Shown: in pieces, positions 1-64,000 of the stretch
Layout: every line of letters starts with the position of its first letter
How positions within the stretch are numbered: position 1 is the stretch's first letter
DNA from: Hirudinaria manillensis
Lineage: Eukaryota; Annelida; Clitellata; Hirudinida; Hirudinidae
DNA: 64,000 nt
Reading direction: 5' to 3'
Assembly: GCA_034509925.1 (NCBI GenBank)
Contig: CM067536.1
Coordinates: 7,670,001-7,734,000, forward strand
The notes under the pieces: generated by a model
What the model saw: only the letters and a program-made list of their open reading frames with translations
Told to the model about the DNA's origin: nothing
Databases searched by the model: none
Made by a program: the position numbers and the translations under genes

Positions 1-2
1 TG

Positions 3-2069
3 TCTCTCTGGTTGCTAACAGGATTACCTCCCGCATCATTCAAATCGGGAATCGTCACATTCATTCCGAAGAATAAAGAGGCCTCGACTCCGAGCGACTA
101 TCGACCTATCACTGTAGGTCCGATTATGGCGCGTCTCTTCCATCGTATCCTTGGAGGTAGAATGTTGGGGAATTGGCCCCTGTCATGGAGACAAAAAGCT
201 TTCTGTCCGGGGGATGGCATTGCACAAAATCTCTTTCTCATCAAATCAATAATTCAAAAAAAGAAAGAACAAATCCAAAAACTTAACCTGACATTTGTCG
301 ACGTCACCAAAGCTTTCGACTCAGTATCCCATAAATCTATCCTCAGGGCTGCTGCCAGACTCGGCACTCCACCTCTCCTCTTAAACTACCTGGCGGAGCT
401 GTACAAAGAAAGTGAGGTTCACTTTAAAGCAGAGGGAGTACTTAGTAGAGGGGTACAGGTGAAAAGAGGAGTTCGTCAAGGAGACCCGATGTCCCCCCAC
501 TTATTCAATGCGGTCATGGATATGATAACCAGCGAACTGGACCAATCAATTGGTGTCACGGCTGGCAGAAATTCAGCGATCAGATGCAATTATATTGCAT
601 TCGCTGATGATCTGGTAATGATGTCAACAACTGACATCGGAATGAAGAAGTTGATGGAGCAACTTGAAACGGCAATGGGCAGCGCAGGACTTAAAATCAA
701 TCCAAACAAGTGCGCCACACTCCGAACCGAAACTCATTGCAAGGAAAAACGCTGGATAGTCAATCCTACACCCTACATTAAATTTCAATCACAGGATATC
801 AAAGCAATAGACGTCTCAGAGACCTACAAATACCTGGGGATACAGATTGGAGTTCGAAAGCAGCCAGTGTCGATCGGTTATGAAATTCAAAAGTCTCTCA
901 ACTCCATTTCAAAAGCACCAATTAAGCCGTGCCAACGCCTATATATTCTAAAAGTCCATCTGATACCAAGCCTCGTTCACAAACTTACCTTTGGCGAGGT
1001 CAACCTCGGTTCTCTGAGTTCCTCAGATACCGCGATTAGGAAAGCAACAAGGCATTGGCTTCATCTTCCAAAGGATGTCCCAAAGCCATTTTACCATGCT
1101 CCCGTCAAATCCGGTGGTCTGGGAATTCTCCCACTTAAACAATGGGTTCCCCGGCTCAGAATAAATAGATTGACAGAGATCTTCTCTGAGACAGGTAGTC
1201 GTAAAGATGAATTCCTGTTGGATGTTCTTAGGAACAACACCCTGATCATGAGAGAATTCCGGAAATTTGGAACGTCGGAGGCAAAACAATCAAAACCAGA
1301 TTGGAAAGTGGCGGCATCAGAGAGCCTATACAAAACAGTGGACGGTTATGGATTAAGATCATTCACCAGAGGAATTGGAATGAGTGATTGGATTTCAGCA
1401 GCGGTCCCAAGAATTTCATCTGGCCAATATATCAAATGCATAAAGGTCCGAGCGGCTGCCCTTCACTGCAGACTCCGAGCGTCAAGATGGAATCCTCTGG
1501 CTTCAAGGAGATGCGGTGAGGGCTGCAATTCTTTCGAATCGCTGGGCCACATGATCCAGAGATGCCCGAGAACTGATGGCCCAAGACATGAAAGACACAA
1601 CGCTGTCGTTAGGGAATTAGAACGGGAACTACGAAAAAAGGGCTATACTACGGTAACAGAGCCCCGTATTCCCACAGAAAAGGGACTCAAGATTCCTGAT
1701 CTGTGTGCCTGGAGAGGTGACCTCTACATAGTGACTGATGTTGCCGTGACATCCGATGATTATGATTTAGACAAGTGTCATGAGAGCAAGGTTTCAAAGT
1801 ACGACCTTAAAGATGTTCATGATTGGATGTTGAGGAATGCCCCAGGCGGCGTCCAAAGAATGCTTCCGAAGGTTGGCGCCTGCGTTTGCAACTGGAGAGG
1901 AGTCATGAGTGCAGAATCATACAGATTCTGGAGAGAGTGCGGCGCTTCGAAGACGAGTTTAATGTACGTTGTGCTCTCGGTCCTCAGCCACAGCTACAAA
2001 ATCTGGAGGGCTCACAGGTGCCCACTTCCGAGGGCAATCGCACTTTCTCGGACTGCGAATTCTCAATGA
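3..2069 (+). mobile_element. R2/R4-type non-LTR retrotransposon, 3' part of ORF (reverse transcriptase plus restriction-like endonuclease)
   Basis: The frame is open to the left edge, so the N-terminus lies outside the window; residues are counted from base 12. Seen: reverse transcriptase core with the FADD active site (residues 197-200), preceded by a GVRQGDPMSPHLF block and by a DVTKAFDSVSH block. Near the C-terminus are a CCHC knuckle (C-x3-C-x7-H-x4-C, bases about 1510-1565) and then a P-D-x12-D endonuclease signature (residues 562-576). This RT, CCHC, PD..D order is known from the R2/R4/NeSL group, which nick a specific site and prime reverse transcription there. The ORF has no internal stop or frameshift, so the copy looks young. 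It is followed by a short 3' UTR and an (AAT)n tract. The Dong (R4) family is known to sit in TAA repeats, so R4/Dong is my favoured assignment, but R2 is not excluded. Confidence 0.9.
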
Positions 2070-2236
2070 CATTGGCAGTTGACGTTACTCGGCGCGTTCG
2101 ATCGTGATTTCACCTTCTGACCGAATGTCCAGGGTGATCTCGGGCCCTAGTGCGGACACTAAACTTTGGAGAGGCCGTCGGAATATTGTTGTTTGTGTTT
2201 TGGGTGTGAGGCCGAGAAAATAAATAAAAAAAAAAA
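2070..2236 (+). mobile_element. 3' UTR of the non-LTR element
   Basis: Non-coding sequence between the retrotransposon stop and the (AAT)n tract, ending in an A-rich stretch with AATAAA-like words. It contains the 13-mer CCAGGGTGATCTC (2129-2141), which recurs in reverse complement at the right edge of the window (63970-63982). Confidence 0.6.
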
Positions 2237-2394
<158 letters not shown>

Positions 2395-2659
2395 TTAAAC
2401 GATAATTAATTTTATTTGGGCTTGATGTGTTGTGACTGCCTGTGATCCCTTGTTGGGATCTGGGGTCACTGTTTTCCGGCGGAGGCCGTGATTGTGAATA
2501 AACGAATAATAATAATAATAATTTGTGGGTGTTGACCCGCTGGGAATTCCAGAGAATTGATTTTATTTTGTGACTCACGTCACGTAGGCTAGAGTCAAGA
2601 ATGGGCTACAAAATATTCTATTCATAATTTATCTTCGATAATTCTTTTGCTAAGAATAG

Positions 2660-2683
2660 TAATATTATTATTATTATTATTGG

Positions 2684-2765
<82 letters not shown>
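2660..2765. repeat. (ATT)n microsatellite
   Basis: About 35 ATT units with one interruption (GGC) near the left end. A shorter (AAT)n lies at 2506-2522. Confidence 0.95.
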
Positions 2766-2880
2766 GTTGTGCTGTTAACTATTTCCGCTAACCTTGTTGT
2801 TGTTGATGCTGACGAAACACAAAATGTGGACCAAAATATGAAAACCACACGATTGCAGAATACCCTATTCAACCTTTAGC

Positions 2881-4640
2881 TACAAAAACTTTTATACAAA
2901 CATTCTTTAGGAGGGAAAATGTAACCTAAACCCTTACCCTACTCAATCGCACCTTGATCCCGTGTTGACCCCTGCCCTGGCCTAACCTGACCTAGAAGGG
3001 GTAACCCGACATCTCACCAGCACAACTTTATACATTTATTGTCCCTTTTTTTTTAATAATCCTTTTTGATTTTGATGACAATCTTATACGCCAGTCAGAT
3101 CTAATGATAATGCTGTCAGGGGAAGTTAATAGTAAGCGTAGTCATAGTCGTCGTCATCATCATCATCATCTCCTAAACCTAATCCGAAAGAAAGGGCCCA
3201 TTATTTTTTTAAATCTTATGATTATTTTATCAGGATAATTAATCAGTCGTACTTGTCGTCGTTGTCGCCATCATCATCGTCGTCATCGTCCAAGCCCAAC
3301 GAAAGAAACGGTCCGAGAGTATGTTGCACAAGCAACAATTGGCTTCTAATCCTTCCTTGACAAAGGCCGTTACGCTCCGTTGATTTGAATTCACAAAACT
3401 CTGACAATCTCAAACCCTATCTTCGTTACATAATATCAGCCCAAGAATATTATGACTAAGAGTGACACGAAATATTATGAAACGTAAAGTGTGAAATATT
3501 ATGGATAGGGTAAAATCATTGCGATAAAGATTATCGTGATTAAAATAAATTTATAAAACTTATCAAGATAACGGTCTGAAAATGTTGGCATTTAATTACA
3601 GGAAATTTTGTAAAAGGATGATGACGATAAATGTGACGACGACGATGACGATGCCCGCTTCCTTCAATGAAACAACACGGCGTTGTCAACACTTAAAAAT
3701 GGTTTTACATAAATTCAGTCTTTGATAAATCAACTTGAATAATAATTTTTAAACAAACATCCGCTAGTCCTATTTGTCAAATGGTATTCGATTACATATT
3801 TCTATTGCTATCGCCAGAGGAGCTGTGGTTATGCCATCATCGAAAACAGCTACATATTTCTTAATTTATTTTACTTCTAAAGTACCACCATATTTTTTTA
3901 ATATACGAGCAACTATAAAGTATTTCAAAATAAATTCGCATAAAATAAGATCAGAATAGGAACATCTGAGAGCTTTATCTTGCTCAACTTGTAGCTTTTA
4001 CATAGCTACAAATTCTGCAAACCGGTCAATTAACATTGTTAAATAAATTTATTAAATAAATAGACGCAAAGAAAATGCTTCAAAATGGCATCTATTCTTA
4101 ACGTTAATTTCATAAACAGCCTGCAGAGATTAATAGGGGACATTAAGATGCACAATTTGACTTGCATATTTGATATGAAACACAGGCCACAAGATTCTAG
4201 CTGCATGCCTTTGAGAGGAGACATTGTTCTAACTTTTATCCTGTTTCGAGCTCCGTGTCTGTCGCTTAAAATAAGGCAATGAATTTATTTCTATTTTATT
4301 TAATTTTGCTTAAAATGCCGGCATTGTTGAGAAGGAATAACGTTTGGTTGCTTTTTGTTTTTCCAGACGATCGCCATATTTGACTTTCGTTTGCACTTGG
4401 CTGTTTTATGCGGCCGAGTATTGTTGTAAAACTCTGTTTGCAATATTTTTGTAATTATTAAAAATTATTAACAGGGTAGGTTGTTTTGTCCGGGCCGGCC
4501 GTATCACTGCTTTTTATTTTAAATTTTAGCAGTTTCAGATGCATTTCCTACTTTCAGCAATTAAGTGATTCATCGCTATTTTGCAATCATTTTCAACGTC
4601 AGCTGAATATCAGTTAATCGTTTAATTGTATTTTGCTACA
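2881..4640. other. Spacer upstream of adducin
   Basis: AT-rich sequence with short (CAT)n and (GAC)n runs near 3150-3300 and 3620-3655. I see no convincing exon. The 3' part (about 4300-4640) probably contains the promoter and a non-coding first exon of adducin, because the first coding exon starts behind a good acceptor (TTTTGCTACAG, ending at 4641). I could not place the transcription start. Confidence 0.4.
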
Positions 4641-4663
4641 GGCCCGGTTGAGAATCAATAAAA

Positions 4664-6843
4664 ATGAACGGTCCTACTTCGTCCAAAAAGTACATAGACA
4701 GCATCGGTGAGACATTTTAAAGTCTTTGCATGTATTTATTTTGTCGCTAAATGGACCAACAAGCTAACTTTCTCCACGTTAAACGATTTGCTTTGGTAAG
4801 AGCTGCCCAAAATGCTTTTTCTGCAAAAGTAGTTTATCTCAAAGAAGTTTGTTTGGATGGTTGCACTGAGGACTTCCTGAAATAAGTCAATGTTGAGGAA
4901 AGAAAACAACTCAAATAAAAATAAAGCTTTTAGCTCAAGTAATTAAACTGCACAGTTTGCTTGGGCTTTAGGTACCTCAAAGAAAATTTGGCTTTGAGAT
5001 GTATTTGTTATTATTATTTTATTCCTACAGTTTCATTAACAATTCAGTAATCAAAGTTATTTGAAAATTTTCCTATAGTGCACTATGTATTGCTAATTTT
5101 GCCACTTTGTTTTATTTATTATTTTAAATTTATTCTTAATTACTTTTAAGTCTATCTATTCTTTTGAGCTTATTCGGTTTATGAATATCGAATCTTTTGG
5201 CAGATGTGAACAGCCCGGAATACCTCAGGGACCAGTTCAGACCGGCCGAGGTGAAGCAAGACGTCCGACAGATGGCCGAGAGGAAGAGGGTCAACGAGAT
5301 CCTCAAGAGCAAGCAGTTCCGCGACGAGCTGGAAGACGTCGTCGTGGACAAGATCAAGTCCACGTCGCCCGACAGGGCGTCGATTCTCGCCCTCCAGCAG
5401 ATGTCCGAGCTCATCCTGCCCCAGGCCAAACTGAGGCACGGACCGGTCTACGGAAGAGGTTGGACATTCAGACCTTGTAGACAGAAGGTGTTTTCAAAAA
5501 ACAGTGTTTTTGGCTGCCGAATTTGAAAAGGAGAAGTTTAGTTTAGGTTTAGGCTTCAGTCCCCTCAAACCAGTCATGAATTATACTTAAGTTAAGTTAA
5601 GTTAAGCCCCAGCATTGTGTAACCTTTGATCTTTTAGTTGGGTAATAGTCATATCTGTAATTTGAAAATTTAATGATTGTTTAGTAATTGCACTGCTGCT
5701 AAAGAAAGATAATTGTCTGAAAATTGCTGCTATTGTTACAGCAGTGATGGTGGAGGTGATGATAGTGATCATATTTTTTCATTGTAACCGGTTGTCTTAA
5801 CGATGTCGTTAGGTGTATTGTTATCACTTATGCATAGATATACTTTTGCTTATGCAGATATACATAGATATTTACACTTTTGTCTTTTAAACATGCCTTA
5901 ATCTCCATAATCAAATCCAACACTTAAATCACACCATCATCTAAGATCTTAGCAGTCTTGCACTCGTGATTGCTCTGTTCGTGTCGAGCATTGTCGAGGT
6001 AGGAATTGAACTCCAGACCTTCGAATAACCTCACGTCAACCTTAACCCAGGTTTGGCTCCCGTTGCGCCGATAGCCGACTTGAGCAGGGAAGACGGCATC
6101 AACTTCGAGAAGGGCGAGAAGCAGTTGAGGAACAAACTCGCAGCCTGTTATCGTCTGATCGACCAGTATCGCTGGAATCAGCAACAGCACGCGACCTACA
6201 TTTCGGTGAGTGGTGACGAAACTTTGGACTTCCACTTGATCTCTCAGAGGATCTCTCTCGAGATTCTGAGATCCTATACGTTAGGCAGACTCACCGTAGA
6301 CATGCATAGGTATATACAGAGGTTGACTCATGCTAGTTGTGGATTTGTGGAACTCGTTTAGTGTTTATTGAGAGGTTAATAAGTTTAAGCTGTGCATTTT
6401 TGTTCTTTATTCCTTCTTCAATCATTCATGATCATCTTGTCTTCATCATCATCATCATCATCATTGTCATCTTCGTCGTTGTCATCATCATCAACTTGGC
6501 AGTCATCAAGAAGGTGTTCTATTTCAGAAATGATTGCTGGCCAAAACATCAATTTGGCAAATTCATATTTAATTGCAACTTCAGTCTAAAATCCTTGCTG
6601 CTCAATTTTCTTCTGTTGATCTGCATCTTCATTGGTCATCATCATCATCATCATCAACACCATTATTATAAAAATCATCGTCATCATCATCGTCACTATG
6701 ATGGGATCTAAATTGCTTATAAAGCTAACCTGTATTACTAAGCTCCAATCAGTTTTTCTTTGTCTTTTCATCTCTAAATGTGAGAATAATTTGAGCCAAA
6801 CTATTTTTAGACTTCACATGCATATGATTTATTACGTGGTCGA

Positions 6844-6877
<34 letters not shown>

Positions 6878-9800
6878 TAATGAGTTTTAATTGTATCGTT
6901 ATGAGAAACTTTTTTTATCCATTAAATTATTTTATTAGATTATTTTATATGATCTCTTAATTGAAACAAATCTGAGTTTAAATGTAGGCTTTATAATTGT
7001 TTATTAATGGAAATTGTTAAAACTCCATATTCCCATTCAGGCACGTTTGGGTCACAACCAACTGGCTTTCCTCATCTCCCCTGGGGACGTACCATTTTCT
7101 GGCCTGTCGGCTTCCGGCCTCATGACCCTGAACGAGGAGGGTCGGCCCATTTCTGGAGGGAAAGGGGTGGACGAAGTGGCAGCCGTGCTCCATGCAGCCG
7201 CCTACCTGGCCAAGGAAGATGTCAAGAGCGTCCTACTCCTCAGGTCCACTGCCGCAATTTTGGTGAGTCGACGGTGATTGGCAGATCCGGTTTATTATTA
7301 TTATTCTTTTATTTATTATTAGCAGATCTGGTTTATTATTATTATTATTATTTATTATTAGCAGATCTGGTTTATTATTATTTATTATTAGCAGATCTGG
7401 TTTATTATTATTTATTCTTTTGTTTATTATTCAATCAACATTAATGGTTTATTCTTCTCCACAACTAAGATGGCCTCCCTGGGTTCAGCCCTACTCCCCC
7501 TCAGTCGCGATGCCATCGTACTGGGCAGGGTCCCGTCCGTGGAATTGAATTCAGAAGATGATGTTGCCAACCAATTGGCTGCTGCTTTCCAGGCTGCTGA
7601 CAAGGTTTGGTAGCCATCAAAATATTACTTTTTATTTAAATTTTAATTCAATTATATTATTATTATTATTATTTAGATTTTAATTCAATTATATTATTAT
7701 TGTTATTATTGTTATTATTATTATTATTATTATTATTCCCTTATCTGTTCAGCAATTTACTTAGGATTAGACAAGATAATTTTTGGTCAAAAAATATCAA
7801 AAACCAATCAAAAGGATGCACCTGATTAACGTGAATGTTAGCATAATTCGTTGTCAAGGCTATCGAAGCGTTGACGTCGTTGCCATTGACGACCGATGCC
7901 ATCGTTTCAGGCCGTCCTCATCAGGGGCATCGGTGCCCTCGTGGTCGGGGCATCGGTCGAGGAGACGTTCATAACTGGTCGTAAACTCGTCGGAGCCATG
8001 GAGACTCAGGTAGGGTCATCTGGATCTTGTTTAGGTTGACTCCTGGTGTTCTAGGACACGATGTTGTTAATTGATGCTATTATTATTGTTATTATTATTA
8101 TTATCATCATCACCTTCATCATTATTCTTATTATCGTTAGTATTATCGCATTTAACTAATTCGCATTAAATAATATCCGGCTCGACCATGTAGTTGATCC
8201 TATCCCTCTCTTTCAGTTGAAGGTGAGCCACGTCGGACTGGAAAACCTGCACCTACCATCAGAGGAAATGCAGAGGAAGTTGTTTGCGTCTGCAGTCAGG
8301 AAGCAGAAGAAGGATGAGCTGGAGTTTGAGGCTCTCATGAGACACCTGGAGAATGCCGTGAGTCTTTTCGTTCTTCAAAAACGTTCCTATGCCTTTCTCA
8401 GATCTGGCCGTTTGTTGGATCTTGTTGTCTTCTGATCCTTGGCATGCTAATAGCATTTCAAATTTAGAGTTCAATTTTACAACAATCACGTGACTTTGCC
8501 AGGGTCATTGCACCGGATACCTGTTTCGAGAGTCGCTCTTTCGAAAGGTCGAGAGGTCGGACAAGGTCAACGCCGAGGTCGAACTTCCCCCGACCGTCGT
8601 CTCCCTGGGACTGCCCGAAGAAGAGGACAAGTAAGCGAGAGTTTGTGCGGTCATCGTCGTGATTATCATAATTTATGCCGGCGATCACGATAACGATGTC
8701 GATTGTCTTCTGTTCTGCGCATCGTAGGCCCCGAGAGAAGAAGCCCCAGTCTTTTGCCGAGTACTTGAACTCCCCGAACACGTACAAGAAGGAGGAACTG
8801 GAAGTGGACTCTGGAACTCCCTACCACAAGAAGATCACCAAGGTATGGATGATTGCAGATGGGTGGATGGATGGATTGATGGAAGAAGGACATTTACCAT
8901 AGATGCTAACTATAGTATACATTAAATTAATTAATTAACTTAACTAAATTAATTAACTTAATTAATTAATTAATTCGTCATCGCCAATGACAGTGGGTGC
9001 CAGACGCCTCTCCGGCCGGCAACCTCATAAAGATCGACAATCCGAACCAATTCGCACCCGTCGGTGCCGACACGAAGGAACTGAAGGCCACCATGAAGAA
9101 GGTTTGTCGTCCAATCACGTCGACGCGTTAGAAGTTCAAACGAATAAATTATGCTAATCGACTTACAACTTTTGAAAGCCCGAGCGACTTAAAGCCGGAA
9201 GTCGACCGTTAATGGGACGGAAGACGATGAAGATTAACTCACGAGCATGAATAATTAATTAATTAATTGTCCTAAACTCCGCCCATTACCATGGCAGATA
9301 TGCAGGGAGTACTACGACGAGAACATAACCGCAGGTCCGCAGTCAAAGATCCTCGGTGGTCTGACTTGGGACGAGGCACAGAAGATCAAGGTCTGTCTTT
9401 TTGTGACGATCCTCTCTTCTTTGAGCGTGGGACTTAGCGAATGTTTATTTTTATCGCCAGATTGTTATTTAATGAGCACTCAAACAAGATGCTGAACGCG
9501 ATTGAACATTAAACAAGTTAATATAAATAAAATAAACTCAAAGGTTTTTTATAACAATAATCTAAAAACAAAAATTGAAAAAACATTCCACTATTATTAT
9601 TATCATCAATTATTGCTGTTATTATTAAAATTCATATATCCCATCGTTACTATTACTATTGTTATTATCATTAATTATTACTGTTATTATTATTATTATT
9701 AAAATTCACATATCCTATCGTTCCCCTGACCTTAACCTTTCAAACCTTCATACCCCCCCACCACCCAGGAAGAGAACACAACCTCCGAGACCGTGATCGT

Positions 9801-12169
9801 GGTCGGTGCGGCTTCGAGGGGCATCATCCAGAAGGGACACCTGGCACAGGGCAACCTGTACAGGACGTACTACGCACCGAATCCGTTCGCCAATGTCACG
9901 GAGGACGAAGTCGATGCGTACAAGACGGAAGTCGGGATGAAGACCAGCAGTGGTGAGATTGTAATTATTATTATTATTATTATTAATGTTATTGTTGTTA
10001 TTATAATCTAATCATTATTATTACTGTTATTATCACTACTGTTATTATTATTAGTGGTATTATTATTGGTAGTAGTATCACTTGTTGCTATTGCTTATTC
10101 ATGAATAAGCTATTATTATTCATATAAAATTATTATTATTATTATTGTTATTATTATCATTATTATTATTTGTTCCAGCATTTTACAATATATTTGTATT
10201 TGTTGCTGATTGCTCAAGAGCCATGGAATATTTGTTCTGTGCAGTCAGTCTACAGAAATCAATCGCATAGTTAGCAACACCTCCCCTCGTAGCCATAGAA
10301 ACCAAACCCCGCCTTTTTTCCCCCAGACTCCTCCCACATCGTACACTACGGCGAGGACCCCGACAGCCTCGTGCCGGGTCCGGACGGTCGCCTCGTCTCG
10401 ACGGAGGAGAGGATGAAGCAGGTGAAGCAACAGCAGCAGCAGCTCGCGGTGGAGTCGTCAGCAGTCGAGGAAGTCAGCGACGTCGGGGAGGAGGAAGGTG
10501 AGTCGTGTGATTGGACGAAGTTGTCCTCGGTGACGTTGTCATTGGTCAGCATCGTTGCAAGTGTTGGGTCTGCATCGCTGACCCTCGTGTTTTGAGTTTT
10601 GTAAGAACTTTGTTTGCGCATCGTTTTTGTTGCGTATTTGTTGACTAATGTTTTGTTTTTGTCATGCCTGCGAGTTAATCTTGTGCTTTTAACTTGTTAT
10701 GTTAATTTATTACGTTAATGTCTCATCTCTTATGTTTGAATTTGAGTTGTTATATAAGTGGACATCCAATGTGATCTTGTATCGATAGCCTGCACCACCA
10801 GGTATATACGTGTATACATACATATCTATACAGTATATAATACAATATCGTATACCTCCACATCTATTCGTGATCACTTTTATTCTATCGTAATCTGTAT
10901 CCTAACTTTGGAATCTTGTGGCCAATGATACTCAGCCACCAAAAAGAAGCAGGTACTTCAACAACAACAACAACAACAACAACAAACCCTCGAGGGTTCC
11001 AAGTCAGTCGTTTCCAATGTTCAGAGCCACTCGACCAAAGGTGATGCCTCGTGCTTTTAATGAGCTTTCTATTTTCATCTGCTTTTTATCATCATCATCA
11101 TCACCACCGCCATCATCATTATCATCATCACTATCATCATGACCAATATCATTGTTATCATTGTGACCCTATTGGATCATACACTTGCTGATCCAATAGG
11201 CCTAACTGATCCTAACTAGACAGAACAAAATATTTCTCTTGGCTCTCCTTCACCAGAAAATACTTGATAATAATTCTGTGTATCCGGTGTTGTTGCGTGC
11301 ATGCGATAACCCCTTGACCCCTGCTGCTTTGCTTTGTTTTGTCTTTCGTCACTTTGTTTTTGTTGCGACTGATATGTTTACAGCTTTTGTTAACCAGTTT
11401 TGTTTTTATGATTATTATTGTTTTTATTTATTATTTATTTATTTGTTTGTTTAAATTTAATTAATGGTTTGATCTTTACCAGCTTTGAGCTTTCTAAACC
11501 TTTCTTTAGTATTATTGATATTATTACTATTATTTTTTTTTTTTCATTATTGCATTAAATGAATTTAAGTAGGTTAAAACGATTATAAACAAATTCAAAA
11601 ATTGCTCCACTTTTAGGCTGTATACTTTTTAACTCAATCATGCCATGTTATCATGTGGAAGTAGTTTAACTGATTAATTAATAATTACTTGATATCCATG
11701 CATACATATTAATAACCCATGCATACATATTAATAACCCATGCATACATATTAATAACCCATGCATACATATTAATAACCCATGCATACACTAATCTGAA
11801 CCAATCATCTTCAGGTCAAGACCAACTGCCCACGTCTCCTGCCAAATCTTTCTCCAGCGGGGAAGGAACGGCACCGGAAGCGGCCAGTGGAACCGAGGTC
11901 GGTTTGGATGATGATGATGATGGGAGGATATATATATATATATATTTTTATTTATTATCATTATTATTAATATTAGCATTATATATATATATATATATAT
12001 ATTTTAAATATAATATGTGAGAGGTGATGTGACTCATAAGTGTCAAAGGTGACGATTTCGACGCCACTTTCAGAGGAGCGAATTGGAATCATCCGGAACG
12101 GAGGAGAAGAAGAAAAAGAAGAAGGGATTCAGGATGCCTTCATTCTCCAAGAAGAAGGACAAGAAGTGA
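4664..12169 (+). CDS. Adducin (membrane-skeleton protein), complete, 16 coding exons, 710 aa
   Basis: Adducins cap actin barbed ends and recruit spectrin under the plasma membrane. Coding exons: 4664-4706, 5204-5458, 6051-6205, 7041-7262, 7470-7604, 7911-8009, 8217-8357, 8503-8630, 8728-8842, 8994-9101, 9298-9390, 9769-9952, 10327-10497, 10936-11040, 11815-11897, 12074-12169. All phases match and the sum is 2133 nt. Recognition rests on the N-terminal block (RDQFRPAEVKQDVRQMAER, exon 2), a class II aldolase-like head (about residues 100-370), the neck/tail block EYLNSPNTY ... IKIDNPNQF ... AGPQSKILGG, and a C-terminal MARCKS-like basic end, KKKKKKGFRMPSFSKKK. In that end Ser702 lies where vertebrate adducins carry the PKC and calmodulin-regulated Ser. 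Length fits the family (about 700-740 aa). Odd: the head is divergent and lacks the HIH metal ligands. Exon 14 has nine consecutive CAA (Gln) codons. Confidence 0.93.
7280..7425. repeat. Imperfect tandem repeat in adducin intron 4
   Basis: Four copies of a unit starting GCAGATCTGGTTTATTATTA and continuing with a variable ATT run (about 30-50 nt each), just after the donor at 7263. The first copy reads GGCAGATCCGG. Confidence 0.85.
11696..11790. repeat. 21-bp minisatellite in adducin intron 14
   Basis: Between four and five head-to-tail copies of CCATGCATACATATTAATAA plus C, nearly identical. The array ends about 25 nt before the acceptor of exon 15 (11815), so it overlaps the usual branch-point region. 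Confidence 0.95.
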
Positions 12170-13019
12170 AAGACGAGGATTCCGTCTGCAAAAAAACGGC
12201 GGGAACTTTTCATCGATTATTTCATTTAAAAAAATGCTTGCAGACAAAATGCTCTCTGGCGTACCCTTTGTGCATCTAGAGCAGATGACGTAGATTGATG
12301 ATGGTAATGATGACGACGCCGTGATGATGATAATGATGATGGTGATGATAATGATTGTAGATGGGATGGTCGTGGTTGATTTTTGTCTATTGATTGATTG
12401 ATTGATTGATTTTTTTGTGACTCGAAGATTTTAAATTTCAGTGTGACGTTTAAAATAGAGTTATGAAATCATGTGCTTCTCGTGTGGTCCATTCTCGTTT
12501 TGAGTTCATCGCCGGCGACATCATTACTAATCACCATTAATGTTGTTGTTATTATTATATATTATGTTGTTATTATTAATTATTATTATTATTATCATTA
12601 TTATTGTTGTCATTATTAATATTAATATTATTAGTTGTAACACTAGTGATGATATTGTTGCAAATGTTGTTGTTAAGCATCATTGTTGAAATCTTTGTTG
12701 TTGTATTGTTATTATTATTATAATAATTATTATTATTATTATTATTAATAATATTATTATCGTTGCTTGAGTTGCAAAGAGTAGTTTGTAAATCTGCCTG
12801 CATGGATTTAGAGGTAATCACTGCTGCTATCACCGTTGCCGCTTGGCTCTCATCATCATCATAATCATCAATAATAGGCACCTTGTTATGTGCTTGTTAT
12901 TACGTAAGCTTATAATTAATAATAATGTTGTGGCTTTGATGGCAGTGATGATAATGATGGTGGTGCGATTGTGACAGTGATTATGATGACGACAGCCTAT
13001 CAACGTTCGGCTAATTTCC
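12170..13019. other. Adducin 3' flank, microsatellite-rich
   Basis: The adducin 3' UTR must begin here, but I see no clear poly(A) signal to place its end. Beyond it are (GAT)n, (GATT)n (12388-12410), and long mixed ATT/GTT runs (12540-12770). The Asn-rich minus-strand ORFs are translations of these repeats. No gene seen. Confidence 0.5.
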
Positions 13020-13960
13020 GGCACCTACATTCTCCATGCTTTCGTTCCGTGTCGGCCCGGATGCGGCCCGGCCCCGATACAGCCTCTTAAGTGGAGCGCG
13101 AGGCTCCCTAAGGCTCGCACGATTTTCGTCCTAACGCTTATTTTTTATGTTTTGCTTTCACGTTACTTATATTTATTATTAATTATTACTTATATTTGTT
13201 ATTAATTATTACTTATAATTTGTGCTTGTCGTCGTCTGCTTAATTTTCCAGATCAACTTTTCTTGCTATACATTTACCTGGGCAACGTTACTGAGTGCCT
13301 GCGTGCAGGTGTGAGTTTATTTGTACGCTCGCTGTCCGCACTTAGATTAATCCCTAAGGGGGGTGATGGACTTGAAGGTGTGTAGGAACGATACTGAAAC
13401 AGTGTCGCACCACGGTTCCCTGGGTGCTTTCAAGTACACAGTCTTGAGATTGGGTTATTGCTGAAGCATATAGCACTGAATGATAACGTTATTATCGATC
13501 CGTAACAAGTGATAGGACTATTATTGACGCGTGATGTCGGATGATAAGGTTGTCCCGCTGCCAGTCAGGGTGTTGTTTCCACGTCAGGGATGAATATCTT
13601 CAACTGTGAATACGTGGGTTGCATGTGGCAGAAGGTGGGAGCCCGCGTATAGTTGGTCAACCGCGTAGGAATTGAAGCGCTGATCGGTAGTCGTAAATTT
13701 CGAAAAGTTTGTTTTGAGTCCGTTGCGACGAAAACGTGATGCCGACGCAGGTAGGAAGCTGCTTGTATCTCACCGGTGGCTCATAGTGAACAGAAGTTTA
13801 TTTAAGAGTGGGAATTTGATAAGGGGGGTTGTCCCCATTGGTTGACTGAAGGTGATTTCCCGTGGTAGAGCTTCGTAATGGTTGGGCTTTGGTTACAGTT
13901 TTGGCCGACAACAAGGAGCGTAATTTTATGGTCGGCTGGTTTTTATTTTATTTCCAACTT
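13020..13960. other. Higher-GC non-coding segment of unknown nature
   Basis: After AT-rich flanks the base composition becomes mixed, with words such as GCGGCCCGGCCCCG (13062-13075), but no ORF of note exists on either strand and I see no exon-like block with splice signals. It could be a non-coding exon, a degraded mobile element or the 5' UTR of a retroelement. I could not assign it. Confidence 0.3.
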
Positions 13961-14355
13961 TTCTATAATTATTTTTTAATTTATCAAAATGCTTTCTGAC
14001 GTGCGGCAATCACAAGCTGATAATTGATTGACCAAACTATGCGTTTTTCGATTGGAACGTTTAAACAAAAATAAATTTGTTTTATCACTATTTTATTTAA
14101 GATTTGAATAAAATTTAATTAATGTTTAATAAACTAAAAAAGATTTAAATTTAATTAATTAAATTAATTTTAATTTAATTAATGTTTAATAAACTTAATT
14201 TTTAAGCAATATAAAAATTTAATCAATATTATCAAATATTCAGAATCTTTCTTGGCGAAGTCGACAAATGAATTTGTGAATTGCAGACACACAAACAGAC
14301 GACAAGATCTAATCAGCCCAATATTCTAGAAATATCAGATTCTTAACATCTCGAA

Positions 14356-15564
14356 ATGACAACAACCAGCACAAATATCGGTGAACAAATGTCCACAATC
14401 CAGTTTCTTAAATTGGATGGCACGAGAAAGAGGATATCCATAGCCTCGAGTAAAACATTATCGCAGCTCTGGGATGAAATCGAACCTTTATGCGAAAAGG
14501 AAGACAGACACCATTATCACTTGGTCCAACTGTTTCCACGCAAACTCCTCGAAGATGAATCTTTGTCATCAACTCTGGCATCTCTTGGTCTCGTTCCAAC
14601 TGGAAATTTGGGATTCGAAAGGAGAAAAGAAACTCAGACTAAAGTAAGCGGCGAGGAAGTGCTGTCCTCCTCCATGTCTTCTCTCGGTCTCGCTGAAAAG
14701 AAACAGGAAGTCGCCATTGAACCTGAGACTGAAGAAAAGAAGAAACAGCGTGAACTTTACGAGGAAATTAGGAAAGAACAATTAAAGCTTCAAAAAGAGG
14801 ACAAAGTCATAAGAGAAAACCTTCTGAAAGAAATGAAAGCCGACAGGGAACTGACGGCTTTGAGGAAATTCTCAGCAATTCCCAAAACACCGGTCGAACC
14901 GGTAACAGGCCGTGATTACAAATCGAGAGAAGATGGCCAAACACAGATTCAATTGATAGGGGTAAACGGCTCTAAAACGCTGATTCTCATCGACGATAAA
15001 AAGACTATTTCCGATCTTTGGAACGAAATTGAAAGTCAATTCGAAGAAGAAAATAGAAGCGAATACAATTTGATCCATCCACGCCCTCGTAAAATTTATG
15101 ACGGCGAACATTTATCATCGAGTCTCCTTTCTTTAGGTCTGTCACCGAGTGCAACCCTAACGTTTGAATGTAAAGATGGTTCGATAGGCTACAACAAAGA
15201 GTTTCCTTCACTAGGGACAGCAGTTAATAAGAAAAACGGAAAGCCCCATCCGGTAAAACCAAAGCAGCAATTCCAGGATGTCAAGAGCTTCATTCGAATT
15301 TGTCTTCCTGACGATAAGAAAATGGAAATAACTGTAAGCGAGAGTAAGACAATCGCTGCAATCTGGGATAAAATCAAACTCGTAAATAAGAAATTGTGTA
15401 GGCGCTATCACCTGGCTCAAAGCAATGGCGATGTTGTTTATGGTGATGAAGCTTTCAATTTCACACTGGCCTCGCTTAGACTCTCACCAACTGCGGATCT
15501 TAAGTTGGTACCCAGAAAACAAATTATCGGTCGTAAACCCACCGAATGCCCGTACCAAAACTAG
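14356..15564 (+). CDS. Intronless protein with three UBX-like (ubiquitin-fold) domains, 402 aa
   Basis: UBX domains are ubiquitin-fold modules that usually bind the AAA ATPase p97/VCP; most family members carry one, at the C-terminus. Here three related units are visible: about residues 13-90, 195-272 and 310-386. Each has the order beta-hairpin, KT(L/I)xxLWDEI helix, a YHLxxxxPRK strand, and a closing SLxLxPxxxLxFE strand. Unit 1 keeps an FPR loop (LFPRKLL, residues 59-65), the p97-contact motif. Unit 2 has RPR (residues 243-245). Unit 3 has lost it. A charged Glu/Lys-rich segment (about 124-171, likely coiled coil) separates units 1 and 2, as in many UBXN proteins. The reading frame has no intron, unlike almost every other gene here, suggesting an old retrocopy. 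The start is the first ATG. An AATAAA lies at 15661. Specific orthologue not recognised. Confidence 0.75.
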   Translation: MTTTSTNIGEQMSTIQFLKLDGTRKRISIASSKTLSQLWDEIEPLCEKEDRHHYHLVQLFPRKLLEDESLSSTLASLGLVPTGNLGFERRKETQTKVSGEEVLSSSMSSLGLAEKKQEVAIEPETEEKKKQRELYEEIRKEQLKLQKEDKVIRENLLKEMKADRELTALRKFSAIPKTPVEPVTGRDYKSREDGQTQIQLIGVNGSKTLILIDDKKTISDLWNEIESQFEEENRSEYNLIHPRPRKIYDGEHLSSSLLSLGLSPSATLTFECKDGSIGYNKEFPSLGTAVNKKNGKPHPVKPKQQFQDVKSFIRICLPDDKKMEITVSESKTIAAIWDKIKLVNKKLCRRYHLAQSNGDVVYGDEAFNFTLASLRLSPTADLKLVPRKQIIGRKPTECPYQN

Positions 15565-15660
15565 AGTTCTTTTTGTTCCATTATCTCGAATGAAAAGAAG
15601 AAACCTTGCTTTTGTGGCGACAGCCTTATCTTTATCTGGTACTTTTTTTTTACATTTTCA

Positions 15661-15666
15661 AATAAA
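15661..15666 (+). terminator. Candidate poly(A) signal of the triple-UBX gene
   Basis: AATAAA about 97 nt after the stop codon, in an AT-rich tail. Confidence 0.5.
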
Positions 15667-15779
15667 CTATTTTATAATAAATCAGTTTTGTTCGTCAATG
15701 AAATAATAATCCTTTATCCTATATTTTCTTTTTATACAAGATTCTAAAAATAATAATAATATTACCGTTATTATAATTG

Positions 15780-16030
15780 CTAGTCAGCTTGTCTTGCAGA
15801 TGTCGCGCGTGCGTTTGGGACTCTGGATATTTCTACCCAGTATCACCCATACTAAGCCGAAAATATTAAGGTAGTCGAACCCTCTCGTGACAGGGTTTAA
15901 GACCCCAAAACAATCCCTATCACTCGGAGGTTATGCGGCGACCCTAATGGCCGATCCGTTTGATTGCGAAGTGGCCTCGCTATGCTTAATAATAAGGCGA
16001 ATAAACTCGACTTGCGAAGAGATTTTTTAA
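15780..16030. other. Mixed-composition non-coding segment
   Basis: About 250 nt of higher GC without an ORF, between the UBX gene and AT-rich spacer. No splice-bounded exon seen. It may be a mobile-element fragment like the one at 13020-13960, but I see no shared long word between them. The remaining spacer to 17500 is AT-rich and shows nothing I can support. Confidence 0.25.
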
Positions 16031-17516
16031 AATATAAAGATCAATAGGAAAAAGAAAAAAAAAGAAAATGGCTTATAATTGTTCATTGAATATAATTTAA
16101 TAAATGTTTTTAGAGGAAACGAACCTCAGTCAAGCGGCACAAACGTGCGAATATCTTTAACTGTAAAAGACGATAATGGTGAACTCATTTCAAGAATGAA
16201 ACTTAAGAAATAATTTCAGAGGCAGGCGACAATACAACCAGGTGGTTCTCCAAACTCGTAAACTCAAAACAAGAAGACAAAAGAAAAAACAAAATGCAAC
16301 CTATAAACGAATATTGCCTCGTGTTGCGTTCGTTTGATTACATCTCGGTTATGGTGTCGACGCGGTGAAATAAATGCCTGAATTGGGGAACAACGATTAT
16401 TAAATATTTGCAGAATAAATAAAATTATTAAGGAAATAAATACGTGGTAATTGCCAATGAATGAGTATAAAACAGAACGAACGTCAAAGTAGAAATAAAG
16501 CCGAAACCGTAACAAAGCCTGATCTGATATTTTCTCAGTTATTTGCCTGGGAATCATCAAGTGTTCACAGAAATACCTGGGATGTAGTTTTTATGATGAC
16601 ATGCAATAAAATAACTTTTTAAAATTTAAATTTCCCAAAATCTAGAAAGTCCACGTATATATGTGGATCGATATTCGTGATAACTTCAACGAAATAGCAA
16701 TATAAATGAAATGAAGTTAAAACCAGGCAGGCACTTGATACTACAAACTTAAGAGTTCAATGAAGCATCTATTAAAATATCCCTTTAATCTGAATTAAAT
16801 ATCAATCACGTACCCTTATGTCTTGTCGTTGGCAATAATTGGAAAGGTCCGAAACATTCTACTGCCGAGTTTTATCAGATGAAACAAAGTAATAAAGCGA
16901 CGACAACAAACAGACGGATAACGTATTCGTAGAGTTACCGAGCATCCTCTAAACATCCACAACGAATAGGAATACAAAACGTGCATAAACAGAGGATATT
17001 CAACACTCATTATTAAATGCTTCCTGAAGCTTTCCTGTTACGAAGACGTCAACAAGAAGGACTTTCTCGAAATATTAAGACTTGAAAAGTTCCCCGCAAA
17101 GGGTCGTGCGAGAAGCTGGCAACGAAGGAAAGAAAGGAAATCGGACGTCTCCGTCCTGCCAAAATGGCGGAAACCTGTCGGACTCGGACCGATCCTATGT
17201 ACAGATTGAAATTGAACTGTTGTCAAAAAATAAAGCTCACGTTCTGTCATGACTTAGCTTCTCGCGAAGAAGAATTGGGAAATGAACTAAAGCTTCGTTT
17301 GAAAAAAAAACAAACAAACAAACAAATAAACGAACAAACAGAAAAAAAATATAGTAAAAATCTGTGTATAAAGCAATTAGGTGCAGACGACAGAGAACAC
17401 GCAAATAACAGAACGAACGCTGAACATTTTGAGAACAAACGTGGGGCTTGTGACGGACATGATGACAACGACAATGGCGAAAATGGCCATCGCGGAGATG
17501 ATAATGAAATTCCAAA

Positions 17517-20500
17517 TCAGACCAGAATGGCCTTGCTTATAATACTGCTATCAGTACTCCGTCCATTGCTCATACCGGCGTCATCCTTTTCCAGGATGAC
17601 CTGCGGCACTATGCCAGGAAAAGCTTGCAGGTCCGGACGGAATTCTCTCCCCGTCTGGAACGGGGCACGAACTCCGACCCCTGCCTTGGCCTCGTCGATG
17701 TCTTCGTATACGTGATCGCTCGCGTCCGACGGATTCCCGAAGTTCTTGTCGGGGATCTTCGGGTCCTTCCGGTAGGAGTCGATCATCCGATCTATCAGAT
17801 GGCGATCGGCAGACCCCGGGCCGAAAGCCCCCGCCTTGTCCGGGGATATGATGTACTTCGACGTCACTATGAGAGGTACGGGGGCGTGCCCTCCCAAAGC
17901 CCGGGCGTCGAGCACGCTGGCCGAGGTCTCGCCTCGGGAGGCATCCCTTTTCATGGACCGGACGGCAGAATGAAGGGGCAGTTCCGACCTTGGAGCGGCT
18001 TCGAATCCGTCGGCAGGTCGGCGGTTCGAACTCGTTCTTTCGTCAACGTTGACAATGGCGACGTCGCTGCCGTCTTCGCTGCTACTGGAACACCGGGCGG
18101 TCCTGAGGCCCCTCTCCTCTCCATTCAGCCAGCACAGGTTGGCCGAGCTCTGATTGCTGGCGCTCAGCGTCTGGTAGACGGTCACGTCTTCGTCCCGATT
18201 GGCCCCGTCGGAGACGGCCTTCTCCCTGTTTTTCCCCGGCGATTTCTGAGCCGTCCTCGCTTTGTTCCTCTTTGCCAGGCAGACGAATGCCAGCACCAGG
18301 AAGGCAGCGAACGAAAGACAGAGGATGGAGGAGCTGAGAGAGACGGCCAGGACGTTGATGCCGTTCTGAGGGGTAGAGTTGTGGTCTGGAAAAGTATTTA
18401 GGGAATTTTGTTGAAATTTGATGGAACACAAGCAATAACAAATGAGAAAAAAAACTTTCGCATTATTGCCTTTAACAAGTTTTAACAAACAAAAGTAATG
18501 TTATTATAAAGATGTAATATTATTACTGTTATTATTATTATTATTAATATTTGGTAATGCCATCTGTAGCAACAGTTTAATAATAAGGCTGTTATTAAAC
18601 AACACTAAAACACAACTCAGATAGTTATTAAACAACCTGCAGAATGCACCGAGGAATCGGGGTTCAAACCGTCTACCGAGGTCGGAAGGTCCGCCGCAAC
18701 CCCGTGACCCTCGGGGCATTCGACGGTTTCGTCCTCGTCCGATCCGTCCTCACAGTCGACTTTTCCGTCGCAAACTTTGGAGGCTTCCAAGCAAAGGTCA
18801 CCGTCGCATCGAAGGCCGTTCATCGAGAGGCATTCCGATGTCGGAGCTGGAGATAGACAGAAATCTATCGGTCGAGTGATTTTTAAACGAATGATAGTAA
18901 AATTCGTGAGGTTTGTGACTTTGATAATAAAAACAACCAAGCAATAATAATAATGTTAATAACTATAATATATATTATTATATACATATATATGAACAAT
19001 CCAACTAGACCGACTCGTGCAAGATTCTGGGTCGAGCAAAAAGCCGTCCAACATGATCTGAGAGTCACTTCTCAGAAGAGACTCGAGAAGAATCTGGAAA
19101 TGAAATCGTTCTGCATTTATTCATTTATTGTGACATTTAGTTCGATTAATTAGGTAATTGGTTAATAATTCCACTTTTAACAAACGACAAACACCGTCAT
19201 ATTCAATAATTGCAAATGCGGCAACGACAACGACTAGACGACCTTGTAAGGTTTGTCTCGTTGCAAAACGAGGTCGGCAGCGGCGGCGACCCAATTCCCT
19301 CGCAGGCGATTGGCCGCAGACCAGAGGGGCGGAGTCAAGTGGTCGTCGTGGCCAACGACTCGGACGTTGAGACGAGAGAGTCCCCGACCGTCGCCGTGGA
19401 AACGGTAGAAGAATTTGAAGCAGGCGTGGTAAAATGCGGAACCGTTTCCCTCGCGACGAATGCGGGTCGATCCGAGGTCACCCTCGAAGGAGGAGGTCAC
19501 TTGGGGACTGACGAGCAGAGACCTGGTCAGTGCCTGGTCTTCGAGAGCCACGGTTGTAATGTAACTGCCTGATTACAGTAAAACAGTGTTTTCATTTTAG
19601 AATTTAATTGATCCTGATTGATTGCCTTGTACTGTAACTTGAAATGTCAGGTACTAAGCGAATTGCATTTATGATCTAGGATCTCAGGTTTTGCAAATAA
19701 TTTAAGGTGTTGTAAATAATTTCAGCAATTATGAAAAAAAATAGTTACTAATTTTTTGAAAACTTCAATGAATTCGTGGAAAGGCTCCATTAATAAATTA
19801 AATTAAATTAACAGAAACAACATAAATATGGTTTCAATAAATCAAACAACAATAAATTCTTACAAATAGGAAATTAAAATCAGTAAATTTTGAATGAGTT
19901 TTGGTAACCTCTGAAGTCTTCTTCTTCGTGATCATGGTCTAAGGTTTCGACATGTCTCTGCCACTTCCCTTCTGCCATCAATGCTCCACCTCCATGCTCG
20001 AGTCTCTCCAAGGACAGCCAATCGCAGTTCGACGACTCAAAGTTGCATGAGATGTCACCTGGAATAGAAATCGAAATAACCACAAAATTGTTTCAGGAGT
20101 GCAATTCGCAAGGACAACGACGATTCCACTCACTCTTGCCGCAAGGTCCGACCGATATCGAGAGGTCGTCGATGGCCACGACCCCGAGGCTGCCCTCTGG
20201 CCAATGGGAATCGGGCACGTCGGTCGCTATGGCAACCTGGACCGAGGTAAGTCCCGATAGGCTGATCTCGGCCATTCGCCAGGTGGATGCTACTCCAGTG
20301 GGTCTAGATTCTTCGTGAAAAACAAGGAGTGTAATAATAATAATAGTAATAATAATAATACTAACAACAATAATAATAGTCATCATCATCAACACCACCT
20401 TTATCTTCAAGCACCACCTGAAGATCCACTTCTTCAGCAAAATTCACAATAGAGGCATAGAAATGCAAAAGCATCGATGGCACTATGAACATTGCACCTT

Positions 20501-22526
20501 ACGAATTACCACCATAGCGAGATCACCATCATCATCATCATCATCATCATCATTATTATTATTATTATTATTATTATCATCATCATCATCACCAGCACAA
20601 TGAACACTATCATCACTATCATAATTGCTTGCATTGATCAACTCGGTCTCCGATGACTCACCCCACTCTGCCAGTGCGTGCATCTGATCCCTGGATAGGA
20701 AGACCTTCAGACCTGGACTCTGGGGACTGGCAAAGAGGAACCAAAAGGTCAGGCAGTGTCGAAGGTCAGGGTTCAGAGGTATCTCCGGTCCGAGGAGCAA
20801 TGACTTCATGTTTTTAGAGGAGAGCAGGAATGATCCGCCTGCATTAATTAATTAATTATGATAATCCTGAATGCATGTCTTGGTAATCCTGAATATATAT
20901 TATAATTAATTAATATTAATAATAAATAAATCCATTAATTGAATAATAATAATCTAATAAATTGTTAATCATTATTATAATTACAGACAACAGGCAAAAA
21001 TAAATTCTATAAAACAAAGCTTAAATGTTCCAAACGTTGTCCTTAAATAAGAAAACATAATAATGAGGTCAAAACACACGCTCGCAACATCGCAATCCGA
21101 TCGTGACCTGCTCCGATGGTGTGATCGTCGATGAAAGTCGAACCGAGGAAGAGACTTTCCGTTCTCTTCCATCCTTCCGTATTGACGGGACAACTGTTTT
21201 CCCCGTCATCTTCTTTGCTGAAGTCAACGGTTTTTGCAATATTGAAAATCGAATACCGAGAAGTAATTGTCGATTATTCTTTAGTTAATTGATATTAATA
21301 ATTATACGATTAACATTAATAATTGACATTTAATAACTTGTTGAAAATTATTTATTTGTGTTTATGTAATAAATTATTTTATAAGTATTGGCATTATGCC
21401 AATACAATGAAGCAATCACCTCCTCCAGGAGAAGTCACATTTCATGAGAGTTTCACCTGAAAATGAATATAGGTCTTGAGATTTAAAATAAATAATACAT
21501 AATTTTATTAAAAGTCACTTTTATTTGCAACTAATAATCAACAATTATGAATATTTTTTTTGTGATTGCAAGATTATTTCAATAGCAAACTTTTGAAATT
21601 AACCAGTTTGCCTCATTTCTGCTTGAATTATCTCTTTTTTAATCAAAAGAAATTATCTGTGATTGAAATGATTAAATTGTCATGGCTAAATTTAAAAACT
21701 GCTCAGTTTCTGAGACTTCTTTGTGCGAATCTTTCAGTCATTTGAAACAACTTAAGAGCATTTCTTATTGCTCCGAGGTGAACCGTGCTTTGTATCGCTA
21801 TCATAAAAGTATTTTCACGGCACGCGTCATAAAATCTCGGGAGACGAAGAGACAAAGGAACGCACCCGTCTCTGCACGTCTGCCAGGTTCAGTTGTAGGT
21901 TCGACCTCCGATGAATCGAGGATCTTGTAAGTCGCGTAAAAACCTCTTCCATTGGAGCTGTTGTCGGAAGAGAACTTCAAGACGAATTTGTTCTTCAAAT
22001 TCCCTGCAAATTCAGAAATTATGTGAGAGAACCAATGAAATGTGCTGATTTATAAATCTTAAAAGTCTCTCGTTGAGTGAAATCCAAATATTTTATTGTG
22101 AAACTGTTACCAACTTTTAAAAACTGAAAACTCAAAAAGGCACAAAATCAATTATAAACTAAGTCCACATTGATTATTTTAGTGCAGGGCATCACTAACA
22201 ACAAGAATATCCAGATGCCAAACTAGACTGTGGATAGTCTGTGTCCGCCATTCCGTATTGCCAGACTCCATTGGAGCAATACTTGATAGGGGGTGAAGAT
22301 TGGAACTCCAGAAAGTCAAACAAACAAAACGGAACGTTCAGTTCAATATCGAACTTATGAAACATGAAGCATATTTTTGCTCCTTGGTTCGGAGGGCGAG
22401 ATTTCCCGTAAAATGTGTATCGACAGGCCAGATTGTGTCGGTACTCAAATGGATAATTGTAGCTCGATAGAAAGCCTTCACTTTCCAATACTTCAGAATA
22501 AAAACGATCACACTCGGTGTTTACAA
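17517..22526 (-). CDS. Single-pass receptor: CUB-MAM-MAM-LDLa-TM-cytoplasmic tail (5' end not resolved)
   Basis: Exons in transcript order: 22526-22203, 22003-21866, 21456-21420, 21217-21108, 20838-20662, 20310-20134, 20058-19909, 19568-19243, 19093-19015, 18846-18637, 18385-17517. Phases match at every junction, giving about 864 aa. Seen: a CUB domain (first two exons; SEGFLSSYNYP, LKFSSD, GFYATYKIL); MAM 1 over the next four exons (CDFSW ... GW ... DHTIG ... AIDDLSISVGPC); MAM 2 over three (CNFESSNCDW ... SCT); one LDLa with six Cys and the calcium-binding DCEDGSDE; a hydrophobic membrane segment (about residues 586-612); and a 250-residue Ser-rich tail with VYEDID, ending AILV, which fits a class II PDZ ligand. 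The most 3' CUB donor (22203) is the least certain. Nearly all introns are phase 1, as in shuffled extracellular modules. The signal peptide exon was not found. It resembles neuropilin/NETO-type co-receptors in style, but the order is not one I know. Confidence 0.8.
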
Positions 22527-22611
22527 CTGCATTAATGTAAAAATTAGTTAGACATCTTTAACTGTGCAGCATGAATATTTAATAAATTTTTTCGATCCTG
22601 TAGAAAAAAAA

Positions 22612-22725
22612 TCAAATAAAAAACCAACATGTGAGGGCAACAGACAGCGAAAATATCCTGGTAAGGAGGATCGATAATTTCATGTTTCAAAGCAAAATCT
22701 ATCGTTTTTAAACAAACGAAGTCAT
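22612..22725 (-). other. Possible upstream exon of the receptor (Cys-containing, ends CCP)
   Basis: After an acceptor-like GTGTTCAG the minus strand is open for 38 codons, with Cys near the start and a VCCP-like ending (AVCCPHM). This resembles the end of a clip or other small Cys domain. However, the natural donor (CAT|GTTGGT) leaves phase 2 while the next exon needs phase 1. The link is therefore unproven. Confidence 0.2.
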
Positions 22726-24051
22726 CCTGAACACAAATATTCACCAATGGGCTCACGATCAAGTCCTCTGTGTTTTTGGTTTGTGCCTTTATAGGCTCTA
22801 TCTCGATGCTTCATTTCCTATTGTCTAAATCTTGGACCGAATCATCGGCCTTTCGACAGGTAAACTAACAAAGGTAAACTGCGGAATATTTTTTTTATTA
22901 ATAAATACTACAAGGTTACAACGGTACAGTCTACTTTTTTCAAATTCTCCACGTGAAAGTTATTATGCTCGAAGCTTTTTTAAGCATTTTCTGATCAAGT
23001 CACTTTATTTTTTATAAAGACACAGCAGCAGTAAAAACATTTGTTTGTATTGATGCATCTCCAACAACAAGTCGTAAAAATAAAAATCATTCAATAATTC
23101 GCCAGTGCTTTTCTGAGAAAAATCAAAATATTCAAAGGAACCAAAAATGCATGAATTAAAATTTTTTTTTTTCGTGCTCGGTTAAAAACACCAAACGTTC
23201 CAATATTTTTTATTGCGTATTTTTATTTTAAAAATTCTAAATTGTTAGCTGCCACAAGCATCTGACGGGTTAGATAATATTTGGCTAATAATGCTGGACC
23301 GCACATCTCTTGGCAGACGACTTAGTGTAATATCCGTTTTAACACGCGGCAGGCTAGTTTTAGGTTTCGAGGTTCTGCGTCAAAAATAAGTGTGAAGATG
23401 GATTTTTATGTACCGTTGATATTATTTTTCATTAATTCGATCAATTGAAATGAACTATTAGGCCGGTTTTCAAGCATGGATTACATAACTTGTTGTGGAT
23501 TCCTAACATCTCGTGAGTACTTTAGTTATCACGTTTAGTCGCTTTTATGTGTTACGAAGTAATTTCTGAGACAGTGTTATGTGAAGTGTGGATCGTTGAC
23601 TTCTAGTCAGTTACAATTTTTGATTTTTTTTCTTCACGTTGAACGATTTTGTATCATATCAACTCCATTGCCTTGTTTTTGATTAAGAAACGCTAATATC
23701 CACAATAATTTTCAAACTCGTTGATTTACGAAAATTGTGCATCAAATAAGACAATTACAACAATACAAACAACGACAATAACGATACTCACGGTAAAAGT
23801 GTTTTTGATCGAGACAGAGTGAATATTTTATCATTCGGGTCAATTTATTGAATTTAATTTTCATCTACTTCATTCTTTCAATGACTCTGCAGCGCATTAT
23901 ATATATCTTTTGAGATCCGTTTAATTTCGTGAACTGTTTATAGCAAAGTACAACTTTTCCCAGGTGGCCTAAAAAGACAAATAATAATAAATAAATAAAT
24001 AAAGTGAATCCACTTAAATGGAGCTATTTCACGTTGGTTAAAGTATGCATA

Positions 24052-27000
24052 TTAAAACATGTTTAAAGTGTTTGGTGTCCAAAAGCCTACGTTGTCAATT
24101 TCGTCTCCATGAAGCATCTTTAACAAGTCTTTCTTCAGGTGTTCGTTATGCTCAGATAGGATCAGGTAGGGACTGCGTTAACATATATTTATTATATTTG
24201 GACATTAATTTGATAAGTTAACCATTGTCTCACCATTTATTCATAACTGTTTTAAACCACCACGGCAAGGCACCACCAGAATGATCGAAAAGTCTTTTCC
24301 CAATGAATTTCATTGCAAAGCTGTAGTAGAACCTGAAAATCCTACCATCCATTCCTTCAGTGTCTCCATTTATCTTATGAAATTAAGAAAATTGAAACAA
24401 AATTTATAATTTAGTTTGAAATGCTCTGATCTAAATTTGAGAACTAACATTGCCAAGTTCTTTAGATTTCTTAAAGATTTCGTGCAACTTGGAAGTGATA
24501 TATAGGCATTTAAGGAAGTCGTCGTACAACATATATTTTTCAATCGTATAATCGCATTCGTCATATTCCGTTGGTTCTTCGATGTTGTCCCGTGGAATAT
24601 GGGGTTCAATATCGTTGCAGTGTCGGTTATCTATGAATCTCATTAATTCTTCGGGGCAGTCACAATTCTTTAATTTAAATTGAATTTGATAAATTATTAG
24701 TGTAGTAGCAAAGTATAATAATTTAATAGCTTATTTACATACTACAATAATTCATCGCTGATGTAATAAATTATTACTAAAACGTACAATAATACTATGG
24801 AAAACCCATCCGAATGTACTCAGACGCTCAATAGCTAAGAAAATGTCAGAGCCACATTCTGCTTCTTCCTCTACACATCGACGTGCCTAATAAAATGAAT
24901 AATTCATGTAAATAGCATAAAATAAATTTTTCATTTATCTATATTTATACATGCACATGTCCCAGGATGAAATGCTTTGCTCGATGTAAGTTTTCTTCTT
25001 CGTTTGTGGCTGATTTGAAATACTGGTACAAATAATCAACTCTAATATATTGGAATACACTCTTAGCCAAAAATATGTAGTTTTTATCGTGAATTTTCAT
25101 CTGAATACAGAGGCAATAAATGATGAATCATTAAAATCAGTCAAAATGCACTGTTTAAATAATTTACTATGAAACGGACGAGTGAATGTAATTAATATAA
25201 TGCAGAGACTTATCAATATAATGCTTAAACCTTACTTACCTGTTGAATGTCTATGTATGACTTAAAGAGACTTTTGAATTCTTCAGAGGGTTTGATTTTA
25301 ATTTGTTCGACCAAGATCCCACCTAACAACATCGGGAAAGTGAAATTCAATATTAAGAAATATTCACTAGATCCATTTAACATATGAAATTAATAGAATA
25401 ATAATAGTAGTAGGTTTCACAAATTTTTTTTACATTGGTGAGAGATCCAAGATGTTATCCGTTTGTTTTGTGCGTTCTTAGCTTCTGGAATGTTTTTGAG
25501 TTTTGGTAAATACATATACATCTCGATCGCTACAACGAGAAAATTTTCATATAGCAACGTTGTAAAAGTTGTTATTTGATTGATAAGATTATTAAATGAT
25601 GTTTCACAGTTCAGACATACTTCCCACTAATTTTCCAAGGTTTTTATCCATGGCTCTCTTATGCCAGTCTACCGCCACTTTTAGAAATTTGATTCCACGG
25701 CATATATGCATTATATTTCGATCGAAGAATAAATATTGGATGGGGCTGTTAAGATAAATAAACATTTATCAGTTTCGAATTTCATACATTAAGATAAAAA
25801 CGTACCAAATAGCATATTGGTATTGAAAAGGAATTCTCCAGCCGTCTAAATCCATTTCAAAATTTTCATCAGTAAAATGTTCTAATAATTGAACAAATGC
25901 CGTGTCCAAGATGCGGCACTTCATTTTCAAGAACTGAAAACACAAATAACGATTTTTGAATTTGTTAAGTTTAATTCGACATATTTCCATTTTATCCCGT
26001 ATTTCCGATTTTTGCCTGATTTAGTTATTCGTGACGAAAATATTTGAAGACCATTGACAAAAAGAATATTTAAATTCATACCAAGCGACCGTAGATAGCT
26101 TGAAACGACTTATAAGTATTTTCCACAAGGAACCTCGTTGATTCTTCTGAACAGTTACCTGTTGATACGAATTGTTTTCAAAAGGAGTCAAACAATTTTA
26201 TCAATTGCATTCAAATTCAGTATGTTATTATTATGTGTCAGTGATATTAGTTATTTACTAACTCGATTTGTTTATGAGAGGTATGTCTTGACCTGGATAT
26301 AATATATCATCTAGACTGAAGATATACGGATCCGATTTGCAGGGCAAGAGAGAACTGAAATTTTAATAAATAAATTATGAATGACGAAATCTAGTCGCAA
26401 CTTGGTGCTGAGCAAAAAATATGCTGCTATATGTCTTAAAAGAATCACTACGACAGAGTTCATTTTTTGTTACGAACAAATAAGGTAATAGGTAATGGCT
26501 TCTTTATGAATTGTAGAGATTTTGAGGTATATTATTGATAACGACAGATAAAAGAAAAAGCCGACCTCAGAATAGTCGCGGTTTTCTTAAATTCTTCAAT
26601 AGTTTCCTCTGGCACTTCCTACGTAATAGTGGAGAAAAAAGGATTGAAGGAACAAATTATCTAAGATAACTCATTAAGTTTTAGCATTGCAATTATAAGA
26701 TATAAAAAATTAAATTTCATTCCAACCTTTGAATCTGGCAGAAGTGGCTTGCTCAATTCTCTTAATGAATCTATTACAAATTGTGCCGCAGTTTCTATAA
26801 TGGATTTCAAAATATTAACTAATTTAATTCACGTTGGTTATATTTTCAAAGACTAATTTAAATATTTTTCAAAGACTTGGATGAGCAGTCACCAAAGAAA
26901 ATAGTTGGGCGCTAAGTATGCGATATTCGTACACATCTACTTAATGCTTTACATGTATTTTAATTATCATCTTAACTATGATAAACACTTTTGATTTTAC

Positions 27001-27440
27001 CGTTGAAATTATTTTGAAGCTTATTCTCATTCATTTTCACAATGGTCAAATGCTTGCTATAGAACGATGTCTTATATAAATATATTGGATGTCTGCAACT
27101 TGCCCAAATACAAACCAAAAACTTTAATTTCGAAATGTCAATATAAAATATAGCATTAAATTTTTAAAATTTAATAGATTACAATGTGAAATAAAATTTC
27201 ACGCCAACTCGGACGCCGTTTATAATTAGAGGCAAGTTATAGTTAGGGTTTTTCAATCGAGGGTCGTAGATGTCGTGATTGAATTTTTTTTAAATTTTTA
27301 CTCAAACGTGAATTATGAGCTCGAAAATTAATTCGCAAAACCTGATATTCTTTGTATAGATATAAAGTTTTCCAATCAGAAGTAAAAGTCCCCCACACCA
27401 AAAGCCCCATTGAAATGCAACATATACATAAAGGAATCAT
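24052..27440 (-). CDS. Unrecognised 14-exon (or more) gene, tandem copy 1
   Basis: I do not recognise this family. Exons in transcript order, all phases consistent: 27092-27001, 26794-26727, 26618-26566, 26354-26263, 26158-26082, 25933-25806, 25745-25621, 25529-25434, 25322-25240, 25100-24957, 24886-24788, 24667-24449, 24373-24234, 24172-24052. They encode about 512 residues, mostly helix-forming, with some twelve Cys and many aromatic residues. Landmarks are WRIPFQYQYAI, VDWHKRAMDK, an acidic EEPTEYDECDY segment, and the C-terminus GFWTPNTLNMF. A likely first exon from ATG 27440 reads MIPLCICCISMGLLV, a plausible signal peptide. It joins in phase only through a weak donor (GT|GTGGGG), so the start is uncertain. 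No membrane segment is visible inside. If the first exon is right, the protein is secreted. Confidence 0.6.
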
Positions 27441-28208
27441 AACTGGATCGGACGTAATGGAAACTCAGTTCACGAGTTTCAGCTAAATTGACACAACAAG
27501 CGTTGATTTATAATTTCATGATAAAGTCTGATAATCATAAGCTGCACATAGTAGCCATTAAAAGATATTGATGCCTAATCCATTTCTGTGAATGGTGGCG
27601 GTACTGATATGTTAAGACGACACAATCAAATAAAAGACAACAGGCGCAGAATATCGATCGCCTTAGTGAAAATGTCTTTGCTTCTTGTTTTTGTTATAGG
27701 TGTTTTCCTTCTTTGGTTGTTCGCGGTCTATGTGGTCTATGTGGCAAAGGTGTTACATCTAGGTTTAGGATCCTTTGTTCTTGATTAAGAAATTGCTGAT
27801 TTACAGTAATATCCACAAATCTTCAAACGCCTTCATTTACGAAAATTTTGTTTCTTGTAAGACAATAAAAAGTGGATTGAACGAGACAATTCTTCCAATA
27901 TAAACAAGGGTAACAACGGCGATAACAATATTCACTGTAAAAGTTTTTGATCGAGACGGAGTGAATATTTTATAATTGAGATCAATTTTAATAGCTTTAT
28001 TGAATTTAATTTTCATCTACTTCATTCTTTCAATGACTCTGTAGCGCACTATATATATATCTTTTGATGAGATCCGTTTAATTTCGTGAACCGTTTATAG
28101 CAAAGTACAACTTTTCCCAGGTGGCCTAAAAAGACAAATAATAATAAATAAATAAATAAAGTGAATCCACTTAAATGGAGCTATTTCAAGTTGGTTAAAG
28201 TATGCATA

Positions 28209-31200
28209 TTAAAACATGTTTAAAGTGTTGGGTGTCCAAAAGCCTACGTTGTCAATTTCGTCTCCATGAAGCATCTTTAACAAGTCTTTTTTCAGGTGTT
28301 CGTTATGCTCAGATAGGATCAGGTAGGGACTGCGTTAACATATATTTATTATATTTGGACATTAATTTGATAAGTTAACCATTGTCTCACCATTTATTCA
28401 TAACTGTTTTAAACCACCACGGCAAGGCACCACCAGAATGATCGAAAAGTCTTTTCCCAATAAATTTCATTGCAAAGCGGTAGTATAACCTGAAAATCCT
28501 ACCATCCATTCCTTCAGTGTCTCCATTTATCTAATGAAATTAAGAAAATTGAAACAAAATTTATAATTTAGTTTGAAATGCTCTGATCTAAATTTGAGAA
28601 CTAACATTGCCAAGTTCTTTAGATTTCTTAAAGATTTCGTGCAACTTGGAAGTGATATATAGGCATTTAAGGAAGTCGTCGTACAACATATATTTTTCAA
28701 TCGTATAATCGCATTCGTCATATTCCGTTGGTTCTTCGATGTTGTCCCGTGGAATATGGGGTTCAATATCGTTGCAGTGTCGGTTATCTATGAATCTCAT
28801 TAATTCTTCGGGGCAGTCACAATTCTTTAATTTAAATTGAATTTGATAAATTATTAGTGTAGTAGCAAAGTCTAATAATTTAATAACTTATTTACATACT
28901 ACAATAATTCATCGCTGATGTAATAAATTATTACTAAAACGTACAATAATACTATGGAAAACTCCTCCGAATGTACTCAGACGCTCAATAGCTAAGAAAA
29001 TGTCAGAGCCACATTCTGCTTCTTCCTCTACACATCGACGTGCCTAATAAAATGAATAATTCATGTAAATAGCATAAAATAAATTTTTCATTTATCTATA
29101 TTTATACATGCACATGTCCCAGGATGAAATGCTTTGCTCGATGTAAGTTTTCTTCTTCGTTTGTGGCTGATTTGAAATACTGGTACAAATAATCAACTCT
29201 AATATATTGGAATACACTCTTAGCCAAAAATATGTAGTTTTTATCGTGAATTTTCATCTGAAAATAGAGGCAATAAATGATGAATCATTAAAATCAGTCA
29301 AAATGCACTGTTTAAATAATTTACTATGAAACGGACGAGTGAATGTAATTAATATAATGCAGAGACTTATCAATATAATGCTTAAACCTTACTTACCTGT
29401 TGAATGTTTATGTATGACTTATAGTCACTTTTAAATTCTTTAGAGGGTTTGATTTTAATTTGTTCGACCAAGATCCCACCTAACAACATCGGGAAAGTGA
29501 AATTCAATATTAAGAAATATTCACTAGATCCATTTAACATATGAAATTAATAGAATAATAATAGTAGTAGGTTTCACAAATTTTTTTTACATTGGTGAGA
29601 GATCCAAGATGTTATCCGTTTGTTTTGTGCGTTCTTAGCTTCTGGAATGTTTTTGAGTTTTGGTAAATACATATACATCTGGATCGCTACAACGAGAAAA
29701 TTTTCATATAGCAACGTTGTAAAAGTTGTTATTTGATTGATAAGATTATTAAATGATGTTTCACAGTTCAGACATACTTCCCACTAATTTTCCAAGGTTT
29801 TTATCCATGGCTCTCTTATGCCAGTCTACCGCCACTTTTAGAAATTTGATTCCACGGCATATATGCATTATATTTCGATCGAAGAATAAATATGGGATGG
29901 GGCTGTTAAGATAAATAAACATTTATCAGTTTCGAATTTCATACATTAAGTAAGATAAAAACGTACCAAATAGCATATTGGTATCGCAAAGGAATTCTCC
30001 AGCCGTTTAAATCCATTTCAAAATTTTCATCAGTAAAATGTTCTAATAATTGAATAAAGGCCGTGTCAATGATGCGGCACTTCATTTTCAAGAACTGAAA
30101 ACACAAATAACGATTTTTGAATTTGTTAAGTTTAATTCGACATATTTCCATTTTATCCCGTATTTCCGATTTTTGCCTGATTTAGTTACTCGTGACGAAA
30201 ATATTTGAAGACCATTGACAAAAAGAATATTTAAATTCATACCAAGCGACCGTAGATAGCTTGAAACGACTTATAAGTATTTTCCACAAGGAACCTCGTT
30301 GATTCTTCTGAACAGTTACCTGTTGATACGAATTGTTTTCAAAAGGAGTCAAACAATTTTATCAATTGCATTCAAATTCAGTATGTTATTATTATGTGTC
30401 AGTGATATTAGTTATTTACTAACTCGATTTGTTTATGAGAGGTATGTCTTGACCTGGATATAATATATCATCTAGACTGAAGATATACGGATCCGATTTG
30501 CAGGGCAAGAGAGAACTGAAATTTTAATAAATAAATTATGAATGACGAAATCTAGTCGCAACTTGTTGCTGAGCAAAAAATATGCTGCTCTATGTCTTAA
30601 AAGAATCATTACGACAGAGTTCATTTTTGTTACGAACAAATAAGGTAATAGGTAATGGCTTCTTTATGAATTGTAGAGATTTTGAGGTATATTATTGATA
30701 ACGACAGATAAAAGAAAAAGCCGACCTCAGAATAGTCGCGGTTTTCTTAAATTCTTCAATAGTTTCCTCTGGCACTTCCTACGTAATTGTAGAGAAAAAA
30801 GGATTGAAGGAACAAATTATCTAAGATAACTCATTAAGTTTTAGCATTGCAATTATAAGATATAAAAAATTAAATTTAATTCCAACCTCTGAATCTGGCA
30901 GAAGTGGCTTGCTCAATTCTCTTAATGAATCTATTACAAATTGTGCCGCAGTTTCTATAATGGATTTCAAAATATTAACTAATTTAATTCACGTTGGTTA
31001 TATTTTTAAAGACTAATTTAAATATTTTTCAAAGACTTGGATGAGCAGTCACCAAAGAAAATAGTTGGGCGCTAAGTATGCGATATTCGTACACATCTAC
31101 TTAATGCTTTACATGTATTTTAATTATCATCTTAACTATGATAAACACTTTTGATTTTACCGTTGAAATTATTTTGAAGCTTATTCTCATTCATTTTCAC

Positions 31201-31252
31201 AATGGTCAAATGCTTGCTATAGAACGATGTCTTATATAAATATATTGGATGT
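28209..31252 (-). CDS. Unrecognised gene, tandem copy 2 (first exon degraded)
   Basis: Same 14 exons as copy 1 shifted by about 4157-4161: the stop is at 28209-28211, the HPIY exon starts at 31252, and all frames and splice sites are intact. Replacements relative to copy 1 include K to E (30900 region), Q to P, E to Q, D to N, F to L and Q to R near 30000, E to K and L to D near 29430, W to G near 28968, and F to L plus S to R near 28485. I count only about five silent changes. The exon matching copy 1's putative signal peptide (31630-31760) has lost the ATG and contains a stop. Copy 2 therefore either uses another start or is becoming a pseudogene. Confidence 0.5.
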
Positions 31253-31969
31253 CTGCAACTTGCCCAAATACAAACCAAAAACTTTAATTTCGAAATGTCA
31301 ATATAAAATATAGCATTAAATTTTTAAAATTTATTAGATTAAAATGTGAAATAAAATTTCACGCCAACTCGGACGCCGTTTATAATTAGAGACTAGTTAT
31401 ACAGTGGAGTTGTTGCTAAGAACAGAGTTAAATTTAAGTAGTTACGGTTTTTCAATCGAGAGTCGAAGTCGTGATTGAAATTTATTTTATTTTTACTCAA
31501 ACGTGAACTCAAACGTGAACTCAAATGTGAACTCAGAGAAAAATGTTATTAAATTCGCAATGAATAGTCATTATCACCTGTCAAATACAATACTCATCAA
31601 ATTTTCTTTATACCATCACCATCATCATCTTCATCATCGTCGTCGACATCATGAATTCGAAAATTAAAACCCAATATTCTGTTAAACATAACACCTTCAA
31701 ATGGGGATGTAAAACGTTCCACAAAAATCTATATTATACATCAAGGAATCCCAACTAGTGAAAATTCAGAAACGAGAGTCAGCTGAATTTAATATTGAAC
31801 CCCTGTGCCAATTCTAATATGACTGATAGAAGTATTCAAATGTACTCTACGTCATAGTCAACGCTCGAGTCAAACAATCTCGAGTCAAACAATTTCGAGC
31901 CAAAAAGTTATTACAAGTCGGTCAGAATGAGAGCTTTGAAGTGCGCATCAGAAGTTTCAAACTTCTTCA

Positions 31970-32793
31970 TTATCTACGCTGGGCTTTTTTCTGACCGGCG
32001 GACTTCTTGACTCGTTTCTTGGTCGTTGTCACTTTCGGATGGCAGGCGTCGATGTGATCTGCCAACCTGTACCTCGTATAAAATCGAGGCTTCTTTTTAC
32101 ACTTGCAACGCTGGCACATGAATGGAGCATCATCTTCAGGCACTGTAAGAATAAAATAGTTCGATCCAAATTTTAAAGTTGGTGATGAACAACATGTTAT
32201 GCTCCATTAAAAATTAAAGTTTAAAAATGTATTGTATCGTATGTATATTGTATGTATTGTATGTAAATTCAGGTTATTCAGAACATTAACGTACGCATGC
32301 AGGCTCCTTTGGAACGATGCTCACAGCAATCGTCTGTCGTGGGGAAGACTTGCCCGCATTTTTTGCACTCGTGCCTCAACTCAACTTCTGCCTTCAACAG
32401 ACTCTGCATTAATTTTAAAATGGAATTCTGTTTTTTATTATGCTCGCACAGAAACGGTCAATTGACTTGAAGTGGCTTGGGAACTAATTAACATATAGAT
32501 ACAAAGGAGTACGAAAACTATTAGCTTATTTGGCAGACAGGGATACAAAACTCTGCTTTTACGCTTTAGGTTCAAAAAACTTTAGAAAACATTAGACATC
32601 TGCAGGAAGCTTTGCCTTCAGTACAGAAACATTGCCAAGCTAATATTTTTGCCGAAACTACAAAAAAAATTTATATTGTGCCACTTACCGGGTTAAAACC
32701 CGTCTTGAAATCCATGGTAAAAGGCATCTTCTTATTGTTTTCTTCATCCTTTTCCTTGCCCCTTTTCTTACCCTTTTTTCTGCCAGAAGCCAT
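31970..32793 (-). CDS. Small basic zinc-finger protein, 128 aa, 3 exons
   Basis: Exons 32793-32689, 32403-32295, 32142-31970; phases 0 and 1 match and the sum is 387 nt. The N-terminus is strongly basic (MASGRKKGKKRGKEKDEEN). Two zinc-finger-like units follow: C-K-K-C ... C-C-E-H-R-S-K-G-A-C (residues about 47-71) and C-Q-R-C-K-C ... H-I-D-A-C-H (about 80-106). The protein ends in a Lys/Arg/Thr-rich tail (TTTKKRVKKS ... QRR). The basic ends suggest a nuclear or nucleic-acid-binding protein. I do not recognise the orthologue. It lies just upstream of tandem copy 2 on the same strand. Confidence 0.75.
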
Positions 32794-32879
32794 ATTTCCC
32801 ACAGAACACGACAGCAAACCGAAATTGGTTATTCTTCGATATTACGAGATCAGTTGTTGACTTAACAAGTAGTCGATAT

Positions 32880-34160
32880 TCCGGCTCGCAGTCGATTCAC
32901 TTTTCTATGCCTAAAGATGTCTAAAGGCTCGCTTTAAAAAATTATCTATTTAATTTTTATTTATAAGAAATCGAATTCGTCCTTATTAATACTGCTAATT
33001 AATATTAGTATTACATTAGCCTTAAATTTGTGCCTTCTGAAATTCTAAATTCAATAAACCGAGCATTAGACGTTAATAAAACAATGAACATTAAACATTT
33101 ATTTCTAAATTAGTTGGAATCACATCGCTTGTCATTGCCTGCTTGTCATCATCATCATCATCATCATCATCGCCACCGCAAGCTGGACTTTGTTGGTACG
33201 CAACACTTTCTCCGGCCAAGAGAGCACTGCGTACAACTTAAGGACGTCGCTTGTCGAAAATTTCATTGAAAAATAACAATGATTTGTTTACAAACGGTGA
33301 TTTGTTTACAAACAATGGCTTTTGTAAATATCACCAATTCCGATAAATGCCTTCACCGACGATCATTGGCTGAGAAAATTGGTAAATTAAAGAAATTAAA
33401 AGGACAATTATTTTATTTAATTTCAAGTTTTTAAAGCGATTTCTTTCAAGACTTGAAAGAAATTAACGATCAATACTGAAGCCAATTGTAATGTATTTTA
33501 AGGCTAGAAATTAAAGGAATATGAAAGGCGGTTGATTGTATTTTTTTAATATATATTTAATATATTTTTGTTTATATATGGTGCTTATATTGTCTAGCAA
33601 TCGGTTAGCACTGCACTGAAATCCTATCCTGCATTGAATATCATAGGGAACGTTGCTTTTAAAAGATTTTGATGTAGTTAAATCCCTGAAAAGCTACGAT
33701 GACCATGACCGGCCATTGCAAATTGCAAGCACCTGATCTGGAGTATTTAGCGCTCTGAGTTTTGGGCATGTCATCGTCATCGTCGTCAGCATCGCCATCG
33801 TCATCGTCATGTCTCATTCCCCGAGACCTATTTGTGGAGAGTCACGTGGATGAAAGTGGATAGGATTAGTGTCCCTAATTTAAGTTCCAATGACGACCCT
33901 CGATGAACTGAATACTGAACTAAATAACATCTTTTGCACGACCTCAATTTGTAATTAATTTTACGTTTTTCACGATTCATACTTTCGTCAGATACATTGT
34001 GAGATGTTTTTTATTTATTGATGTTTATTCATTCATTCCTCCATCCATCCATCCATCCATCCATCCATCCATCCATCCATCCATTCATTCGTGCATTGAG
34101 TGAGTTCTTCATGCATCATGCTTCATGGATCACCAAAATGGTCCGAAGGTATTTCCATCT
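32880..34160. other. Spacer without recognised genes
   Basis: AT-rich spacer with short (CAT)n runs (33145-33172, 33770-33810), an (AT)-rich island near 33545-33590, and an (ATCC)n run (34036-34085). No exon with splice support was seen. Confidence 0.5.
34036..34085. repeat. (ATCC)n microsatellite
   Basis: About eleven ATCC units, starting just upstream with the related ATTC. A second run of the same motif lies at 50219-50265. Confidence 0.95.
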
Positions 34161-34170
34161 CAAGCAACAT

Positions 34171-34739
34171 CTAAAGCTTAGGCAGGCGTTCGTAGGTGAA
34201 GACGTCGTGGATCTCAGAGGCCAAGTACTTGTCCTGAGCCCTGAGTCCCCCTCCTGGCATGTTCAGGTGGGTCGGGGCCTCGTTGAGGCCCTCGTAAGGC
34301 TCGGGGCAGTTGCTCTGCATCAGACAGGACAGATCCACGTTACCACCTGGAGGATGATTTAAAGTTATTCGATTAAGATGCTAACTGTTGCGATGAGGAC
34401 GATGACGATGATGACAACATCGACAAATGCGATGACGTTGATGACGACGACGATGATGATGATGATGGTTTTATCTTAGACTGACTCACCATCTTGTTCG
34501 TCAAGGACCAACTCTGGAATCTTATCCTCTAGAACGGGATCAGAACAGCCCTCGACGATGTTGGACAACTGGGTTGTGAACGAAGATGCACTCGAACGAA
34601 GATCCAGCGGTCTCGGCCACTTGTACATCGCTTGCCATCCAATCAGAGTAGACGGGTAGGAGGAAGAGGACGAAGATTCAGGTGATGATGATGATGATGA
34701 TAACGATGGTGTTCTGTTTGCATTGCTAAGAGCTAAGGC
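34171..34739 (-). CDS. Last two exons of an unrecognised gene
   Basis: Exons 34739-34490 (entered in phase 0) and 34346-34171, joined in phase 1, give a 141-residue C-terminal part. It starts Ser/Pro-rich with runs of Ser encoded by a (TCA)n tract (34680-34710). It then shows IGWQAMYKWPRPLDL, an acidic LEDKIPELVLDEQD stretch, and LASEIHDVFTYERLPKL at the C-terminus. I know no family with these motifs. Codon use and clean GT-AG sites argue that it is real. Upstream exons should lie between 34760 and about 36300, but I could not join any with confidence. A CCAAT plus TATA-like promoter candidate on the same strand lies at 35295-35365. Confidence 0.6.
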
Positions 34740-35294
34740 CTGAATGATTTGAGGTAAATGGGATATATCAGGTGTTTACGATGACAGTAATGTTTATAGC
34801 CATCATAATTTTATAGGCCGAGATTGACAGCATATATGTTATTATTATTGTTGTTGTTGTTGCGGTTTCTCATGTCTTCTGATGTGATAGTATCTAATTA
34901 CAGGATAATCGTTGAAAACAAATTGAATCAAAATTTAATATTAAATTAAATAAAAATTCCAAAACAATTAAAAATATAAGAAAAAATAAACTTATCAAAA
35001 TATAAGGAAAACATCTGTAAGTAGAATAAATAGACTATTAAGAAAGTAATATTTAGTACCTGCTTCTTGCTAGGATGCCAGATTCTGAGAAACATTTTTT
35101 TAAATAGATTTTTATAGATAAATATTAGATAAATTCCAAGAAGTTTTAAAATAATTTAATTATTTCCAAATAATAACGAATGATCTTTATACGATTTAAG
35201 TTGTTTACTTTGCGTGAAACTTTATAAATTATCTTGTAATCAAAATCTCGTTTCGAAATACATCTTCCAACAATTTATACGGAAGCTCCAGCGC

Positions 35295-35365
35295 CGTATC
35301 TCCCTTTTATTTGCCGCTCGCTCCTCGAGGCGTCTGCTTTTAAGGAAGCTCTCGACCAATCAGGC
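35295..35365 (-). promoter_or_regulatory. Candidate promoter (CCAAT, TATA-like) for the 34171-34739 gene
   Basis: Within a GC-richer patch, ATTGG (reverse CCAAT) lies on the minus strand at about 35357-35361, followed about 50 nt downstream by AAATAAAAGG (TATA-like, about 35301-35310). A second patch at 35696-35762 has CACGTGAC, CCAAT and TTTTATAG on the plus strand. Confidence 0.25.
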
Positions 35366-36198
35366 TTGCCAGATTTGCAGCCATGTGACTGGAAGCATTA
35401 TGGAGCGCTAATAAATATTTTCACTGGAAGAATGGTAGTATAATAACGATTGCAAATATAAAAACGTTTTAATCAAATCAATAATAATAATAATAATTAT
35501 AATAATAATGATAATAATAATAATAATCATCACCATCATTATCATCATCATCATCATCACTTTATTCAGATGCGATAACAATAAGTTTTTATATCTGTTC
35601 AAAAAAACGTAGCTCCTACAAATAATAAAATATGCCTCGATGCCAGCGTGAATGCTGGACAGATAGAAATCATAATAACGATAATAACAATAATCAGCAC
35701 GTGACACTGCGCTCAGCCAATGAGAGTAAAGCGACGCAGACCATGTGGCTCTCTTTTTATAGACTGATGTTGATTCGTCATGTCGCGTTCATCGATCCGT
35801 GACGAAGAAATTTTGACTTGGATTGCATCACCCGGTCACACAATCAATCAACACAACTGCGCAACCGCTTTACAATTATTTATTTATTATTAGAAATGAG
35901 ACCCAATAAGCCAACAGTATTTGTAATAATTTATAAATTATTATATATTATTTTCAATTTAATCGATAATAATAACAGGTCGTCACCAATTTCGAATTAT
36001 CGAAATTATTTATTAAATTTCATTCTTAAACATTCCACCCTTCTAAGTGTTTTTTGTTCGCAATCCTATTTTATTTGTAATTATTATTATTATTATTATT
36101 ACTATATTTTATTTGTTATCACAGCATCAATGCCAAGCCATCTCTGAATGTATCCACACCTCATCCTTGCCTAGTTGTCTAATGATGTCAATGCAATG

Positions 36199-36236
<38 letters not shown>

Positions 36237-36306
36237 TGATGATGGTTATAGTAATAAAATGACACATCGTAACCACACTGAATGAGTCCTACAAGGTGGT
36301 CAAACG

Positions 36307-36312
36307 TTTATT
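36307..36312 (-). terminator. Candidate poly(A) signal of the NIPBL transcript
   Basis: AATAAA on the minus strand about 1.36 kb beyond the NIPBL stop, shortly after a perfect hairpin (36326-36346). No other gene on this strand seems to own it. Confidence 0.35.
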
Positions 36313-36325
36313 TACATGAACTCTC

Positions 36326-36346
36326 ATCACGGCTCAAAGCCGTGAT
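36326..36346. other. Perfect 9-bp hairpin with a 3-nt loop
   Basis: ATCACGGCT - CAA - AGCCGTGAT. It sits in a GC-richer patch (36320-36520) that would be late NIPBL 3' UTR, about 14 nt before AATAAA on the minus strand. Confidence 0.7.
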
Positions 36347-36659
36347 CTAAAAAGGACACAGATGTGAATCTAGGTCATGTCAGATCTCGCGACCAATGGC
36401 GCAACGAGAGACCCGAGAGTTGGGTCAGAGAGATGAGGAAATTGCGCAGTAGTTGGTGATCTCTACGATAACATTAACGCGCTTCTAGCAACGTTCATCG
36501 TCGTCATCACCATCACAAAGAGGTATCATTATCATGTCCACGAAAATTGCCTCCTGTACAGAGCCAGTCAAAACGTTGTAAAATGCAGGTGCACACTTTT
36601 GCAAATGGCTAATCCATGAAGTAGTGCTAAGACAATCTGCCTCATATCATCACCGACAA

Positions 36660-36741
36660 TGATGAGGGTAATAATAATAATAGCAATAATAATAATAATA
36701 ATAATAATAGCAATAATAATAATAATAATAATAATAATAGC

Positions 36742-36775
<34 letters not shown>
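36660..36775. repeat. (AAT)n with regularly spaced AGC interruptions
   Basis: Runs of AATAATAAT broken by AGC about every 12-30 nt. More (AAT)n lies at 36998-37027 and 35480-35530. Confidence 0.9.
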
Positions 36776-36995
36776 TAATAAGATGCAAAATATCCATCCA
36801 AAAGTGCCATTATACATAGAGCATGGAGTGTACAATTCTTGCAAGCAGGAGAGAATTCATTCCTCTACATACAATACAAAACAATACGGTGGCGGCAATG
36901 CTGATGAAAACTCATGCACAGGAGAGACCGATTCAAGAATAGCAATAAAAACCAATAATTAATTATTATTATTGTTATAATAAAAATAATGATGG

Positions 36996-37029
<34 letters not shown>

Positions 37030-37672
37030 AACATTGTTAGCCAGTCTTTCAACACATGTGACTTTCAAAATGAAAGCACATTATCATCATCATCATCATC
37101 ATCATCACCATGTCAACAGCATTGCTTGGAGCATCTCGACATTTCGTTATCATCGCTAGAGTTACTGTTCCGAGTCACGGTGCCGATCACGCGCAGGTGC
37201 GACGGCGCGTGCAACGACCCGAGGGAGGTCGCGACGGCTGTTCGTCCGGCAGGTTAAAAGCAGACGAGTGGCTACAAAAAAACAACAACAAAAAAAACAA
37301 ACAAAACACGTGAAGAGGAAAAGAAAAAGAAATTCGACGTGCATCTCGGTATCTCGGCCTTGAAAAATGGAAAATATGAATCGGTTAAATTTACTTTTCC
37401 TTCTCTTTGCTCGAGAAAAAGTTAAAATGAACAAAAATCAGCAATCATAAAAATCCATCTGTCCAAAAACACGAGACCCTTCCTTCGTCTTCATCGTCGT
37501 CGTCATCATCATCATCACCGTCGTCATCATCATCTCCTCCGCCTTCGTGGTTGGCTCGAAAGTGGGTGCAATGGTCATCATAATCATTTACGACTAATTT
37601 ATGTCAATCTGCGATCGAACATTCAGCAGGAAATGAAACGCACGGCCCTTTTTTATAAATGGCTTCACTTGA

Positions 37673-40600
37673 CTACTGCCAGTCGGCGTCGTCCTCGTCG
37701 TCGCAATCGTCGTCGTCGTCTTCGTCGGAGTCGCTGCAGACGTTCTTCCGCCTCTTGGGCTTCTTCTTGACCTTCTTGGAGGTCGATTGCTGCCCGTGGG
37801 AGGCTCGAACCGAGGTGCCCTGTCGGTTGTTGGTCTTCCTCGATTTGCCCGAAGAAGGAGCAGACGAACGCTTGGCAATCGCCTGGTGCTGTCGGGTGCG
37901 GAAGGATCGAGTGAGAAAGCGGACTACTTTCAGTTAGGCATTGAAACGGAGGTTAGGATCGAGAGTTATCGATGCCGTCAAATAATTTTATTTTATCGTA
38001 AGAATTATCTACCGATTATCATCAATTCACGATCATTTTATACCTATTATTCACCAGAGAAAAGAAAATGTAGACAGACTGAACTGACCTGTGGTCCGTT
38101 GGGGAATGTGCTGCTGTTGTTGACGATGCTGTTGCCATCTTGAAGGTTGTTGGCTGCGGTCGTTGGCGAAGCGTCATCGTCCATGTCCTCCTTGTCTATA
38201 CTGGCCATCAGTTCTTTGAACTGGAAAGTATATTAATAATAAAACACATTAAACATATTATCACCATTTAAATGCTCAGCCAGCTAATTGCAGAAGAAGA
38301 ATTAAACAGCAAATGTTGACTTATGTATTGTATCATATCATAATCGTCGATGTCATCATCTTCTCACGTTTAGGTACGCATTGACGATCTCCCTCCTGTG
38401 CTCGGCATTCCTCTGGCACAGCGGTTCCGCTCTGGCGAGGAGTTCCAGGACCTGGTTGGGCTGGAACTTCACGCCGTGCTTTCGGTTCACGGACTTCTCG
38501 TAGACCTTGAAGTCCATCGGAGAGTACTGCTGGATTTTACTGGGGGAAGACAACAAAGACGTCACTAAGGGATTTGCTTCTTAAACTAATGAATGAAAAG
38601 ATAGCCCATGGATCTCAGGAAAAGCCACCTCCTCATATCAATCATATCAAGGTTAGGGGTTATAATCGCTCTTATCTCTTAATTAGTTAAGTAATTAGCC
38701 GACAGACAGATCTGTCGCAACGCGACCGAAGGTGCTCACTTGTCCGTGAATCCGTACATCTCCTTGAGGTGTTGCTTGAGTACAAGCAGGAGGAGGTAAC
38801 CTTGCAAAGACGTGTACAATTCGACCAGGGAGTCTCCCTCGACCGGAATCAGGGCTGGAGAGAAGGAATACTGTACGATGAGCAGACGATACTTTCAACT
38901 TATCTACTTAATCACCTATCTCTGTATTTATTTTACACGTAGCACGTGATTGTCTATCCATCCATTGAATTTATATACATTTATGTAACAATGGGTTGTG
39001 AAATCCAATAACCCTGGACATCATTTGATCATAAATTTCATATATATATAGGGAACTTGAGGACCATGAATGACACCTCCATCCCAGACGAACTGACCTA
39101 ATAAGGTTTCCGGGTCGTCCTCTTCGTCGTCGTCGTCCTCGTCGTACCTCTGCACCGGGGGTCGCTGCTGTTCCTTCGTTTGCTGGTCGTGAAGCTGAGC
39201 CTGAGGAGTCGACGACGATTCGCATTTCATCTCCTCCTTCGGTTCTGCCTTCACGGTCACTCCGTCTTCGAGCGACTGGGGTTCGGGTTTCGTCTCTCCC
39301 TCCCCGGCGGCGTCGCCGTCTTCCTCCCTCTTCACGGAGGACGTTCCGTTCTCGAGGGGGCACGGGTGGACCGGAGGAGGGTAGAAGCCCTGGGAGAGCA
39401 TGGTTCGTGAGTAACAAAATTGAAAGGTATTCAAATGATAACAAAGTTGGATTATTTTAAAATTAAAGTTAGTTATCGAGTTATGTAATTGAAGTGATGA
39501 CAAAGACAACGATTAGAAACAGACCTCTTTAAAGGACTGGAGGAGATTGAAACCAGATACGGACAGAATGATGTCAATTTGGTGGATTATGAAGAGAGGC
39601 TCGTCCTGCAATTGGTAGGAGAAATAGGCCAGGTTGTCTGCCATGTACAAAAGCTCCTCTAGTGGTGTTTTCTGAAATAAATTATGCAAATTCAATCAAC
39701 AGTCATCTAGCAATGCATTGATTGACTCAAAACAAAATGTCTCTCCTATCCTAATAATAAAACAACATTGACATCAATTATCAATTCAAATTGAAAATGA
39801 GTGAACTGTTTTAGTTTATTTAAAAGAGTCAATTTGACTTGTTATTAATAAATGTGTAAGAAAACTCAACAAAATAAACAAAAATTAGAAAGCCAAGATC
39901 TTTGAAGAGCTTACGTCTTCAAACATCCTGAGGGCATTCATGACCACGACCCTCCTGTTGCTCCTGTTGGTGCGTACGAGGGAGTAGATGTACGAGTTGA
40001 GGGAGGTCAGGGTCCCGTTCTCCTCGACCCGAACCCCTCTCAGCTGCTGACCTCCGGGCTGCTGCCGGTCAACGTGCTGGTGGAGCAGCTTCTGTAGACG
40101 ACACGACATCTTTATGCCCTGCATGGCCCTTGCCTGTAATGTAACATAACATAACTAGCAATGGATAATGATTTAGATTATGATCATCGAGAAGTTGTGA
40201 ATTAATAGACGTCGGGAGACGGTCTGGACCCGGAAATTGGTTTCAAAATCGAGGTGTGGACCAAGACGGAGCATCCACATGATCGTCATCAGGATCAATG
40301 ACAACCGGCATCATTACCACCACTGCTACCAACATCAGCATCGTCGTCACCCACCTGCACAAAGCCAGGATACTTCTTGTCGATCTCCATTATTTGCTTG
40401 TCTGCCTTCAATCTGATGTTGATGTTGGGATCCGAGCCCATGCAGATCAACTGTGCCATGCACTGGACATACACATGAATGGTTATTTATTTCTATTAAT
40501 TAATTATTATTAGGTGGCAAATCATATTATTATTATTATTATAATTAGTTTAAACATTTAATTTCTTAAGATGCCTTTCCACCTATTATTCTTATGTTGG

Positions 40601-43600
40601 TCAACAAGTAAGGATGGTGTCATATTTTATAGTTCAGTGATGCCTAGGAAACTTGCGATGCAGATGGCTCAAAAACATGCACAGATGTTGAAGACATGTA
40701 TAGGTGAAGAGTGCAGTACATCAAGTACAAAGGACGTTGTCACCTGTTGCGGATGTACGAGGCCCTGGTTGAGTATGAGTGTGACCACCTCCAGGGCTGC
40801 CATGCGCACCTGCGGATCCATATGGAAGAACGACTCCAGGATCTGCTTCAGGTAGATCTGTATGATCGTGCTGGCCATACTAGGAATGGAAACAGGCAAA
40901 ATGTAAACATTGCACATCAATTAGAATACACAAAAGGCATTAATAACATCTTAATCAGTGATTTCTCTGTGACTTTAGAACTAATCCATCATAAGACATC
41001 ATTGTGTTAGACCAGATAGTAATAATAAGGATCGTCATCATCACCATCATCATTCTCACTCACCCAGACTGCACGTCTCCCATCTCCTTGAGATTTTCCT
41101 TGTCATGAAGCTTCCTCCCTGATCAAAAGATCATTATCATTACCACCTGGCAACTATAACTATAAGCCACAAAGTCCAACGAGGTCAATTAGTCCATTGA
41201 AGGATGAAGGACCGGCAGGAACCAATCACGACTAACGATACAAAAAAAATCCTCGAAGGAGGCGCCTTACACTCTGCGTCGGCTTTGGCCATCTTGACTT
41301 CTTCTTCGACGAGGTACTCCTTGATGTTGTTGAGGACCTGACAGCACATGTTCGACTCGACGCCGGGGTCCGTCAGCATCTTCTGGTAGATGTCGCGCAA
41401 CTCCTTCCCGAGCATCAGCTCGTAGTACCTGGTCGTCAGGCAACCTGGATGACGGACAGACGGATCGATGATCGATCGAGCGAACAACTGACGAAAGTAA
41501 GCGGGGTGGAGTTGGTTTATTGAAACGAGCAAGCCCATCGCTTGATGATGTCGATGGTTCTGATGTTCAAAATTCGACTCAAGAAACCAAGCCATTGCAA
41601 ATGAAGAGATAATTGAGTCGTTATTAGAAATTTGATGAACGAATTTGTTTATAAATATGGCATGATAAATAACAGGCTGTAATAAATGCAAATGAAATTA
41701 AATCTACGAGAACATATCTATGCAGAAACCCTACCAAGGGCAGCAAGAGCCTGGACTTTGATGTCTGGAAAATCAATGAAGTGCAAAAGAAGTTCAAAGA
41801 CCTTTTCCTTGATGCAGGACATCTGGTGACAAAAAGTAAACACACACTTCAAATTCCTATTGAATCCATCATTACTTCACCACCAACAAGACTTCACACA
41901 AAGAATCGACTGCCAACAAGCTCACCATGATGAATGCAGTTTAATAATAAATAATATGCAAATCTACGAGCACTGCCTTTACTATCATAATCATCATCAC
42001 CACCATTAGTATCATAATCATCATCACCACCTCTCTGAACTCCTCAAACTCTGGAGCGTCGAAGTCAAACTGCTTGCACAGTTGACCGACGACGAAGAGC
42101 GACCTCCTGAGGCAGGACTTGACGTTGTCGCCCATTAAACCGAAGTGTAGCTCCCTGATCCTGGTCGAGATGCCTGTTATGAAAGAGGTGACAGAGGGTC
42201 ATGCATGGGTGGCAATGATGCTTCAACGATGACGTCATGTCACACATGGAAGGTGTTGACCGTGGCTTTAAGTGAACATGATGGTGGCGGTTGCAATAGG
42301 CAGAGGACGACTACCGTAGAACTTGTTGAAGCAGTCGAGGATGAGTTTGTAGTTGTGCGTGATGTCCCTGACTATGGCCCCCAGGCAGCTTATGCCACTC
42401 TGTATGACCTGTCCAAGACGTCGATAAAGTTATATTACATAGCTAAATAATAACGACAGTTATAATAAGACTAATGATATTAACGACAATGACAAGTCTA
42501 TTCGACTAATCAATGATTTATTTATCAATCGAGAATAAGTCAACAACTGAAAAGTCAACCGACCACAGCTCCCTGCCTGAGCACGAGTTTCGAGATGTCC
42601 TCTTCGAGCTGAGCGAGGAAGGACTCCCCCGGGTGCTCCATGAGCGGAACTGCCAACTCCAGCATCTTCACCACGTTGCTCGCTATCATGATGTCGGATT
42701 TTGTCTGGAACGGGAGTAACCGAGAACTTTTTTTATATTAAAAATTTTATTTTAAAATAATTTTATTTGTACAAATAAGCATTAAATTATTTATTTATTT
42801 ATTTTAACGAACGGCATTAAGAAGACACTTTGCGATTTCATGATTATTATCCGACTTACCCTAAAGAAATGAATTAAGAACATTGAAAGGTCATTGAAAC
42901 TTGAGATTTTGCTAGCTTTATGGTTCATTGTCATCATTCTTATATTGGGAAACTATTGGCAACAACATATTGGCAACAGTAATGTCGGGAGTAATGGCAA
43001 CCACGACAACCGCTTCAACCAACCATGAACTTGATGTTGAGGTACGGGTGAATCAACGTGCAGTGCTTGACCAGAAGGATCGGCTTGACCTTGCAGAAGA
43101 GGTACAAGGTCGAAAAGCAGGCAGCCAATCGGGAATTGGTGGCGTCTGAGCGACCGATGGTTAATTCGTAAATAAATAAAATAAATTTAATCATTTTGTT
43201 TTGTCTTTTCCCATGATTGATTAACATACGATTACATCTTCCTGAGTGAAAAACAACAACGACAACAACCTGCATTGGTCTCCAACCGAAGGACGTTGTC
43301 GACAAGGCAATCGACAATCTGTCGACAGGACTTGAGGACTGGCTTCTCCTTCGAACCCTCCTCAGCTTTCAAAAGCTGCAAGTAAGGGGTCAAAGTGTTT
43401 CAGTTTCTTGAACTTCTCAGTGAATGAGTAGTGAGACCGAATGAATAGCAAGTGAGTGAATAGTAAAATGAGTGAGCAAGTGAGAGTGAGTAGTAAATGG
43501 GTGAGCATTGAGAGTGAGTAGTAAATGGGTGAGTGAGTGGGTTTTAAAATAAAATTAGACAAACGTTTTCCATGAGCCTCTCCAGCCACTCGAAGCCGAT

Positions 43601-46600
43601 GCTCGTGGAAGCGATGGATGCGACCTCGGTGATGTTGAGCACCTTTTGGAGGAGCGACGATGCGTCCTTGTCTCTGCAAGGGGAGAACCACATGCTCTGG
43701 AATGTTTCGTTCACGAGTTTCTGCCGAGAGAGAAGTTGCATCGTCATGTGCGCTCGAGGTATGGATACTGCTCTTAAATGGCTAACGAAGACGGTAATTA
43801 ACTAGAGCCGAGATAGGAAATGTTTACGTCGCCATTGTAATTTACGTTGTAAAGCTTTAGTTGTTGATAAATTTTCTTGATGAGCAATACCTTTGATTGT
43901 TTGATCGAGAGAAAGATCAAGTGCACCTACCCTAATCCCCTCCTCATCGTTGACCCTCCTGACCATTTTGACGCACATCTCGGGCACCTTGGGGAAGTTC
44001 GGCTGCTCCAAGCAGACGTCTCTGAAGATTTTGATGACCCTCTTCCTGACGCTGATGCCCGTGTCCTGTGATTTCGCAACAAAGTCAATGAGCAAGATTA
44101 ATTATTATCAACATAATTCACCTTTTATAAAAAAAAATGGTGATACATAACTTATAAATAAGTTATTATTATTACTATTACTATTATTATTTAAAATAAT
44201 TTAATAACGGTCATATTATTACTTAAAATAATGATTAAAATCATCATTGTGATTTAAAAAAACAATTAATTCCACGAGAGCAGACCAGTATCCTCTCGGA
44301 CAGCATGTCGTAGTACTGCGCAGTCAGTTCGGGTCGGATGAGGACGAACTTCCCCACCAGTTCGATGGCAGCCTCCCTCACGGAGGTTGAAGAGTCTATG
44401 AAGCGGGTGTGGACGGCCAGCTGCATGTCTTTCTGTGATCGAGTGGGATGAATACGATTGAGTATATAATATAATTTACCATAATATAATATAATATAAT
44501 ATTTATAATACACTATACAATGATATCAACATTTCAAATGTAAATTGAGGAGACCTGCTAATTATTTGTTATTATAGTTTTGGGTCTGTTTCCTCTCAGT
44601 TATAAATTCATACACAGGGCAAATCACCATCGGTGACATTATCGCCACCATCACAATCGCTAATAATCGTCGTTGTCATGACGTCAAGCATGAATTCCGA
44701 AACCACCCAACATCAACATCCCCCTCCCCATCTCCAGCACGTACAAGCCTCACACGACTCACCTTCGCCAGGACACCAGGATCTGCTTCGACGACTGCAG
44801 CTAAGCACTTGAGAGCCCTCGATCGGACCGCCACTGCCGTGTCGTTCAGTACTTTCAGGATCTGACACGAGGATAGGATAGGAATGATTTTAAAAGGAAA
44901 ATTAATCGAATGCTAATTAGTATTAATTGGTAATACTAATTATATAATACTAATTAGTATTAATTAATTAAATTAAACAAACCCGCTCGTTCCTCAAAAT
45001 AGCAAGACTAAGGCATTTTTCATAAAAAAATGCGATATTACCACAGCAAAAATAATAAAAATGATGATAAAAATATGGTCAACTGATACCTGTGTGAGAT
45101 AGATGTCAAAGCTCTGGGAGAAGGGCCTATCTGATGCAAGGTACCTGGCCACGAGGAGTGCACTATCATAGTCCAATTTCGTCTTGGATTGCCTGTTGTC
45201 AGTAAATATATTACATTAAAATATTATTTATAATAATATAAATATTATTATATATAATATAAATATTATTATATATAATATAAATATTATTATATATAAT
45301 ATAAATATTATTATGTATAATATAAATATTATTATAAATAATGAATTATTATCATTGTTTACTATTTTATGACTTTTATGAAGATATTCTAACCTGATAG
45401 ATGAGGTGAACTTCTTGAACTTTGCAGCCTCCTTGAATAGGAACTGCTTTCTCTTCTCGACCTCCAGCTGGGTAACCTTCAGCCACTCCATCTCGTGCGA
45501 CGTCTTCCGAGCGATTCCGGACTCCTCGTCGTAGTCTTCCTCCTCGGTCTCCTCCGAGTCCGTGTCTTCCTCGTCCTCCTCGGATTCGTCTCCGTCGTCG
45601 TCCTGCCGACGGGAATTCCGAGGTTTCCGTTTCTTCGGCTTCTTGGGGCGGCTCTTCGAACACTGCCGCTGCTTCCTGGGCGTGGACGTCCTGGAGCCGC
45701 CTTCTCTCCTCTCCTGCTCCTCCATCCTCTTCGTCTTCATCTCGATCTCCTTGCCGCAGTCCCTCAGCCACTGGGCGATGTAGAAACGACGGGCAAACTG
45801 GAGGTAGAGGATGGCAAGAGGTCAGTCGTGCAATTCCTCACTCGTGCCGGTAAAGTATTTTTATGCATATTCATTGCAGCATTCAAATTGATTAAATAAA
45901 ACAAAAACAAAACAAAATACTGACCGTAAGGGCCGGATCGGCTTCCGTATTCGATGCCAGGTACTCCAGGAGGGCCTTCTGAAGACTCTGGGTCCTGTTG
46001 ATTTCGCTCGTCTTTTGCTCGTTCGTTCCCTCGTTCTCGCCGCCTGCGTCCTTTGCGGCCGCCGCGTCGTCATCTTCGTCGCTGTCCAAGACTTTCGCTC
46101 TGCTCGGCCGCTTGGTCTCTTCTTCCCTCTCGGCCACCCTCGACGCTATGTCGTCCAGGGTCCCCTCGTCCAGTCGACTCGACACGGCGTCCTTTCTCAG
46201 GCGGGCCGCGACGATCCCCAGGTAGTCGAGCGACGCCACCCTGAGCGACATTTCGACGGACTTGCTGCTGAACTGCCTCACGAGCAGGTGCCCGAGGAGG
46301 CTGAGCAGCAGCTCGGCCGCGGGCCACTCGGGCTTGTTGACGGTCGAGAGGAGGTCGTTGACGAAGTTTCCGAAGAGGCTCCTGTAGTCGTCCTCCTCCT
46401 TGGCCGAGCACTTCCCGAGGAAGACGTGCAGGAAGTTGTGGGCCGTCGACATCGCCGTCTCGTACGACGACATGGCGACGACCTCCGCGTCGGCGACGGC
46501 CGCGGACTTCTTCCTCTTCTTCTTCTCCCTCCTCCCCCTTTCGACGTCGTCTCCCGTCGCTCCGTCGTCCGCCTCCTCGTCGTCGTCCTCCTCCTCGATC

Positions 46601-48031
46601 CGCTCCTCGCGACCGAAAGGCAACTCGACGACGCACTGGATCAGCTGGAGCGCCAGGGCCGTGACCATCTGGATGTTCTCGTTGACGTTCAGCCTGTAGC
46701 TTCGGAGGTTCTTCTTGGATGAAGGCAGTCTGGCCAGCGAGGAGAGGATATCCTCGAGTATCAACTGACGATGCTTCTCGTACTTGCTGAATATCTGAAC
46801 ACGGACGAGAGAAAGTGGATGAGAGAAAGGTCAACAAAAGGTCAATGAAAGGTTAACGGTTCATTTGTGAGAGTGAGAGTGTTGTGTTTTATATTCTAAT
46901 TATATAATACTTTGTTCTTTACTGAAAATTAATTGATAATGCTAACATTGGTGACCAGCTTGAGGGCGTTGAGCTGCAGTTCTGGAATGTTCTCAACAAA
47001 GAATGGAGATACGGAGAGAGAAGACATCTGAATTAAAGACAAAAAAATTAATAAGAGCAATAACAGCAATCATTTTAATAATAATAATTTTAATAATAAT
47101 AATAATACAAGAAATATATAAGAATAATAATATAAAAAATACAATAATAATAAACGTCAACAATCTTTGATTCAAGCTGATACGATGTTTTACATCATAG
47201 TCTTAATCACTTTCACTTCAACTAGCATCATCATCATCATCATCATCATTGCTACCATCATCATCATCATCATCACCTGTAGAACTATGGTGTCCGTCAG
47301 GTCTTGGATGTCGACAAGTTCCGCTAGCAGGGAGGTGACGTCAGTGAGTTTGTTGTAGATGGAAAGGATGGTCCTGTCCTTCATGCTCATCATGGAGGCC
47401 TTCGACCTCTTCATCTTCATGCTCGACTGACCCCCTGTGGGAGAGCAGGTGCCCGAAATGAGTCACATGATGGTGGGGCATAGCTACCATACTTCACCAT
47501 ACCACGTAACAACAATAATAGCAAGACTTCCAGCACATAACAAAATTTGAAGATGGAAATTATAAAATCAAAACAAAAACTTAAAGAGAAGAATCAAACA
47601 GCAATCGATTAATGATTAACGTACAAACGACCAATATTTGTAACAATCAATCAATCGATTGATCGATCGATCAAAGGCAAGGACCGACCTTTGCCGCTGG
47701 GGTCCACCCGGTAAACCGGGTCGAAGACGGGATAGATGAAGTTGCGGAGGTGGTTCCTCGTGAACCTGACGACCTTGTCTATGACGTCTTCGATGAAGAC
47801 CTGCTTCGGCATGTCCTTGGACGTCATGACCAGCATGGCAGCCAGGCATGCGTCCAGACCGCACGTCACGTGCTCCAGGGTCAGCTCCCTGAAGAGGTCG
47901 TCCCCTACCTCGTCGTCCTGGTAACGATTATTGAGATTAGGTTTTTATTTTTTTTTAACTCCATTATATTTAAGAACTTATGTCATCTATTACATTATAA
48001 TAATAGCATTAACATATGATGATATATATGA

Positions 48032-48067
<36 letters not shown>

Positions 48068-49982
48068 AATGATTAATAATTAAATTGGTTGTTTTAGGTT
48101 TGTACCAGTTAGGTGGTTGTAAACTCACCACTTCATTGAGAGGAACATTCCTTAGGCCTTGTTTGATCGAGAATTGAAGCAGTGTCAGCAACTTGATCAG
48201 CTTCTCGTAGGGAACCTGCAGGAATCATAATTTATTATTATTGTTGTTGTCGTCATTATTATTATTATTATTATTGTCGTTATTGTTTCAAGGCTAATTA
48301 TTATTAGGCATATATGCAAGATGGTAGTTGCCGACCAGGAATCATAATTTATTATTATAAATATTATTTCAAGCCTAATTATTAGTATTATTATTTTTTT
48401 ATTAGTTTTAGTGTTGTCTCTATAATTATTATTATTATTACTACATACACACACATATAACATATATGTACATATAAACAATAGGTCATTAGGTACTACC
48501 GACCTGGTTCATGTTGGTGACGGTTTTTAGTTTGGCAGCCTCTGATACGACCTCAAGCAGTAACTGTTTGGAGATGATGGTCTCCGTCAGGCAGGAGGTT
48601 TCGTCGTCGTCATCTGTTGGTGTCAACAATTCGTCAAGTACAACTCAAGTACTCAAGTACGACTCGGGACAACAATTTTCGAAGACCGAGAACATACAAA
48701 TATACAAATGTGCCATGAAATACAATCGAAGCGTTTCTTTAAAGCAACGACCTAATCTACAAACGAACACGGGTCCGTTTCGACCGAGACCCAAGGGGTC
48801 GGGAAGTGGACCGACCTTTAAAAGTTGAAAGGTCGATTTCCTCCGCTGCCTCGACGACCTGGTCGATGAGTGCGTGGAACTTTCTGACCGTGGCGCCCTC
48901 TGGGTGGTCGTCGTCAAGGCCGTCGTTAGGGAGCGAAGAGGAGTGCCTGTGGTGGTGGTGGTGATGGTGATGATGGTGGTGATGATGTCTCTTCTTTTTC
49001 TTCTCCTCTTTTCTTCTCGAAACTAAATACGGGGACGAGAGAAGCTCCGATTATTATTCAGTATTTTATATTTATATAGTTTCCAAACACCACCAATAGA
49101 ACTACATCATTACCACTACCACTACTACTATCATCATCGTCATCATCATCATAATCATCACCACCTTCGGAGACGGACGAAGGACCGGACGACAGGTCGC
49201 TGTTGTCGTACAGGAATCCTCTGCGCTGAGTTTCCTCTTCGTTGTCATCCTCTTCGACGTGTTTCGAGTCGACGTAGGCAGAGTTGCTCCTCCTTCTCCT
49301 CTTCACTCTTTCCGTCAAGGAGGAGGAGAAGTCGCAAGACTCCCTACTGTCGTCATCGTCTTCTTCATCATCAGAGTGTCTACGCTTGACACCTGATTGG
49401 ACGATGGGAACGGCTACGATTATGAAAGCATTCAACGGGGTTACTCGGACTGGGGGAGAGAGACGCGAGGGTTTTGAGGTAATTTATTAATAATTGATCT
49501 ACCAATTGACATATCTGGTGTATTTTTTATTAGATTATTAGCTAACTTTTATCGGACATTAATCAATCTCAATCGTTCTGGACATATTAATAAGAATAAT
49601 AAAAAACTATGCTGGCATTTTTTAAATATACTACTTATAATATATTACTTCTCTTAGTTAAGCTAAAAGCTCTTAGTAAAGCTAAAATCAAATATAATGC
49701 TTAACTGCAGCTCTCTTAGTTAAGTAACTTTTAAGTAACCTTTCTTGGAGAGTTTGATCTTGAGGTTCTGTGTTGAATCCTGAACGACATTGTACTGCAT
49801 GACCTTGTTGTTGGTGTTGCCCAGAGACTTGTCCTTCTTGTCGTCCAGCCTCGTGACTGTCAGTAACGAACTGTCTTTAGAACTCATGAGTCGCTTTATC
49901 GTTATTATTACCATCATCATCATCATCGTCATCATCATGGTTACTATCATTATTTGTTTATTTTTATTATTATTATTATTAC

Positions 49983-50030
<48 letters not shown>

Positions 50031-52118
50031 CATTATTATTAGCCCACTTAAATGCCGAGCAAGTTAACATGAGGCCATCATCATCATCATCATCATCATG
50101 TGAACTTACGTGAAACTCTGGGCGACATGTCACCAGACACTTTCTGGAAAAAATTGAAAAACAAAACAAAACAATGAGAACATTCGTAAGAATTCATGTT
50201 CGTCTCATCATCCTTCAATCCATCCTTCAATCCATCCATCCATCCATCCATCCATCCATCCATTCTTCTCCTTCGTTCATTCAAACATTCGCTCAGCCGA
50301 TCACTCCAAAAACCATTGTTGTTGCTGTTGTTGCTGTTGTTGCAACGTTCCTCAAAAATCGACAACAATGCCATTTGCACATGTGTATTTCCACGAATAG
50401 AAGCATAATCGTTTCCTCACCTGTGCTGCACCAGAGTCCAACGGTGGCTTCTTCAGCTGGGTCTTGTGTGCTTCCTGGTTTACACGTACAAGGAAATAAT
50501 AAAGTTTGATTTTTATATTATATTTGATATTATCTTAATTTGACTTACGTGTTATTTGTTAAAAAATAATCCTTAATAATTATGTAATAATAGTTAGTAA
50601 TCCTTCTGGAGGCTATTTTGAATTTTGACTACAGTTGGATATTTCATTAATTAGATAATAATGCGACATTTTCTAAACTTCTTCTAGAAACAGACCATGT
50701 CCAAAGGTTCCAGGACGACTTTGACATTAGAAAGATCCCTGGTGAGGAGATCTTGTTGCTGGTAGAGGTGTTGTTGAAAGTTTTGTTGTTGTTGGTGGTG
50801 GTGATGTTGCTGCTGTTGTTGTTGCTGCATCTGCCTGGCCATCTGCTGCTGCTGCTGCTGCTGCTGATGTTGTTGTTGTTGTTGTTGAGTCTGCATGGGC
50901 CGGTGTTGGTTTTGCGTCGCCATCGGAGATGCGGAAAACGGCGAGGACTGGGGTTGCGCCAGCGTTTGGAAGGTCACGTAGCCCGCAGACCCGTAGGGAG
51001 AGTTCGGCAGGGGCGTGGAACCCACCGACTGATCGAAGGCGCTGCTGCCAGTGTTGCCCATCCGGATGACGGGCTCCGCCCCGGCCGGAGGGGCAGAGGA
51101 CGCCTGAGCCGGCGAGGACTCTGGTTTGGGATGACACGAATAATATTGTGACACATTTCTGGCTGGAAGTTTAAAAATGGTGTCAAAAACTCTTTTATGA
51201 TATCTTTGGATGAGGAAAGTGATTTCCTCAGAAATTGTAGATTAATTCAGATTTTAGTTTTACACCTATATTTTATATTTAAGATTTGTATTTTATATCA
51301 TTTTTCTTATATTCAGGATGGAATCCAAGGGACAAAAAAGTCAGTCTGAACACTCACCAACGAAGGATTTGTTGTTGTTTTTGACGATGCCCATCATTCC
51401 CGAAGGGGGCGTGCCAGCGATTTTGAAATTCCCATCTGCCGCGACGGACTGCATGGAGCCCATGAAGTTGGCCATGAGAGGATGAGAAGCATTCTGGTTG
51501 GGATATTGGGCAGGAATTAAACCACCAGGGAAATGGTTTAATTCTCCAGTCCTGAATTGATTAGAAGCTTGAAGCATAGCTCCTCCCCTCAGCAATGCTC
51601 CTGCCCCCTGATTGGCTGCCATCTGCTGCATGAGGGCTGGGCTTATTCCATTCATAAGGTACTCAAAATCTACAAAATTTAAAAAAAAACAGAATTCATA
51701 GCAATCAGTACATCATAATTTATTACATGCAAGAATAACAACAATCGGGAATGCTTTATTATTATTAACATTATTATTATATTAGCAAAATCATATTATT
51801 ATCATCTAATAACATCCAATAAAATTTACTTACCAAAAGTAAAATTTACACCCTATCCAAATATACCCCTCCTAACCATGGCCAATATTAAAATCCCAGC
51901 TGCACCAGCAGACATTATCCAGGACTAGAATTTGAAACTGAAACTGAAATTCACCAACCTTGATTCTGATAGGGATGGCCTTGCATAGGGAGGGGTTGGT
52001 GCTCGTATGGCAGGCAGGGTACATTGACTGGAGACTGCATGTTGTTGTAGGCTCCCTCTTCTAACATCCTAAGTCATAAACTTTGACGTTATATCTGACT
52101 GACTGCTTAATGATGTCA

Positions 52119-52151
<33 letters not shown>

Positions 52152-54226
52152 TGCTTTTTTGAGACTTTTTTATTCAAAATTCAAAACTCTAGCCAAAAGA
52201 CCACAAATCACATCCAAAAAATTATCATAAATTCATGGTATATCCCAAGGGAATTTAAGTCCTGTCTAGGGGATAACCTAAGTTCCAAAGTCACAAAAAA
52301 TTTGGTGATATGTATTATTATTATTATTATTATTATTATTGCCATTGTTTCAAATTTGAAAGCAGAATTCACCTCTGATTGGATGGATATAGTTCGTTGT
52401 GACCAACAAGAGCATAGCCTACAAAATTTATTAATATTATAATGGTGATATAAACTTTAATGAAGTGTGCCAAAAAATTCGTCACACTGGGAAACCATGT
52501 CAATATTTGTTATTTTTTATTATTTTGTTATTATATGTCATATTATCAATTATTATCAGTAATAAACTATCACTTTGATTCACTATTGTTTAGTATTATT
52601 AATCAGTATTATCATTCAAATGTTGTAGCTCATAAAGTTATGCAACTAAATATACAATACAGAGGTATAAAAACAATTCAGTTCAATGCTTCAAACCTGG
52701 ATTGTTGCCACTGCTATTGAAGGCAGGCCTGGGCTTGAAGATGGTGCCGTCATTGAGTACGATCGTCTTCAGCAGCTCGGGGGCACTCGGTCCGACCAAG
52801 GGATCTGCATTGGCACCTTCCCCGGCCTCTCTGTTTTCAAGTTAAAGATATCAAGATGATTGAATAAATAGTTAAGTGGAGTATCATGATACGCCTATGA
52901 TAACTGATGTCCACTGCAAAAACACAATATCATTTAAACATCATCATATGTCTTGCCTAACGAGTGATTCACTATGCACATTCTTTATTTCTATCCATCA
53001 ATCCAATTGTGGCCAAATACAGTTGCATTGAAAGATTAATCAATAAGTTAAGATTTGACAAAGGAGTCCAAGAAATCTACAACAACAAATCATGTCATCC
53101 ACACAAGTGCTATTATTAGAAGCACCACAACCATCATTATTTCTACCATCACCATCATCATCATCATCACAGATGTTGTCCACATAAACACCATCAGTGC
53201 ATAACAATGCCACCCTCATCATTCCTTCAAAGCACAAAGGAAGTGTCCGGCACTGAATGGAAAGCCATCCCGGAGGAGGAAAAGCAAACCGATCGAAGCG
53301 CGAAAGAGTGCGGAGACGTTTCCGCGCGGTACTCACACGTGGTCGCTGCTAGTGTTGCGAAGGACCTGGAGAAGCTCCTGGGCGAGAGCAGGATTCGCAG
53401 AATTCTGGGGCGCGTCGAGGGCTTTCTGTGCCTCCGAGGTCAACCAGGAGCTGTGGAGGAGACTGTTCTTTCGAGTCTGAGGCAGAGGATTTGGAAAGGG
53501 AAGTTCCGACAGCACTGGGCGATTGAAAATAATTTCTCAGTTGTTTAATTTATTCAAGCATTTATTTATTTATTTATTTATTTATTCATTCATTCATTTA
53601 TTTATCAGTACTAAGCTTTAAGCATGTCATGAGTTCAGTGTAAATAAAAAAAAATTAAATTAAAAACATGTAAATTAATTTAATAAGTAACAAAAACAAA
53701 TAGCATCAGGATTTAAGAATGTTTTCTTTACATAATGTAATTATATTCCAAGTAAATTATCAGCATGCTTTATTCCACTTTAGTATTTTCAAACAATAAA
53801 ACTTTTTTGAAACTTTTCTAATTAAACTACAAATTTTCACATTAACCCAAGACATTTAAATTACAACAATTATTATCATTTAATCTCTAAAATCCATTAT
53901 GCATTTCCTAATCACGAGAAATGATTTCAGTCATACCTTAAGGCACGCACAACTAATGCTACTCGATAAACAAAGAATTTGCATGAATTTTAGTAATATA
54001 ATATAATAACTTTTTCCCTTACATTGAAAAATACTCTCGAAAAACTTAGATACACAACAACGTTTATGTACAGTTATGGTTATCAAATACTTTCTTTAAG
54101 TTAACAATTAACGATATAACGTGTTAATTTGCCACCAGGTTAACATTTAAAAAATGACTAACAGTTTGTAAGACTGGAAATTCCAGCCAAAGTTATGATT
54201 GGCACACTGGAGGGATCTGTATTCAT
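37673..54226 (-). CDS. NIPBL: NIPBL / Nipped-B / Scc2 cohesin loader, complete, 41 coding exons, 2342 aa
   Basis: NIPBL with MAU2 loads cohesin onto chromatin and drives loop extrusion. Exon 5' ends (minus strand) in order: 54226, 53514, 52830, 52418, 52068, 51669, 51162, 50474, 50143, 49874, 49413, 49022, 48613, 48215, 47917, 47434, 47027, 46794, 45797, 45192, 44861, 44432, 44065, 43720, 43375, 43145, 42704, 42408, 42173, 41822, 41444, 41118, 40879, 40462, 40133, 39671, 39389, 38854, 38539, 38220, 37888. The exons total 7029 nt, in frame throughout. The N-terminus (PIITLAGISSLTNLL then SELPFPNPLP) matches the MAU2-binding start of vertebrate NIPBL. A low-complexity, Gln- and His-rich region follows, then the HEAT core (KPEWPAAELLLSLLG, FDIYLTQILKVL, RVNDEEGI) and a basic/acidic C-terminus. 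Length is between fly and human. The start codon sits 15 nt inside an exon with acceptor at 54241, so a non-coding 5' exon exists upstream. Confidence 0.96.
43430..43548. repeat. Imperfect GTGAGTAGTAAATGG repeats in NIPBL intron 24
   Basis: Several degenerate copies of GAGTGAGTAGTAAATGGGTG. Each contains a GTGAGT donor-like word on the plus strand (not the gene strand). Confidence 0.75.
45224..45345. repeat. 21-bp AT minisatellite in NIPBL intron 19
   Basis: About five copies of ATAAATATTATTATATATAA plus T, one with a G substitution. The array is purely AT-rich. Confidence 0.9.
48816..49022 (-). other. NIPBL exon 12: 12-His run before a conserved STFK block
   Basis: About 12 consecutive His codons (CAT/CAC mixed, 48948-48985) follow a KEEKKKKR basic run. 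They precede RKFHALIDQVVEAAEEID then LSTFK, which aligns with the STFKRF/LEDMDF region just ahead of the HEAT core of NIPBL. Confidence 0.85.
49975..50045. repeat. (ATT)n in NIPBL intron 9
   Basis: About 22 ATT units flanked by (CAT)n runs (49912-49945, 50076-50099). Translations of it give the poly-Asn and poly-Leu ORFs here. Confidence 0.95.
50696..51162 (-). other. NIPBL exon 7: Gln/His-rich low-complexity region
   Basis: Residues about 282-437. Pro/Ser-rich sequence is followed by several runs of Gln (up to eight) and a His run, from mixed CAA/CAG and CAC/CAT codons (50745-50890). Mixed codons suggest selection on the protein, not simple slippage. Vertebrate NIPBL also has a disordered N-terminal half, but not this polyQ. 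Confidence 0.85.
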
Positions 54227-54241
54227 GGTCCAGCTGGAGAA

Positions 54242-55450
54242 CTGTAACAAAAGAAGATAACTTATATCAGTTCACATAGAGCAGTGCTTTAGGACAATGT
54301 TTCCAATGCAATTAACACATTTAAAAATGCAGAAATAGACATTGTATTGTATTATACTCCATTTGTCCTAATTTACCTAGCAGTATTTGTTGTTCTGCTC
54401 TTTGAAAAAGAAACAAAGTTTGAAATTAATTTCATTCAAGTATTAGGAATTGCAATTTGTTAACGCATTTGGTTCAAGAGCAACTTGCTGAATGTTTGTG
54501 AATGTCTAAAAGTGACCAAGACAGTGTCCAGTTTAGTAGGCATTTAATTATAATAATCTCCAAGAAGTTTGAAAGCTACTAAAATCAAATTGATATGGAA
54601 ATAAGCAAAAACTCTACATGTAAATAAATATGTACACAACTATGTCAATGCTCAACAAAACATATTGAATTTATTATTCACTTTGTCAAAAACTAACGTA
54701 AATTTTTGAAGCGACAAGAGTCAGGTAAGCAACGGCTAAAATGCACGCAATTACATAACTATACGGGCGCTAAATTATGAAATATAAAAAAAACATTATA
54801 CACTCAAACAGTGATGTAACATTTTGCAAAGAATGTTATTTGATTTCCTGATGACACGATTTTTTAATGCTAGTCAGTTTCCATCAAAACAGGAAAGTGG
54901 AAAAGTAGTCGTCACCTTCAAGGTTTATTCAATCTGTCCGATGTTTTTTGTAGTACATCATACATCCACCATTAAGTAGAACGGCTGGCGTAAGACGAGC
55001 GATACAATTGGGTAAGTTCAATAACAAATTATTTTTTTTGTAATTGGGCAATAAAATGGCTTCCTCAACTCTTTGTTAAATAATTTAATCCGATGCTACA
55101 AACATAATCAACAAAAAGTATGGCGTTTACCTAAACCGTATCACTCACTCACAAAAAGCATAATAATCCCTAAACAATAAAGTTCCACAAATTCAAACTT
55201 CTCTAAATGCTTACAAATTTACATATTTAAATTCGCATCTAAATAATGTTTAATGCTTGTAATTTCTGAAGAAGTGTATAGTTAAGCAGACTAAAGTTAT
55301 CACAAGTAAAATAATGTTTTTTTCTTTTATTTATATTTTTTTATTTGTAACAATTTTTAATAGTAAATTAATTTTTTTATTTTTATTTAGATTTTTTAAA
55401 AATAATTTACGGCTACACTGAATGTTTCATCGCGGCTGGTGCATAGTTTT
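54242..55450. other. Divergent intergenic region NIPBL(-) / eL37(+)
   Basis: About 1.2 kb of AT-rich sequence between head-to-head genes. It should hold both promoters and the non-coding first exon of NIPBL. I see no clear TATA box or CpG-rich core and could not place the NIPBL start. Confidence 0.4.
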
Positions 55451-55453
55451 GAT

Positions 55454-55470
55454 CTTTCTTTCTCTTCCGT
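55454..55470 (+). promoter_or_regulatory. 5' TOP-like pyrimidine tract at the eL37 start
   Basis: CTTTCTTTCTCTTCCG lies 18-33 nt before the ATG. A C followed by an uninterrupted pyrimidine run is the usual start of ribosomal-protein mRNAs and makes their translation growth-controlled. Confidence 0.6.
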
Positions 55471-55486
55471 TCGGCGTTGAGCTACA

Positions 55487-56026
55487 ATGGTAAATATCGT
55501 GCTTTTCGTAGTTTTAATCGCTGTGCTTGAAATTGGACATATAATGGATTAGAAAGTGTCGAATTTAATAGAATTGTAACATTTTATTGGATTTGAAGTA
55601 GGGCGACTGCCGATTGACGGACTGAATGATAAATTCTTTAAATTTCAACAGACCAAGGGTACATCAAGTTTCGGAAAGCGCCACAACAAAACCCACACAC
55701 TGTGCCGTAGGTGCGGTGGAAGGTGCTACCACATCCAGAAGAAGACATGCGCCCGTTGCGGATATCCTGAGGCTCGCATGAGGAAATGTAAGTTGGATTA
55801 ACTATGTGTTACTTGTGTCGGGCAACGTGGTCATCGATAAATTGACGTGACTGATGTATTGTCTGTCTTTGAAATAGACAACTGGAGCGAGAAGGCCTGC
55901 AGAAGGCGTACTCAGGGCATTGGCAGAATGAGGCACCTCAAGAAAGTCTTCAGAAGGTTCAGGAATGGCTTCAGGGAGGGAACCGTCCCCAAGAAGGTCA
56001 AGGCCGCCGTCCCAGCTGCCAAGTAA
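55487..56026 (+). CDS. RPL37: Ribosomal protein eL37 (L37), 95 aa, 3 exons
   Basis: A 60S subunit protein that binds rRNA through a zinc finger. Exons 55487-55489 (only the ATG), 55652-55787 and 55878-56026; phases match and the sum is 288 nt. The sequence begins [19 protein letters not shown] and keeps the C-x2-C ... C-x2-C zinc site (CRRCGG ... CARCGY), then the [10 protein letters not shown] and TGxGRMRHL-like blocks (here [17 protein letters not shown]). Length fits (97 aa in human). Splitting right after the ATG with a pyrimidine-rich leader is typical of ribosomal protein genes. I looked for a box C/D snoRNA in both introns and saw none. It is transcribed away from NIPBL. Confidence 0.97.
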
Positions 56027-56238
56027 ACCGTTGGACATCCCCCTATAGACATTTGGTTTAGAACGCCTCTGGTTGAATACAAGTCGTTATCCGTCTTGCA
56101 CATCTGTTTTGTTGCATTGTTATGGGTCTAAAATGGTTGATTGGATGGTTGGGAACTCAGGTCAGAGCATAGATGTTGTAGAATGAAAATGGCACATGGT
56201 TTGGGTCAAATTTATTAAATTTAGTTTTTGAATGGGAG

Positions 56239-57819
56239 TCAAATGTTGTGAGTGTCCAGATTCAACACATTGTTCAGTCTGATTTCAAGGGTTACTGCAT
56301 CAATGTTGTCTGAGAGAATTGGCATTTGGTTGCCCTGAAATTTTAAACTGAATTTAATTAAAAACTGCAGATTTAACTTTGTAGGAGGTCAAATGATTGG
56401 ACTGAAATGAGTTACTAACATCCATTCTAGCAAGATTGAGATATTTGTCTCAAAATTGAGATTTTAATTACTATCAGCGAGACGAGTGTTCTATGCTTTG
56501 ACTTTGTTTCTATGAATTAATTTGTTTTGGAGTTACAAAGGGGACTGGAAACCTGTAACTTTAGCTCCATAGCAATGGCAAGGGACAACCCTTTGACCAC
56601 TTTGACTGCCTTTCTGGCTAGGATGACGTTGTGCTCTATTTCTGTCCCGATCTGTGGATTTTCCATCTTGATGATTGCAACGATTTCCTTGATCGACTTG
56701 CTTGGGTCATCGGGAATTGCTACGAATCTGGAAAGTGATTTGGAGGAGGTGTATTTTACTCAAGTTTTAGATTGTGAATGTATGGCAATCATCTCTTATT
56801 TGGTACCACATAATTTGAGCAATGATGCAACTATTGGTAGTCTGTTGAATTTTTTTGTGATATCTCCTTTTGATTGGTAAAATGCTGCATTGCTGTCCTC
56901 ACTTCTGATAGACAGCAGTGGAAAGGGTCAGTTCCTTCTCAGCTTCTTCGACCTGAGTCTTCCTAAGTCGATCCATGGCTTTTGATTGGTCGATAGGAGA
57001 TCCTGTGTCGCAGCATGTCAGCAACCATTTGTTTCGTTTGTTGAGGTAGTACTGGGCCTCGATCAGATCCCTTCTGATGTCTTCAATGGAATTTGATAGA
57101 CCATCCATTCTCTTTAACTGTTTTTCCAGATCGGACATCAGTCGGATGCCTTTCTGTGGGCGTGTTCAGAGTCAAATTTGATTTATTTTAACATCTTAAT
57201 GTATCGCATGTTATGATTTCATCGTTTTGTTAAACTCAACGATTTGGGTGTCATAGAGACATATGGACGGCGTTTATTTCAAGATAGGTCTTGAAAATAC
57301 ATTTGGTCATTAGCTGCATGAAGGTTTAAGCTTTAGGATAACTTCGGTGGTTCTATTCACGATAGTTTAACTGCAGCGAGGATGCAATGTCGAACGATAA
57401 TAGGAGCTATCGGTCAATTAATTCTATCTCAAAATAGAAGCCCTGCTAATGACTTGTCGGTTATTTAATTAAAGGAGTAAATTGTTTTAAATTTTTCAAT
57501 TACATCGAGTGAATTCCTGCAATGTTCCAGGATTTCTAGAGTTAATTCATGCAGCTGAAGAAGTTTCGCTGTTTTCTTCCTATTCACGCTCTATAATTTA
57601 ACATTAAAACATTTGCTTTAAGATTTTAAAAATATAATTATTTATGATGCCTCTAAAATTTTCGCATGTAATTAATATTACACTTTGGATAATGATTGTT
57701 TTAAGTGCAATACTTTTAATCTCAACCTGAAACCAATGTTCTCTATGCGATTCTAGACTTGCAGATTTCCTATCCAAAACTTTATTGACAGCCCTTTGAC
57801 TTCTGAAAATCGACCTCAT
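56239..57819 (-). CDS. Divergent Qbc-SNARE of the SNAP-25/23/29 family, 204 aa, 4 exons
   Basis: SNAP-25-type proteins give two SNARE helices (Qb and Qc) to membrane-fusion complexes. Exons 57819-57727, 57153-56903, 56727-56553, 56334-56239; phases 0, 2, 0 match; 615 nt. The N-terminal half aligns without gaps to SNAP-25: SLES, then GIRLMSDLEKQ for GIRTLVMLDEQ, putting Gln43 at the zero layer. A Cys pair (Cys78-79, WLLTCCD) lies where SNAP-25 has its palmitoylated Cys cluster. The C-terminal helix has MELKLQGNQM for NEIDTQNRQI, putting Gln173 at the second zero layer (Gln174 in SNAP-25). Total length (204 against 206) also fits. Identity is otherwise low, so it may be a fast-evolving paralogue and not the main neuronal SNAP-25. 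It lies tail-to-tail with eL37. Confidence 0.72.
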
Positions 57820-59150
57820 GATAAATCGACTCTTTAGACTCTGTTTTTTACTTGCGAATAAATATCAAAACAACTCTCAACGCAACAGCCATGAGATTCG
57901 TGACGTAGATGTGGCCGAGGTGAATCTAATGGCGACAGTAGTGGAGTTGAAAAATACAATTTTAGCAAGTGTACACTTCTACCTCCTGTTGCAGATTAAA
58001 AGTCCTATTTGAGTAGCAATCATCATGGAGATGAAATGATATCTGAAATCAATCGGCAGACTGTTTGCCATTTTCTTCTGGTTAAACAAGTTGTTCCTAG
58101 TCCCTTTGGTCGGATAAAAAATAGTTAATATGCAGAGCAGTTTTACATCGTTGGTCATAAATGAAAGTTGATATTATGTGACATTTATTCGAAAATACCC
58201 TAAGAAACACCATCAAGAGATTTTTTTTTGTCTTTGAAGAATAAATAGAACCAAATATCGCCCCTAGTGCGCGTGGATCATGTCAACAATCCCCGACCTA
58301 AATCCCCCGCAAACTTTAGACTGAAAGACTAAATCGATTGAAAGCAATCAATTTAATCTTTTGTTTATTTACATCTGTACATCTCGTATCTATATCTAAG
58401 CACAGCCTCGCTATTCAATGACTGGCGAACGTTAATACCAAGATTCTACAAACCGGTTTGGCAAAACCTCTCTCTCCTAAAGTTGATTATTTGTCCAACA
58501 AATCCCAAGTCCAGCCATTCCAAATATCGTTCTTCACGAAAGATTTTCAAGCGCCAGAATAGGAGGATGCAGACAAGGAAGATTTTTATTAGATTCGTTC
58601 ATTCGCGCATTGACAATCATTTTATTTGGAAATAAAAAGAATCATCGTCATCAAAACTAACAAAAGCGTTCTCCGTTGCGGCCAAAACCAACACCGAACG
58701 AGTTTGCCAACGTTTGAGAGACACGCACACACGCACATACGCACATAATTGTATCGATGCACATTTCAAAACGAGAGAGATAATCGAGATACTTTTTAAG
58801 TTAGGGATACACTTTCCTTGGAACGGCCACGTGATGTTTAGGGACGCGGGCGGTTAAGAAGGGCCTTGTATGGGCCAAGTTCGACCCATTGGTGCGATCC
58901 CTGGGAGCCACAGTAGGGCCCATCTCAGCCCCGCCCGAGGTTTTAGATTTCAACGAGAGAGGGGGGTGTATGTTTTTGTGTGTGTATATGGCCCTGGGAG
59001 AATGTTGTAGAAAAATCCATCATGCGTGTGGAACAATCGTTTTAATTAAGAACTGCAAACTAAAATCGGAGCATAAAACCACCGAGCGGCCAGTCGTCCG
59101 GTCGGGTAGTGGAGATGAATAGCGGCAATGAGCGTCGGACGCCGGTCGCT
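57820..59150. other. Spacer upstream of the SNAP-25-like gene
   Basis: AT-rich to about 58800 with nothing coding that I can support. A GC-richer stretch (58820-59150) holds CCACGTGATG (58828-58837, E-box) and CCCCGCCCG (58930-58938, GC-box-like), then the CRE below. Confidence 0.4.
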
Positions 59151-59153
59151 CGG

Positions 59154-59161
59154 TGACGTCA
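59154..59161. promoter_or_regulatory. Full palindromic CRE (TGACGTCA)
   Basis: The consensus CREB/ATF site is perfect. It lies at the edge of a GC-rich patch and about 100 nt before an acidic ORF region on the plus strand, which fits a promoter. A short hairpin TGGAGC-TTG-GCTCCA follows at 59201-59215. Confidence 0.5.
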
Positions 59162-59274
59162 TTGCGACGGGTCGACGCTGGTGGTCTGTAGTTGGGGTGA
59201 TGGAGCTTGGCTCCATTCATTCCCCTCTAAAGTCAACGAACAAGAAGCTTGGCGATGGAAGCAGCGGCAGCAGC

Positions 59275-59691
59275 TGAAGTGACGACGACGACGACGACGA
59301 TGGTGATGATGACGACGACGATGGCGACAGACGCGAAATCGTAAAAACCACTGCACTCCGCCTACGTTCCTATGCCAACCTAACTCGCAAAGGAACGTCG
59401 CGAGCAGCAGATTCAGAAGAAGAAGATGACGAAGACGACGACGACGATGAAGCTGGAACTTTACAAGGAGATGTCATCGAATACCATGTCGTGGCAAATG
59501 CCTTCGGATCCGGGAGCCCGTCGAGCTCCCCTGATCCGTGGGGGGGGGCTTTGTCCGGGGATGGGATTAAAGGTGCGACGGAGAGGGAACGTGTCGGAAG
59601 AAGAGACAGAAAGCTCGAGGATAAGAAAACGAATCGAGAAGTCTTTGTAGCGTTCTCTGAAACCTCGAATAAAATACGAAAAAATAAATAA
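59275..59691 (+). CDS. Possible acidic-protein exon or ORF (unproven)
   Basis: This frame is open from just after a TGA at about 59272 to a stop at about 59691. It encodes a DDDDDDD-rich start from a (GAC)n run, then RREIVKTTALRLRSYANL, a second Glu/Asp run, DVIEYHVVANAFGSGSPSS and a charged end. There is no ATG before the first Asp run, so it would need an upstream exon (an acceptor-like CTGAAG lies there). Composition looks coding, but (GAC)n repeats can mimic this. Another acidic stretch with similar style follows at 59939-60060 and a third at 60163-60411. I could not splice them together. Confidence 0.3.
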
Positions 59692-60162
59692 TAACAACTG
59701 TTATTATTAATATTATTATTATTATAATTATATTTTAATTATAAACCAATGACACGTGAATAAGTAGCCTTGCGATCGAGCGAGATCTTTTTAAATTAAC
59801 CGAGAATTCGACGAGAATCGACGGAAAACGTTCCGAGAGTCGGAACGAAGACCGTTTAGAAATCGGACGATCGGGGAAGACGAGAAGAAAGGAGGAGGGA
59901 ATCGAGCAGACGACACCTGTGAATCCTGACCTGCAGGTTGGACTTTCGGCACGCCAAAAACGTGACGGACGCTCGCTCTACAACCACGAAGATGACGACG
60001 ACGACGACGAGGAAGATGGATCGGGAAACTTTGGAAAACAATTCACGTCAAACGTTTTATGACTCGGAAAGAATTTTAAACTTTAAACGAACACCTCGTC
60101 GTCGTCTTCGTCGTCGTTTTTCGACGGATTTTGAAATTTAAAAATCGTAAAAAAAAAATAAA

Positions 60163-60316
60163 TTGAAAAAGGAGACGACGACGACGACGACGACGATGGA
60201 CTGCATTGCATCGGAGGAGGAAGCAGCTCAGAAATTGATTCGGATCGGAACAGGGGGAGGAGCCAACGACCTAGGGTTTCCAACCAGATGGAGTCGACGG
60301 AGCGATGATGAAGACT

Positions 60317-60359
<43 letters not shown>

Positions 60360-60411
60360 CGACCTTCAAAATACAAGACAAAGCCAAAGCCCACTGCGGA
60401 TGACTAGATGA
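60163..60411 (+). CDS. Possible small ORF with poly-Asp from a (GAT)n run (unproven)
   Basis: An open frame from ATG encodes 82 residues: a Thr run from (ACG)n, MDCIASEEEAAQKLIRIG, a Gly/Trp/Arg segment and about 15 Asp from (GAT)n (60303-60360). It could be an exon of the same gene as 59275-59691 or just repeat-driven. A different frame over the first half is also open and acidic. Confidence 0.25.
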
Positions 60412-60420
60412 TAGCAATGA

Positions 60421-60551
60421 TGTTGTGGTAGTGATGATGATGATAGTAATGATATTGTGATGATGATGATAGTAATGGTATTGTGATGATGATGATAGCA
60501 ATGATATTGTGATGATGATGATGATAGTAATGATATTGTGATGATGATGAT
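60421..60551. repeat. Tandem repeat of about 30 bp based on GATGATGATGATAGTAATG
   Basis: Four copies of a unit beginning GTGATGATGATGATAGTAAT and ending GATATTGT, with one- to three-base variants. It continues the (GAT)n run just upstream. Confidence 0.85.
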
Positions 60552-61295
60552 CAAACCACAGCAGGGTTCATAAACCACGTACCCTTATCGGCAAACAAGG
60601 TCAGTCTTAACTATTCGTTTATTTATAAATTAACTTAACTTAACAATTTAATAATTACCATTCAATTATCCATTTGACGAGCTACCAATTATTAAATACC
60701 AGCTGATAATTATTAAATAATATTATTAAATTATTAAATACTAAATATTATTAAATCATTAAATATTATTAAATACTAAATATTATTAAATTATTAAATA
60801 CTGATAATTATGAATTTAACTACAATAATAATTAAACAGTCAAACTATCAATTGACCACATTATGCTCAGTTGCCAGCCCATAGCTATTAGCAACAAGAG
60901 GTAGTATATCATATATGACAAATAATAATAATAATAATAATAATAATGATAAATCATAATAATAATAACAACAACAATAATAATAATAACAAAAATTAAA
61001 TAATAAAAATTATAATATAATAATAATAATAAGATGTAATAGCAATGGAGCAGTGGCTCTGGCAGGTCAAAGACGTGAAGGTGAGAAAAGGAATGCGAAG
61101 GACAAAAAGTTCAAGGATGAAAAAAAAACGAAGCAAATCCAAGTCGAAGGTTTTGATGATGATTTTGTCTGACAGACTCTGCTTAGACTCTTTGGAGGAG
61201 AACCTTTGGAAACCATCATCATCACCATCATCATCGTCGTCGTCATCGTCATCATCATCAACTAACACTGTCACTGTTTATAATATTATCACTGA

Positions 61296-61502
61296 TTAAT
61301 TAGAGAAAATGGATCAAAATTCCGTCAGGGATTCTTTTGCCTTCGATTCCAAAGCGGAAGGAGACGATCTCCAAAGCAGAGACAACAACAACAACAACAA
61401 CAGCAACAGCAACAACAACAACAACAACCTGTGACAACGACAACGAAAGAGAACCCCCCAGCCGCAGAACCAGGTCCCCTGCACCTCGAACCACGGATAT
61501 AA
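61296..61502 (+). CDS. Possible polyQ exon (unproven)
   Basis: This frame is open for 68 codons to a TAA at 61500. It encodes an Arg-rich stretch (RFQSGRRRSPKQR), a run of about 14 Gln in mixed CAA/CAG, then PVTTTTKENPPAAEPGPLHLE. The mixed codons and Pro/Glu-rich tail look protein-like, but no start or clear acceptor was placed. A second (CAA)n run with CAG breaks lies at 61561-61637. Confidence 0.25.
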   Translation, partial: LIRENGSKFRQGFFCLRFQSGRRRSPKQRQQQQQQQQQQQQQQQPVTTTTKENPPAAEPGPLHLEPRI

Positions 61503-61727
61503 ATAGCAGACGGAGATGCATTGGAATAGAAAACAATGATCGATCGAAGTAACGAAGAATCGCAACAACAACAACAACAACACCAACAACAACGACAACA
61601 ACGGCAGCAGCAACAACGACAACAACGGCAGCAGCGACAAGCGAAAACACGGCAGTGGAGACTGCCAAATAAAAAAGGAGATGAAGAAGTTTTTTTGATT
61701 TGCGTAGCGAGCTCATGCAGAGAAGCA

Positions 61728-61731
<4 letters not shown>

Positions 61732-61768
<37 letters not shown>

Positions 61769-61795
61769 ATTGGTTGGCTGGCTGGTTGATCGATC
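61732..61795. repeat. (GATT)n microsatellite, degenerating to GGTT/GGCT
   Basis: About a dozen GATT units with GGTTGGCTGGCTGG variants at the right end. A related (GATT)n is at 12388-12410. Confidence 0.9.
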
Positions 61796-62244
61796 CTAAG
61801 AAGAGCAGCAACGATGATAACAAGGATGATAACGATGACGATGACGACAACGACGAGGATGGTCATGACTACTGCAAGAATAGGAAGTCGGAATAAAAAG
61901 TCCGTCATGTTCCATGCCGAATTCAGGAGCCAAGGTGCAGCCGTCATGGCATTCACGGATTTTTGCCGGATTATAATTATTATAATAATTATTATTATTA
62001 TTAACGATATTAATGTCATCGTCGTCGTTATTATTGTTGTTGTCCTTAATATTTACAAGAGCGCACGCACACTCACTGGACGACGGAGACATAATTGGCC
62101 GTAACAAACTCCTAAGACCCTCTTCCTCCTCCTCCGTCACGTCGCGCCTCGACTGCCCGTGGGGAGGAGTCGAGTCCGACAGGGCAAGAATGACCTTCTT
62201 TTTTTTCAGGGATGTGTAGGTCTCTGACGACGACGACGGGTTCA

Positions 62245-63561
62245 TCATACGGAGGTGCGAGCGTGCGGGAACCTCACTTCTTCTCCTGCGGCCTTTTTCT
62301 GGACGACGTAGTGCCTGGACCGCCACGTCAGAGTGCGCGACGCGTGCGCTCGTGCCATCAGGACCAGAGAGGTCGTCTCGCGGAACAACCAGCCGGCCAC
62401 GAAGTCCATCCGGGAGAAGGGGACCGAGCCACCCTGCGAAGGGGAAGAAAATGTCGTCAGAGTCGTTTAGTAAAAAAAAAAATCGTTAAGGATGAGCCTT
62501 GAGATTATTAGTTAGGTAGTAAAACGAGGCATTAACCTTGAGTGGAGAGTATTATATACTATATTATTAATTTGGCTAACCAATGAGATTTGTTAATAAA
62601 CTACAGTATTTATATGACGGTAATAGCTGGTAATAGCACCAGGTAGTGTTTTGCGTCGTACGAAGTGCGACGTACGCGCGACTGCGACGGAAGTCAATGA
62701 CGGCGACGAGAAGCTCGGTCGTGGATTGTCAACGACTTCATTGTTGACATTCGTCGGCCAAAAGAGAGAGAGTGAGAGAGATAGAGAGTGAGAGGCTCAC
62801 CTCAATGAGGAGATGTCATAGGATTGCAAAAAATGAAAAAAAAAAACAAAACAAAACAAACCAGAGACAAGCTGGGCGTTTCAAGGAGTATACGCCCAGA
62901 ATGCTATGACATAAAGATAACGGCAATAACAACAACAATAGCAACATCAACAACAACAATAACAACAACAACAATAACAACAACAACAACAACGGCAACA
63001 GCAACAACAACTCTATAATCTCTTAAGCTATTTCAGTTGAAGATTTGTTGTCTTTATTTTTAATTATTTTTGTTCCATAATATGATATAATATGTATTTA
63101 AAGGTATTTATTATTTATATAGTATTACCATTCCACCGATCAATAACTCTTTAACAATTAACGACGCGACTCAAAGCAAAGGGTAAACCGTCGATTTTGA
63201 CAATGAATCAAATTAACGGCAAACATATCGTAACACATTATAATATATATAATATAATATATAATATTTATAATATAATATATAATAATATATTAATCCA
63301 TCTATCAGTCAATCAATCGATTAATCAAATCAACATCAAATTAATTATAATTAATTAATCAATCAAATCACCTGAACGGTGACCAATAGGACGTAGTCCA
63401 GCAGGAACCAGACGAGGGAATGAACGAGGAAGAAAGCCAAAGGACTCCAGGAGAAGAGGAACCAAACGGACCAACTCGTGGTCAGACCTTGGAGTAGCCA
63501 TTCCGAGATCGGTTCTAGGACGATGGTGAACGGAACCAGGGATGACCGGAGTTTAATCCAC
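62245..63561 (-). CDS. UGCG: Ceramide glucosyltransferase, last two exons (partial; 5' part beyond the right edge)
   Basis: The enzyme (GT21 family, Golgi membrane) transfers glucose from UDP-glucose to ceramide, the first step of glucosphingolipid synthesis. Exons 63561-63372 (entered in phase 2) and 62433-62245, joined in phase 0, give the C-terminal 126 residues. The first opens with (R)WIKLR, the C-terminal part of the (Q/R)xxRW catalytic motif, whose Arg codon is split by the intron. EPISEWLL follows, then hydrophobic segments (WFLFSWSPLAFFLVHSLVWF) and DYVLLVTVQ. The second has GGSVPFSRMDFVAGWLFRE and LTWRSRHYVV, matching the family's GG-x-FS-x-LxxxxAWxxRE and WR(T/S)xxY blocks. The end, KAAGEEVRFPHARTSV, is longer than the usual GTAEEILDV. 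The catalytic Asp residues lie outside the window. Confidence 0.88.
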
Positions 63562-63645
63562 CTGGATTAGGTGGAGCTTATTGCTATTATTAATATTATT
63601 ACTATTGTTATTATTATTATGTTCGGAACAGAAAACCCTCTAATG

Positions 63646-63701
<56 letters not shown>
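63646..63701. repeat. (ATT)n microsatellite
   Basis: About 18 ATT units. Another run (63808-63862) lies beyond a 105-nt unique block, so that block is framed by ATT tracts on both sides. Confidence 0.95.
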
Positions 63702-63807
63702 ATAAGGCACGGGCGAACCCCTCGCCTGAACAAAATCATAAAACTAACTATGTACATCGCTCTCTAACTAATCAAATATTTACAATCTCCGAAGTGGTAA
63801 TCTAGTA
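63702..63807 (-). mobile_element. Candidate 3'-tail fragment of a non-LTR element or SINE (reverse orientation)
   Basis: On the minus strand the block ends GGCGAGGGGTTCGCC (5-bp hairpin GGCGA/TCGCC) then CGTGCCTTATG, directly followed by (TAA)n. A terminal hairpin plus a 3-bp tail repeat is typical of non-LTR 3' ends. The family is not identified. Confidence 0.35.
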
Positions 63808-63862
63808 AAATATTGTTATTATTATTATTATTATTGTTGTAGTTATTATTATTATTATTACT

Positions 63863-63998
63863 TATACTTTTGCCATTATTATTTTGTTATTATTGAACGC
63901 ATTTTATTTAGTCCTGAAATGATCTTAAAATCTGTCTCCATAAAACATTCGAGGTCCCCATTTGGGTCAGAGATCACCCTGGGACCATAGAATGAATG
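63863..63998 (-). mobile_element. Candidate 3' end of a second R2/R4-like element (reverse orientation, cut by window edge)
   Basis: Read on the minus strand this carries CCAGGGTGATCTC, the same 13-mer as in the 3' UTR of the retrotransposon at the left edge, followed by about 100 nt and an (AAT)-type tail. Similarity beyond the 13-mer is weak by eye. Confidence 0.35.
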
Positions 63999-64000
63999 TT

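Follow-up and report, generated by a model that had tools for sequence, protein, structure and literature searches.

Aphid bicycle genes consist of many small exons, evolve fast and carry no annotated domain, and they encode secreted proteins with CYC motifs. TRIP12, a human HECT E3 ubiquitin ligase, has ubiquitin-binding ARM repeats in its N-terminal part, a WWE domain and a UBL insertion within its helical domain. Among the HECT E3 ubiquitin ligases, UFD4 is the yeast homologue of TRIP12, as stated in the passages covered of PMC13196369, and a mussel survey, likewise covered in part, lists 22 HECT genes (PMC11353290). No published account of a HECT-less TRIP12-like leech family was found among the top-listed matches of the literature searched, a scope that excluded most subscription journals and all supplements: the parts covered of PMC10671345 contain no match for 'HECT' or 'E3 ubiquitin', those of PMC10087013 none for 'ubiquitin', 'HECT' or 'TRIP12', and the family is undescribed in the passages covered of PMC12440805 and PMC13196369.

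Within the window, the 64,000-nucleotide stretch of leech DNA analysed here, two copies of one gene lie in tandem on the minus strand, copy 1 at 24052-27034 and copy 2 at 28209-31194. Each has 14 exons, whose lengths (34, 68, 53, 62, 77, 128, 125, 96, 83, 144, 99, 219, 140 and 121 nt) and intron phases are identical between the copies, with no gap column in any of the 14 exon alignments and with GT-AG borders at 13 of 13 introns in both. The three longest direct repeats recur after 4157-4161 bases with 96-99% identity, which excludes chance as the source of the tandem repeat, and identity fades about 200 bp beyond the gene on both flanks. These features confirm what the sequence-only reading had proposed, namely the tandem duplication of a 14-exon gene, introns included, with splice phases that agree in both copies; its estimate of roughly 510 residues is corrected to a predicted 482 aa for copy 1 and likewise for copy 2.

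All exons are on the minus strand, and the interval in copy 1 is given here before that in copy 2. Translation starts at the ATG at 27034 in exon 1 (27001..27034; 31161..31194), the weakest and least supported exon, only 34 nt long and present in the tandem copies only. Then follow exon 2 (26727..26794; 30887..30954), exon 3 (26566..26618; 30726..30778), exon 4 with an SD..DDILYP motif (26293..26354; 30454..30515), exon 5 (26082..26158; 30243..30319), exon 6 (25806..25933; 29967..30094), exon 7 (25621..25745; 29778..29902), exon 8 with an NIPEAK..KRITSW motif (25434..25529; 29591..29686), exon 9 (25240..25322; 29397..29479), exon 10 (24957..25100; 29114..29257) and exon 11 (24788..24886, its end placed 4 bases later by the aligner; 28945..29043). 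Exon 12 (24449..24667, with an aligner start at 24648; 28606..28824) carries the HCNDIEP and TIEK..YDDFLK motifs and is the top match of the genome search. Exon 13 (24234..24373; 28391..28530) encodes LPWWF and aligns to the TRIP12 exon preceding the HECT domain, and exon 14 (24052..24172; 28209..28329) encodes CPYL and the stop.

Between the copies, the 1449 aligned exon bases show 23 substitutions and the 1533 intron bases 13, and the proteins differ at 15 residues. Exons 1, 3, 4, 5, 10 and 12 are identical, and the differences are concentrated in exons 6 (7 of 128 bases) and 9 (6 of 83 bases), which together hold 13 in 211 bases against 10 in 1238 elsewhere (Fisher 2.8e-6, or about 2.5e-4 after multiplication by the 91 possible exon pairs, this pair having been picked post hoc). 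The excess may be due to gene conversion or selection; in seven other gene pairs (two of which share a gene) the most variable blocks are other than exons 6 and 9. As for the product, the sequence-only reading had described a Cys-rich protein and had suggested, from a possible signal peptide on copy 1, that it is secreted. Reading the frame of copy 1 upstream of the start Met gives no in-frame Met before a stop, and no hydrophobic leader is seen in MNENKLQNNFN... by inspection alone, with another first exon conceivable, so that secretion is left unsupported; the Cys content of copy 1 is 2.9%, at odds with a Cys-rich protein.

The two tandem genes make up a small fraction of an amplified family that is spread across the genome. 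Family anchors were found at 59 places on 11 scaffolds of the Hirudinaria manillensis genome, and we have modelled 21 further members, giving 23 models in all, although two of the 21 (L034_1 and L035_1) are probably joins of neighbouring tandem copies. The exon chain is backed by these 21 loci, which splice into relatives, their independence being incomplete since the models were built from a profile containing the window gene. Identity to copy 1 is 23-38% in the other 11 aligned rows, and the family tree has long branches.

None of the family libraries used recognised these proteins. Up to 12 family rows gave no significant match in Pfam, NCBIfam or PHROGs (the best PHROGs match, at E 0.0036, was taken as chance), direct PDB sequence searches gave nothing significant, and the 12-row profile retrieved no PDB entry up to E 10, UFD4 included. 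Weak library matches such as SEO_C, DUF3748, L10 and others each came from one of 12 rows and differed by row, and were treated as chance, as was the PDB match NDUEG8 (E 0.077). WWE was absent from the Pfam families listed for the 12 rows at E up to 1, and no viral relative was found, the 35 pattern matches of the viral-contig scan including none.

A relationship did emerge from profile-profile comparison. When 25 family proteins were aligned by hhalign with the pre-HECT part of six intronless HECT ORFs of the same genome, the score was 59.9 (Prob 91.6, E 8.3e-7), with columns 7-414 matching 123-535 collinearly, as compared with 16.7 when either side was reversed and with a mean of 15.1 (sd 2.3, max 21.9) in 200 column shuffles. 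The N part of the family alone matches the N part of the pre-HECT arm (score about 39, Prob 41-45), and the C part matches the last 220 pre-HECT columns (score 37, Prob 70-75). These ORFs are of TRIP12 type, since L053 matches TRIP12 first (9e-75) and UFD4 second (8e-42), and since the pre-HECT profile finds TRIP12 in the PDB at 1.5e-4, with no other match under E 0.4. Direct matches of the family profile to TRIP12, which span only 52-53 columns, scored 32.7 with the human segment (Prob 54; reversed 15.0; 300 shuffles mean 12.8, max 24.9) and 34.6 with the leech and human segments together (Prob 62; reversed 10.5; shuffles max 26.7). By these alignments, the helical segment directly preceding HECT (the HEL part) is present in the family. 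For the N-terminal half, any connection to the ubiquitin-binding ARM region of TRIP12 runs through the pre-HECT arm, whose own match to that region is very weak (5.9 bits, i-Evalue about 50). Counting against the ancestry, 12 family rows gave Prob 9.9 (E 0.0032) with whole HECT proteins, at the same segment; BLASTP of c1, L005, L017 and L022 against the six HECT ORFs gave no significant match, and the human TRIP12 segment had 26 matches in the genome at E up to 10, of which none fell at family places.

The gene structure is also common to the family and a leech TRIP12-type gene (L060, on scaffold C12), whose HECT exons follow about 2.4 kb further downstream, on the strand of the gene; the comparison covers two introns and 601 bases of that gene. 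There, a 143-nt exon lies between a phase-0 intron and a phase-2 intron, the latter placed in codon 12 counted from LPTW. In the window gene a 140-nt exon likewise lies between introns of phase 0 and phase 2, the second placed in codon 12 counted from LPWW; it precedes exon 14 and splits the Cys codon, as happens at the aligned TRIP12 codon. This last intron sits, with unchanged phase, within the codon of the CPFL cysteine in each of the 23 family models, and in all 23 it falls in the same alignment column as that of TRIP12 in three alignment modes. The preceding intron is of phase 0 in 22 of the 23 models, penultimate exons being 122-146 nt long; it falls in the TRIP12 column in one of the three modes (20 of 23 models), and most models are 10 columns off in the other two. 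A second TRIP12-like place exists on C2, and the C12 gene may not be the one-to-one orthologue.

No HECT domain was found in the family: PF00632 was found by Pfam in none of 12 rows, and in 21 of 21 further models a stop codon follows 0-44 codons past the shared C-terminus. Among the HECT places listed, none is on C11, the scaffold of the tandem pair, and the HECT exon nearest to any of the 59 anchors lies on the opposite strand, at a distance of 5.7 kb. The genome holds at least 64 long HECT frames, as compared with the 22 HECT genes of the mussel survey, and its compact TRIP12-type HECT genes are also expanded.

Taken together, profile homology and the shared phase-2 intron place the ancestry with the TRIP12-type ligases. 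The family very probably descends from an intron-containing TRIP12-type HECT E3 gene, or from a common ancestor with it, having kept the helical arm in front of HECT and lost HECT itself, and it is best read as a set of HECT-less TRIP12-derived proteins under mosaic constraint. Of the sequence-only reading, a real, amplified family missed by all libraries used stands (a profile search fails in Pfam, NCBIfam, PHROGs and the PDB and succeeds with the TRIP12-type arm); secretion of the product and the lack of any recognisable relative are not supported. A secreted, Cys-rich orphan family, specific to one lineage and with no older relatives, which the empty library and PDB sequence searches would suit, is highly improbable in view of the start frame, with no Met upstream of MNENK, the Cys content and the profile and intron evidence. 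It is improbable, if less so, that the genes come from another large HECT E3 (UFD4-, HECTD1-, HUWE1- or UPL-like), several of which presumably have a similar pre-HECT motif, or that the resemblance lacks common descent. UFD4 as second match of L053 and the weak or empty direct comparisons (BLASTP, 12-row PDB search, whole-HECT hhalign, TRIP12-segment genome search) would fit such an origin; against it, TRIP12 is the only solved HECT ligase found by the pre-HECT profile under E 0.4, and one intron matches the leech TRIP12-type gene in codon and phase, in a comparison confined to TRIP12-type introns.

Decaying partial duplicates without a product are also quite improbable. The 17 nonsynonymous and 6 synonymous differences between copy 1 and copy 2 (dN/dS 0.67) are too few to tell from neutral, and one of 23 models, L044_3, carries stops. 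Yet open frames and splice sites are kept at 21 other loci, intronless copies have uninterrupted frames of 475 and 535 aa, and dN/dS is 0.51-0.77, below 1 in 9 of 9 close comparisons (not all independent), at dS up to 0.37. Another reading is that of the same TRIP12 origin with the arm co-opted for an unrelated task, such as that of a scaffold in cell structure or signalling or of one resembling an immune receptor, any tie to ubiquitin having been lost. The large divergence from copy 1, the long branches and the weakness of the ARM link are in keeping with it, but constraint is focused in exons 4, 8, 12 and 14 (pN/pS 0.23-0.42) and remains strong in blocks near the former HECT junction (exon 14, 0.23; exon 12, 0.42), and the genome also contains an expanded set of TRIP12-type ligases; we consider it rather unlikely. 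TRIP12-derived HECT-less arms with a ubiquitin-linked role are, as a whole, the probable explanation. The mechanism can be offered only tentatively: the proteins would be cytosolic or nuclear and, without a HECT domain, incapable of HECT-type ubiquitin transfer, their TRIP12-like arm might bind substrates or ubiquitin chains, and they could compete with, or recruit, the full TRIP12-type ligases expanded in the same genome, acting as decoys or adaptors. More speculative, and unlikely on present evidence, is a two-part, fast-evolving ubiquitin system in the leech, in which several dozen intronless TRIP12-type ligases and several dozen HECT-less decoy or adaptor arms, in which variable contact segments sit on a constrained scaffold, would form a repertoire for recognising pathogens or selfish elements inside the cell.

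What looked like an orphan pair becomes a traceable event: the catalytic domain of a conserved type of ubiquitin ligase was lost, and the arm multiplied to dozens of places. The family offers naturally occurring variants in which the role of a TRIP12-like arm can be studied apart from catalysis, and intron position can indicate ancestry where family libraries find nothing.

Compared with known systems, the family resembles the aphid bicycle genes in its many small exons, fast evolution and lack of an annotated domain; a bicycle-like effector was set aside, since bicycle proteins are secreted and have CYC motifs, whereas the leech proteins have no visible leader and a TRIP12-like C-terminus. 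Yeast UFD4 (PDB 8J1P) is linked through its second-place match to HECT ORF L053, but it has a HECT domain and is not found by the family profile. The leech ORFs L053-L058 share a collinear pre-HECT arm by profile comparison, but join arm and HECT in a single intronless open frame of 794-959 aa and are not significantly matched to the family by BLASTP. Human TRIP12 (PDB 9GKM, 9GKN, 9KEN) differs in having HECT and WWE, the latter without a Pfam match in the family, and in size (chains of 1565 and 1609 residues vs 482 aa), the N-terminal part of the family being very divergent. With TRIP12 and the leech C12 gene, however, the family shares the C-terminal arm segment [LI]PxW........CPFLF and the helices before it, and with the C12 gene also the codon that a phase-2 intron interrupts and, ahead of it, an intron of phase 0.

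The two genes lie on the reverse strand of the window at 24052–27034 (copy 1) and 28209–31194 (copy 2), and in each of them 14 exons join into a protein of 482 residues. The sequence-only reading, that these are tandem copies of one 14-exon gene with agreeing phases, was borne out, since exon lengths and phases are equal and GT-AG borders are found at all 13 introns of each copy. Substitutions between the copies number 23 in 1449 exon bases and 13 in 1533 intron bases, and the two proteins differ at 15 residues. Spliced alignment to a four-sequence profile (both copies included) gave an identical exon chain save for the exon 11/12 borders, where we have retained the manual ones rather than those of the aligner because the residues there (NCDCPEELMRF) match the family consensus. 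Exon 1 is supported by copies 1 and 2 alone. The signal peptide suggested for copy 1 found no support, because no in-frame Met precedes the start Met of the window gene.

Other features were also seen in the window. An intronless 405-residue ORF with repeated UBX domains is present at 14347–15564 (forward strand), and similar multi-UBX frames occur on the same scaffold, C11, at 7905408–7907333 and 8011010–8014525. Matches to LDL-receptor class A and CUB domains at 18617–18955 and 22195–22557 (reverse strand) perhaps mark a Neto-like gene, and the exons at approximately 39000–52000 (reverse strand) resemble those of a Nipped-B/SCC2 cohesin loader; the one exon scanned gave a weak Tra1_ring match only. 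Genome-wide, many Cys-loop receptor exons were seen, and the hirudin family gave one match above the cut-off, a short frame with a stop within the match (C4:12249547–12249618, reverse strand). The arthropod cuticle family gave no match, in a search whose control was likewise silent.

When the genome (148.43 Mb in 23 contigs, C1 and C6 being of 14,755,599 and 11,463,318 bases) was searched with the joined protein, 102 matches were obtained at E values up to 10. Merging 63 typed anchors led to 59 places on scaffolds C1–C11, both window genes counted; anchors to E 0.04 were taken in, the weak ones being candidates, and a few of the 59 places possibly represent separate exons of a single gene. Introns are absent from three full-length copies, namely L005 (475 residues) and the pair L017/L022 (535 residues). 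A 137-residue ricin-B-lectin-like ORF (L017:3532–3945, reverse strand, on C10) adjoins an intronless, HECT-less family copy. The spliced aligner, run on 20 fetched regions, produced 23 models, of which 21 were used; two of the 21, L034_1 and L035_1, are probably composites made from parts of adjacent copies. In the tree, copies 1 and 2 group together, closest to the loci L035 and L039, and L017/L022 stand separately on a long branch, with a program warning that some long-branch joins, including that of L035 with L039, are possibly false.

The dN/dS ratio was 0.51–0.77 in nine close comparisons, some of which share a gene. Summed over seven pairs, the exon blocks are constrained for exons 4, 8, 12 and 14 (0.36, 0.28, 0.42 and 0.23), intermediate for exons 2, 3, 5 and 10 (0.61–0.65) and near-neutral for exons 6, 7, 9, 11 and 13 (0.75–1.09, exon 11 being poorly aligned). 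Because of these ratios and the exon-block constraint, the family is, judged from its sequences, maintained as a protein that combines a fixed frame with loose segments. Between copies 1 and 2, exons 6 and 9 hold 13 of the 23 exon substitutions, a pattern that was noticed first and then tested, and that could reflect either positive selection or gene conversion. The introns flanking exon 9 (25240–25322), exon 6 (25806–25933) and their copy-2 partners are nearly identical despite the exon differences.

The earlier statement that the protein matches no family holds for the libraries, as Pfam, NCBIfam, PHROGs and the PDB returned scattered weak matches only, but not for profile comparison and a shared intron, which both point to TRIP12. 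One scan of viral contigs showed no relative, and no published account of the family was found among the top records of literature searches. The C-terminal motif LPWWF...KKCPFLF resembles the stretch that TRIP12-like ligases have ahead of their HECT domain. Searching the genome for HECT domains yielded at least 145 matches; of the best 73, 69 fall within open frames of 600 residues or longer, and in 64 of these the matched part has no stop. Long, apparently intronless HECT ORFs are greatly expanded (for example on C3, C10, C12 and C13), and are TRIP12-type where compared. The six that were read (L053–L058) are single open frames of 794–959 residues, all with PF00632, and L053, the sole one compared whole with the PDB, matches TRIP12 best (9e-75). 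Their pre-HECT profile finds TRIP12 in the PDB at 1.5e-4, through three collinear pieces that score 5.9, 0.5 and 13.6 bits, of which the last alone carries weight.

The family profile (25 proteins) scored 59.9 over 374 columns against this pre-HECT profile, compared with 16.7 for reversed alignments and a maximum of 21.9 in 200 column shuffles. Against the human TRIP12 segment it scored 32.7 (maximum of 300 shuffles, 24.9), and against the human and leech segments together 34.6 (shuffle maximum 26.7). Counting against a link to TRIP12, 12 family rows reached only Prob 9.9 and E 0.0032 with whole HECT proteins, albeit at the same segment, BLASTP of family proteins with the six HECT ORFs gave no significant match, and the 12-row profile search of the PDB was empty. 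Queried with the human TRIP12 segment, the genome showed 26 places, including HECT genes and two TRIP12-like genes, none of them a family place.

The introns bear on the same question. The best genome match of the TRIP12 segment is divided between two exons on C12, and HECT exons follow downstream on the same strand (C12:1795976–1796565). The 601 bases read from this gene run from ...GILFE through a phase-0 intron to a 143-nt exon ending ...NLPTWLGQIART, with a phase-2 intron in the next codon and then SFLLPFETR. Exon 13 of the window gene (140 nt) likewise starts in phase 0; its last residues are ...LPWWFKTVMNK, and the Cys codon that follows is split by a phase-2 intron. The distance from LPxW to the split codon is 12 residues in both genes, and human TRIP12 has Cys at this column. 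The phase-2 intron falls in TRIP12's column in 23 of 23 models under all three alignment modes. The preceding intron is in phase 0 in 22 of 23, and its column agrees with that of TRIP12 in one mode (20 of 23); the other two modes, whose alignments are gappy here, place it 10 columns away. Since the best-matching segment is adjoined by two introns, one shared exactly and the other probably shared, common descent is the likeliest cause, and these introns suggest that the family arose from an intron-bearing gene rather than from the intronless HECT copies.

None of the HECT matches listed is on C11, and across all 59 anchors the closest HECT exon among them lies at a distance of 5.7 kb, on the opposite strand. 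In all 21 further models a stop occurs 0–44 codons past the shared C-terminus in genomic sequence, splicing beyond the stop being possible. According to two accounts (PMC12440805, PMC13196369), the ARM repeats of TRIP12 hold acceptor ubiquitins, the HEL-UBL domain is a scaffold and the HECT domain is the catalyst. A family protein with this pre-HECT arm alone would not transfer ubiquitin via a HECT cysteine; the arm may bind whatever the ligase binds, and a decoy or adaptor would be its simplest use. The main rival is that the arm has been taken over for another scaffold task, and homology between the N-terminal half and the ARM repeats is weakly supported. The defining feature of HECT ligases is the HECT domain, and because none was found in the family we do not class it as a HECT E3; on the present sequence comparisons it is a HECT-less family derived from TRIP12.
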